From a virus: a DNA stretch of 43,325 nt. Location of the stretch: IMG/VR virus record IMGVR_UViG_3300047409_000418, positions 1 to 43,325 of that record. One strand, written 5' to 3'. Under the pieces are notes generated by a model. The model had not been told where the DNA came from and ran no database searches. It saw only the letters and a program-made list of their open reading frames with translations. Position numbers and translations under genes: made by a program. The first letter of the stretch is position 1. Each line of letters begins with the position of its first letter. Below are positions 1 to 43,325 of the stretch, in pieces.

Positions 1-126
1 GGCGGCATGATCAAGACCAAGAACGGCAAGAGTGTGCTCGGCGTGGTCAACGCCGAGCGCCTCGCCTACCTCGCCACCCTGGCGGCGATCGAGGCCCCGG
101 TGCGGCCGAGCACCGGGTCGTGCGCC
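1..126. repeat. Terminal direct repeat (left copy)
   Basis: Bases 1-126 are identical to 43198-43323. The last two bases of the window (43324-43325) break the match. This is the signature of a circular or circularly permuted molecule assembled with a short end overlap, so the unique genome is about 43197 bp and the gene at 7-285 is continuous with the operon ending at 43207. Confidence 0.95.
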
Positions 127-285
127 AGGATCACCTGGCGCCTCATCACCGACATCCGCGCCGAGCTCGAGGCGATCGGGTTCGACTGGCGCACGGCCGC
201 CACCGAGCACAAGCGGCTGGAGGCGGAACGAAAGTATCAGGCCTACGGGCACAAGTATGACAACCGAACGAAAGGGCAAATCTAA
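7..285 (+). CDS. Hypothetical protein, 92 aa
   Basis: I do not recognise this protein. It is a small soluble, basic protein with an N-terminal KTKNGKSVLGVVNAERLAYL segment and a charged helical C-terminal half (ITWRLITDIRAELEAIGF, then many E, K and R). Across the circular junction its ATG overlaps the stop codon of the DUF6884-like gene (ATGA, as seen at 43204-43207), and GGAGGTGG just upstream is a good ribosome-binding site. It therefore belongs to the rightward early operon that contains the integrase. The next gene starts two bases after its TAA. No catalytic motif is visible. It is likely a phage early accessory protein. Confidence 0.75.
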   Translation: MIKTKNGKSVLGVVNAERLAYLATLAAIEAPVRPSTGSCARITWRLITDIRAELEAIGFDWRTAATEHKRLEAERKYQAYGHKYDNRTKGQI

Positions 286-286
286 C

Positions 287-574
287 ATGACCAACAAACG
301 CTACATCGCCATCGAGCACAACAGCGGCTTCATCTGGGGGGAGGTGACCACCTCCACCCCGGAGATCGCCTGCGGCATCATCGACCACGAGGCGGACAGC
401 TCGCGGCCGGCGCGCGCCTGGCGGCGGGTGCCGCCGATCCGCGACACCGACGGCGGATATCACCTCTACATCGCGCCGGCCGGGTTCCGCACCGTGGACG
501 AAGACCAGGTGCGCGCCGAGTGTCTGCACGTCGGCGACTACAAGCCGGTCGCTGACATCGAGGAGGCGGCATAA
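287..574 (+). CDS. Hypothetical protein, 95 aa
   Basis: Start chosen at ATG 287, directly after the TAA of the previous gene (283-285); the longer upstream reading in this frame would overlap that gene and is arginine/serine/proline-rich shadow sequence. The protein begins MTNKRYIAIEHNSGFIWGEV and has the look of a compact alpha/beta fold (alternating hydrophobic strands, then a charged tail ending EEAA). No family recognised. Its stop overlaps the next start (TAATG at 572-576), so the two are translationally coupled. Codon use matches the neighbours. Confidence 0.75.
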   Translation: MTNKRYIAIEHNSGFIWGEVTTSTPEIACGIIDHEADSSRPARAWRRVPPIRDTDGGYHLYIAPAGFRTVDEDQVRAECLHVGDYKPVADIEEAA

Positions 575-852
575 TGGCGATCAAGGGGCTGAAAGATTTC
601 GAGGGCGTGACCTTCTTCGCCGACAGCGACGAGGCCGAGGCATTCGTCGCCACCGGCCCGGCGCGCGAAACGTCGACGGCGATCATGCGCGCGATCGTTT
701 CCTGCTGTGGTGACGTCGAGGAGGCCGAGCGCATGTGGGCCGCCGGGCCCGATGGCATCCGCCACAGCATCATCTGGCACGTCAAGCTTCACCGGCACGA
801 CCCGCAAGAGTTGCGCTGGGGCACGCGCGACCGTTGGTGGGAGGCGGCATGA
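574..852 (+). CDS. Hypothetical protein, 92 aa
   Basis: Not recognised. The ATG sits in a TAATG overlap with the upstream gene and its own TGA overlaps the next ATG (ATGA, 849-852), so it is the middle of a coupled four-gene string. The sequence is acidic in its first half (DFEGVTFFADSDEAEAF) and ends with an aromatic, basic tail (IIWHVKLHRHDPQELRWGTR then WW). No transmembrane helix or metal motif is visible. It is probably an early phage accessory protein. Confidence 0.75.
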   Translation: MAIKGLKDFEGVTFFADSDEAEAFVATGPARETSTAIMRAIVSCCGDVEEAERMWAAGPDGIRHSIIWHVKLHRHDPQELRWGTRDRWWEAA

Positions 853-1199
853 CCGCCGAGCTGCCCGCCTACCTGCTCGTGTTCGGCTCGCTGGCCGGGT
901 GCGCCTACTACCTTTACGCCTACGTGTGGCGGCCGACCTGGGCCGCCACCCGGGCGGAACGCCAGGCGGAGCGGACCCGGCTGCGGATGCGCCTCTGCGT
1001 CGACTGCGCGCACCACCGGCCTGAGACGGCGCCAGCGACGCCCGGGCTCACCGCCCATTACTGCGGGCACGCGCAGGCGAACACCTGCCTGGTCGACGGG
1101 ACCGTGGCCCGGCACTGGTCGAAGAGCCTGTGCTCAAACTTGAGGACCGACCCGCACCAGTGCGGCGTGCAAGGCCGGTGGTGGAAACGGAAAGACTAA
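849..1199 (+). CDS. Small membrane protein with cysteine-rich domain, 116 aa
   Basis: Start set at ATG 849, which overlaps the previous stop (ATGA). Residues about 4-27 (LPAYLLVFGSLAGCAYYLYA) form one transmembrane helix. It is followed by a basic stretch (RAERQAERTR) and a cysteine/histidine-rich region: CVDCAHH, then HYCGH, then C residues in ANTC, LCSN and QCG. This pattern suggests a metal-binding domain held at the membrane, most likely on the cytoplasmic side because of the positive stretch after the helix. No named family recognised. It is the last gene before the hairpin terminator at 1225-1258. Confidence 0.75.
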   Translation: MTAELPAYLLVFGSLAGCAYYLYAYVWRPTWAATRAERQAERTRLRMRLCVDCAHHRPETAPATPGLTAHYCGHAQANTCLVDGTVARHWSKSLCSNLRTDPHQCGVQGRWWKRKD

Positions 1200-1224
1200 G
1201 TCAGCACCACTGACCAAACGATTG

Positions 1225-1258
1225 CGGGCGGCGAGCAATAGCTTGCCGCCCGTTTGCA
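1225..1258 (+). terminator. Hairpin terminator after the integrase operon
   Basis: A 12-bp stem (1225-1236 pairing with 1241-1252, one G.T wobble) closes an AATA tetraloop and is followed by GTTTGCATT. It lies 26 bases after the last stop codon of the rightward early operon. Flanking CAAACG (1215-1220) and CGTTTG (1251-1256) could extend or compete with the stem and give a bidirectional terminator. The U-tract is imperfect, so efficiency is uncertain. Confidence 0.6.
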
Positions 1259-1301
1259 TTGTGGCGCAGGTTTCATGTTTGGCCCACGAGCCCCGGGGGC
1301 A

Positions 1302-1410
1302 GACGCGGCCGGCGATGCATGGGAGGTGCCACCCCTCACGCACGCGACCGGCCGCGTCGCCCGGGCGATCCCGCACCCAGCGAACGGCGCCGAAAGGGCC
1401 TAAGGCGCCG
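1302..1410. promoter_or_regulatory. Structured leader upstream of primase-helicase
   Basis: Between the terminator and the primase start lies about 260 bases with no convincing gene. It holds a perfect 11-bp inverted repeat (GACGCGGCCGG at 1302-1312 with CCGGCCGCGTC at 1348-1358) around a GAGG/CCTC inner pair, and a second 7-bp hairpin (CGGCGCC 1385-1391 with GGCGCCG 1404-1410). I see no clear sigma-70 promoter. It may be an operator, an attenuator or an untranslated leader. Confidence 0.4.
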
Positions 1411-1519
1411 CCCGTTGCCGCATAGAAAGGGCGATGCAGATGAGATTGCAAGCGACACCGCAGTGACGGGGTCAGCTGGGGGGCCTGGTGCGGCCCCTGA
1501 GCGGCCCGCCAGGCCGGTC

Positions 1520-3955
1520 ATGCCGGCGGAGGCGACCGGCGTGGCCCTCGAGCAGGTGCCGGCCCTGGCGCCCCTGCTGGGGGAGAAGAGGTGGTGCTGC
1601 TGGCGCTGGGAATGGAAGGCCTGGCGGCGAGGGGAGGCGCACAAGGGCGCCTGGACGAAGGTGCCCTGGTTCCCGGCGGGGAAGGGCCCCGGGCAGCCGC
1701 TGCAGACCAGCCACCCCGAGCAGGCGCGGTCCTACGCGGTGGCGCGCGACATGGTCCTGCGCGGTGACGCCGACGGCGTCGGGTGGGTGGTGACCGGCGA
1801 GACGGAGTGGGTGTGGCTGGACCTCGACAAGTGCCTCGATCCGAAAGGCGCGGTGGCGCCTTGGGCCGAGGCGGTGCTCGAACGGGTAAGGGCGATCGGG
1901 CTCTACACCGAGATATCCCCGAGCGGGCAGGGACTGCGCGTGCTCGGCCGCGCCGGGCTGGACGCGCCGATGCAGGGCCGCGTCGACATGACGCGCCTGC
2001 TGGCGGGCCTGGATGAAGACGGGTTGAAGGGCTGGGGCGGATCGCGCGAGTGCCACAAGCTGGCGGGGGTCGAAATCTTTTTCGCCTGCGTTCGCTACGT
2101 GACGATGACCGGCTGGGGCGCGCGCGGTGCTCCCGGGAGTGACGGTGGCGGACTGGCGATGGAGCTCTGGCAGCTCGCCGAGGGGCAGAAGGGCGCCGCG
2201 CGCAAGGGCCGCGCGTCGAAGGCGTTGCCCGGCGAGGACAAGCGGGCACCGATCGAGGACGTGGTGAGTGCGCTGTCAGTGATCACTAACGACGACGGCT
2301 GGGACGTGCCGGTGTCGTGGGAGGAGTGGAACCGGATCGGCATGGCGGTGTTCGCGGCCACGGGGGGCGAGCCTGAAGGCCTCGAGGCCTGGATGGCGTG
2401 GTCCGCCAGGTCGGAGCTCAAGCACGTCCCGGCCGCCTGCGAGGAGCGCTGGGCGCATTGGACCTCGTCGTCGCCACCGACGGAGATCGGCTTCGGGGCG
2501 CTGGCGATCGCCGCCGGCGAGGCGACGCGCAACCGCTGGCGCCGGCCGTCGCGGGCGCCGTCGGTTGAATTTGAGCGTGAGCCCGAGGAAGGGAGAAGGG
2601 AGGGAGAAAAAGAGGGAGAAGAAACGGAGGCAGAACGAACGAACCCGGCGCCGTTCGCGGGGTTGCTGCGGCGCGTGTCGTTTGTCGTGGAGGAGCTCCG
2701 TTGGTTCGACGCGGAAAAGCGGAGGGTGATGAAGTTAGAAGGGCTGCAACATTTAGCAGGGAGAATGACAGTGAAAGGGCACGCGAATACCGGAGCGAAG
2801 AGCATCGCCGCACGCCTGCATGCACACCCAGACCTGGTCGTGCTGGTCGGGTTGGGCTGCTACCCGGGGCAGGGGCCGATTGTCGAAGGCGTGAACGAAA
2901 GCGGCGAGCGGGGCCTGTGCGGTAATTTCTGGAAACGCGGCGGGGTTGAGCCAACCGACGCCGACCCGAGTGTGTGGCTCGAGCTCGTCAACGCGGTGAT
3001 CGAAGATGAAGTGGACCGCGAGCGCGTGTTAGATCGACTGGCGTGGATGCTGCAGCACCCTGGCAAGAAGGCGAACGGGGCGCTGGTGCTGGTCGGGCCG
3101 CAGGGGGCAGGCAAGGACACGCTGCTGGTGCCGTTCTGGGCCGCCGTCGGCGAGCACAACATGGCGGTCGTGCAAGGCAACGTCATCGGCGGTGATTTCA
3201 CCGAGTATCTGAAGCGGCAGTATGTGTTCATCACCGAGATGCCGCCCGCACACAAACGCGACCGCTACGAGGAGATCAAATCGTGGCTGGCGACGCCGCC
3301 CGACCGCCTGGCGATCAACGAGAAGAACCATCCTCGTTATACTATACCTAACATCGTCAATGTCGTGATCACCACAAACCACATCAGCGCCGTCGCCCTC
3401 GCGGATGACGATCGGCGGTTCGATGTCGTGCAGACGCGGCATGCGGTTGGAGAGGCCGACGGGCGCCCGGCATATTTCAACCGGGTCTACCCGTGGTTCG
3501 CAGCCGGGGGCTCGGCTGCGGTCGCTGGGTGGTTACTGCGACGGGACGTGAGCCGGTTCAACCCGTCAGCGGCGCCGCCCTACACGCGGGCCAAGGCGGC
3601 GATGACGCGCGAGGGCGCGCATCCGGCGACCGGGTGGGTGATGGATGTGCTGATGCCCCGGGGGCCAATGGGCCGCCGTAACCTGGTGACCGTTATCGAG
3701 ATCATGGACCTGGCGCGGCACGGCGGGTGGGGTGCGGGGGCGGCCGTGGCGAGCTGGATATTGCCCGAGCACATCACGCGCGGGCTGCGCCTGAGCGGGT
3801 GGCGGCATGTGGCGCGAACCGAGATTGAAGGTGCCAGGCACCAGGTGTGGGCGCGTGCAAATTGCCCGGTAGAGCTCCTCAAGCAGCTGCCGGGCAGGTC
3901 ATGGGCGGTCTTATTGGAGGAAGACCGCAAAAAATCAGCTGCATCGGAGTTTTGA
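1520..3955 (+). CDS. Primase-polymerase / SF3 helicase fusion (replication initiator)
   Basis: Multidomain replication protein of 811 aa. An N-terminal archaeo-eukaryotic-type primase-polymerase carries the metal-binding DLD at residues 101-103 (WVWLDLDKCLD), the SPSGQG motif near 133 and a GVEIFFACVRYVTMTG strand. A PriCT-like segment (WEEWNRIGMAVFAATGG) follows, then a charged, polypurine-encoded linker. The C-terminal SF3/VirE-type helicase has Walker A GPQGAGKDT (Lys532), an ITEMPP segment and an ITTNH sensor. The tail looks like a winged helix. Start: the frame is open from TTG 1259 but the upstream part is arginine/proline-rich and unlike protein; ATG 1520 directly precedes the conserved region, with only a weak ribosome site, and GTG 1463 is an alternative. 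The repeat cluster just downstream is its likely target origin. Confidence 0.85.
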   Translation: MPAEATGVALEQVPALAPLLGEKRWCCWRWEWKAWRRGEAHKGAWTKVPWFPAGKGPGQPLQTSHPEQARSYAVARDMVLRGDADGVGWVVTGETEWVWLDLDKCLDPKGAVAPWAEAVLERVRAIGLYTEISPSGQGLRVLGRAGLDAPMQGRVDMTRLLAGLDEDGLKGWGGSRECHKLAGVEIFFACVRYVTMTGWGARGAPGSDGGGLAMELWQLAEGQKGAARKGRASKALPGEDKRAPIEDVVSALSVITNDDGWDVPVSWEEWNRIGMAVFAATGGEPEGLEAWMAWSARSELKHVPAACEERWAHWTSSSPPTEIGFGALAIAAGEATRNRWRRPSRAPSVEFEREPEEGRREGEKEGEETEAERTNPAPFAGLLRRVSFVVEELRWFDAEKRRVMKLEGLQHLAGRMTVKGHANTGAKSIAARLHAHPDLVVLVGLGCYPGQGPIVEGVNESGERGLCGNFWKRGGVEPTDADPSVWLELVNAVIEDEVDRERVLDRLAWMLQHPGKKANGALVLVGPQGAGKDTLLVPFWAAVGEHNMAVVQGNVIGGDFTEYLKRQYVFITEMPPAHKRDRYEEIKSWLATPPDRLAINEKNHPRYTIPNIVNVVITTNHISAVALADDDRRFDVVQTRHAVGEADGRPAYFNRVYPWFAAGGSAAVAGWLLRRDVSRFNPSAAPPYTRAKAAMTREGAHPATGWVMDVLMPRGPMGRRNLVTVIEIMDLARHGGWGAGAAVASWILPEHITRGLRLSGWRHVARTEIEGARHQVWARANCPVELLKQLPGRSWAVLLEEDRKKSAASEF
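2583..2645 (+). other. Polypurine tract encoding a charged linker
   Basis: The coding strand is almost purely purine here (runs such as GAGGAAGGGAGAAGGGAGGG). It encodes an E/R/K/G-rich linker between the primase and helicase domains. Codon use in the following 100 bases (TTA, AGA, ACA, GCA) also differs from the GC-rich neighbours. Such tracts can form triplex DNA, but a simple low-complexity linker explains it equally well. Confidence 0.5.
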
Positions 3956-4010
3956 GCGGTGCGTGCATTTGCGCGCAACGTGGTCTGATATGCGCAGCGT
4001 GTTCCTACCA

Positions 4011-4041
4011 GGTGCCAGGTTGTCGGTGACAACCTGGCACC
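4011..4041. repeat. 14-bp perfect hairpin within repeat cluster
   Basis: GGTGCCAGGTTGTC (4011-4024) pairs perfectly with GACAACCTGGCACC (4028-4041) across a 3-base GGT loop. It is built from two inverted repeat units and has no T-run after it, so a terminator is unlikely. A cruciform or protein-binding structure at an origin fits better. Confidence 0.7.
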
Positions 4042-4140
4042 ACTACTTGGCACCGAAATGTGGGTTTCGCATCAGTAGGTTATCTAGTTTTCTACCAGGT
4101 GCCAGGTTACTTCTTAAAATCAAATACACACGCGCACACA

Positions 4141-4162
4141 CTCACGCTTGCGTAAGCGTGAG
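4141..4162. repeat. 9-bp perfect palindrome with GCGT loop
   Basis: CTCACGCTT (4141-4149) and AAGCGTGAG (4154-4162) are perfect inverted repeats around GCGT. The hairpin sits at the centre of a larger potential stem made by the 14-bp inverse copies 4095-4108 and 4202-4215, directly after an alternating purine-pyrimidine tract. Confidence 0.7.
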
Positions 4163-4243
4163 CGCGAGCACGCACATGCGCCATCCCGCCGCCCGAAAAC
4201 GAACCTGGCACCTGGCACCTGGCACCTTGAGGCGGGGCTGATC

Positions 4244-4711
4244 TTGCCCCCGGCTGCGGCCCGCTTCGTGCTCGGCATCGACCCTGGCGCTCAGGGCGCG
4301 GCGGCGTTTCTGCGGTGCGGTGGCTCCGCCCGGCCCGGGCTGGAGGGGCTCGTCGATGCGGTCGACCTGGCGCGCCTGCTCCCGCTGGCGGCGCGGGCCT
4401 GCCTGGTGATCACCGAGAGGCAGAGCGCCAGCCGGCAGATGGGGGTCACCTCGGCGTTCAGTCTGGGCATGGCCGCAGGGAGGCTCCAGGGGGCGCTGGA
4501 GGCGTTCCTGGGCCCGGGGGTGGGTGTGGAGATACCCCCGAGCCGCTGGAAGGCCTCCTACGGGCTCCAGGGTGGCCGCACGGGCAAGGTGGATGGGATG
4601 GTGCTGGCGCGCGAGCTGCTCGGGCCCGACGGCGATCGGCTCGAGAGGCACGATCAGGCCGACGCGGTGCTCATCGCCTGGTGGGGGTGGCGGAACCTGG
4701 TTTGCTCGTAG
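4244..4711 (+). CDS. RuvC-like Holliday junction resolvase
   Basis: RNase H-fold crossover junction endonuclease of 155 aa, the usual size for phage RuvC-like enzymes. The catalytic acidic residues are visible: Asp13 in LGIDPGAQG, Glu58 in VITERQ, and Asp137 and Asp140 in HDQADAVLIAWWG. It would cut four-way junctions formed during replication and recombination so that packaging can proceed. Start: TTG 4244, with GAGGCGGGG upstream, leaves about 9 residues before the first strand. An earlier TTG at 4148 would translate through the palindrome and the triple repeat and gives an atypical basic N-terminus, so I prefer 4244. The start remains uncertain. Confidence 0.82.
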   Translation: MPPAAARFVLGIDPGAQGAAAFLRCGGSARPGLEGLVDAVDLARLLPLAARACLVITERQSASRQMGVTSAFSLGMAAGRLQGALEAFLGPGVGVEIPPSRWKASYGLQGGRTGKVDGMVLARELLGPDGDRLERHDQADAVLIAWWGWRNLVCS

Positions 4712-4796
4712 GGCGGAATTGTTTGCCCTGTGGGTGCAATGGGTGCAGTCTTGTGCGGTGTTGGCGTTCACTCATCCGGACAACCGGTGCGGACGC

Positions 4797-5279
4797 GTGG
4801 GCTGGGCGGTGATCCGCACCCACCCGCAGGCGGAGCGGCGAGCCCTCGAGGCGATCGGGCGCAGGGGGTATCGGGCGTATTTGCCGGTGTGCGCGGTGCG
4901 CGGCCGGCGGGCGCCGAAGGTGGTGCCCCTGTTCCCGCGCTACGCGTTCGTGGCGCTGCCTCACGGTGAGCCATGGACGCCCGTGCGATACGCCGAAGGG
5001 GTGCATTTGCTGATCATGAACGACGCGAAGCCGGCCTACGTGCCTGACGGCACGGTGGAGCTGCTGCAGGCCGGGGATGAGGTGCGCAGCGTGATCCCCG
5101 AGCCTGGTTCAGCCTGGCGGCCAGGTGATGCGTGTTTGATCATGCACGGCGCGTTCGCCGGGATGGATGCGGTGGTCGATGCGATCGACGGGCAGAAGCT
5201 GCTGATCAGCGTGTTGTTCTTCGGGCAGATGCGGTCAATCAGTCTAACAGCAACATCATTGCGTGAGCGGATTGGATAA
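4797..5279 (+). CDS. NusG/RfaH-like transcription antitermination factor
   Basis: An N-terminal NGN-type domain is visible: GWAVIRTHPQAERRALEAI, then RGYRAYLPV, then VPLFPRYAFV and VRYAEGVHLLI. It is followed by a KOW-like segment (WRPGDACLIMHGAFAGMDAVV then LLISVLFFGQ). At 160 aa from GTG 4797 it is close to RfaH in length. It would bind RNA polymerase and suppress pausing or termination. It lies directly before the packaging and virion genes and its TAA overlaps the next start (TAATG), which suggests control of the long late operon. Upstream GTG codons (4734, 4746) could extend the N-terminus; 4797 gives the cleanest family-like start. Confidence 0.78.
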   Translation: MGWAVIRTHPQAERRALEAIGRRGYRAYLPVCAVRGRRAPKVVPLFPRYAFVALPHGEPWTPVRYAEGVHLLIMNDAKPAYVPDGTVELLQAGDEVRSVIPEPGSAWRPGDACLIMHGAFAGMDAVVDAIDGQKLLISVLFFGQMRSISLTATSLRERIG

Positions 5280-5692
5280 TGCGTGCCAATAATGGGGATG
5301 CGCGGGCTAAAGTAGCGGGAATAAGAGCGCAACGTTTGGCCAATCTGGTGCACACGCCAAAAGGCGCGCCTCGACGCGGTGGACGCACGAAAGGCACGCC
5401 GAACAAGGTGAATGGCGACATCAAGGAGATGGTCGTCGCTGCGCTGAGCCGGGCTGGCGGGGTCGATTACCTGGTGCAGTGCGCCCACAAGCAGCCGGTG
5501 GCGTTCCTGGGGCTCGTCGGGCGCGTGCTGCCGCTTACGATCGCGGGCAAGGGCGATAACGGCGCGATCCCCATCAGTTTCGAGTGGGCACCAGCTGCCC
5601 CATTCATCAAAGATGCTGATGAGATCAAGCAACTTTCGATCGATGTGGAAGCGGAACCAGTGCTCGAGCAGCTCGAGGATGCGGCCGACTAA
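5279..5692 (+). CDS. Putative terminase small subunit
   Basis: A 137-aa basic protein with the segment GGRTKGTPNKVNGDIKEMVV followed by a helical region and GLVGRVLPLTIAGKG. This resembles the GRPKGxxNK-type phage proteins commonly encoded just before large terminases and assigned as DNA-recognition small subunits. It probably binds the packaging site and presents DNA to the large subunit. The ATG overlaps the stop of the NusG-like gene. The non-coding repeat region that follows (5693-5991) is a natural candidate for its binding site. Assignment rests on position and on the N-terminal pattern, not on a definitive motif. Confidence 0.6.
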   Translation: MRANNGDARAKVAGIRAQRLANLVHTPKGAPRRGGRTKGTPNKVNGDIKEMVVAALSRAGGVDYLVQCAHKQPVAFLGLVGRVLPLTIAGKGDNGAIPISFEWAPAAPFIKDADEIKQLSIDVEAEPVLEQLEDAAD

Positions 5693-5858
5693 CAAAGCGC
5701 TGGGGTTCGCATTGGGGTCCAACAACCCCGCACCAACAGCGTAACGTCTTGATATTCCTGCCCGTCGCTATTGTTGACAAATCAATGTGCCCCCACCCCC
5801 CTGCCACCCCCCGGGGGGCATGGGCACTTCGATCGGCGCTCGCGGCCGTTGGCGTATA

Positions 5859-5879
5859 CCCTCCACCCACCCCCACCCC
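5859..5879 (-). other. G-quadruplex motif (minus strand)
   Basis: The plus strand reads CCC TCCA CCC A CCCCC A CCCC, so the minus strand has four runs of three or more G with loops of 1-4 bases, a textbook quadruplex pattern. More long G-runs on the same strand lie at 5790-5812. Confidence 0.65.
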
Positions 5880-5928
5880 AATCTCGCTGTTAGTCGAAAA
5901 TTCACCCCACCCCAATCTCGCTGTTAGT
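5874..5928. repeat. Tandem 34-bp-period direct repeats
   Basis: CACCCCAATCTCGCTGTTAGT followed by C or T and GAAA occurs at 5874 and again at 5908. Two further TCCGATTTCAC units follow at 5941-5951 and 5953-5963. The unit is AT-richer than the surroundings and suggests binding sites for a phage DNA-binding protein. Confidence 0.7.
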
Positions 5929-5991
5929 TGAAATCTCACCTCCGATTTCACTCCGATTTCACCCCCAACTGTAAGACACCATTCCGCTAAC

Positions 5992-6102
5992 ATGATGGTC
6001 TTGGACGTCCCCCTCTGGCTCTTGCTGCTCGGCGCTTTCGTGGCCGGCATCGCCGTCGCGGCGGCCGTGGTCGCGGCCGCGCGTTGGAAGCGCAATGCCT
6101 GA
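5992..6102 (+). CDS. Tiny single-helix membrane protein, 36 aa
   Basis: ATG 5992 opens a 36-residue reading frame, MMVLDVPLWLLLLGAFVAGI followed by an alanine/valine-rich stretch and RWKRNA. One transmembrane helix with a positively charged C-terminal tail is evident. Its TGA overlaps the start of the next gene (ATG 6095), consistent with coupled translation. No strong ribosome site is visible upstream. It could be a pinholin-like or other small membrane protein; function unknown. Confidence 0.45.
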   Translation: MMVLDVPLWLLLLGAFVAGIAVAAAVVAAARWKRNA

Positions 6103-8044
6103 CACCAACGCCCTCGATCCCACCACGCCGATGGGCGACCCGGTGGCGCAGTGGCTGGCGCTGCAGCGTGTGAAGAACAGCGCCGAGGGCATCGGCGACG
6201 ACAATCTGCTCAACCGAGTGTTTGCACAGGGCGACGCCTACTACGCGCCGCCCCCACCCCCGGCTGGCGTCCGCCCGATCTGGAGCCCCGACAACCCGGT
6301 CGGCACCAGCCGGCTGCGCGACACCTACGCCGGCCCCGCCAGCCCGTCCTTCTCGCCCCTGGTCACCAGACCCTACGCGGACGTCCCGGTCACCGCCGCC
6401 AAGGCCGCCGAGATCGAAACCGGCGCCCGCGACTACTCCACCGGCCTGTTCGGCGACCTCTCCATGATGGAGCTGCCCGGCTTCGGCCGGGCGGTCACCC
6501 GGGAGCCGGTGGTGCTGGCTCAAAAGCGGGTGCGGGCCCCCGGCAGCGATCGCCCGCCCGAGCCTGGCGCGCGCGCCCCGCGCCGCAGCGCGTCCTTGGA
6601 CGGTCATTTGCCTTTCCCCGATGCCGAGGCCCCCGCCCCGGCACCGTCGGCGGAGCCGGTTCCCGCCCCAACGGCGCCGGCCCCGTCGGCGGTCTCCGCC
6701 ACAACCCCCGCCCCGGCGGCGGAAGGCCCCGTCAGTCACTCGCTGGACGGGCATGTGCCTTTTCCCGACGCTGCCGCCCCCACGCCCTCGTCTGGCGTCC
6801 CCGCGACGGCGCCCCTCACGCCACGCCCGGCTGGCGCGCCGGTCATGGAGAGCCTGGCGAGCAGGCTCGGCTCCAACGCCGACGCAGACCTCGCGGCGCT
6901 CGGCTTGCCCGCCTACGGGGACATCGTCCCGAGTACCAGAACTGGGCCGGTCAGCCAGGCGCAGCTGCGGGCGGGGTCGCCTGCGCACCCCGACAATGTG
7001 CTCGACCTGGCCAACACCTGGCAGGTGCCGAACGTGCCGCAGACGGACCTGGCGCGCATCGATCCCTACGGTGGCAAGCGCAAGGGTCTGCCCGAGCACA
7101 TCATCAATGCGATGAGCAACCCGGACCTCGAGGCGAAATTGCGCTTCGTGGCCGAGAAGGGCCTCGAGGTCGGCGGTGCGCATTGGTATAATGCGGAACC
7201 GTTACGACAAGCCTTTGTCGACCGCCTCGGGCCAGAAGAAGGCAACGCGCAATTCGATCGCTACATGGCGATTGTCGGCGCCACCTCCGCCGGTTCTGAG
7301 GTTAGTCAAAATATCCGCGCCGCCTCCTACTATCACGTCATGGAGCGCGCCGGCACGCCTGTCCGGACTTCCAATGACCTGATCTCGCCTTACGGCCACA
7401 AGATGCAGCAGGCGCACGTCAGCGGCTATCGCGGGCTCGACGAGGGCGACACCGGAACGCTCAACCCGGAAACGCAGCCGAAACGGTCGTCTTTCGTTGC
7501 CAATCTTGGTGGCAATCAACAGCCTGTCACTGGAGACAAGCACTTTATCCGGCTGATCGGGATGCTTTCTCAAGACCCCGCGTTCCTCAACGGCAAGACC
7601 GTCGCGGATGTCAACTATCCCGCCCTCGGCATCGCCAAAGGTGAAAGCCGGAACTGGAAAGAAGAGGTTCAATTCGGCCGCATAACAATGGAACAGGCGC
7701 TGCAGCACCCGCACATGTGGCAGGACATGCCTGACCCCAACCATTATGGGGCGCTCGAGGCGTGGGCGCAGCATATCGCCTCCAAAATGGGCCTGACGCC
7801 CGCGCAACTCCAAGCGGCATTGTGGGTCGGCGGCGGCCGCGTCACCGGGCTGCGCAGCCTGCCGAAATCTTTCCTCGGGATATTTGAACATAAGCTCTAC
7901 AGCACCGCTGACAGGCGCGGAATAACCAAAGAACAAGCGCTCGATGACTTCATTCGCGGCCGCAATCCGTTGTTGAGCCCGCTGCTCGCGACCGGCGCCG
8001 CCGGGGCGGCTGCGGCGGCCGCTCAAAATCAAAATTCACCATGA
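6095..8044 (+). CDS. Large protein of unknown function between terminase genes
   Basis: A 649-aa protein. The first half is proline/alanine-rich and disordered and contains a duplicated motif, SLDGHLPFPDAEAP and SLDGHVPFPDAAAP, about 50 residues apart. From about residue 300 a folded domain appears, with GAHWYNAEPLRQAFVDRLG, AIVGATSAGSEVSQNIRAA, VTGDKHFIRLIGML and AAWVGGG-like segments. This pattern resembles phage proteins annotated with DUF7178-like domains, recalled only loosely. The C-terminus is alanine-rich. It overlaps the large terminase start by four bases. It may be a virion or packaging-associated protein with a long flexible linker. No catalytic motif can be assigned with confidence. 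Confidence 0.8.
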   Translation: MPDTNALDPTTPMGDPVAQWLALQRVKNSAEGIGDDNLLNRVFAQGDAYYAPPPPPAGVRPIWSPDNPVGTSRLRDTYAGPASPSFSPLVTRPYADVPVTAAKAAEIETGARDYSTGLFGDLSMMELPGFGRAVTREPVVLAQKRVRAPGSDRPPEPGARAPRRSASLDGHLPFPDAEAPAPAPSAEPVPAPTAPAPSAVSATTPAPAAEGPVSHSLDGHVPFPDAAAPTPSSGVPATAPLTPRPAGAPVMESLASRLGSNADADLAALGLPAYGDIVPSTRTGPVSQAQLRAGSPAHPDNVLDLANTWQVPNVPQTDLARIDPYGGKRKGLPEHIINAMSNPDLEAKLRFVAEKGLEVGGAHWYNAEPLRQAFVDRLGPEEGNAQFDRYMAIVGATSAGSEVSQNIRAASYYHVMERAGTPVRTSNDLISPYGHKMQQAHVSGYRGLDEGDTGTLNPETQPKRSSFVANLGGNQQPVTGDKHFIRLIGMLSQDPAFLNGKTVADVNYPALGIAKGESRNWKEEVQFGRITMEQALQHPHMWQDMPDPNHYGALEAWAQHIASKMGLTPAQLQAALWVGGGRVTGLRSLPKSFLGIFEHKLYSTADRRGITKEQALDDFIRGRNPLLSPLLATGAAGAAAAAAQNQNSP

Positions 8045-9384
8045 CCACCCCCGCAAAACGCCGCATTCAGCTGCCGTTTACGCCGCGCCCGTGGCAGACC
8101 CGCCTGATTGACGATCCGGCCCCGCGCATTGTCGCGGTGGTGCACCGACGCGCCGGCAAATCGACCGCGCTGATGTGGCGCGGGCTCAAGCGAGCCATGC
8201 TCGAGCCGAAACCGCTGCCCAGGGTCGTCCACATCCTGCCTTACGGGGTTATGTGGCAGCGCACCGGCCTGTGGGACGCGCTCTCGAAAGCGGCCGAGGC
8301 GATCCCCGGCGCCATCCCGCGCCGTTCGGACATGGCAATCAAATTGCCGAACGGCGGCACCTACCAGTGCGGCGGCGCCGACAACCCCGACAGCTGGCGC
8401 GGCGGCGCCGCCGACGAGGCGATCGTCGACGAGGCCGACGACACGCCCCCGAGCCTCATTCCCTTGGTTATCGAACCGATGCTCGCCGATCGCGCCGGCA
8501 CGCTGGTGCGGTCCGGCACGCCGAAAGGGCGCGGCATCCTCCAGGCAGCCTACGACCACGCGCGCATCACCCCTGGTTATTCCACCTACCTGCTCGACTA
8601 CACGCAGACCCAAGCCCTCACCCCGGCTGCGATCGACCGGCTGCGCCTCGAGATGTCGCCTGAGGAATTTGCGCAGGAGATGGAGTGCTCGTTCGCGAGC
8701 CCAAATTCCGGCAGCTACTACGGGCGCCTCATGGACGACGCCGAGCGCGACGGGCGCATCACCAAGGTGCCGCACGATCCCGCGCTGCTCGTTACCACCG
8801 CGTGGGATTTGGGCGTGCACGACAGTACGGCGATTTGGTTCGCGCAGGTAACCAAATCCGGCGAGTGGCGCATGATCGATTACATCGAGGACAGCGGCGC
8901 CGGCCTCGATCACTACGCCCAGTTGCTGCAGGAACGGCGCTATATGTTCGCCAAGCACATCCTGCCGCACGACGCCAAGATCATGGAGCTGGGCTCGGGC
9001 CGCACCCGCGTGGAGACGTTCCACGGGCTCGGCATCCGCCCCACGCGCACGCTGCGCAGTCACAGCATCGCCGACGGCATCAACGCCGTGCGCATGGTGC
9101 TGCCCCGCTGCTATTTCGACGCCGCCAAGTGCGCGAAGGGCATCCACGCGCTGCGCCACTATCGCCGGGAATGGAATGAGGCGGCCCAGGCCTGGCGCGC
9201 CACCCCCGTGCACGACCACGCCAGCCACGGCGCCGACAGTATGCGCTACCTCGCCCTCGGCGTGCGCGAGGCCGGCATACCCTCGACCATCAACGCGCGA
9301 CCGGACCCGATCTCAACCGGGCAGTGGGACGCGTCCCTGCCGGCCGGCACCGGCAAATCGGTCACCAGCTGGATGAGCGTTTAA
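8041..9384 (+). CDS. Terminase large subunit
   Basis: ATP-driven DNA packaging motor and headful or site nuclease. The ATPase part has Walker A VVHRRAGKST (Lys40) and Walker B IVDEAD (Asp130, Glu131), then a GTPKGRG coupling motif. The RNase H-like nuclease part shows Asp256 in TAWDLGVHDSTAIW and Asp399 in HASHGADSMRYLA. At 447 aa it is of normal length. The start overlaps the previous stop (ATGA). The protein docks on the portal encoded 1.8 kb downstream. The interval between the two holds four accessory genes that are not part of the standard P22-type order. Confidence 0.93.
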   Translation: MTTPAKRRIQLPFTPRPWQTRLIDDPAPRIVAVVHRRAGKSTALMWRGLKRAMLEPKPLPRVVHILPYGVMWQRTGLWDALSKAAEAIPGAIPRRSDMAIKLPNGGTYQCGGADNPDSWRGGAADEAIVDEADDTPPSLIPLVIEPMLADRAGTLVRSGTPKGRGILQAAYDHARITPGYSTYLLDYTQTQALTPAAIDRLRLEMSPEEFAQEMECSFASPNSGSYYGRLMDDAERDGRITKVPHDPALLVTTAWDLGVHDSTAIWFAQVTKSGEWRMIDYIEDSGAGLDHYAQLLQERRYMFAKHILPHDAKIMELGSGRTRVETFHGLGIRPTRTLRSHSIADGINAVRMVLPRCYFDAAKCAKGIHALRHYRREWNEAAQAWRATPVHDHASHGADSMRYLALGVREAGIPSTINARPDPISTGQWDASLPAGTGKSVTSWMSV

Positions 9385-9401
9385 CCCAAGGAGCCCCTGA
9401 C

Positions 9402-9926
9402 ATGTCGCACCGCGAACACGGACACGACCAGCACCAGACCGCAGGCGAGCGCCGCGCCGAGGCGCGCGAGCATGACGCCGAGGCCAAGCGCATCCACGAC
9501 GAGGAGGCCGCCAGACTGCGCCCCGGCACCCGCGCAGCAGCCGCTCCGCGCGATGCTTCCGCCGACCAGCTCCGCCTTCTCCTCCTGCTGTCCACCGACT
9601 GGCTCGGGGGCGATCGCAAGCACCAGGCTGAGATCGCGTCGCTGACGGCCGGGCTGCTCGCGGCCCAGGGCCCGCCGGTCAATGTCGACGTGCCGCACGC
9701 GCAGCTCGTCGGCAACACCGCTTCTTGCACCATGGGCAACTGGACCGGCGAGCCCACCAGCTACGCCTACGCCTGGCATTCGGATGGCGTCGCCAATGGC
9801 GCCACCGACCCGACCTACACGGTGCAGCCCGCTGACAGCGGACACAACCTCGCCTGCGTGGTCACGGCGACCAATGCCCTCGGCTCGACCGTCGCGCCGA
9901 TGTCGAATGCCGTTGCTGTCCCGTAA
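9402..9926 (+). CDS. Ig-like domain protein, candidate virion decoration
   Basis: A 174-aa protein with no signal peptide. Its first 60 residues are highly charged and helical (histidine, glutamate and arginine repeats such as HREHGHDQHQ). The C-terminal 80 residues match the bacterial/phage Ig-like repeat pattern: LVGNTASCTMGNWTGEPTSY, AYAWHSDGV, YTVQPADSGHNLACVVTATN. Such domains on phage particles usually bind cell-surface carbohydrates. Start ATG 9402 has AAGGAG at 9388-9393. It opens the accessory block between large terminase and portal, just ahead of the PEP-CTERM gene. A role on the virion is inferred, not shown. Confidence 0.7.
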   Translation: MSHREHGHDQHQTAGERRAEAREHDAEAKRIHDEEAARLRPGTRAAAAPRDASADQLRLLLLLSTDWLGGDRKHQAEIASLTAGLLAAQGPPVNVDVPHAQLVGNTASCTMGNWTGEPTSYAYAWHSDGVANGATDPTYTVQPADSGHNLACVVTATNALGSTVAPMSNAVAVP

Positions 9927-9955
9927 CTCAATCCCCCGAAAGGACACCAATTCGC

Positions 9956-10714
9956 ATGCGCAAGTTCCTGCTCGCCTGCGCCCTCGCGGCGCTCCCGTTG
10001 GCGGCCAATGCGACGCTGCAGCTCAGCGGCTCGGTCGTTGGCGGCGGCACCTTCAACTTCACGGCGACGGATAACAACGTCGGCAGCCACACGCTCACCG
10101 ACACCGATCCGACGCTGAACATCCTGCAGCTCGGCACCACCACGATCGACGGGGTCGTGTTCAATGGCAGCTTCACGACCGCCCTCCTCGCCGGGCCGTT
10201 CGAATTGAACTCTTCTTCCATCAGCATCGCCAACACGAACCCCTTCCCCGTCACCCTCACGGGCGTCGCATCCGCCACCAATTTCATCGGCCCGGCGAAC
10301 AGCGTCTCGGTATCCGGCAGCGGCACGTTCCAGAACGCGCCTGGCGGCACGATGTCGAACAGCTGGTGGGACGACCCCGCCAATGCGCAGGGGGCGCCAG
10401 GCACGCCTGGAGGCCTGGTGTTCAACAGCGCACCGTTCACGGCCGCCGGCTCGCCCAGTTCCTACGGCGGCGCCGGTTTTTCCTTCACCGGGCCGGTCAA
10501 CGACCCGTCGGCGTTCAGCCAGACGTTTTCCTTCACCGCGACCTTGCCTGCCGGGTCCGGGGCCTGTCTGACCGGGAGCGTGGTTGCATGCCCGACGATT
10601 GTCGGCCGGCAGCAGGCCAGCGAGAAGATCGGCGTCCCCGAGCCGCCAGCGCTGGGCATCCTCGGCATGGCCCTGCTGAGCCTGGGCCTGATCACCCGCC
10701 GCCGCAGTGCCTGA
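9956..10714 (+). CDS. PEP-CTERM sorting-domain protein encoded by phage
   Basis: A 252-aa exported protein. Residues 1-19 are a clear signal peptide (MRKFLLACALAALPLAANA, cleavage predicted before TLQ). The middle is a serine/threonine/glycine-rich beta-type region with few charges. Residues 227-252 form a canonical PEP-CTERM signal: VPEP, a hydrophobic helix ALGILGMALLSLGLI, then TRRRSA. In family terms such proteins are processed by host exosortase and displayed or released through the outer envelope. AAAGGAC precedes ATG 9956. Its stop overlaps the following membrane-protein start. Finding this in a virion-gene block suggests a lysogenic-conversion or cell-surface-altering moron. Function of the mature domain unknown. 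Confidence 0.85.
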   Translation: MRKFLLACALAALPLAANATLQLSGSVVGGGTFNFTATDNNVGSHTLTDTDPTLNILQLGTTTIDGVVFNGSFTTALLAGPFELNSSSISIANTNPFPVTLTGVASATNFIGPANSVSVSGSGTFQNAPGGTMSNSWWDDPANAQGAPGTPGGLVFNSAPFTAAGSPSSYGGAGFSFTGPVNDPSAFSQTFSFTATLPAGSGACLTGSVVACPTIVGRQQASEKIGVPEPPALGILGMALLSLGLITRRRSA

Positions 10715-10904
10715 CCGCAGCCAGTTATGGCACTTCCTGGTTCGCCTGGCGGCAGCGGTAGTCCCGCTGGCACTCACGGCCCTGGTGGCGATCGCCTGGG
10801 CCAACAGCCACACGCTGGCAGTGCAGGCGCGCGACCTCGAGGCATTGGAGAGCGAGGTCGCGCACCTGCGCCAGCTGGTGGAGCAGGAGCTGACCCGCAA
10901 GTGA
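10707..10904 (+). CDS. Single-pass membrane protein with coiled-coil tail, 65 aa
   Basis: GTG 10707 lies eight bases inside the end of the PEP-CTERM gene. Residues about 10-32 (FLVRLAAAVVPLALTALVAI) are a transmembrane helix. The remainder (LEALESEVAHLRQLVEQEL) is an amphipathic coiled coil. This layout resembles small spanin- or holin-accessory proteins, but it is shorter than typical Rz proteins and no partner is recognised. Its stop overlaps the next start (GTGA). Confidence 0.6.
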   Translation: MPDRSQLWHFLVRLAAAVVPLALTALVAIAWANSHTLAVQARDLEALESEVAHLRQLVEQELTRK

Positions 10905-11188
10905 CCGAACGGCTCGTGCGCGACCGCTACAAATACAGCATCCATCAAACCGAGCTGCTGCCCCCGCCTGAGGGGGTCCGGTTTCGCTGGCTGGAGCTGC
11001 TCCAGCAGCTGCGCGTCGACTGGCGCACGACGCTCACGCTGCCCGCCTACGAAGTGCCGTTCCGGCGGCACATCGTGCGCTGGGTGATGGGCGAATACGG
11101 CGCCCGGCGCAGCCTGCCGGCCGGAATGGTCTTCCACGCCTGGCTGCCCGACGACTTCGACAAGATCACGGTCATACGGACGCGATAG
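10901..11188 (+). CDS. Hypothetical protein before portal, 95 aa
   Basis: Start assigned to GTG 10901, overlapping the upstream stop; GGAG lies 11 bases before it. The basic protein (VTERLVRDRYKYSIHQTELL, later LPAGMVFHAWLPDDFDKITV) has no recognised domain. It ends immediately before the portal ATG. Earlier codons in the same frame read as low-complexity shadow of the membrane-protein gene and were excluded. It may be a small head or packaging accessory. Confidence 0.65.
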   Translation: MTERLVRDRYKYSIHQTELLPPPEGVRFRWLELLQQLRVDWRTTLTLPAYEVPFRRHIVRWVMGEYGARRSLPAGMVFHAWLPDDFDKITVIRTR

Positions 11189-13402
11189 ATGGCCCGGCCG
11201 AAATCCGGCGACGCCGAAATCCTGCGCGAGGCGAAAGAGCGCTTTGAGCGCTGCCAGGCTTGGGAAAGCGAGTGGCGCGATCGCGCCTGCTTTGACCAGC
11301 GCTTCGCGAACGGCGACAGCCAGAACATGTGGCAGTGGGACACCGACGTGCGCAACGACCGCACCGGTCGCCCATGCCTGACCCAGAACCATGTCAGGCA
11401 GCATAACCTGCAGATCATCAACGACGCGCGCCAGAACAAGGCGCAGATCAAGATTACGCCGGCCGGCGGGCGCGCGTCCTATGACGCCGCGCAGGTGATG
11501 TCGGGCGTGATCCGCCGCATCGAGTATCAATCGCGGGCGACTGACGCCTACAGCACCGCCACCTACCACCAGGTCGAAACCGGCATCGGCTACGTGCGCG
11601 TCGACACCGGCTACGTCAACGACACCACGCACGACCTCGACCTGTTCATCCGCCGCATCCCCGACCCGCGCACGGTCTATCTCGATCCCGACTGCATGGA
11701 ATACGACAAATCCGACGCCAATTTCGGCTTCATTTTCGTCGACATCCCGCGCGACCGCTATGAGGAGGAGAACGGCAAGGACGCCAACCCGGCGCCGAAC
11801 ACGCTCGACCACAGCGACGGCTGGAACGAGAAGGATCACGTTCGCACAGCGGAATATTGGCGGCGCACCACCAAGACCCACAAATTGCACCGGTTGAACG
11901 ACGGCACGCTGACGCGTGACGATGAAATACCCGACGAGCTGCGCGAGCAGATCGAGCCGATGATCGCCAAGACCCGCGAGGTGACCAGCCACAAGATCGA
12001 ATGGTTCAAGCTGTGCGGCAACGAGATCATCGACCGCGAGGATTGGCCGGGCAAATACATCCCGATCGCCTGCATGATCGGCGAGGAGACGGTCATCGAC
12101 AAGCGGATGGACCGCAAAGGCCACACCCGCAGCCAGATCGACGCGCAGCGCATCTACAATTACTGGTCGTCCGCCGCTGTCGAGCAGGTGGCGTTGCAGA
12201 CGAAGACGCCCTACGTGGCCCGCGCCGACGCGATCGAGGGTCGCGAGGAGCAGTGGAAGACTGCGAACATCAAAAACCACAGCGTGCTGGTGTTCAATCC
12301 GCTCGACGAACAGGGCAACGCGATCCCGCCGCCCGCGCGCGTCGAACCTCCACAAATGGCCCAGGCCTATGTGCAGGGGATGACGATCGCGCGCCAAGAC
12401 CTCATGGCAGTGACCGGGCAGTATCAGGCCGAGCTGGGCATGCCAAGTAATGAGAGATCTGGCGTAGCAATACAGCAAAGACAAAGGCAGGGAGATACTG
12501 CGACTTATCATTACATAGATAATCAGGCCAAAGGTATTCGCCAGGTCGGGCGCATCCTCCTCGATCTGATCCCGAAGATTTACGACACGCCGCGCCTGAT
12601 CAAGATCATGGGTTACGATAATTCCGAGAGCACGGTGCGGGTCGACCCCGCCGCGCAGGACGCGCACCAGCACATCGATCCGACCAATGGCGCGCCGATC
12701 AATCCCGCGCAGGCGCAGGCGATGCGCAACAACCCGGACGCGCCGAACCCGGGCATCATCTTCAATCCCGGCATCGGCGAATACGACGTCGAGGCGGACG
12801 TCGGCCCGGCCTATGGAACGCAGCGCCAGGAAGCGGCGAACGCGTTTGCTACGATTATGCAACAGAACCCGGACGCGTTTACGATCGTCGGCGACTTCTG
12901 GGCGCAAAACTCCGATTTCCCGGGCGCCGACGAGCTGGCCGACCGGATGAAGCGTGGCCTGCCGCCGCAGTATCAATCCGGCCCCAACCCGCAGGTGATG
13001 CAGGTGCAGCAGGCGGCGAAGGAGATGAACGACCACGCGCAGCGGCTGCTTGGCCAGGCCGACGCCGAGATCGGCGCGCTCAAGCAGCAGGTGCAGCACC
13101 TCACGCTGCAGTTGAAGGACAAGGCGGCCGACCACGCCGTCGACGACTATCAGGCGGAAACCGATCGCCTCAAGACCGTCGGCGCGATCGACCCGCACGC
13201 GCTGCAGATCGTGGTGCGGCAGCTGCTCGAGGACATGCTCGGAACCGACCTGCAGCCGATGCTGCAACGCCACGCCGACGTGCAGGGCGACCTGGCAGCC
13301 CGCATGGCCCCGCCAGAGCCCGCTGACGATGACGGCGCGGCAACCGGTGCCCCCGTGCCCACACCGGCCCCAGCGCCCGCCCCAGCCCCGGCAATGGCAT
13401 GA
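11189..13402 (+). CDS. Portal protein, P22 type
   Basis: Forms the dodecameric ring at one capsid vertex through which DNA is packaged and ejected. At 737 aa it is close to the P22 portal length (about 725). Family-like features include the N-terminal helical ARPKSGDAEILREAKERFER, the RPCLTQNHVRQHNLQIIND segment, TYHQVETGIGYVRVDTGY and MTIARQDLMAVTGQYQAELG. A glutamine-rich coiled helix near the C-terminus (EIGALKQQVQHLTLQLKDK) recalls the P22 barrel, then a proline/alanine tail. Around codons 418-450 (12440-12540) base composition and codon choice shift abruptly to AT-rich. It is followed by a small coiled-coil gene and the scaffold, each overlapping by ATGA. Confidence 0.92.
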   Translation: MARPKSGDAEILREAKERFERCQAWESEWRDRACFDQRFANGDSQNMWQWDTDVRNDRTGRPCLTQNHVRQHNLQIINDARQNKAQIKITPAGGRASYDAAQVMSGVIRRIEYQSRATDAYSTATYHQVETGIGYVRVDTGYVNDTTHDLDLFIRRIPDPRTVYLDPDCMEYDKSDANFGFIFVDIPRDRYEEENGKDANPAPNTLDHSDGWNEKDHVRTAEYWRRTTKTHKLHRLNDGTLTRDDEIPDELREQIEPMIAKTREVTSHKIEWFKLCGNEIIDREDWPGKYIPIACMIGEETVIDKRMDRKGHTRSQIDAQRIYNYWSSAAVEQVALQTKTPYVARADAIEGREEQWKTANIKNHSVLVFNPLDEQGNAIPPPARVEPPQMAQAYVQGMTIARQDLMAVTGQYQAELGMPSNERSGVAIQQRQRQGDTATYHYIDNQAKGIRQVGRILLDLIPKIYDTPRLIKIMGYDNSESTVRVDPAAQDAHQHIDPTNGAPINPAQAQAMRNNPDAPNPGIIFNPGIGEYDVEADVGPAYGTQRQEAANAFATIMQQNPDAFTIVGDFWAQNSDFPGADELADRMKRGLPPQYQSGPNPQVMQVQQAAKEMNDHAQRLLGQADAEIGALKQQVQHLTLQLKDKAADHAVDDYQAETDRLKTVGAIDPHALQIVVRQLLEDMLGTDLQPMLQRHADVQGDLAARMAPPEPADDDGAATGAPVPTPAPAPAPAPAMA

Positions 13403-13563
13403 GTGAAGACCTCGCCGAGCTGCGGGCCGAAATCGACCTGCTGCGCGCCCGCATCATCGAGCTCGAGGCTGAGCTCGTGCTGCTGCGCGGCACCCTGGCC
13501 CAGCCAGACCCCGACACCCCGACGCAGATCACCCACAACCATCCACCGGACGCACCCCGATGA
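13399..13563 (+). CDS. Small coiled-coil protein between portal and scaffold, 54 aa
   Basis: ATG 13399 overlaps the portal stop and TGA 13561-13563 overlaps the scaffold ATG, so the frame fits exactly in between. It encodes a strict leucine heptad region (LAELRAEIDLLRARIIELEA then ELVLLRGTLAQ) followed by a proline-rich, histidine-containing tail. Similar tiny coiled-coil proteins occur beside portal genes in other phages, where they may act in head assembly. Function not known. Confidence 0.7.
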   Translation: MSEDLAELRAEIDLLRARIIELEAELVLLRGTLAQPDPDTPTQITHNHPPDAPR

Positions 13564-14318
13564 GCGAAACCATCACCCTCCCGGCCCCCACCGAGGCGAT
13601 CCCGAACGCGCCGTCGGTAGACCCCCCGGCGCCGGCTCCCGCGCCCACCCCGGCCGCGATCGACCCGCCCGAGCCGGCGGAACAGACCGAGGAGGAGCGC
13701 ACCCGGGCCCGCGACGACGAGAGCCGGCGCGTCGCCCAGGTCCGCGCGCGCCTCGGTGCCACCGAGCGCGAGCGCGACCAGTTGGCGGCCAGGCTGGCCT
13801 ACTACGAGGCGCGCGATGTTCCCCTGCCGGGAACCCCGCTGACGCCCGAGCAGCAAGAGGCGGCGTTGCGCCAGCAGATCAGGGCCGAGGAGGCCGGCAA
13901 GATCAGGGCCGAGCGCTTCCACGAGGAGGGCAGCGCGGCGTTCCCCGACTGGGGCAAGCGGTGCGCCGACCTCATGGCGATGGGGGCAGACACCGGCTTC
14001 GCGCAGCTGCTCGTCGAAATGCCAGGCGGCACCAAGGTGGCGGCGGCGCTCAGCGACGACCCCGCCGAGGTGGAACGGATATCCGCCATCCGCACCGAAC
14101 GCGGGCGCGCGATCGCCCTCGGCCGTTACGCCGCCACGCTGGATGCTCAAGGCGGCGTGACTGGGGCAACCCCACGCACACAGTCGCAACCCGTCACCCG
14201 GGCGCCGGCCCCGGTTCGGCCGGTCACCGGCCGGGCGAGCCCGCAATTCAACGAATACACGGCGTCAGCTCAAGACCTCGTGGAACACTATCTGAAGCCG
14301 ACACCGATCCGGCGCTAG
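13560..14318 (+). CDS. Scaffolding protein
   Basis: A 252-aa acidic, mostly helical protein between portal and coat genes, the standard scaffold position. The N-terminal 45 residues are proline/alanine-rich, the middle is a long charged helix (ARDDESRRVAQVRARLGATE, then ERDQLAARLAYYEAR), and a central FPDWGKRCADLMAMGADTGF segment resembles scaffolds of P22-like podoviruses. The C-terminus (SAQDLVEHYLKPTPIRR) is basic, as expected for the coat-binding end. It would guide procapsid assembly and then exit. Identification is by position and composition. Confidence 0.75.
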   Translation: MSETITLPAPTEAIPNAPSVDPPAPAPAPTPAAIDPPEPAEQTEEERTRARDDESRRVAQVRARLGATERERDQLAARLAYYEARDVPLPGTPLTPEQQEAALRQQIRAEEAGKIRAERFHEEGSAAFPDWGKRCADLMAMGADTGFAQLLVEMPGGTKVAAALSDDPAEVERISAIRTERGRAIALGRYAATLDAQGGVTGATPRTQSQPVTRAPAPVRPVTGRASPQFNEYTASAQDLVEHYLKPTPIRR

Positions 14319-14340
14319 CCGGAAACTAACGCCTAACCGG

Positions 14341-14406
14341 TAGCGGATCGGTCAACACCGCGCGGCTGACAACGAACGGGTAGCGGGTCCGTAAACACCG
14401 CGTGGC
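14341..14406. repeat. Imperfect direct repeat before coat gene
   Basis: TAGCGGATCGGTCAACACCG (14341-14360, continuing CGCGGC) and TAGCGGGTCCGTAAACACCG (14381-14400, continuing CGTGGC) are 26-bp direct copies with four mismatches and a 40-bp period. They lie in the 197-base gap between scaffold and coat, the longest gap inside the head genes. They may be a binding site or promoter element for strong coat expression; no clear -35/-10 pair is seen. Confidence 0.6.
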
Positions 14407-14515
14407 GTGCCTGCCCCGTCTGTCAGCGCGGCTAACTCTCCTTTGCGACAACGGACCACCCCGGGCGCTCTTGAAAGGAAGCGCCTCCCGCAACTCCGTT
14501 GTCATGGAGGCCAAT

Positions 14516-15742
14516 GTGGCCGCAGTAAATACCGTTCTCACCATCAACATGATCACCGCCAAGGCGATGGCGATCTTGCACCAGAAGTGCAATATCATCG
14601 GCGCGGTGAACCGCCAGTATGACGATAGCTTCGCTAACAGCGGGGCCAAGATCGGCAGCACGCTGCGCATTCGCGTCCCCGTGCAATACACCGTTTCCAA
14701 GACCCCGGCGCTGAGCCTGCAGAACACGGTGGAAACCTTCGTCAGCCTGCCGATCACCAACCAATACCACGCCGACTTCTCGTTCAGCTCCGCCGAGCTC
14801 ACCCTCAGCATCGACGAATTTTCTGCCCGCTACATCGAGCCGGCGATCGCGGTGCTGGCGGCGCAGATCGAGGCGGACTTCGTCGCCATGATGTGGCCGA
14901 CGGTCTACAATCTGGTCGGCACGGCCGGGTCGCCCCAGGTGTTCAAGACCGTGCTGCAGGCCCGCAAGTTGTTGTTGGACAATCTGACGCCGCAATCGAA
15001 GCAGTGGCTGCTGCGCATCAACACCCAGGACAACGTCGACCTGGTCGACAGCCTCAAGGGATTGTTCCAGCAGAGCACTCAAATTGCGCGCCAATACACC
15101 GACGGCGTGATGGGCCTGGCCGGCGGTTTCGAGTGGGCCGAGAACACCCACCTCACGACCACCACGCGCGGCGCGGCGAATGCGTCCTACGTGACGGCCA
15201 CGACGGCAACGGGCGCTGCCGGGAGCGGCACCGGGCAGAGCACGGGCGCCACGCTGGCGGTCACGGCCGGCGCGGGCGCCGGCAAGGCGGGGGACGTGTT
15301 CACCATCGCCGGGGTCTTCCGCTGCCACCCGGAAACCAAGGCCAACAGCGGCGTGCTGCAGCAGTTCGTGTTGACGGCCGACTACACGGGCGGCGCCGGC
15401 AACATGGCGATCGCACCGGCCATCAACGGTGTGGAAGGCAGCGCGACGCGGAATGTCTACATCCCCACCGGCCAGTCCTCGGCGCTCGTCTTCTCTGGCA
15501 CCGTGAGCACCGCCAGCGGGCTCTCGCTCGCCTTCCACCCCGACGCGTTCACCTTCGCGACGGCGGACCTGGTGATGCCCGGTGGCGTGGACATGGCATC
15601 GAGGGTTGTGAAGGACGGCATCTCGATGCGTGCCGTTCGGCAATACTCGATCAGCGACGACACGTTCCCGATCCGCATCGACGTGCTCTGGGGCGCGGCG
15701 GCGCTGCGGCCGCAGCTCGCGTGCCGACTGGCGGCGAACTAA
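14516..15742 (+). CDS. Major capsid (coat) protein, P22-like
   Basis: HK97-fold coat protein of 408 aa (P22 coat is about 430). The start MAAVNTVLTINMITAKAMAI, the ILHQKCNIIGAVNRQYDDSF segment, and IGSTLRIRVPVQY resemble P22-like coat proteins. A glycine/threonine-rich insertion (about residues 220-260) may be the surface I-domain. Start: GTG 14516 has GGAGG at 14506-14510, five bases away, which is ideal. ATG 14504 lacks a suitably spaced site and the upstream frame back to 14402 is not protein-like. It follows the scaffold and precedes a small decoration-like gene. Confidence 0.88.
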   Translation: MAAVNTVLTINMITAKAMAILHQKCNIIGAVNRQYDDSFANSGAKIGSTLRIRVPVQYTVSKTPALSLQNTVETFVSLPITNQYHADFSFSSAELTLSIDEFSARYIEPAIAVLAAQIEADFVAMMWPTVYNLVGTAGSPQVFKTVLQARKLLLDNLTPQSKQWLLRINTQDNVDLVDSLKGLFQQSTQIARQYTDGVMGLAGGFEWAENTHLTTTTRGAANASYVTATTATGAAGSGTGQSTGATLAVTAGAGAGKAGDVFTIAGVFRCHPETKANSGVLQQFVLTADYTGGAGNMAIAPAINGVEGSATRNVYIPTGQSSALVFSGTVSTASGLSLAFHPDAFTFATADLVMPGGVDMASRVVKDGISMRAVRQYSISDDTFPIRIDVLWGAAALRPQLACRLAAN

Positions 15743-15754
15743 CGGGAGGCGGGC

Positions 15755-16129
15755 ATGGCATACGAACGCGGACATCAACTGCTCAATCCAGCCGAGTTCG
15801 TCGGCGGCGGGGGATACAGCTTCACCGACGGGCTGGTGGCGACGGCGGGAGGGACGCGCGCTGCGGCCGTGAAGCTGCTCACCGCCATGAACCGGATCGT
15901 CACCTGCGCTACTGCAGCCGATAGTGTTGCGCTCCCCCCGGCGGTTGGCGGGCAGACGATCTACCTCGTCAATTCCGGTGCTGCCGCCGCGCAGGTTTTC
16001 GCGGACGTAAGCACCACTGACACCATAGACACCACCACGGGTGCCGTCGGCATCTCTCTGGGGGCCGGCGGCAAGGTGGTGTTTTTCTCCCCCACCAAGG
16101 GGAAGTGGTTCAGCATCCTGAGTGCCTGA
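15755..16129 (+). CDS. Head decoration-like protein, 124 aa
   Basis: A small beta-rich, low-charge protein (AAAVKLLTAMNRIVTCATAA, DSVALPPAVGGQTIYLVNSG, GKVVFFSPTKGKWFSILSA) encoded 12 bases after the coat gene behind a GGGAGG ribosome site. The pattern of a trimer-like or beta-sandwich fold, and the location after the coat gene, suggest a capsid decoration or stabilisation protein. It also resembles the small structural proteins found after coat genes in other podoviruses. No specific family assigned. Confidence 0.65.
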   Translation: MAYERGHQLLNPAEFVGGGGYSFTDGLVATAGGTRAAAVKLLTAMNRIVTCATAADSVALPPAVGGQTIYLVNSGAAAAQVFADVSTTDTIDTTTGAVGISLGAGGKVVFFSPTKGKWFSILSA

Positions 16130-16175
16130 TCTTTGCCGGGGGCAGGGTGACCGCCCCTGTCACCACAAGCGTGTG

Positions 16176-16208
16176 GCCCCCGAGCGCTGCCTTCGGCAAT
16201 TCGGGGGC
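16176..16208 (+). terminator. Hairpin after coat/decoration genes
   Basis: GCCCCCGA (16176-16183) and TCGGGGGC (16201-16208) form a perfect 8-bp stem with an inner TGCC/GGCA pair and a TTC loop. A weaker GGTGAC/GTCACC hairpin precedes it. There is no T-run, so it may be a partial terminator or an RNA-stabilising element separating abundant coat mRNA from downstream tail genes. Confidence 0.4.
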
Positions 16209-16230
16209 AACTCTTCACAGGTGATAATCG

Positions 16231-17739
16231 ATGACGATTGCTAACGACATCATCACCCTGTCGCTGCGCAACAGCGGCGTAAACGGCATCGGCCAGACGC
16301 CGATGGCTGATGACGTCAACGACTGCTTCAAAATTCTCAACGCCTGGATCGCCGAGCTCAACCTCGAGCGGCATGTGCACGGCAACCGGGTGGTGCTGCC
16401 GACGTTTCCGGACCTCACCTCCGACGTCTCGTTCTGGTCGCCCTATGAGCATGTATTGCTCACCAGCATGGCAGTGCGCCTGCGGCAAATCTACGCGCTG
16501 CCGCCGGTCCCGATCGACGTGCAGATCGCCCAGAGCGCGCTGCAATATTTCCAGGCGCAGAACCTGCAGCAGACGCCGGCCGACCCGGCGATCGACCTCT
16601 CCACGCCGCTCTCGATCGTCGCCATGGCGCTGCGCGCCGCCGGGCGGCTCAGTGACGCGCAGGGGGTCGACCCGGGCTCGCAGGACGTCACCGAGGCGCA
16701 CCTGCTGCTGTTGGAGATGGTCGACGAGTGGGAACGCGAGCGCGAGGTGCGCAACATCCCGCAGGGGCTGCCGAACCTGATCGACATCAACGCGCCGATC
16801 GTCGACCCCGGCGGGACGTTCGCGCACGGCATGCGCAGTGCGCTCACGCTGAACCTGGCGGTGCGCCTGCGCGACCTCTGGGGGCAGGAGGTGCCGAAAT
16901 CGCTGCAGGACCGCGCCGACCGTGCGCTGCAGACCATGCTGGACATCCGCGCGCAGCAGGTCGCCCCGCTGCAGCCTGGCGGCGTGCCGGCGACCGTGCG
17001 CCACCTGCTGATCCTGGCCCTGCGCCTGGCCGGGCGCATAAATGACACGCAGCGCGTCAGCGACACCAGCACCGACATGGCCGACGCGCTCAGCTTCCTG
17101 ACGATGATGCTGGCGCAGTGGCAGCGCAAACGCTGGTTGATCTGGAACGAGACGGAGACGGCGAAGGTTGCGACCGGCAACCAATGGTATTCGGTTGGCC
17201 CCGGCGGCGATTTTGACATGCCGCGCCCCGACAAGCTGCACGGCGGCTTCACCCGGTTCAAACCGTTCGGCGCGCACAGCGTCGACATCCCGCTGGCGAT
17301 CATCGAGGCCAAGGAAGACTGGGCCGAGATCACCATCAAAGACCTCGGTTCGATCCCGGCGGCGCTGTTCTACGACAGCGCTTTTCCGATGGGCCGGGTG
17401 ACGTTCTACCCGGTGCCGCAGGCGTCCCAATACGAGATGCACATCCTGACGAAGACGCCGCTGCCGGTTTACCTGGCAATCAACAACGCGATCTCCCTGC
17501 CGCCGGAATATGCCGACGCGATCGCCAGCAACCTGGCTATCCGCCTCCCCGGCGCGCAGCTCAACCCGGTGTTGCTCGGCCAGGCGCGTTCAAGTTTGGA
17601 AACTATAAAACTGGCGAACGCGCAAATTCCGCTCTTGAGCCTGCCGAAAATCCTCGGCGGCCGGGGTGGTGACGTCTCGAGCTGGTCGGGGCGCGGGCTC
17701 AACCGGGCGTGGGTGCTTGGATCGGAGGCAGTCCTGTGA
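16231..17739 (+). CDS. P22 gp4-like head-completion adaptor with triplicated domain
   Basis: A 502-aa tail accessory/adaptor protein that would dock under the portal and keep DNA inside. P22 gp4 is only about 166 aa. Here the helical gp4-like unit appears three times: residues about 2-45 (IANDIITLSLRNSGVNGIGQ), about 127-172 (PLSIVAMALRAAGRLSDAQG) and about 251-300 (VRHLLILALRLAGRINDTQR). The third continues into the typical WYSVGPGGDFDMPRPDK and IPAALFYDS region. AGGTGAT precedes ATG 16231. The triplication is an unusual architecture. The following fibre gene overlaps its stop. Confidence 0.78.
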   Translation: MTIANDIITLSLRNSGVNGIGQTPMADDVNDCFKILNAWIAELNLERHVHGNRVVLPTFPDLTSDVSFWSPYEHVLLTSMAVRLRQIYALPPVPIDVQIAQSALQYFQAQNLQQTPADPAIDLSTPLSIVAMALRAAGRLSDAQGVDPGSQDVTEAHLLLLEMVDEWEREREVRNIPQGLPNLIDINAPIVDPGGTFAHGMRSALTLNLAVRLRDLWGQEVPKSLQDRADRALQTMLDIRAQQVAPLQPGGVPATVRHLLILALRLAGRINDTQRVSDTSTDMADALSFLTMMLAQWQRKRWLIWNETETAKVATGNQWYSVGPGGDFDMPRPDKLHGGFTRFKPFGAHSVDIPLAIIEAKEDWAEITIKDLGSIPAALFYDSAFPMGRVTFYPVPQASQYEMHILTKTPLPVYLAINNAISLPPEYADAIASNLAIRLPGAQLNPVLLGQARSSLETIKLANAQIPLLSLPKILGGRGGDVSSWSGRGLNRAWVLGSEAVL

Positions 17740-20700
17740 ACGACGGCAGCACCGGCTATCCATGGTCGACCGGCGACGTCCTGACGGCCGCCGACCTCAA
17801 CGCGGCGATCGCGAACGCTGCATCGATCGGCGCCGCCGCCGTCGGCAAGGTGGTCGCCTCCGATCAGTTCCTGGCCAAACCCGATTTCCTGCTGCTCACC
17901 GGCTCGGTGAGCTGGGTCGGCACCACCGTCACGATCGCGGGCTATGCGTTCGCCCAGGCCGACGTCGGCAAGAGCCTCGTCATGCCTGCCGGGGGCCCAG
18001 GTGGTGCGCCGCAGATTGTCACCATCGTCGGCGTCTCCGGTGGTTCCGCCACCGTCAACCCGGCGGCGACGGTCGCCTTCTCCAACATGACCAACGTGCT
18101 CGGCGGGATCGGTGCCGGTCCAGCATTGATCACTGTTACCAACGCCGACACGGGCGGCTCGCTCGTCGGTGATCAGCTGACGGTGGTGGCAACGGCAATC
18201 CGCCCGGCGGTGCTGCAGACGGTGCAGACCAGGGTGGTGTCCGCGAGCATCCCCGCCGATGCGGCAATGATCGCCTCGATCACTGGCACCGACATGGTGG
18301 TGACCAGCGCCGCGCCGCACACCCTCTTCCCAGGCGGGCTGGTGGTCGGCGCTGGCGTGGCCCCTGGCACGCTCATCGTCAAGCAAACCGTCATCCCCCC
18401 TGCAGGGGCCGTTGCAGGGCCCACCTGCGGCCCCGGCACCTACACGGTGAGCATCGCGCAGACGGTCGCCTCCTCCACCCTCACGGTGTCCTACGCGGGT
18501 TCTGGCGGGCCCCCTGGCCCGGTGCTGCTGCGCGGGACCACCGGCTACGGGCGGCGGGTGGTGCTGTCGGGCAACGTCAACTCCGGCGGCTCGCTCGATC
18601 CGACGCTGTCGCTGGACCCGGTCACAGGCGCGGACCCCGGGGCCTATTGGATGGACGTGGAGGAGCCGCTTGGTGAGGCTGTCCGCACCGACATCCGGTC
18701 TTTTGTGCTGCCGGGCAGCTGGCTCGCGGGCGGCACGACGCTCACGCTGAACGCCGCCGAAGTCACGCCGCTGATCATGCCGATCATCCACCCCGGCGCG
18801 ACCGTGTTCGCGCTCGATGAAAACGGCGCGCCTGCCTTCCCTGCCAACACCATGGTCGATAGCATTATTGACGCCCCGAGCATGACCATCAAAACCACCC
18901 AGGCGGCGATCACGCTGGGGACCAACAACGACATCACGTTCACCGACAACCGCCGCAACATCGCCTTCTCCGCGACATTCACCAGCGGCGCGACCACCAT
19001 CACGTTCAGCCCGACGGCGGGGGTGCCGACGCTCCCCACGGGGGTCAGGGTTGGGCAGACCCTGTTCGGCCCCGGCCTGCAGGGCGGCGTCGATCCGACG
19101 GTCGCTGGGAATACGGTTATTACCGCTATCGCTGGCTCGACCATCACGATCTCACTCCCGACCACGCAAGCCGCCACGACCGCCGTCAGCCTGCGGGCGG
19201 TGCCTTACCTCGTCGGCGCGGTGGTCAAATTGAACCTGGGCCCGGCGGTGCTCGCCTTCCGCGATTATGGGGCCTACGCGGGTGCGCCTGGGACGAATGG
19301 CTGGCCATTCCCGGTCACGCGCAAAAATCGGGCGGGCGGTCAGGATGCTACCGGCATTCTGGTGACCTTCACCGAGGGCGCGCGCACGCACTCCAATTTC
19401 ATTGCTTCCGGCACCGACAGCGCCCCTGCGATCAATGCGTGGCTGAACGCTACACGCTCGCAGCTCGCCGCTACCAGCGACGGAATGGAGGCGGTGCTGC
19501 GCCCGGGCGCGTATCTCGCGCTCTCAAGTATCAACGCGCGCAGCATGCAGAAAACCATGACCCTGCGCGCATCCGGGGTGATGATCCATTCGGCGATCGC
19601 CGGGGCGACTGGCGCGGCGGCGCGGGCATGGGACGCGAGCGGCTCCGGTGCTTACCGGATGGTTGGCGACATCATCATCTTTGGCGATGCTTATTTCCCA
19701 CCCGATATCGGGACGGTGTTCGCCCGCACCGACGTCAATAATTTCTGCTCGAATTTGACCGTCAACGATGTCAACGCGACCGGTTGGTTCAAGTTTGCCG
19801 CCAGCTGCTGGGGCAATATGGAAGCCAGCGTTGTCAACCACTGCGCTGGCAACAACGCCATGCCGTGGAGCGTGACCGACCCGGATGTGGCCCACCCCAA
19901 TGACAAGCGCATCCTGACGCCGAATTTTGGCAGGGTGATCGACGGCGACAACAGCTACGGTTATCTGGACTATCCGCCGCTGCAGACGCACGGGAGCTAT
20001 GTCGGGTTCACCGAGGATGTGGGCACCTCGATCTGCGCAGGCGGGGCGGTGCCTTTCTCTGTCGTCGGCTGCGGCGGCTATGTGAACCGGCGCGGCTATG
20101 CGGCGAGCTGGTCCTCTCCCGCAATCTTCCTTTCCAAATGCAACAATTCGACCCTCGATATCCACTGTGAAGCGGCGGGCCTCCCGCAGGCAATCTTCAT
20201 GTGGGACCGCAGCAATGGTGGGGTGTCGTTCAATCACTCTCGTTTTGAAGACCTCAACAATTTCGCCACCGACGCAATTTTTGCCTATGACACTCTCGGC
20301 AAATTCGGCGTGCCCGTCGCCGGGTTCACCGCCATCAATTCAACCGCCGTAATCGGCACGACGCTGGTCACGCAGCAGGTGTTTGCCGATCATGTGCCGT
20401 TCATCGCCGGGCACTATTGGTTTGGCGACATCGCCGTCGGTAGCATTCTCAACACCGGGCTGCCGCACTGGTTCAACATTCCCGACCACCGCGAGGGGCG
20501 GCTGCTGCTCGGCAATTCAAGCACCAAGCTCGGTGCCGACGTCCTCACCGTGGGCTCGATCGCGGCCACGGGCAGCATCGTCGCCGCCGGTAGCATCACC
20601 ACCACCGACTGGCTGCACGCCGACCTGGGCCTGTCGATTGGCCCCACCGGCTTTCCGCAAGGCAAGCTGCAATTCGCGGGCGGCTTGCTGACCTTCACGA

Positions 20701-21734
20701 CGCCGCTGTCGCTGCCCGACGGCACGGTCGCGGTCACGGCTTTCCCCGGCGACAACGACACCTCGGTCGCCACCACCGCGTTCGTGCATGCGGCGGTGAT
20801 CAACGCCGCGTCGGGCAGCCCGCCGGTCATGGACGGCGTGGCCAACGCGGGCACGCTCGCCGCCTACTCGCGCGGGGATCATGTCCACCCCACCGACACC
20901 AGCCGCCTCGCCACATCGGGCGGCACGATCGCGGGCAACGTCACCGTCACCGGCACCACGACGCTGGGGGCTGCGACAGCGACCACGCCGGGGACGGCTG
21001 ACAACAGCACCAACATCGCCACCACTGCCTTTGTGCGGGCGCAGGCCGCGACCACCACGCCGATCATGGACGGTGCCGGCGCAGTCGGTGTCAGCCTGGC
21101 CTACGCGCGCGCCGACCACGTGCATCCCATCCCGTTCATTCCGGCTGTGGGCACCAGCACGCCGGTCATGGACGGCGTGGGCAACGCTGGCACGGTGTCC
21201 AACTACGCGCGCGCCGATCACGTCCACCCCACCGACACCAGCCGCTTCCCGGCTGCGGGCGGCACGATCAACGCGGCAGTGCCGCTGACGATGATCAACA
21301 GCGGCCAAATCGACGCCTATGTGCGCAACACCGGCACGGGCGGTTCGGCCGGCGGGGTGTGGCTGCATCTCGACGGTCCCGCCTCTTCCGCGCGCCGCCG
21401 CCTCGTCTTTGAAACGGCGGGCAGCGCGCGCTGGGACTTCGGCACGAACAACCTGCCGGAAAGCAGCGGCAACGTCGGCAGCGGGCTCAACCTGCGCGGC
21501 TTCAACGACGACGGCACAACCTCAACCATCTACATGACCATCCTGCGCCAGGACGGCATCGTGCAGATCGGCGCGGCCGCTGGCGTCAAGCTGACCGGAA
21601 ACCTCGGCTTCTACGGCACCGCGCCGATCGCCAAGCCGGCAATCACCGGATCGCGCAGTGCCAACGCGGCGCTCGCCAGTCTGATCACGCAGCTCGCCGC
21701 CCTCGGCATCATCACCGACAGCAGCACGGCATGA
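17736..21734 (+). CDS. Beta-helix tail fibre/tailspike with GDHVHP repeats
   Basis: A 1332-aa receptor-binding protein. GTG 17736 has GGAGG at 17724-17728 and overlaps the previous stop. The N-terminus (YPWSTGDVLTAADLNAAIAN) is a virion-attachment-type segment. Several threonine/glycine-rich beta repeats follow, then at about residues 560-920 a pectate-lyase-like beta-helix opening with DSAPAINAWLNATRSQLAAT. The C-terminal part has three collar-like repeats (YSRGDHVHPTDTSR, YARADHVHP, YARADHVHPTDTSR) as in other phage fibres, plus a final chaperone-like end. It probably binds or depolymerises host surface polysaccharide. No catalytic residues are assigned. Confidence 0.85.
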   Translation: MNDGSTGYPWSTGDVLTAADLNAAIANAASIGAAAVGKVVASDQFLAKPDFLLLTGSVSWVGTTVTIAGYAFAQADVGKSLVMPAGGPGGAPQIVTIVGVSGGSATVNPAATVAFSNMTNVLGGIGAGPALITVTNADTGGSLVGDQLTVVATAIRPAVLQTVQTRVVSASIPADAAMIASITGTDMVVTSAAPHTLFPGGLVVGAGVAPGTLIVKQTVIPPAGAVAGPTCGPGTYTVSIAQTVASSTLTVSYAGSGGPPGPVLLRGTTGYGRRVVLSGNVNSGGSLDPTLSLDPVTGADPGAYWMDVEEPLGEAVRTDIRSFVLPGSWLAGGTTLTLNAAEVTPLIMPIIHPGATVFALDENGAPAFPANTMVDSIIDAPSMTIKTTQAAITLGTNNDITFTDNRRNIAFSATFTSGATTITFSPTAGVPTLPTGVRVGQTLFGPGLQGGVDPTVAGNTVITAIAGSTITISLPTTQAATTAVSLRAVPYLVGAVVKLNLGPAVLAFRDYGAYAGAPGTNGWPFPVTRKNRAGGQDATGILVTFTEGARTHSNFIASGTDSAPAINAWLNATRSQLAATSDGMEAVLRPGAYLALSSINARSMQKTMTLRASGVMIHSAIAGATGAAARAWDASGSGAYRMVGDIIIFGDAYFPPDIGTVFARTDVNNFCSNLTVNDVNATGWFKFAASCWGNMEASVVNHCAGNNAMPWSVTDPDVAHPNDKRILTPNFGRVIDGDNSYGYLDYPPLQTHGSYVGFTEDVGTSICAGGAVPFSVVGCGGYVNRRGYAASWSSPAIFLSKCNNSTLDIHCEAAGLPQAIFMWDRSNGGVSFNHSRFEDLNNFATDAIFAYDTLGKFGVPVAGFTAINSTAVIGTTLVTQQVFADHVPFIAGHYWFGDIAVGSILNTGLPHWFNIPDHREGRLLLGNSSTKLGADVLTVGSIAATGSIVAAGSITTTDWLHADLGLSIGPTGFPQGKLQFAGGLLTFTTPLSLPDGTVAVTAFPGDNDTSVATTAFVHAAVINAASGSPPVMDGVANAGTLAAYSRGDHVHPTDTSRLATSGGTIAGNVTVTGTTTLGAATATTPGTADNSTNIATTAFVRAQAATTTPIMDGAGAVGVSLAYARADHVHPIPFIPAVGTSTPVMDGVGNAGTVSNYARADHVHPTDTSRFPAAGGTINAAVPLTMINSGQIDAYVRNTGTGGSAGGVWLHLDGPASSARRRLVFETAGSARWDFGTNNLPESSGNVGSGLNLRGFNDDGTTSTIYMTILRQDGIVQIGAAAGVKLTGNLGFYGTAPIAKPAITGSRSANAALASLITQLAALGIITDSSTA

Positions 21735-23254
21735 AAATTCCCCTGACCGGCGGCGCCTATCAATCGCGCTCGGTCATCGCGGCCGCGCAGCGCTGTTTGA
21801 ACCTCTACCCCGAGCTGCTGCCGCAGGAGGAGGGCGAACCGGCGCCGGTCGCGCACTTCCCGACGCCAGGCCTGCGCCTGCTGATCTACACGCCCGAGCT
21901 GCCGGTGCGCGCCGTGCGCCAGGCGGCGAACGGGAACATCTACGTGGTCGCCGGCAAGGGCGTGTATCGCTACATCCCCGCGACCCTCACCGCCGGCTAC
22001 TTCTTCAACCACCTCGGCGACATCACGCCCGGCAAGGTGACGCCGGCAAGCATGATGGACAACGGACTTGACCTGCTCATCGTCGACGGTAGCCCGAACG
22101 GGTGGTCGGTGAGCCTGGCTGACGACACCTTCACGCCGGTTCCCAATACTCCCGGCGGCTTCGTAGGCGGCGACCGCGTCGACCTGGTGAGCAATTTCTT
22201 CGTGCTCAACATGCCGGGCACGCAATACTTCTACTGGTCGGGCCTGCTGGCGCTCACGTTCGACACCAGTGAAACCGGCGACCTCGCCGCCAAAAGTGGC
22301 GCTTCGGACCTGCTGGTGACGCTGGTTGTCGCCAAGAAGGAGGTGATCCTGCTCGGCGAGCGCACTGGTGAAATCTTCTATAACGCCGCCATCCTCGACC
22401 CGACGACCGGCTTCCTGCTCAGCCAGTTCGCCGGGGTCGACGGAACCTTCATCGACCACGGCATCGCCGCGAAATATTCAGCCGCCAGCAACGAGAACAC
22501 CGTTTTCTGGCTGAGCCGCGATCGCGCCGGCAAGGGCATCGTCATGAAAATGACGGGCTACCAGGCAGCGCGCATCAGCACCTACGCGATCGAAACCGAG
22601 CTGACCAAATACTCGCGCATCGATGACGCGATCGGCTTCGTCTACCAGCTCAACGGGCATGTTTTCTATGTGCTCACGTTCCCGGCCGCCGACCATACCT
22701 GGGTCTACGACGCCACCACCGGGCAGTGGCACGAATGGCTCTGGATCGACAGCAACGGCAACGAGCACGCGCACCGCGCCATGTGCGTCTATCCCTGCTT
22801 CGGCGAGCTGCTTGCGGGCGACCGGCAATACGGCAACCTCTACGCGCTCGACCCGCTCGTTCACAACGACTGGGGGTTCCCGATCAAGCGCGAGCGTTCG
22901 TTCCCGCACATGCTCGCCGAGGGCCGGCGCTTGTTCTATCGCGAGTTTCTCGCCGACATGGAAACCGGCACCGGGCCGTCGGTCGAACCCGACAAAAACC
23001 TCATCTCGCTCGCCTGGTCGGACGATCGCGGGCGGCATTTCGGTAACCCGGTGACAAATTCGCTCGGCGGCCTCGGCGACACGCAGGTCAGCCTGCAGTG
23101 GCAGCGTCTCGGCATGGCGCGCGATCGCGTTTTCAAATTGTCCTGGGCGATCGACGCGCCCTGCGCGCTGCAGGGAGCGTGGATAACATTCGACCTGGCG
23201 GACAATCCCCTGCCCGAGCCAGCGCAGCCCCAGCAGCAGAGAGCACCCGCATGA
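21731..23254 (+). CDS. P22 gp10-like DNA stabilisation/tail hub protein
   Basis: A 507-aa protein beginning MKIPLTGGAYQSRSVIAAAQ and CLNLYPELLP, a hallmark of the Phage_stabilise (P22 gp10) family. In that family the protein forms the hexameric tail hub below gp4 and closes the DNA channel. Beta-propeller-like blades follow (FYWSGLLALTFDTSETGDLA, VFWLSRDRAGKGIVMKMTGY, HTWVYDATTGQWHEW). Length matches the family (about 470-500). It overlaps the fibre stop by ATGA. A proline/glutamine tail ends the protein. It should contact the triplicated gp4-like adaptor. Confidence 0.88.
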   Translation: MKIPLTGGAYQSRSVIAAAQRCLNLYPELLPQEEGEPAPVAHFPTPGLRLLIYTPELPVRAVRQAANGNIYVVAGKGVYRYIPATLTAGYFFNHLGDITPGKVTPASMMDNGLDLLIVDGSPNGWSVSLADDTFTPVPNTPGGFVGGDRVDLVSNFFVLNMPGTQYFYWSGLLALTFDTSETGDLAAKSGASDLLVTLVVAKKEVILLGERTGEIFYNAAILDPTTGFLLSQFAGVDGTFIDHGIAAKYSAASNENTVFWLSRDRAGKGIVMKMTGYQAARISTYAIETELTKYSRIDDAIGFVYQLNGHVFYVLTFPAADHTWVYDATTGQWHEWLWIDSNGNEHAHRAMCVYPCFGELLAGDRQYGNLYALDPLVHNDWGFPIKRERSFPHMLAEGRRLFYREFLADMETGTGPSVEPDKNLISLAWSDDRGRHFGNPVTNSLGGLGDTQVSLQWQRLGMARDRVFKLSWAIDAPCALQGAWITFDLADNPLPEPAQPQQQRAPA

Positions 23255-24069
23255 CCGCACCCGTCCTGCTGCAGCCGATGCCGCAATTCAGCGATGCCAA
23301 CGGCAAGCCATACGTCGGCGGGCTGCTCTCCACCTACGTGAAGGGCACGTTCACGCCGAAGACCACCTGGAAAGACCCCGACCAGGTCGCGGTGAACACC
23401 AACCCCATCACCCTCGACGGCGCCGGGCGCTGCTCGATGTGGGGTGACGGCGACTATCAGTTGCTCCTGCAGGACGCGGCCGGCAATCAAATCTGGAGCC
23501 AGCCCGCCACCAGCATCGTCTCGGCGGCGATGTATCCGGTGACCACCGCGCCGACCACGCTCGACGCCATGAACTACCTGGGCGTCACGGCGGCGATCGC
23601 CGCCGAGGCGTCGGCCCGGCACGCCGAGATCGTCACCGCGACCGGGACGGTGCAGGCGAACCTCGACGCCTTCATTGTCGCTCAGGGGGCGTATGACGCC
23701 GCAGCGTCCGACATTGTCTCCGAGAGCGTGACCAACCTTGAGGCGGTCGACGCGTCGCTGCAGGCGCAGATCAGTGCCCTCGCCGGCACGCCGGTCATCA
23801 CCGCGATCGGTGGCACCAAGAACGCGCATTTCGGCATCGGCGTCGACAACATCTCAATCAGCCTGACGTTCCCGACCCCGTTCCCGACCGCATGCCAGGG
23901 GGTGACGGTCACGCCCGCCGACCTCACGTTCCTCACGTTTTTCAGCAATCTCATCTTCAGCGTCTCGTCGCTGTCGCGCACGGGCGCGACCATCACCGTG
24001 AAGGGGCTGGGTCCGGTCACGCCCGCCGCGTTCGATACCGTCTTCAACTGGGTGGCGACGGGGTATTGA
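23251..24069 (+). CDS. Second tail fibre with head-binding domain and gp53-like C-terminus
   Basis: A 272-aa protein from ATG 23251. Residues about 8-90 match the P22-tailspike-type head-binding domain: DANGKPYVGGLLSTYVKGTF, TPKTTWKDPDQVAVNTNPIT and WGDGDYQLLLQDAAGN. A helical shaft follows. The last 80 residues (SISLTFPTPFPTACQGVTVT and FNWVATGY) resemble the C-terminal receptor-binding domain of gp53-like tail fibres. It would attach to the tail hub and bind the host surface. Start and stop overlap both neighbours. Two separate fibre proteins imply a broader or two-step receptor recognition. Confidence 0.78.
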   Translation: MTAPVLLQPMPQFSDANGKPYVGGLLSTYVKGTFTPKTTWKDPDQVAVNTNPITLDGAGRCSMWGDGDYQLLLQDAAGNQIWSQPATSIVSAAMYPVTTAPTTLDAMNYLGVTAAIAAEASARHAEIVTATGTVQANLDAFIVAQGAYDAAASDIVSESVTNLEAVDASLQAQISALAGTPVITAIGGTKNAHFGIGVDNISISLTFPTPFPTACQGVTVTPADLTFLTFFSNLIFSVSSLSRTGATITVKGLGPVTPAAFDTVFNWVATGY

Positions 24070-24581
24070 TGGCAGCCGCAGGCCTCCATTCCGCGTTCCC
24101 GAGCGGGCCCCTGGTCGACCCGGCGACCGGGCTGCCCACGGGCGCCTGGCGCGCATTTTTCATGAACCTCTACGCGCGCACGGGCGACGCGCAGGGGGCG
24201 TCGACCGTGGGGCTGCAAGTCGCGATCGACGCAGAGACGAACGCGCGCGCCGCCGCCGACGCCGAGCTCGAGGACGCGATCGCCCGCGAGATCGAGGCGC
24301 GCCGGCTGGCCGAAGTGGCTGAGCACAATGCCCGGGTGGCGGCGGACGCCACCCTGCTGCCGCTGACCGGTGGCACGCTCAGCGGGCCCCTGCTGGGCCC
24401 CTCGGCCACGTTCACGGTGCTGGGGGTCGGCGTCCTCGGCACGACCTGGACGGCCAGCGCCGTCGCGCCGACCTTCGCGGCCGTGCAGGGCTCGCTGCAC
24501 AGCCGCGTCGGCGGCGGCGTGGGCGCGACGCTCTACGTGTGCCAGGGCGGCGCCGTGTGGCTGCCGGTGGCGGGCGTGTGA
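24069..24581 (+). CDS. Fibre-associated protein with coiled coil, 170 aa
   Basis: Starts in a TGATG overlap. N-terminal HSAFPSGPLVDPATGLPTGAW and FFMNLYARTG resemble segments of small podoviral tail proteins. A helical coiled-coil stretch (about residues 55-95, ARAAADAELEDAIAREIEAR) is followed by PLTGGTLSGPLLGP, a motif common in fibre shafts, and a short beta-rich end (GATLYVCQGGAVWLPVAGV). It is probably a trimeric tail needle or fibre-connector type structural protein. Exact role unknown. Confidence 0.65.
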   Translation: MAAAGLHSAFPSGPLVDPATGLPTGAWRAFFMNLYARTGDAQGASTVGLQVAIDAETNARAAADAELEDAIAREIEARRLAEVAEHNARVAADATLLPLTGGTLSGPLLGPSATFTVLGVGVLGTTWTASAVAPTFAAVQGSLHSRVGGGVGATLYVCQGGAVWLPVAGV

Positions 24582-25039
24582 TGCGTTTCGAGCATGACGA
24601 GCTGGAGAGCTGCTACCCCGAGCTGGAAGCGGTGGTGATGGGCCACATGCCCAGGCCGGCGGTGCGCGAACAGCTGCTGCCCATGCGCGTCGACTGGCTG
24701 GCGTTCAGGCGGCTATCGGCCGCTGGCGGCGTCGAGCTGGTCACGGCGCGCGACGACGAGCAGGGCGGCCGGCTGCTGGGCTTCGTCCTCTATTTCGTGG
24801 TGCCCAACCTGCACCACATCGGCACGACGGTGGCGGCGTGCGATTTCCTCGTTGTCGCCGACGACATGCGCGGGCTGGGGATCGCAGCCAACCTGATGCA
24901 GGTCGCGGAACCGATCCTGCGGGCGCGCGGCGTCAAGTTCATCACGCATATGTTCTGCACCTGTTACGACGCGCAGCCGCTGTTTCCCAAGCACGGCTAT
25001 CAGCTGATCGAGCAGGCATACTTGAAGGAACTCAAGTAA
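24581..25039 (+). CDS. GNAT-family N-acetyltransferase
   Basis: A 152-aa GNAT-fold protein. The acetyl-CoA-binding strand-loop-helix is visible as DFLVVADDMRGLGIAANLMQ followed by VAEPILRARGVKFI and a C-terminal FPKHGYQLIEQAYLK. It would transfer an acetyl group from acetyl-CoA to an amine on an unknown target. It is locked into the tail/ejection gene string, overlapping both neighbours, so it is co-expressed late. This suggests modification of a virion or ejected protein, or of a host target. The substrate cannot be read from sequence. Confidence 0.82.
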   Translation: MRFEHDELESCYPELEAVVMGHMPRPAVREQLLPMRVDWLAFRRLSAAGGVELVTARDDEQGGRLLGFVLYFVVPNLHHIGTTVAACDFLVVADDMRGLGIAANLMQVAEPILRARGVKFITHMFCTCYDAQPLFPKHGYQLIEQAYLKELK

Positions 25040-25782
25040 TGGCTTTCACAACCGCAGCGGCGATCGGCGGTTCCGCCCTCATCGGCGGCATTACCAGCAT
25101 GATCGGCTCGTCCAAGGCTGCGAGCGCGGCGAAGGACGCGGCCAACCTCGCCAATCAGCGCTACACCACCACGCGCGGCGACCTCGCGCCCTACAACACC
25201 GCCGGCCAGGCTGTGCTGCCGACGATGAACGCGCTCGCCATGGACCGAACCGGCGGCGGGCCCGACTACGTCAGCCGCGCCGACGCGATGCTGCCGGGGA
25301 CGATGACGCAGGCCGAGCTCGAGCAGACGCCCGGCTACCAGTTCACGCTCGCGCAGGGGCTCCGCGCGGCGCAGGGCACCGCGTCGGCACGCAGCCTGGG
25401 CCTGAGCGGCGGCGCCACGAAGGGTGCGATCGGCTACGCAACCGGCCTGGCAAGTTCAACTTATAAAGACCAGTTCAACATCCAGCAGCAGCGCTTCTCC
25501 GACGTGCTCGGGCTCAACACCGCGCAGCAGAACAACGTCACCAACCAATACAGCCGCGCATCCGGCCTGGCGACCATCGGCGAGAACGCGGGCGCGCAGA
25601 CCGGCTCGATCGGCGCGACCCTCGCGGGCACGGCGGGCAACTATTTGAACCAGGCGGGCGTCGACACGGCCGCCGGCTACAGCGGCGTCGGCAATGCCCT
25701 GGCCGGCGGGGTGCAGAGCTACCTCGGCTACAAGAACTACGCGGACAGGACCAAGGTGCTCGGCGGCGGGAGCCTTGATTAG
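25039..25782 (+). CDS. DNA transfer/ejection protein, 247 aa
   Basis: The N-terminal AAAIGGSALIGGITSMIGSS is a glycine-rich membrane-active helix, followed by ANLANQRYTTTRGDLAPYNT and TPGYQFTLAQGLRAAQGTAS, a pattern common in phage DNA transfer proteins encoded after tail genes. The position corresponds to P22 gp7, an ejected protein that helps form the DNA conduit across the envelope. The rest is glutamine/asparagine-rich and low in charge. Translationally coupled to the acetyltransferase (TAATG). A gap of 11 bases with AGGGAG leads to the next ejection gene. Confidence 0.72.
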   Translation: MAFTTAAAIGGSALIGGITSMIGSSKAASAAKDAANLANQRYTTTRGDLAPYNTAGQAVLPTMNALAMDRTGGGPDYVSRADAMLPGTMTQAELEQTPGYQFTLAQGLRAAQGTASARSLGLSGGATKGAIGYATGLASSTYKDQFNIQQQRFSDVLGLNTAQQNNVTNQYSRASGLATIGENAGAQTGSIGATLAGTAGNYLNQAGVDTAAGYSGVGNALAGGVQSYLGYKNYADRTKVLGGGSLD

Positions 25783-25793
25783 GGAGTTAGATC

Positions 25794-27398
25794 ATGTCTG
25801 ACAGCATCAACGCCCTGATCGGTGCGCAGCACAATGCCAGCGTGATCGACGCCCTCGCGCATCCGGCAGTGGTCAACCCGCTGGCCGGCATCCAGGCCGG
25901 CACGGACGCGGCGAAGGCGGACTATTCTATCCGCGAGCTGGCTTCGCACTTGGCTTGGGGCGAGGCGCTGAAGAAGAACACCGACCCAGAGACCGGCAAC
26001 ATCAATTACCCGGGCGCGCAGCGGGACTTCGCGGCCGATCGCCGGTCGGCGCCGGGCATGGCGTCCGCCGCCACGATGGCGTCGCCGATGCAGAACGACC
26101 AGATCAGTCGCGCGCACATGCTGCTCGGCATGATCCACGGTGCCGTCGGCGGGCTGCCGGCGAACGCGACGCGGGCCGACCTCAACGCCACATTCGACCG
26201 GCTCGAGGCGGCCGGGGCACCGAACATTGCCCAGGAACGGGCGCTGATCCCGCAGAACGACGCCGAAATCCCCGCCTACGTCAGGCAGCTCAACCTGGCG
26301 GCGGCAGGCGCTGTCGATCAGTTCCACGCGCGCGTCGGCACGCCCACGACCGTCAACCAGGGCGGCGCGGTGGTCGGCACCACGCAGGCGCCCCCGGATC
26401 AAGGCGGCGGGCTGCGGCCGCCTGCGGGGGTGGCGTATCCGTTCGGGATGACGGCCGAGCAGTGGAACGAGCCAGTGCAGGGCTACGTGAACCCCGACAC
26501 CAACCAGCCGGAAGCGGTCACCCGGGGCCAGCTGATGCAGCGGATGAAGCTGGCGCCGCCCGGCAACTGGGGCATGGTCCCGCCCGTGCCGGCCGCCGTG
26601 CCGGCGCAGCCTCCCGCAGGGGCCCCTGCGGCTGCGCCAGGCGCCCCGGCCGCCGCATCCGCGCCTGGCGCCAAGCCGCCGGTTGCACCCGCGCCAGGCG
26701 GCACCACAGCCCCGGCACCGGTCACATCCACGACCGTGCCAACCGGCCCGCGCCCCGATGACGTGGCCCGCTGGAAGGCGAGCTCGGACCTCTACGCGCG
26801 GGACAAGGAGGCGACGACCAACTACCAGGCGCGGTTGTTCCCGCTGGCGCAGGTGCAGTCGATCCTCTCCTCGGGGGACGTCACCACCGGGCAGGGCGCC
26901 GACGCGCTCAACCGGGCGAAGAGCTTCCTGATGACGGCCGGCTCAAATCTTGGTTTCGACATGAGCAAGCTGGCCAACGTCAAAGACTACGACGAGCTGG
27001 CCAAATACATGCAGCAGTATGTGAACGCGCAGGGGATGTCGGCCCGGTCCGACCAGGCGCTCGCCTCGGCGATCACCGGCAACCCGTCGTCGCACCTGAA
27101 CACGCTGGCCAACACCGAGGTGGTCAAGCCGCTGATCGCCATGGAACGGATGAAGATGCTGGCCATGCAGGACTTTGAAAGCCAGAAGGGCTGGCACCCC
27201 AACGATTACACGACGTTCCTCGCCAAGTGGCAGGAAACGCACGACCCGCGCGCGTTCATGGCGGACATGCTCGGCAAGGATCAGCGCACCAAGATGCTGG
27301 CCGGGATGACCGCAGCCGAGCGCACCCGGTTCGGCAACACGTTGACGCTGGTTGAGCATGCGCCGGGCATCATGACGCTGGCGACAATGCCCCGCTAA
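25794..27398 (+). CDS. Internal virion/ejection protein, 534 aa
   Basis: Not matched to a named family, but it sits in the P22 gp20 position. The N-terminal half is alanine-rich and helical (IRELASHLAWGEALKKNTDP). The middle (about residues 265-320) is a proline/alanine linker. The C-terminal part is again helical (LYARDKEATTNYQARLFPLA, KSFLMTAGSNLGFDMSKLAN). It is probably stored in the capsid and ejected with the DNA. AGGGAG lies six bases before ATG 25794. The next gene begins one base after its stop. Confidence 0.65.
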   Translation: MSDSINALIGAQHNASVIDALAHPAVVNPLAGIQAGTDAAKADYSIRELASHLAWGEALKKNTDPETGNINYPGAQRDFAADRRSAPGMASAATMASPMQNDQISRAHMLLGMIHGAVGGLPANATRADLNATFDRLEAAGAPNIAQERALIPQNDAEIPAYVRQLNLAAAGAVDQFHARVGTPTTVNQGGAVVGTTQAPPDQGGGLRPPAGVAYPFGMTAEQWNEPVQGYVNPDTNQPEAVTRGQLMQRMKLAPPGNWGMVPPVPAAVPAQPPAGAPAAAPGAPAAASAPGAKPPVAPAPGGTTAPAPVTSTTVPTGPRPDDVARWKASSDLYARDKEATTNYQARLFPLAQVQSILSSGDVTTGQGADALNRAKSFLMTAGSNLGFDMSKLANVKDYDELAKYMQQYVNAQGMSARSDQALASAITGNPSSHLNTLANTEVVKPLIAMERMKMLAMQDFESQKGWHPNDYTTFLAKWQETHDPRAFMADMLGKDQRTKMLAGMTAAERTRFGNTLTLVEHAPGIMTLATMPR

Positions 27399-27399
27399 C

Positions 27400-29853
27400 A
27401 TGCCCGACCTCACGCAAATCACTTCGCCGTCGGGCGTCAAGTTCACCGTCGCCAAGGATGCGGCGGACGCGTTCGGCGGCTTCCTCTCGGACCTCGAGAA
27501 ATCGGGCTACAAGATCGACCAGGCGAGCAGCGGCGGCTACAACGACCGCAAGATCGCCGGCACCGACACTCCGTCGCAGCATTCGTTCGGGCGTGCGATC
27601 GATGTCAACTGGAACAGCAACCCGCGCGGGGCGAAGAGCCCGAGCGACCTGCCGGCGAATGTCGGCGAGCTCGCGGCCGCGCACGGGCTGACCTGGGGCG
27701 GCACCTGGTCGGGTGACACGCGCGACCCCATGCATTTTGAATTGAGCGGGAAGCCAGTGGCACAAGCAGCAGCGCCCACCGTCGACGAGCTCAGCAAACG
27801 CATCGATGCGCTGAGCGGCGCGGCGGCGCCCGCCCCGGCCGCGAACGACACCGCGCCCAGCGCCGACGACCTCAGCAAACGCATGGACGCGCTGCCCCGG
27901 CCGGCACCACCGCAGGCGCCGCCGGGCAAGAGCGGCTACGTGGCCAACGTCGGCGCGGGCGCCCTCGAGGGCGTGGCCGGGGGCATCAACCTGGCGACCG
28001 ACCCGGCGAGCTCGTTCCTGCAGATGCTGAAGGTGCCGAACCTGCTGATCGCCGCGCACGATGCGCTGGCGGGCACCAGCGTCGGCCGCGCGCTCGGCGC
28101 CGACAAACCGTTCGATGAGAAAACCAAGAACTACCTGCTCGGCGCCGACACCGCGCCGGGCGCCTTCGGCAGCCAGCCTGGCCAGGGTTACGGCAGCAAC
28201 CTGGTGCACATGCTCGGCACTGCCGTCGGCGCGCAGCCCGAGGACATCACCGCAGCGACCCCTGGCGAGCGCGTGGCGCGGGAGGCGGCCACGGGGGCGA
28301 CAATGGGGGCGCTGGCCCCCGGCAACCTGCTGGGCCTGCCCGCCAGGGTCGCTGGCGGGGCGGCTGGATCGGTTGGCGCGAACGAGCTGCCGCGCATGCT
28401 CCCCGAGGACACGCCCGAGCTGCTCAAGGCGTTGGCGGAGCTGCCGGCGGGCGTGCTCAGCGGCTTGGCCGGCGGCGTGGCTGGTGCGGGGGCGGCGCGG
28501 TTCGCGGGCCCCAGCACCCGCGCCGCCGGCAACGCCCTGGCCCGCCCGGTGAAGGCGACGGCGGGGGCGCTGGATCGGTTCGCGCGCGGCGCCGACGAGC
28601 CGCCGCCGCCGGAAGGGACGACGCCGGCAGCCACGCCACCGGAGGGGCCGACGCCAGCCGGGGCGATGGTCACCCCACCGCAGCTGGCGACGTTCACGCC
28701 CGAGGAGACGGCGGCGTATCGCGCCAGCGGCGAGGGCCGCAAGTTGATGGAGAACCAGGAGATCGGCATCCCCGATCGCAACGCATATGTTCCTGGTGTC
28801 ACCGTCAGCGCCGCCGAGCAGGAGCTCACCGCCGAGCTGGCGCGCGAATTGAAATCGGCTGGCCTGGAAGACCCCGGCGTGAGCCAGGACATCAAGGCAA
28901 CGGCGCAGCGCAACGACCAGCTGCGGCGTGGCTTCATCAAGGACACGACTGGGGACGAGGTCAGCATCCATAACGAGGAGGTGAAGCAGACCGCCGCCAT
29001 CGAGGCGGACAAGCCGCGCGTGTTCGGCGAGGACAACGTCAAGGGCGACGCCTACATGGGGCCCCTCCTCGAGCAGATCGACAAGACCCGCAACCTGCCC
29101 GAGAACCGGCAGAACCCGGAGCTGCAGAAGGTGCTGGGTGACCTGCGCGAGCGGCTGGTCAACCCGGACGGCACGCCCAAGCAGATGCACCCGCAGGAGG
29201 CGTGGGGGCTGCAGCGGAGCATCGACCGGCTCACCAGCAAGCGCATGGCGGCGGACGACCCGGCGCTGCATTTTGAGGGGCACCAGCTGCGCACCGTCGG
29301 CGACACACTCGCGGCCGAGATCGAAAAGAACGCGCCCGGCTACAACGCCATGCGCGCCACTTACCGGGAGCACGCGCAGCGGATCGAGGCGATGCGCATC
29401 CTGCAGGAAAAGACCTCGAGCATGCTGAGCCAGACCACGACCCCGCTGCGCTTCAGTGACTTCCAGCGCTTCATGAAAAACGTGGTTGACATGCGGAAGA
29501 CGCCCTCGACCGACCTCAACCCCTACAAATCGATCAGCGAGGAGCAGATGGACCGGCTGTGGCGCGTGCGCGACGATCTCCGCCGCGTGGCGACCGCATC
29601 CGAGCTGGCCCGCGCCCCCGGCAGCGACACGCTGCCCAACGTCATGGACCTGCTGAAGCGGCACATCGGTCCCGGGGCGATGCACGCGGTGGCGAACTAC
29701 ATCTCGCCGGGCTGGGGCACCGTGGCTCTCAACACAATCCAGCAGGTCGCCGCGCCGCACCTGGCGGCCCGGGCGCAAGCGCAGTCGCGGGCCCGCGCGC
29801 AAGAGCTGCTGCACCCACCCAACCCGCTGCGCGACATCAACGCTGCGCCGTAG
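27400..29853 (+). CDS. Ejection protein with N-terminal M15 peptidase domain
   Basis: An 817-aa protein in the P22 gp16 position. Residues 1-115 form an M15/VanY-type metallopeptidase domain: His61 and Asp68 in TPSQHSFGRAIDVNW and His112 in RDPMHFEL are the expected zinc ligands. It would cut peptide crosslinks of peptidoglycan so that DNA can enter, or act in lysis. A duplicated DELSKRIDAL / DDLSKRMDAL segment follows, then glycine-rich hydrophobic helices (about 180-210 and 290-380) that could insert in membranes, and a long helical C-terminus. No ribosome site is obvious, so coupling to the upstream gene is likely. Confidence 0.83.
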   Translation: MPDLTQITSPSGVKFTVAKDAADAFGGFLSDLEKSGYKIDQASSGGYNDRKIAGTDTPSQHSFGRAIDVNWNSNPRGAKSPSDLPANVGELAAAHGLTWGGTWSGDTRDPMHFELSGKPVAQAAAPTVDELSKRIDALSGAAAPAPAANDTAPSADDLSKRMDALPRPAPPQAPPGKSGYVANVGAGALEGVAGGINLATDPASSFLQMLKVPNLLIAAHDALAGTSVGRALGADKPFDEKTKNYLLGADTAPGAFGSQPGQGYGSNLVHMLGTAVGAQPEDITAATPGERVAREAATGATMGALAPGNLLGLPARVAGGAAGSVGANELPRMLPEDTPELLKALAELPAGVLSGLAGGVAGAGAARFAGPSTRAAGNALARPVKATAGALDRFARGADEPPPPEGTTPAATPPEGPTPAGAMVTPPQLATFTPEETAAYRASGEGRKLMENQEIGIPDRNAYVPGVTVSAAEQELTAELARELKSAGLEDPGVSQDIKATAQRNDQLRRGFIKDTTGDEVSIHNEEVKQTAAIEADKPRVFGEDNVKGDAYMGPLLEQIDKTRNLPENRQNPELQKVLGDLRERLVNPDGTPKQMHPQEAWGLQRSIDRLTSKRMAADDPALHFEGHQLRTVGDTLAAEIEKNAPGYNAMRATYREHAQRIEAMRILQEKTSSMLSQTTTPLRFSDFQRFMKNVVDMRKTPSTDLNPYKSISEEQMDRLWRVRDDLRRVATASELARAPGSDTLPNVMDLLKRHIGPGAMHAVANYISPGWGTVALNTIQQVAAPHLAARAQAQSRARAQELLHPPNPLRDINAAP

Positions 29854-29865
29854 GAGATCGCCACC

Positions 29866-30030
29866 ATGAACATCATCATCGTCTTGATCATCGTGCTGCT
29901 GCTGTTCGGCGGGTTCGGCTACAGCGGCGGCTGGCATCAATCCTACCCGGTCGGGTATTACGGTGGCTTCAGCACGCTGGTGATCATCCTTCTGGCGCTG
30001 GTGGTGCTGCGGTTCCTGGGGCTGATCTAG
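29866..30030 (+). CDS. DUF3309-like two-helix membrane protein, 54 aa
   Basis: ATG 29866 has TAGGAG just upstream, overlapping the previous stop. The protein has two hydrophobic helices (NIIIVLIIVLLLFGGF and STLVIILLALVVLRFLGLI) separated by a glycine/tyrosine-rich loop (GYSGGWHQSYPVGYYGG). That is the pattern of DUF3309 proteins. As the last late gene with two membrane helices it could be a holin, but no functional motif proves this. Its stop overlaps the stop of the convergent HTH gene by four bases. Confidence 0.75.
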   Translation: MNIIIVLIIVLLLFGGFGYSGGWHQSYPVGYYGGFSTLVIILLALVVLRFLGLI

Positions 30031-30248
30031 CCCGGCGTCGGCCCCTTGATCAGACGGTATTCCGCCCACCGTTTGTGCCCATCGCTTTGCCAGCCGGTGT
30101 GGATGTGCCACCCTGCCTGGCGCAGATCGAAAATACGCGCCGCCAGGCGGAAGCAGTTGTGCCGTTCCAGCGCTTCGATCGGGGTGATAGATCGCCCGCG
30201 CCTGAGCTCAGCGGCGATGGCGGCATTCTGTGTGGTGGTGACGTCCAC
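30027..30248 (-). CDS. Winged helix-turn-helix protein, 73 aa
   Basis: A small DNA-binding-like protein: RRGRSITPIEALERHNCFRL then AARIFDLRQAGWHIHTG and AEYRLIK. This resembles the HTH_39 type of helix-turn-helix domain found in many phages. Start is GTG 30248 with AAGGAGG five bases upstream. It converges on the late operon and is separated from the leftward early operon by a terminator and a 200-base region, so it probably has its own promoter. A regulator acting on late or early transcription is possible; target unknown. Confidence 0.75.
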   Translation of the reverse strand: MDVTTTQNAAIAAELRRGRSITPIEALERHNCFRLAARIFDLRQAGWHIHTGWQSDGHKRWAEYRLIKGPTPG

Positions 30249-30433
30249 GAGAGCCTCCTTCGTTAGCAGCGGTTGGACCCCAGACCCCCCGCCACCATTG
30301 TCAACATTTTGGACCCCACGAGGGCTCGAAACCTGTGCGCAGGACGGGACAGGAACGCACAGAAAGGTAGTGTTTCCGCGCTATTTGGGCCACGATGCAC
30401 TCCCCCTCAAACTCTGCAAGACAATAGCGAACC
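30249..30433 (-). promoter_or_regulatory. Intergenic control region upstream of the HTH gene, with possible att core
   Basis: There is no gene in these 185 bases. On the minus strand TGGGGTCCAA occurs twice (plus 30273-30282 and 30309-30318) flanking TTGACA (30299-30304), but no good -10 follows. The segment TTCGAGCCCTCGTGGGGTCC (minus, ending at plus 30311) reads like the T-loop to acceptor end of a tRNA gene. That is what a tyrosine-integrase attachment core often looks like. The rest of a tRNA is absent. Confidence 0.35.
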
Positions 30434-30504
30434 CCAGAAAAACTGCGGCTCTCCGGGGGATTTAGAACCCCGTTGAACCCCCGGCGACCCCGGGGTCCGA
30501 GCCG
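30434..30504 (-). terminator. Branched terminator of leftward early operon
   Basis: Directly after the last early stop, CGGCTC/GAGCCG (30446-30451 with 30499-30504) encloses two hairpins: GACCCCGGGGTC (30486-30497) and CCGGGGG/CCCCCGG (30453-30459 with 30478-30484). On the minus strand this three-way structure is followed by CAGTTTTT (U-run at 30438-30442). It fits an intrinsic terminator. Confidence 0.6.
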
Positions 30505-30507
30505 AAG

Positions 30508-30723
30508 TTAATATCGCGCTGCGCTGTTAGTGCCTTTGCTTCTGACCCAGCGATCGCCTTCCAGCCGCCAGGTCGGGTCCGCCGCCAACGTGTCGCGCAG
30601 CTCGTCGGCCCAGCGCAACCCATCAATTTCAGCCGGGGTGATGTGGTCGAGCTCGGCGATGAACAGCGATCGCCAGCGACCGTCACGCTGAACGCGGAGC
30701 GCGGTGTTGGCCAGGTCAATCAT
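30508..30723 (-). CDS. Small hypothetical protein, 71 aa
   Basis: Last gene of the leftward early operon. The sequence (MIDLANTALRVQRDGRWRSL, FIAELDHITPAEIDGLRWAD, TWRLEGDRWVRSK) looks like a small folded alpha/beta protein. No family recognised. Its start overlaps the upstream stop (ATGA) and its stop is followed within four bases by the branched terminator. It is typical of the short accessory genes that trail phage DNA polymerase genes. Confidence 0.65.
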   Translation of the reverse strand: MIDLANTALRVQRDGRWRSLFIAELDHITPAEIDGLRWADELRDTLAADPTWRLEGDRWVRSKGTNSAARY

Positions 30724-30935
30724 GCGACCAACGTCCGGTTATCTTCGCACATCAGCACGTCGGTCTGCGCCGCCTCCTCGGGCGACACATGGTGCGCGTA
30801 GTAGGCCCCCAGCGCATCGTCCGACAGCATGCTCGCCCAGGCGCCGGCATCGATGTAACCCCAGCCCGGGCGGTCGCAGGCGAAGCGCTCAAACTCGGCG
30901 CGGTAGGCCTCGAGCCAGTGCTGACGCTCGGTCAT
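30720..30935 (-). CDS. Small hypothetical protein, 71 aa
   Basis: Acidic, helical protein with many tryptophan, tyrosine and histidine residues (HWLEAYRAEFERFACDRPGW, ALGAYYAHHVSPEEAAQTDV). No known motif. It overlaps both neighbouring genes by four bases, so it is translated with the early operon. Possibly a host-takeover peptide, but nothing in the sequence demonstrates this. Confidence 0.65.
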   Translation of the reverse strand: MTERQHWLEAYRAEFERFACDRPGWGYIDAGAWASMLSDDALGAYYAHHVSPEEAAQTDVLMCEDNRTLVA

Positions 30936-31138
30936 ACCAGCTCCTTCTCGATCGCGAGCCAGTCGGGCATCGTCATCGTCCCATCATCCGGGTTCCACTC
31001 GACCTGGCTCTTGGGCAGCCAGACCATCCGTGCACCATCGAAGAAGCGGAACGCCTTCTCGGTCTCGCCCTGCACCTCGCCGGCAATGTCGACGAGGTTG
31101 TGGTTGATCGGGCGCGGTCTCCTCGGAAAGACGGTCAT
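30932..31138 (-). CDS. Small hypothetical protein, 68 aa
   Basis: The stretch EKAFRFFDGARMVWLPKSQV EWNPDD is a recurring pattern in short phage early proteins: a beta-strand core with a conserved WLPKSQVE motif. The function of that group is unknown to me. Coupled to both neighbours by four-base overlaps. Confidence 0.68.
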   Translation of the reverse strand: MTVFPRRPRPINHNLVDIAGEVQGETEKAFRFFDGARMVWLPKSQVEWNPDDGTMTMPDWLAIEKELV

Positions 31139-31410
31139 TGCTTACCTTTCACCGGCACGCTCTCCGCCTTCTCTTCCCTGGCGCCAGGCGCCAGCTTCGT
31201 CCGCAGCAGCGTGAACGGCTCCACGCACGCGTTGCAGACCAGCTTGACCCGCAGCCGCCCCTGCTCGCGCATGATGCTCTGGCCGCTGGGGTAGACAGCG
31301 ACCGGCGCGGCGCAGACCGAGCACACCTCCGTCTCAATCTGATCGGGGTGGCGGACGTGCATGTCCTCGACGCGCATCACCACCAGCAGGACCACCTCGG
31401 TGCCGCTCAT
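31135..31410 (-). CDS. Zinc-ribbon protein, 91 aa
   Basis: Two CxxC pairs (CSVCAAP and CNACVEP, about 35 residues apart) form a probable zinc ribbon between a hydrophobic N-terminal strand (EVVLLVVMRVEDMHVRHP) and a lysine/glutamate-rich tail. Such small ribbon proteins in phage early operons often bind nucleic acid or RNA polymerase. The specific partner is not evident. Overlaps neighbours by ATGA on both sides. Confidence 0.65.
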   Translation of the reverse strand: MSGTEVVLLVVMRVEDMHVRHPDQIETEVCSVCAAPVAVYPSGQSIMREQGRLRVKLVCNACVEPFTLLRTKLAPGAREEKAESVPVKGKQ

Positions 31411-31619
31411 GAGGCGCCCCCGGCCGCGATCGGGTAGGTGCGGTCAGCGACGAGCCGCGCGACGCGTTTGGTCGGCATCGTCTTGCCGCAGCACGGGCAG
31501 AAGGTAATGCTCACACCCGTGCCCGGCACGATCGTGTAGCCTGCGTCCGTTGGCTGCAGCACGAGCCCGTCGGCGCGCTCGGTTTCACTCAGCCACAACG
31601 GCTCTCCACCCCCGCTCAT
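31407..31619 (-). CDS. Small CxxC protein, 70 aa
   Basis: Start chosen at the ATG whose complement is 31617-31619, overlapping the upstream stop; a longer reading upstream is arginine/alanine-rich shadow. It contains ITFCPCCGKTMPTKR, a single CPxCG knuckle like those in many phage proteins, at the end of a short beta-rich segment (AGYTIVPGTGVSITF). Possibly a half zinc ribbon that dimerises. Function unknown. Confidence 0.62.
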   Translation of the reverse strand: MSGGGEPLWLSETERADGLVLQPTDAGYTIVPGTGVSITFCPCCGKTMPTKRVARLVADRTYPIAAGGAS

Positions 31620-31807
31620 GGCTCCGGCCCCCCGTCGATCAACCGACCCACGCGCTGCACGGCCGCCTCGGCGTGCAGCTTCGCGCGCGCCAGGTCGCGC
31701 CGGCACTGGTCGTCGTTCGCGGCCAGGGCGGCCGAGCCCAGGATCGACGCCGCGTCGCAGAGCTCGATCGTGGCCAGCGCTAGACGCCGGGTCTCAGTTG
31801 GTGACAT
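31616..31807 (-). CDS. Small helical protein, 63 aa
   Basis: Start at the ATG complementing 31805-31807, preceded by AGGAGAAGGGG, an excellent ribosome-binding site. The protein is almost entirely helical (TRRLALATIELCDAASILGS, CRRDLARAKLHAEAAVQRVG). It begins 11 bases after the DNA polymerase stop. No family recognised. It is an early-operon accessory gene. Confidence 0.65.
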   Translation of the reverse strand: MSPTETRRLALATIELCDAASILGSAALAANDDQCRRDLARAKLHAEAAVQRVGRLIDGGPEP

Positions 31808-31818
31808 GGCCCCTTCTC

Positions 31819-33876
31819 CTATTTCGAATAACGCACGCCCCGGCTGCCGTTTGCCGACAGCGGGAACCCCTCCGCCCACGCCGGGCGGTCGCACATGATC
31901 TCGAGCTGCTCGCCGATCGTCCCCCAGAATGACGGCGGCTCGCAGACCACCTCGTCGTGCACGAGGGCGATAGGACGGTAGCCTTCGCGCTCGAGGGCGA
32001 GCATGCCGTTGACCAGCAGATCACGACACAGACCCTGCACCGCATTCTCGGTCAGGCGCCCGCCGTAGGTCTGGCCGCGTTCCCACCGCTTCGTCTTCGG
32101 GTTGACGCCCATGTAGGTCAGCATTTCGCCATCGTATTTGTCGGGCTCGATCAGCGGCTGCGAATACCAAAGGCACCGGCCCGACGGCAGGCGCATGCGC
32201 AGCCACTTGCCCTCGCAGAGGAAGCGGATGAGGCCGGCGTATTGCACGGTGCCGGGGTAGCGCACGGCTTCGATCGCGCGCCGGTTCATCGCCTTCCACA
32301 GCGCCGGGATGCGGTCGAACGTCTCGCGGTAGACGGTGATGGCGCGCCGCGCCTCAGCCTCGGCCAGGTAGATGCCGGTGTTGTTCAAGACCGTCTCGCG
32401 GAATTTGAACCAACCCATCTGATAGCCCGCGCCTAACACGAGGGTCTTGCCGACCTGGCGCTCGCGGCTGTCTTTCGCGATCCGGTTGGCGGGGATGCCA
32501 TAAACGGACGCAGCCATCTGCTCGTAGATTTTCTCTTTGCGCCTGAACGCCTCGAGCAGGCCGGCTTCGCCCGCCAGCCAGGCGACGCCGACCGCCTCGA
32601 CGGATGAGAAATCCGACCCGGCGATCTCGTAGCCCTCGCGCGGGATGATGGCGCCGCGCAGCATGCGGCTGATCATGTCCAGCGGCGCGCCCCAGAGGGC
32701 GTCGACGAGATCGGGCCCGCCGTCGAGCAGCAGGCGGCACTCGTCCCAATCCGGCACCACCTCGCGCGGCAGGTTCTGCACCTGCAGACCGTGGCTGATA
32801 TACCTGCCGGTGTTGGCGCCGTGATAACCGAACAGGCCGCGCACGATGCCCTCGGCGTCGCTGCGGTTGACGATCGCATCCAGCTTGCGGGTGCTGATCT
32901 TGCCGGCCTCGAGGCGCACCCGGAGTGCTGCCTTGCTGCCGGCGTCCACATCCTCGTTCGCCAGCAGGCGCAGCACGTCGCGGCGGCGCAGGTCGGGCAG
33001 CTCGTCGCGCGCATCCGGCTTGCCCTCGGCGAGCAGCACGTCCTCGTCGAGCTCAGCGTCCTCGAGCACCGGCTCGGGCGCCGGCTCGTCGAACACGGGC
33101 GGGCGCAAATCCACGCCACGGTCGAACAGCCAGCGCTTCAGCTGCGACACGTTGCTGGCTTTGACCACGGCGCCGTTAGTGAGCCGCTTAATGTCAACGT
33201 CCAGGCGCTCACGCGTGGTTTCACCGACCTCGCGCGCGGCGCGGACGAAATCGAGATCGAACCGCGCACCCCGGTCGTTGATGATCTCGGTCTCCACCCA
33301 GACGGTGTGTTCCTCGTCGGACAGGTAGCGCAGGGATTTGTCGAGGGCGCGCTCTACCTTGACGTCGAACGAGCAATAATCGGAGAGGCGGGACATCCGG
33401 TCCTCGTCCTCCCACCAGGTGACGGCCCCGGTCGCTAAATCCGTCGCACGCGGGCGGCACATGCGCAGCATCAGGGCGTGCCCTGACATGTCTTTGTGCA
33501 CGCCCAGGCCGACGGCATGGGCCGCCTTGTCGAGGGCGCCAGGCAGCGCCTGAGCCCGCGCGCGGGCCATGGTGCAAACCCACCGCTCGATCGGCACGAC
33601 CGGCCAGCCGAAGCGCGGGTGCAGGATCAGCTCGAGGATGATCCGTTCGAAGGCAGCATTGTGCGCGACCACGCGCACGCCGGGGTCAGCGAGGGCGTCG
33701 AGATATTTATAACCGAGCGCCCATCCCGGCCGCCATTCGCACGGCGGCTCGCCGTCGAGAGCCAGGCGAGCCACCGTGACCGATGTGGATGGGTGGGCGG
33801 CGTAGGTGTAGACGCCGGTCTTTCTGAGATCGACGGTCGACCGGGTCTCGCAATCCCAGTAGAGGGACTGCGGCAT
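31819..33876 (-). CDS. Family A DNA polymerase with 3'-5' exonuclease
   Basis: Replicative phage polymerase of 685 aa. The N-terminal proofreading exonuclease shows Exo I (Asp8, Glu10 in YWDCETRS), Exo II (HNAAFER) and Exo III (DYCSFDV). The polymerase domain has motif A with Asp422 (AGSDFSSVEA), motif B (RQVGKTLVLGAGYQ), and motif C (VHDEVV, residues 639-644). All catalytic carboxylates are present. There is no 5'-3' exonuclease domain. It lies in the leftward early operon, directly downstream of an ssDNA-binding-like protein, and would elongate from primers made by the PrimPol-helicase encoded elsewhere. Confidence 0.93.
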   Translation of the reverse strand: MPQSLYWDCETRSTVDLRKTGVYTYAAHPSTSVTVARLALDGEPPCEWRPGWALGYKYLDALADPGVRVVAHNAAFERIILELILHPRFGWPVVPIERWVCTMARARAQALPGALDKAAHAVGLGVHKDMSGHALMLRMCRPRATDLATGAVTWWEDEDRMSRLSDYCSFDVKVERALDKSLRYLSDEEHTVWVETEIINDRGARFDLDFVRAAREVGETTRERLDVDIKRLTNGAVVKASNVSQLKRWLFDRGVDLRPPVFDEPAPEPVLEDAELDEDVLLAEGKPDARDELPDLRRRDVLRLLANEDVDAGSKAALRVRLEAGKISTRKLDAIVNRSDAEGIVRGLFGYHGANTGRYISHGLQVQNLPREVVPDWDECRLLLDGGPDLVDALWGAPLDMISRMLRGAIIPREGYEIAGSDFSSVEAVGVAWLAGEAGLLEAFRRKEKIYEQMAASVYGIPANRIAKDSRERQVGKTLVLGAGYQMGWFKFRETVLNNTGIYLAEAEARRAITVYRETFDRIPALWKAMNRRAIEAVRYPGTVQYAGLIRFLCEGKWLRMRLPSGRCLWYSQPLIEPDKYDGEMLTYMGVNPKTKRWERGQTYGGRLTENAVQGLCRDLLVNGMLALEREGYRPIALVHDEVVCEPPSFWGTIGEQLEIMCDRPAWAEGFPLSANGSRGVRYSK

Positions 33877-33879
33877 TGG

Positions 33880-34434
33880 TTAGAAATCTTCTGCCATCTC
33901 TTCGGCTTCGACGTCGAAGTCTTTGGTCGGGCTCGACCGGCCGAACGTCTCATCGCGTTTCAACAACTGAATGTTGTTGAGCCCCAGGCTAACGCCGACG
34001 CCCTCCTTCATCTCGTAGATGAAGGGGCGGCAGGACATCTTCGCCCAGCGCCCGGCGTAGAGCTCGGCCGCGTCGGTGATGAACACGCTCGGATCGAAGG
34101 AAACAATCTTCGGCATCTCGCTGCTGGTCGCGTGCACGAAGTGCCACCCGCTCTCGTAGCCGGCCAGGTGTCCCTTCTCGGCGCAGTCGCGCACGACCTG
34201 CTCGTGCGTGCGCGCACGCTGCGGCCATTTTTTCCGGTCCTTGCCCCACGCCGCCTCCTCGAGGCCGATGCAGGCGTCGACGATCGCCTTGTAATCATAT
34301 TCGGGCGGCAGCAGCAGGGTCAGGTCGAAACGGTCCCCGCGCGGCGTTTCCTTCGGCGTGAAAATGTTGGGGAACGATATCCGCCCCGGGCCGACGCGCA
34401 ACACCGGGCCGTCATATTTTGGCGTGCTTGCCAT
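33880..34434 (-). CDS. DUF2815-type ssDNA-binding-like protein
   Basis: A 184-aa protein whose pattern (GPVLRVGPGRISFPNIFTPK, DRFDLTLLLPP, GRWAKMSCRPFIYEMKEGVG, VSLGLNNIQLLKRDE) and acidic C-terminus (DFDVEAEEMAEDF) match the DUF2815 group, OB-fold proteins regarded as phage ssDNA-binding proteins. The acidic tail is typical for recruiting replication partners. Start chosen as the ATG at 34434, four bases after the nuclease stop; 12 further upstream residues would run into that gene. Encoded between a RecB-like nuclease and DNA polymerase, it would coat single strands at the fork. Confidence 0.82.
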   Translation of the reverse strand: MASTPKYDGPVLRVGPGRISFPNIFTPKETPRGDRFDLTLLLPPEYDYKAIVDACIGLEEAAWGKDRKKWPQRARTHEQVVRDCAEKGHLAGYESGWHFVHATSSEMPKIVSFDPSVFITDAAELYAGRWAKMSCRPFIYEMKEGVGVSLGLNNIQLLKRDETFGRSSPTKDFDVEAEEMAEDF

Positions 34435-34438
34435 TGCT

Positions 34439-35617
34439 TCAGTGCTCCTCGGTTTCATTGGCAAATTCAAGTGCCGCGACCGCCGATGCCCTGACGGCGG
34501 GACGCGGGTCGTCGATCGGGACCAGCGTGGTGCCTGGGTCGGTCCAAACGATGAGCTCGTCCCAGTGTTTCGGGCGGGGAAGCTTGGCGCGTTTCAGCGC
34601 CTTCTCGGCTTGCGCCGGGCTCAGCAGCTCCTGCGGCGCAAACCGATTTTCCTCCAAAAGGAATGTTAGTGCATCTGACGCATCGTCTTCGTCGACCCAT
34701 TTGCGGGTGGAGCGCTTGGCGATCAGTTTCCAGCCGGGGATGTCGGTGCCGTGCTCGGCCAGGCCTTTGGCGTAGGCCTCGACGGCACCAACCCAGACAT
34801 GAACCAACCGGGCCGCCTCCAGGATGGTGGCGACCTGCTCTAGCGATAGATCGGCTGGTTTCGGAAAGCGATCAATGCGCGGGCGATCGTCGTCGATTTC
34901 AACATTAAACTCGGTCGCAGCTGCGGCCAGGGCGCGCTCGCGCAGCGCCGGGCAAACCGGCGCGCCCCGGCAGAAGGTGCAGTGCTCGCCGGGGATCGCT
35001 ACCGCGTCGGGCGCGTGTGCGCGCTCGGCGATCTCGACCAAATCGCCGGCCAAATCCATCACCTCGGCGAAGGTCAGCTCGGTGATCTGCACCGAGCCCC
35101 GCCGGGGCTGCTGCACGCAGAGGGTGATCTGATCGATCACGGTGCCGGCGGGCAAGGATTGCAGGACGCCAAGCGCATACCCGGCCAACTGAAAATTCGG
35201 GCGCCCGTCGGGGCGGCGCACCGGCACGGGATGCCCGCCGCCGGATTTGAGATCGCCCACCCACAGGCAGGGGGGCGCCAGGACCACCGCGTCGGCCGTG
35301 CCCCAGTAGAGCTCGTGAAGGGCCGCCAGGCTGAACTGGTGCTCGACCAGCAGCTCGCCCCCGAGGAGGGCATGGTAGTGGCGCACCGTGGCCAGCCAGG
35401 GGGCCAAAATGTCTTGCCCGTCCAGGTCGTCGGGCAGCTGCTCGGACGCCTCCAGACCGCCTTCCAGGGCCGCAGCGGCGGCGGCGTGCAGCTCGGTCCC
35501 GCGCAGGCTGTATTCGGTCTCCCGGCCGGCGCGCCCGTGCTCGAGGCGCATCGACGCCGGGCAGCAGAACCGCCGCTCGAGGACCGACATGCCGAGGGGA
35601 CTGTGGCCGGCGGGCAT
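34439..35617 (-). CDS. DUF2800-type PD-(D/E)XK nuclease, Cas4/RecB-like
   Basis: A 392-aa nuclease. Signature segments: N-terminal HSPLGMSVLERRFCCPASMR then RGTELHAAA; the active-site core GTADAVVLAPPCLWVGDLKS (Asp and Asp-x-Lys of the PD-(D/E)XK fold); the QxxxY-like NFQLAGYALGVL; and C-terminal cysteines CTFCRGAPVCPAL which, with the N-terminal cysteines, could hold an iron-sulphur cluster as in Cas4/AddB nucleases. It probably processes DNA ends during phage recombination or replication. It lies upstream of the ssDNA-binding-like gene in the same operon, a common pairing in phages. Confidence 0.82.
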   Translation of the reverse strand: MPAGHSPLGMSVLERRFCCPASMRLEHGRAGRETEYSLRGTELHAAAAAALEGGLEASEQLPDDLDGQDILAPWLATVRHYHALLGGELLVEHQFSLAALHELYWGTADAVVLAPPCLWVGDLKSGGGHPVPVRRPDGRPNFQLAGYALGVLQSLPAGTVIDQITLCVQQPRRGSVQITELTFAEVMDLAGDLVEIAERAHAPDAVAIPGEHCTFCRGAPVCPALRERALAAAATEFNVEIDDDRPRIDRFPKPADLSLEQVATILEAARLVHVWVGAVEAYAKGLAEHGTDIPGWKLIAKRSTRKWVDEDDASDALTFLLEENRFAPQELLSPAQAEKALKRAKLPRPKHWDELIVWTDPGTTLVPIDDPRPAVRASAVAALEFANETEEH

Positions 35618-35620
35618 CGG

Positions 35621-36109
35621 TCAGCTCGCCGGGCGGAGCTCGGCGAGGACGGCACGCGCCGCGTCCTCGATGGCAAGCCACTTGTCCTGCGGGCAATCCA
35701 GCAGGCGAGCGCTCCCGCCGACGGTGCGCAGTAGCGACACGACGGCGGCGACCTTCTGCGGGTGCGCGCCAGCCATATCCGCCAGCACCGCGCGCAACTC
35801 TGGCTCCGTCGGCTGCTGGCGCGGTGCCGTGCCGTCGCCCGCGCCGTTCCCGGCCGGCGGCTTGCCGGTGGTAGTGCGCTTCTTCGCGGCAGGTTTCGCC
35901 GGCTCGGGCGCAGGCTCGGCCGCCGCCGGGGCGGCGATCCGCGCCGGGTCGGCGGGGTCTGGCAGGCCGCGCTGAAAATCTTCCTCTTCGATGGCGCGCT
36001 GCACGACTGGATGCGCCCGCGCCTGCTCGCGGATCAGCAGGGCGGCCAGCAAATCGTCGGAGATGTCGGCGTCAAATCGCAAATGCAGATCAACCGTCGT
36101 TCGGGGCAT
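35621..36109 (-). CDS. Hypothetical early protein with alanine/proline linker, 162 aa
   Basis: Not recognised. The N-terminal 45 residues form a folded segment (RTTVDLHLRFDADISDDLLA), the middle is a low-complexity alanine/proline/lysine linker (residues about 58-95), and the C-terminus is helical (LRAVLADMAGAHPQKVAAVV, SLLRTVGG). Two small domains joined by a flexible arm suggest an adaptor between replication proteins. It lies between the SNF2 helicase and the nuclease, with short gaps to both. Confidence 0.65.
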   Translation of the reverse strand: MPRTTVDLHLRFDADISDDLLAALLIREQARAHPVVQRAIEEEDFQRGLPDPADPARIAAPAAAEPAPEPAKPAAKKRTTTGKPPAGNGAGDGTAPRQQPTEPELRAVLADMAGAHPQKVAAVVSLLRTVGGSARLLDCPQDKWLAIEDAARAVLAELRPAS

Positions 36110-36125
36110 GTCAATCGTTCCGCGT

Positions 36126-37466
36126 TCACGCGGCTCCCTTCATTATTTCGTCAACGAGATATTGTTTCCGACGCAAGATCACGGCCACGCGCGCGTCGAT
36201 CGATCGAGCCACAGCCAATATCGAAGCGTGCACCGGACGCTCTTGCCCGGCGCGCATGCAGCGCGCGATCGCCTGCTCCACGTCAGCGGGTGTCCAGCTG
36301 GTCTCGAGCAAAAGCACCCGCCGGCACACCTGCAAGTTGAGACCGTGCCCCGCTACGTGCGATTGCGCAACCAGTACGCGAAACTTGCCGGCGCGGAAAC
36401 GGTCGAGCACAACCTGGCGCGCGGCGGGGGACGTCTCGCCGATGAGCAGGCCGCAGCCCCAGCCGGCGAGCCTGCCGGCGACGTGCCGCAGGGCGTCGAG
36501 GTGCAGGCCGAAAACGACGATCCGATCGGCGCCGCCGGTCAGCTCGGCGTCGGCCAGGTCGGCCGTGCCCTCGGCCTTCGCAAGCGCAGTGACGCGGCGC
36601 ATGCTCGCCAGGGGCAAGAGCATTGCCTGCAGGCGCTGCCAGGCGGCGGCGGACCCGCCGTCGATCTGGGTCAGGACGATGTCGATCTCGCGCCGCTGCT
36701 CGAGCGTGAGGGTGGCATCCATCTCCCGGCGATGCTTGTCGCTGATCTCAAGCGGCACGGTGTCGACGATCAGCGGCGGCAGGTCGTGCACGTCGCGCAG
36801 GCCGACACGCGAGCTGCACTGGGAGAGGATGCCGTGCAGGCGCGGCAGGTTTTTCCCGCCGGTCACCTGCAACCCGTAGGGTCGCGCCACGGTGGTGCAA
36901 AATTCCCCTAGGAATTGCTGCAGCGTGTCGATCCCCGGCAGCGTGTGCGGGAACAGGCGCGAGAGGTGGGGCCAGAGCTCGTCGGGGCTGTTGGCGACGA
37001 TCGACCCGGTGAGTATCCACACCCGTTCGCAGCGGCGGAACAGGGCCCCTTTGCTGCCGACGCGGGCGCCGTAGAACGCCCGGGTGCGAACCGCCGAGGA
37101 GTGCGCGAGCGCGTGCCCCTCGTCGCACACGCAGCTCGCCCAGGTCAGGCGGAACAGCTGCCGCCAGATCGGGATGGTGCGCATCAGGTCGTAGCTGACG
37201 AGCACGACGTCGGCGAGGGCGTCGACGGTGGTCCGCCCGGTGCGGATCACCTGCACGCGCGCGGTCAGTCCACGCTGCTCCTCGATCACCTGCACGGTCT
37301 GCGGGATCAGGATGGCGAGCGTGATCCACAGCTGCCGGCCGCCGACCAGGGCCCCGGCCTCGGCGGCCGCAAGCGTCTTGCCGACGCCCGCGTCCCAGAG
37401 CAGCAGCCAGTGCCCGAGCGCCAGGTCGGTCAATACCCGGCGCTGGTGCTGCCATAGGGCCGGCAC
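36126..37466 (-). CDS. SNF2-type DNA helicase/translocase
   Basis: A 446-aa superfamily 2 protein. Motif I is LLWDAGVGKT (Lys30), motif II is DEGH (residues 115-118), motif III is WILTGSIVANSPDELW, and the second RecA-like lobe shows ADRIVVFGLHLDALRH, VAGHGLNLQ and LLETSWTPADVEQAIARCMR (motifs V-VI, with the arginine fingers). Start is GTG 37466, three bases after the upstream stop. In family terms it is an ATP-driven dsDNA translocase. Here it is the second gene of the leftward early operon, so a role in replication fork remodelling or recombination is likely. Confidence 0.88.
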   Translation of the reverse strand: MPALWQHQRRVLTDLALGHWLLLWDAGVGKTLAAAEAGALVGGRQLWITLAILIPQTVQVIEEQRGLTARVQVIRTGRTTVDALADVVLVSYDLMRTIPIWRQLFRLTWASCVCDEGHALAHSSAVRTRAFYGARVGSKGALFRRCERVWILTGSIVANSPDELWPHLSRLFPHTLPGIDTLQQFLGEFCTTVARPYGLQVTGGKNLPRLHGILSQCSSRVGLRDVHDLPPLIVDTVPLEISDKHRREMDATLTLEQRREIDIVLTQIDGGSAAAWQRLQAMLLPLASMRRVTALAKAEGTADLADAELTGGADRIVVFGLHLDALRHVAGRLAGWGCGLLIGETSPAARQVVLDRFRAGKFRVLVAQSHVAGHGLNLQVCRRVLLLETSWTPADVEQAIARCMRAGQERPVHASILAVARSIDARVAVILRRKQYLVDEIMKGAA

Positions 37467-37469
37467 CGC

Positions 37470-37715
37470 TCAGAACTCCGTGAGCGCAGCCGCAGGCGGC
37501 CCCGGGAACGCCCCGGCGGCCAGCAGCTGTTCGATCGTGCCCTGGAGGATGAGCAGCTTGCGCCGACCAATGTGCACGGCCGGCACGACACCTTGCGCAA
37601 TGTAGACATACAAGGTCCGGCGCGGAATGCCGAGGACCGCAGCCGCTTCCGCGACAGTATAGGTCGCCCTCGGGAGGGTGGTTTTCCGGTCGGTTTGTGC
37701 TGCGTCCGGTGGCAT
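37470..37715 (-). CDS. Excisionase/MerR-like helix-turn-helix protein
   Basis: First gene of the leftward operon. The sequence YTVAEAAAVLGIPRRTLYVY then IAQGVVPAVHIGRRKLLI is a winged helix-turn-helix of the excisionase/MerR type. At 81 aa from ATG 37715 it is of normal Xis size. A start at 37757 (95 aa) is possible, but would run through the TTGCGCAA palindrome at 37738-37745, so I favour the shorter form. It may act as a Cro-like repressor or direct excision with the integrase. Divergent from the XRE regulator at 37933. Confidence 0.75.
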   Translation of the reverse strand: MPPDAAQTDRKTTLPRATYTVAEAAAVLGIPRRTLYVYIAQGVVPAVHIGRRKLLILQGTIEQLLAAGAFPGPPAAALTEF

Positions 37716-37932
37716 AACTTGCCGACACTGCGCCCGCTTGCGCAAACGGGGCAACATATTTCCGCCGACAACAGTGGGGTTCCGCGTCTAGTTCCGTTTT
37801 GCGCAAGGCGACCTTGCAGAAGATGCCTTTGGATGTTCGTTTAGGTTTGTCTTGTGTCAACGCGTGCGACAGGCGCAAGATATGCGCGCCGGCCGCAAGC
37901 CTGCGCCGGGGATAGGCAAGGAGCCACCGTTT
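37716..37932. promoter_or_regulatory. Divergent control region with TTGCGCAA operators
   Basis: This is the gap between the leftward and rightward early operons. It has the 8-bp palindrome TTGCGCAA at 37738-37745 and 37799-37806, the first extended on the right by ACGG and the second on the left by CCGT. It also has an inverted repeat GCAAGG-CGA-CCTTGC (37803-37817). AAGGAG at 37918-37923 is the ribosome site of the rightward gene. No consensus -35/-10 pair is evident. The layout is that of a lysis-lysogeny switch. Confidence 0.6.
37789..37808 (-). promoter_or_regulatory. 20-bp shared motif, copy 1
   Basis: On the minus strand this is CCTTGCGCAAAACGGAACTA, identical to 41108-41127 on the plus strand. 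Both copies lie upstream of, and point toward, an operon start, and both are followed within about ten bases by ACCCCAC. This suggests a shared promoter or repressor site. Confidence 0.75.
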
Positions 37933-38442
37933 ATGCCTTCGGCTGCAATCGTAGAAACACAGGCGACCCGCAACAAAATGGCCTGGGCACGCGATGCACT
38001 GGCGCGCGCCAAACTGACACAACGAGACCTGGCGCGCGTGTGGAGCACCTCCGAAAGCTCGGTGTCGCGCTGGCTTGACGGGTTCCAGGGTGACATGTCA
38101 GTTGCTCGCGCCATGCAATTCGCCAATCTCGTGAAGATGAATTGCTGCGAGATGATGACCCTGCTCGGACACCCGCCTGATATCGTCGGCGAGGAGGAGC
38201 AGCGCCCGGTCACGGCGCAGAACGCGCCGCCGATCCCGACCGTGCACATGACCCCGGCACGCAACGGCAAGTGGCACCTGCTGTTGCATCTTGAATTGTC
38301 GGCGCACGCAATCGCCAAGATTGTCTCTAGTCTGGAAGAGGCGGCGGCCGAACGGAAGCCGCCCGCGTCCCCCCCCCCACTTAAAAGACTAGACACTAGC
38401 CCGCCGCCGCACGGCGGAACACCCGGCACAGTGACTGGGTGA
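37933..38442 (+). CDS. XRE-type transcriptional regulator
   Basis: A 169-aa protein from ATG 37933, with AAGGAG nine bases upstream; an upstream reading to 37852 would cover the operator region and lacks a site. Residues about 12-70 form a lambda-repressor-type HTH: MAWARDALARAKLTQRDLAR, VWSTSESSVSRWLDGF, then SVARAMQFANLVKMNCCEMM. The C-terminal half (HLLLHLELSAHAIAKIVSSL then a proline tail) is not an S24 peptidase, so it is not a classical LexA-like repressor. It probably binds the palindromes just upstream and represses the divergent operons. Confidence 0.78.
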   Translation: MPSAAIVETQATRNKMAWARDALARAKLTQRDLARVWSTSESSVSRWLDGFQGDMSVARAMQFANLVKMNCCEMMTLLGHPPDIVGEEEQRPVTAQNAPPIPTVHMTPARNGKWHLLLHLELSAHAIAKIVSSLEEAAAERKPPASPPPLKRLDTSPPPHGGTPGTVTG

Positions 38443-39386
38443 CCGGCGAGGTGCTGCACCCCATCACCATGTCTCCCGAGCAGGGTGCGCACATGCTCGA
38501 TACATTCGAGACCTGGACGGCGACAGCCATCCAGGCGCGCGAATGTATTCTCCGCGAAGACATCGTCATCATCATGCCCGAACTCAAAAAGGACGACGGG
38601 CGCGTCGCGCACGCGAAGATCATGATCACCGGGGCCAAGGCGGCCGCGACCGAAGCGGTAATAGCCGGGCGCATGTTTGACTTCGGATGGCTGCCCAATG
38701 CCGTCATCAAAATTCAAGCCACGCGCGGCGGCCCGCTGTGGAACCAGGGGCACATCGAGCATCCGTTCAGCGAGCCTTATGTCGTGTTCCACCAGTGGGA
38801 GGAAGGTGCGTCGCTTTATGTCGTGTGGGAGGTCGTCAAGCGGGAAACGCTGATCACCGAATTTGCGTGCATGCAGTCGAGAGGCAAGAAGTTTCTTTAT
38901 GCGAGCGTGAGCGTCGGCTTGCGGCGTTTCTCGAAGCCGGGTTCGTGGGACGCGCGGCTGTATTATCCGCCGGTCACACAAGAAGAGGCAGACACCGGAG
39001 AACTGCAAGCGTCAGCCACCGGCACCGTCGACCCGATCGCCACGGCCCTCTTGATGCTCAGCACGCGCGGCATCGAGACCGAACGCATCGAGGCGGACCA
39101 GAAGCTACAGCGCGCCAGGTTGAAGACGCGCAAGCTGCCGATCCCGCCTTATTGGAAAGTTCACACACAAGACTACGTCACGGCGATCACCACGCGCAGG
39201 ATGAAACGCGAGCCCCAAGGAGGGCATCACGCGTCACCGATCCCACACCTGCGTCGAGGACATCGCCGCCACCTGCACGAACGCCATGGCGGGCAAGTGA
39301 TCTGGATCGCAGACACCATGGTGATGCTGCGAGACGGGCAGGAGCTCGAGCTCCCGCACCGGGCGTTCTACTCAGTGAAACCGTAG
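38439..39386 (+). CDS. Hypothetical early protein with basic RGH motif, 315 aa
   Basis: GTG 38439 overlaps the regulator stop. The body is alpha/beta without a recognised catalytic motif (RECILREDIVIIMPELKKDD, YVVFHQWEEGASLYVVWEVV). The C-terminus SPIPHLRRGHRRHLHERHGG then QVIWIADTMV resembles a conserved PHxRRGHxR...VWV ending seen in phage proteins of unknown function, possibly nucleic-acid binding. It is the second gene of the rightward early operon. Nothing indicates an enzyme. Confidence 0.7.
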   Translation: MTGEVLHPITMSPEQGAHMLDTFETWTATAIQARECILREDIVIIMPELKKDDGRVAHAKIMITGAKAAATEAVIAGRMFDFGWLPNAVIKIQATRGGPLWNQGHIEHPFSEPYVVFHQWEEGASLYVVWEVVKRETLITEFACMQSRGKKFLYASVSVGLRRFSKPGSWDARLYYPPVTQEEADTGELQASATGTVDPIATALLMLSTRGIETERIEADQKLQRARLKTRKLPIPPYWKVHTQDYVTAITTRRMKREPQGGHHASPIPHLRRGHRRHLHERHGGQVIWIADTMVMLRDGQELELPHRAFYSVKP

Positions 39387-39400
39387 AGGAGAAAAGGGCA

Positions 39401-39742
39401 ATGTCCTACTTCACCAATGACCTCATCGAAGAGATCGAAGAGGTGGTCAGGATTTATTATGCCGACGTCAACTTCGTGCAGCGATGGAACGCGACGCGCG
39501 AGCCTGGCGTCTTGAGGATGCTCACCGGTTACGCCTGGATCGAGCGCGGCGGCGAGCGGCGCGTGCGCTGCGGTTTCAAAACCAAATCGGTGGCACTGCG
39601 CGATGCTTACTACACGATCCTCAACCACCTCGACGTGGCGCCCGGCCAAGACGCGCGGCGCATGTCGAAGGCGAACGAGCTCGATCTCAAGACCAAGGTG
39701 AAACCGAAGAGCGCTGATGTCGTGAAATTGAGGGCGGCGTGA
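39401..39742 (+). CDS. Hypothetical early protein, 113 aa
   Basis: ATG 39401 follows GAGGAGAAAAGG, a strong ribosome site. The protein is alpha/beta with an acidic N-terminus (NDLIEEIEEVVRIYYADVNF) and a lysine-rich tail (SKANELDLKTKVKPKSADVV). Much of the upstream open frame is shadow of the previous gene and was discarded. The stop overlaps the next start. No family recognised. Confidence 0.7.
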   Translation: MSYFTNDLIEEIEEVVRIYYADVNFVQRWNATREPGVLRMLTGYAWIERGGERRVRCGFKTKSVALRDAYYTILNHLDVAPGQDARRMSKANELDLKTKVKPKSADVVKLRAA

Positions 39743-40269
39743 TGTCGAACCCCGACCGCAAGCCGCACCTCGAGCATATCGCCGCGCTGGTCCGCAGCTA
39801 CATCGAGCGCGAGAAGATCACCGTCCAGCAATTGGCAGTGCGCCTGGGGCGCGACAAACTGTGGACCGGCATTTATCCATGGCTCGGCGCGCGCAGCGCG
39901 CCCCTTGGCGAGAACCGCGAAAAGCTGGCCAAGCTGATGGGCGTGGATGAGAAAGTGCTGCTGCCGAAGGGCGGACTAAACAGGCATTTCCTGGCGCAGG
40001 ACGCGCGCGCGGCCAAAGGCGACGGCCCGCCGTTCGTGGAACGGCTCGAGCAGCAGCTCATCGAGGTGCAGCCCCCGGCCGCGATGCCGCGCGCGAACCC
40101 GAGCGTGCTGCCGACGGGGAAAGACGTCCTCACCTATGGCGTCGACAGCGAGGGCCAGGCGACCGTCAGGCTGGCCGTCAGGGGGCCGCACAACCGCATG
40201 GCCGCCGTGTTCCGCATGCTGCTGGACGCCGGCCTGGTGCCGGGCGGCGAAGAGGAACAACCCGGGTGA
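39742..40269 (+). CDS. Helix-turn-helix regulator-like protein, 175 aa
   Basis: The N-terminal 70 residues resemble an XRE-type HTH domain: HIAALVRSYIEREKITVQQL, AVRLGRDKLWTGIYPWL, and ENREKLAKLMGVDEKVLL. A flexible proline-containing middle is followed by a small C-terminal domain (DVLTYGVDSEGQATVRLAV, RMAAVFRMLLDAGLVPG). It overlaps neighbours at both ends. As the second putative regulator in this operon it may act as an antirepressor partner or fine-tune the switch. Start could be GTG 39739 or ATG 39742. Confidence 0.7.
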   Translation: MSNPDRKPHLEHIAALVRSYIEREKITVQQLAVRLGRDKLWTGIYPWLGARSAPLGENREKLAKLMGVDEKVLLPKGGLNRHFLAQDARAAKGDGPPFVERLEQQLIEVQPPAAMPRANPSVLPTGKDVLTYGVDSEGQATVRLAVRGPHNRMAAVFRMLLDAGLVPGGEEEQPG

Positions 40270-40583
40270 AGTTCTACATCCTCGACGCCGAGGGGCACCC
40301 GCAGCCGGTGCCGGATGTGGAGGCCTGGGCTATGTGGCGCGCGGAGCATGACACGCGGATCGCGTTGACCACGGTCGGCAACATCACGATCTCGACCGTG
40401 TTCCTGGGGATCGATCACAACTGGAGCAATCATGGCCCGGCAGTGCTGTTTGAGACGATGGTTTTCGGCGGCGAGCATGATCAAAAGCAGTGCCGCTACA
40501 GCACCCGCGACTACGCCCTGATCGGACACGACAAAGCCGTCGCCCTCGTGCGGGCCGCGATCGTTGCCAAGGAAAAGACCTGA
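40266..40583 (+). CDS. Conserved phage hypothetical protein, 105 aa
   Basis: Starts at GTG 40266 overlapping the regulator stop. The pattern MKFYILDAEGHPQPVPDVEA, VGNITISTVFLGIDHN, LFETMVFGGEHDQKQCRYST and DALIGH-like segments recurs in many tailed phages as a protein of unknown function. It probably has a compact beta-rich fold. The early-operon location is in keeping with that group. No catalytic residues evident. Confidence 0.75.
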   Translation: MKFYILDAEGHPQPVPDVEAWAMWRAEHDTRIALTTVGNITISTVFLGIDHNWSNHGPAVLFETMVFGGEHDQKQCRYSTRDYALIGHDKAVALVRAAIVAKEKT

Positions 40584-40861
40584 TGCCCCCCACCAAGATT
40601 ATCGCCAGCGAGCCGACGCCGGGCCAGCTAATCCGCGAGCTGCATGTCTGGATCGCCACCTATGCCGACGGCACCGAGGGCATCGTCGCAGGCGGCTTTG
40701 CCAGCCTGGGCATGACCCCGTTGATGAGCTCGCGGCGCGAGCTCGCCAAGAAGCTCGAGGCCAAGGCCTGTGCGATGATGGTGGCATCACAAGCTACCAA
40801 ACACCCGGCGGTCGGCGTGCGGTTAGTGACGTTCACCTCCACGGAAGGGACGCGGCAGTGA
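40583..40861 (+). CDS. Hypothetical early protein, 92 aa
   Basis: ATG 40583 overlaps the previous TGA (TGATG). The protein has an alpha/beta look (LIRELHVWIATYADGTEGIV, LGMTPLMSSRRELAKKLEAK) and no recognised motif. Its stop overlaps a GTG (GTGA at 40858-40861) that opens the next, possibly frameshifted gene. Codon use is like the neighbours. Confidence 0.7.
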   Translation: MPPTKIIASEPTPGQLIRELHVWIATYADGTEGIVAGGFASLGMTPLMSSRRELAKKLEAKACAMMVASQATKHPAVGVRLVTFTSTEGTRQ

Positions 40862-41099
40862 AGGAACCACACCACACGCGCACGCCGGAAACCCGCTGCC
40901 GTCGGACAGGCGCCCGCCGGACCACGGGAGAGAGTTCATCTGCACCGACTGCGGGCGCGACGTGGTCTCGTTCGGCGACCCGGGCACGAGCGATCAGTGC
41001 GCCAGCTGCGCCTGGATCGAGCAGTTCGTGCCGGCGGCCGAGCAGGACGAGCTGCGCGAGCGCATGGGGGTGCGGCGGCTGCGCCTCAGGGAGGAGTAG
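40858..41099 (+). pseudogene. Zinc-ribbon gene, apparently frameshifted or with non-standard start
   Basis: The downstream part is convincing protein: SDRRPPDHGREFICTDCGRD, VVSFGDPGTSDQCASCAWIE, with two CxxC pairs forming a zinc ribbon, stopping at TAG 41099. That frame has no ATG, GTG or TTG back to the in-frame stop at 40827; the only near start is CTG 40896. The expected start by operon logic is GTG 40858 (GTGA overlap), but it is in another frame. A single-base deletion or sequencing error around 40885-40930 would join them. Either a broken gene, a CTG start or a frameshift product. Confidence 0.55.
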
Positions 41100-41107
41100 A
41101 ACGCACA

Positions 41108-41127
41108 CCTTGCGCAAAACGGAACTA
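41108..41127 (+). promoter_or_regulatory. 20-bp shared motif, copy 2
   Basis: CCTTGCGCAAAACGGAACTA, perfectly repeated in inverse orientation at 37789-37808. Here it points toward the integrase gene pair. It includes the palindrome TTGCGCAA and is followed by ACCCCAC at 41133-41139. A shared repressor operator or promoter is likely. Confidence 0.75.
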
Positions 41128-41164
41128 CTTGCACCCCACGGACAATGATGGCACAAGGAGGGCC

Positions 41165-41185
41165 CCGGCGGGATGGACCCGCCGG
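41165..41185 (+). promoter_or_regulatory. Leader hairpin before integrase gene pair
   Basis: CCGGCGGG and CCCGCCGG form a perfect 8-bp stem with an ATGGA loop, 18 bases before ATG 41204. An AAGGAGG at 41155-41161 precedes it and CGGAG follows it at 41190-41194, so the hairpin separates two possible ribosome sites. It might tune translation of the integrase operon. Confidence 0.4.
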
Positions 41186-41203
41186 CAACCGGAGTGCCAT
41201 CCG

Positions 41204-41515
41204 ATGAACCTCTCGTTCAAAGACACCCTCGCCGTTCTGAACGGCACCATCGTCAACCTCGCCGCCGTCGCCTCCTTCGTGGATGACGTCTACCGGCTCG
41301 GCCTGCACAGTGATCCCAAGGCCTACACCCAGGCGGCGCGCAAGCACGTCGCGGCGATCGACAAGCAGATCGTCAATCTCGCCACGCACATCGCCATCTT
41401 CAGCCGCACCGATGCCCACGACACCCAGCGGCTGATCCAGCTGGCCAGCATCCGCAACGACGTCGAGGGGCACCGCTGGCGCGCCGACCGCATCACCGAG
41501 CGGGAGGTGGCGTGA
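41204..41515 (+). CDS. Hypothetical protein upstream of integrase, 103 aa
   Basis: Start at ATG 41204 with GGAG ten bases upstream. A helical protein (DTLAVLNGTIVNLAAVASFV, KHVAAIDKQIVNLATHIAIF) without a known domain. It ends one base before the integrase ATG, which indicates co-translation. It could modulate integrase directionality, but there is no helix-turn-helix pattern to support that. Longer readings upstream run through the shared operator and were rejected. Confidence 0.7.
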   Translation: MNLSFKDTLAVLNGTIVNLAAVASFVDDVYRLGLHSDPKAYTQAARKHVAAIDKQIVNLATHIAIFSRTDAHDTQRLIQLASIRNDVEGHRWRADRITEREVA

Positions 41516-41516
41516 C

Positions 41517-42770
41517 ATGAACACCACCCAGAAGACCACCGTCACGAAACTGAGCCGGGGCGGCAGCGCCTGGCGCATCCGGGTCGACGTCGCCACCTAC
41601 GACGCCGACGGGCTGCGCATCAGCCGCGACCAGAAGAACACCACCTTCCACGGCACCGAGAACGAGGCCGAGCTGCACCGGCTGGGGCTGCTGATCCAGC
41701 TCGGGACCACGAGGCGCCCGGCGTCGACCGTGGTCACCACCCCCGAGGCAGCCGTGCAGACGCTCACCGTCGGGCAGTATGCGGAGACCTGGCTCGAGCG
41801 CCGGCTCTCGACCATGAACCCGCAGGGGCAGACGAAGAGGGGCTACCAGGCTCTGTTCCGCCTCTACGTCATCCCGGCGTTCGGTCACCTGAACCTGGCT
41901 GGGCTGACGCGCGAGGCCATCCTCGAGGCGTTCGCCACGCTGGTGCAGCCAGACGCGGCCGGGGCCGGCGCTGGCGCCAACGGTCACGCCCGTTCGGGCC
42001 GCACCGGCAAGGCGATGGGCTCGCGGACGATCGTGCACGTCTGGCAGAAGCTCAAGGCGGTCCTCGAGGACGCGGCCGACGCCGGCCTAGTCGACCCCAA
42101 GCAGCTGCGCGACATCCGCCGCCGGCTGCCCTCGCACGACAGCGTGGGCGATGTGCGGGCGCTGGACGATGACCAGACGCAGCGCCTCCTGAAGGCCGCG
42201 CAGGGGCATCCCCTGGGCGGGGTGGTGCGCTTCGCCCTGTTCACGGGTGCGAGGCGCGGCGAGATTTGCGCGTTGCGCTGGCAGAACGTCACCCTGACGG
42301 ACGACGGCGGCGAGGTGCGCATCACCGAGGCGATCGCCGACGACTTCAGTCGCATCTGGGTGAAGGAGCCGAAGACGAAGGCATCCAAGCGCAAGATCGT
42401 CATCGGCGCCAGGCTGGCGGCCGAGCTGCGCGTCCGCAAGGCCGAACACCAGGCTGAATGCGATCAGCTCGGCACCGACATCTCGCAGCAGCGCGTGTTC
42501 CGCAACCAGATGGGCGACAACCTCAACCCGTGCGTGCTCACGGGCGGCATCCGCCCGCTGATGCTCGCCGCCGGCCTGGGCGAGTTCAGCCTGCACTCGC
42601 TGCGGCACACGCACGCGTCGACGCTGCTGCGGAACGGGGAAAACATCCGCGCCGTGTCGAAGCGGCTCGGTCACTCCGACCCGGCGTTCACGCTGCGCGT
42701 CTACTCGTGGGCCATGCCCGCTGAGGACACGAAGCTGGCGCACAGCATCGAAGCGGCGCTGGCGGCGTAA
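41517..42770 (+). CDS. int: Tyrosine recombinase integrase
   Basis: A 417-aa site-specific recombinase for prophage integration and excision. Catalytic residues are visible: Arg246 (TGARRGEICAL), His360 and Arg363 (HSLRHTHAS), His386 (LGHSDPAF) and nucleophile Tyr396 (LRVYSWAM). The N-terminal AP2-like arm-binding (SAWRIRVDVATY) and core-binding SAM-like region (VGQYAETWLERRLSTMNPQG) precede them. It is preceded by the 103-aa gene and followed after 11 bases by the DUF6884-like gene. The shared 20-bp operator upstream suggests repressor-linked expression. No attP core is obvious adjacent; a tRNA-like candidate lies near 30311-30331. Confidence 0.93.
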   Translation: MNTTQKTTVTKLSRGGSAWRIRVDVATYDADGLRISRDQKNTTFHGTENEAELHRLGLLIQLGTTRRPASTVVTTPEAAVQTLTVGQYAETWLERRLSTMNPQGQTKRGYQALFRLYVIPAFGHLNLAGLTREAILEAFATLVQPDAAGAGAGANGHARSGRTGKAMGSRTIVHVWQKLKAVLEDAADAGLVDPKQLRDIRRRLPSHDSVGDVRALDDDQTQRLLKAAQGHPLGGVVRFALFTGARRGEICALRWQNVTLTDDGGEVRITEAIADDFSRIWVKEPKTKASKRKIVIGARLAAELRVRKAEHQAECDQLGTDISQQRVFRNQMGDNLNPCVLTGGIRPLMLAAGLGEFSLHSLRHTHASTLLRNGENIRAVSKRLGHSDPAFTLRVYSWAMPAEDTKLAHSIEAALAA

Positions 42771-42781
42771 GGAGCACTGAC

Positions 42782-43207
42782 ATGACAACTCTCGTCCTCG
42801 TCGCCTGCGTCGCCGGCAAGCTTTCGCACCCGGCGCCGGCCGCGCAGCTCTACACCTCCCCCTGGTTCAAGAAGGCGTCTGCCCTGGCGGCGCGCACGGG
42901 GTGCCCGTGGGCGATCCTGAGCGCCGAGCACGGGCTCGTCGACCCGGCCCGGGTGATCGCACCCTACGAGCGCACCCTGGCCCACAGCACGCCCACAGCC
43001 CGGCGCGCGTGGGCGATCGACGTGTTCCGCGAGCTGCTCGCCCGCTACCCCGACGTGCACCGGGTCGTATTCCTGGCCGGGCAGCTCTACCGGCGCGAGC
43101 TGGGCGCGCGGCTGGAGATGTCAGGCATCACCGTCGAGGTGCCGATGCAGGCGCTCGGCATCGGCGAGCAGCTGCACTTCCTCGACCACGCGGAGGTGGC
43201 GGCATGA
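42782..43207 (+). CDS. DUF6884-like protein
   Basis: A 141-aa protein with the sequence order TTLVLVACVAGKLSHPAPAA, LYTSPWFKKASALAARTG, PWAILSAEHGLVDPARVIAP, VVFLAGQLYRRELG and VPMQALGIGEQLHFL. These are the landmarks of DUF6884 proteins. The LSAxxGLxxP-PY part also recalls the YaaA family. Biochemical function is not established to my knowledge. GGAGCACTGAC precedes the ATG. Its stop overlaps the start of the next gene across the circular junction, so it links the integrase to the small early genes at 7-1199. Confidence 0.75.
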   Translation: MTTLVLVACVAGKLSHPAPAAQLYTSPWFKKASALAARTGCPWAILSAEHGLVDPARVIAPYERTLAHSTPTARRAWAIDVFRELLARYPDVHRVVFLAGQLYRRELGARLEMSGITVEVPMQALGIGEQLHFLDHAEVAA

Positions 43208-43325
43208 TCAAGACCAAGAACGGCAAGAGTGTGCTCGGCGTGGTCAACGCCGAGCGCCTCGCCTACCTCGCCACCCTGGCGGCGATCGAGGCCCCGGTGC
43301 GGCCGAGCACCGGGTCGTGCGCCCG
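43198..43325. repeat. Terminal direct repeat (right copy), with partial copy of first gene
   Basis: This is the right copy of the end overlap. It contains the start (ATG at 43204) of a truncated second copy of the 92-residue gene found complete at 7-285. The ATG overlaps the stop of the DUF6884-like gene (TGA 43205-43207), and GGAGG at 43192-43196 lies upstream, which supplies the ribosome-binding site missing from the left end. The final two bases differ from the left copy and are probably an assembly edge effect. Confidence 0.95.

Follow-up and report, generated by a model that had tools for sequence, protein, structure and literature searches.

Organization of the locus

The gene under study (here the PEP gene) occupies positions 9956-10714 on the plus strand of the window, i.e. 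the whole stretch of DNA analysed, which is a 43,325-base IMG/VR virus record. It is an ATG-start open reading frame encoding 252 amino acids, and a Shine-Dalgarno-like GAAAGGA (9938-9944) lies 11 nt upstream of the ATG. The window was found to encode a P22-type portal, a major head protein, homologues of head closure and DNA-ejection proteins, a large terminase and a tyrosine integrase (41517-42770; PF00589, 69.9 bits), indicating that it represents a temperate tailed phage. The gene order is terminase large subunit (8041-9384; phrog_2472 and phrog_2), a small Ig-like protein (9402-9926), the PEP gene, a 65-residue membrane protein with a coiled coil (10707-10904), a 95-residue protein (10901-11188) and the P22-type portal (11189-13402; phrog_156, E 2.9e-122), all on the plus strand like the integrase. 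Clade comparison revealed conservation of the small proteins that follow the terminase and precede the portal, and a homologue of the 65-residue protein directly follows the PEP gene in the related phage L021. The original prediction had placed the gene between terminase and portal in the virion block; this placement was confirmed, the Ig-like gene separating it from the terminase and two small genes separating it from the portal. The stop of the PEP gene (10714) is overlapped by the start of the next phage gene (10707), so the PEP gene belongs to the phage operon and was not joined to it during assembly. Host contamination or a chimaeric assembly was rejected on account of this overlap and of the recurrence of the arrangement in independent contigs. 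The coding score and GC3 (0.89) of the gene are like those of the neighbouring phage genes.

The terminase-portal interval of related phages ranges from about 0.1 to 5 kb and encodes small membrane proteins and lipoproteins that vary from phage to phage. In the phages closest to the window, L001 and L002 (portal 87% and terminase 88% identical), that interval lacks the PEP gene, which makes it an accessory gene. Small lipoprotein-like genes (SSGIPPCNAWIFLFGAADLTLDCP) were observed in the interval of L007 (5497-5673), L018 (7743-7913) and L019 (4946-5161), near the PEP-gene site of other phages, and tiny glycine-rich membrane proteins of about 54-58 residues recur in variable regions (window 29866-30030, L021 8070-8234, L046 6065-6238, L121 9644-9808). 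The Ig-like protein, strongly conserved in its C-terminal half and variable at its N-terminus, follows the terminase in most clade members and may be a decoration protein. Elsewhere the virion block contains a 1332-residue protein (17736-21734) with no Pfam match, whose ORF with a longer start (17709) had no PHROG match, a GNAT acetyltransferase (PF00583; 24581-25039) and an 817-residue protein (27400-29853) with an M15_4 peptidase domain near its N-terminus, which is probably a virion-associated wall hydrolase.

Features of the encoded protein

The PEP-CTERM tag is used by bacteria for sending proteins to the surface slime. The signal peptide of the window protein (residues 1-19, 9956-10012), MRKFLLACALAALPLAANA followed by TLQ, was assigned by inspection; its position is kept across the family, and the alignment revealed that AxA and then [TV]LQ are retained at its end. 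The C-terminal tail (residues 227-252, 10634-10711), VPEPPALGILGMALLSLGLITRRRSA, was delimited by profile searches and AlphaFold2 and consists of VPEP, a hydrophobic membrane helix (232-251) and RRR. The isolated tail scored 21.5 bits against TIGR02595, above the cut-off of 16 bits, and 20.4 bits against Pfam PF07589, just below the cut-off of 20.7 bits, while a six-frame TIGR02595 search of the window gave the tail at 18.9 bits, also above the cut-off. The match of the tail to a PEP-CTERM model, as proposed originally, was thus obtained. The scores for the whole protein (14.2 bits for TIGR02595 and 15.2 bits for PF07589) were both just below the cut-offs, which points to a somewhat degenerate PEP-CTERM tail and not a textbook one; among relatives the TIGR02595 scores reach 34.5 bits. 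The signal peptide and the VPEP-helix-RRR arrangement of the original prediction therefore stand, and the description of the tail as canonical does not fully hold. In 100 shuffled versions of the window, with 52,479 ORFs in all, a strict PEP-helix-basic tail occurred by chance 6 times, i.e. about 0.06 per window, a figure that counts any ORF before a coding frame and a signal peptide are required.

Searches with the window protein gave no match in PHROGs and none in the PDB sequence search, and as a single sequence it found no homologue in IMG/VR or in 50,697 phage records. A tblastn search with the tail only gave no matches; this query was probably masked as low complexity, making the result uninformative on phage databases. 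The AlphaFold2 model built with 23 family sequences (mean pLDDT 80.6) consists of a beta-sandwich body (residues 20-226, 10013-10633) and then the helix 232-251, which is the tail; helices were predicted at residues 3-10 and 232-251 and strands almost exclusively between them. The PDB and viral fold searches returned weak matches of the body (E about 1e-5 to 1e-3, TM about 0.2-0.4) to carbohydrate-binding modules, MAM and Eph jelly-rolls and phage tail and fibre domains. Naming a function from these matches was set aside as the similarity is too weak, and sugar binding is accordingly a lead and not a result, although the modelled body is probably sugar-binding.

Recurrence of the gene family in phages

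The TIGR02595 search of 50 related phage records gave 11 tails over the cut-off in 10 records, which include three near-identical contigs and so amount to about eight independent carriers. The PEP gene is located in the terminase-portal interval of the window, L021, L028-30 and L052, just upstream of the terminase in L037 and L027 (the latter with two PEP genes), after the head-protein region in L046 and near tail genes in L044. Full-length homologues of the window protein, 39-40% identical, are encoded by L052 and L037. Relatives were also revealed in 28 IMG/VR contigs by a search with the family alignment including bacterial paralogues, and surfaced only by that search and not by the single-sequence one. 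The members of this PEP family are 24-42% identical to the window protein, and their carriers have unrelated terminases, the gene usually being located beside the terminase gene. The order in L129 is small terminase, PEP gene, large terminase; a terminase or portal is near the PEP gene in L125, L143, L145 and L121; and a window-type terminase is directly downstream of it in L139, L140, L142 and L144.

The Glu-Pro of PEP was invariant among 26 aligned members, all of which matched TIGR02595. The tail was over the cut-off in 25 of 26 carrier records searched, the remaining record ending inside the PEP gene, and it is retained in every family member whose 3' end is present. The conserved elements of the body are D.AN.QGA, R.Q and two cysteines, and comparison of the family body with NCBIfam gave no named family above its own cut-off. 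The window copy is divergent, having a long branch and lacking the two cysteines that are nearly invariant in the family. Some phage records carry at least two PEP-CTERM genes (L132, 6001-7457, in tandem; L116, 9321-9857 and 11357-11899). Four tails over the cut-off were observed in G1095, the contig of L128; some lie towards the far end of this contig, in what may be flanking host DNA.

Selection and transfer

The dN/dS values of eight closer pairs of PEP genes were 0.08-0.31, indicating purifying selection on the gene. The PEP proteins of L121 and L052 are 86% identical and their terminases have no significant similarity, showing that the gene moves between unrelated phages. The reverse was seen for the window and L052, whose terminases are 84-91% identical and whose PEP proteins are only 36-39% identical; this implies either repeated gain of the gene or its rapid divergence.

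Exosortase and the likely host

No exosortase was detected in the 33 PEP-carrier records (the window and 32 others), so any processing of the tag must use a host enzyme. The reliance of a phage PEP-CTERM protein on the host exosortase, proposed in the original prediction, is supported by this result together with the retention of the tag across the phage family. A search of the genome collection gave a single close terminase, that of a Rubritepida MAG (L076) of the order Acetobacterales, and the host of the window phage is likely a member of the GTDB family of this MAG. No exosortase was found in the MAG, which is a short draft genome. Portals 39-41% identical were present in 7 of 190 genomes of that family, with a related terminase beside the portal in six of the seven, and a 56%-identical terminase was located on a short contig of G348, a member with two exosortases. 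In the likely host family, exosortase was present in 111 of 300 genomes (37%), PEP-CTERM-like matches in 125 and both in 103. In the six genomes where a related terminase adjoins the portal, no exosortase and no PEP-CTERM match was found, and the prophage stretches that were retrieved lacked the PEP gene; with six genomes this absence is only suggestive.

G299, also of the likely host family, has an exosortase and carries chromosomal paralogues of the phage PEP family, four of them full-length (L109-L112), plus one partial copy; these copies are possibly a donor or domesticated set. Outside that family the PEP body gave no match at E <= 1e-15 in 784 genome searches covering the class and phylum, a search that had no built-in positive control; its three-sequence version found G299 at 1.9e-55.

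Timing of expression and proposed role

The PEP gene follows the preceding gene by 29 bp on the same strand, inside the late virion block. Over positions 5500-14500 no promoter-like site was found and terminators did not exceed the number expected by chance, and the consensus scan upstream of the gene gave no sigma-54-like site; in a GC-rich phage such consensus scans carry little weight. Taken together, these features favour late expression over expression in the lysogen, and the sequence suggests that the gene is expressed with the late lytic genes, although it may have an unusual promoter.

The gene and its tag, the family, its phage context, the selection acting on it and the absence of a phage exosortase are established directly. 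On this basis the PEP gene is probably a phage cargo gene whose product is an exosortase substrate that is exported, processed by the host and delivered to the surface or slime of the infected cell. By analogy with the bacterial system, the protein would be produced together with the products of the late virion genes, its signal peptide would direct it into the Sec pathway, and the C-terminal helix and arginine cluster would anchor it in the inner membrane. The exosortase of the host would then recognise it at PEP and cleave it, and the beta-sandwich body would end up outside the infected cell, either on its outer surface or in its exopolysaccharide. The changed surface or slime might reduce re-adsorption or superinfection, or alter clumping and release; this benefit to the phage is a guess, as are the superinfection blocking and biofilm change of the original prediction. 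The broader statement, that a widespread and horizontally moving phage gene family from the packaging region hijacks the PEP-CTERM sorting enzyme of the host to rebuild the surface or slime of the infected cell, is made with moderate confidence, slightly lower than that in the export and processing of the window protein itself.

A first alternative is lysogenic conversion, in which the resident prophage would make this exported exosortase substrate from a weak promoter of its own, altering the surface or biofilm of the lysogen. It agrees with the integrase of the phage and with the frequent activity of temperate-phage cargo genes during lysogeny. The use in lysogeny suggested by the original prediction is nevertheless weakened by the 29-bp gap on the same strand in the late block and by the lack of promoter-like and sigma-54 sites, and we regard it as unlikely, though less so than the remaining alternatives. 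It is rather improbable that the protein is a decoy which floods the host exosortase, leaving the PEP-CTERM proteins of the host undisplayed and the slime loosened before release. The tag is kept while the bodies differ between phages, and the two or more different PEP genes of L116 and L132 would also suit a decoy; however, the body is conserved and under purifying selection within the family, which a pure decoy would not need.

Acquisition of a bacterial PEP-CTERM gene by chance, as a passenger useless to the phage, would fit the close bacterial paralogues in one genome (G299) and the lack of the gene in the closest phages (L001 and L002), but it is strongly disfavoured by the selection on the PEP gene and is very improbable given the 28 contigs, the low dN/dS, the tail that is always kept and the recurrent site by the terminase. 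Least probable of all is a head or tail decoration protein of the virion whose tail helix merely resembles a sorting tag, since, despite the location in the virion block and a beta-sandwich that weakly resembles domains of phage tails and fibres, the signal peptide and basic membrane anchor are conserved in the family, PHROGs gave no match and the gene is missing from the closest relatives that have the head module.

The function of most PEP-CTERM proteins and their processing by exosortase are poorly known. A PEP protein kept under selection in a phage would imply that a sorted protein matters in the encounter between phage and host, with an effect that can be tested. The tag would moreover serve as a sequence marker of likely hosts, namely exosortase-positive, slime-forming bacteria.

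Comparison with known systems

Its tail identifies the window protein as a PEP-CTERM protein, and the new part is the phage-borne, packaging-associated family. It resembles the substrates of the PEP-CTERM/exosortase (EpsH) system (TIGR02595/TIGR02602; PMC1569441) in having a signal peptide, no intervening membrane helix, PEP, a membrane helix and a basic end, with a body of no recognisable homology to named families. It differs in being encoded by a phage, in or near packaging genes, and in lacking an exosortase encoded alongside it. In proteobacteria, most genes of this kind form an operon by themselves, preceded by a long upstream region and a sigma-54 site (Haft 2006, PMC1569441), whereas the window gene has a gap of 29 bp and no sigma-54-like site.

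Overexpression of PepA, a PEP-CTERM protein of Aquincola, keeps exopolysaccharide cell-bound and restores flocs (PMC9850573), which shows that PEP-CTERM proteins can change slime. The window protein shares the PEP-CTERM tail with PepA (NF033554) and is not a member of that family, scoring 16.9 bits against a cut-off of 80, mainly by the tail. The chromosomal paralogues in G299 are about 34-37% identical to the window protein over the full length and have the same tail; unlike the window gene, they are set in a chromosomal context and have no phage genes of the window type next to them.

No description of phage PEP-CTERM proteins was found in the literature searched, outside which lie subscription journals and most preprints; one match for PEP-CTERM and phage was discarded as a precedent because it concerned host genes. 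If the proposed role is true, these phages would, judged by that literature, be the first viruses described as using the exosortase system. We know of no described phage cargo that modifies the surface by way of a host sorting enzyme. The PEP gene is similar to phage moron genes that modify the surface (e.g. superinfection-exclusion proteins) in being sporadic, absent from close relatives, exported and apparently not needed for building the virion; it differs from them in that it would use the sorting enzyme of the host and is apparently transcribed with the late genes and not as a separate unit.
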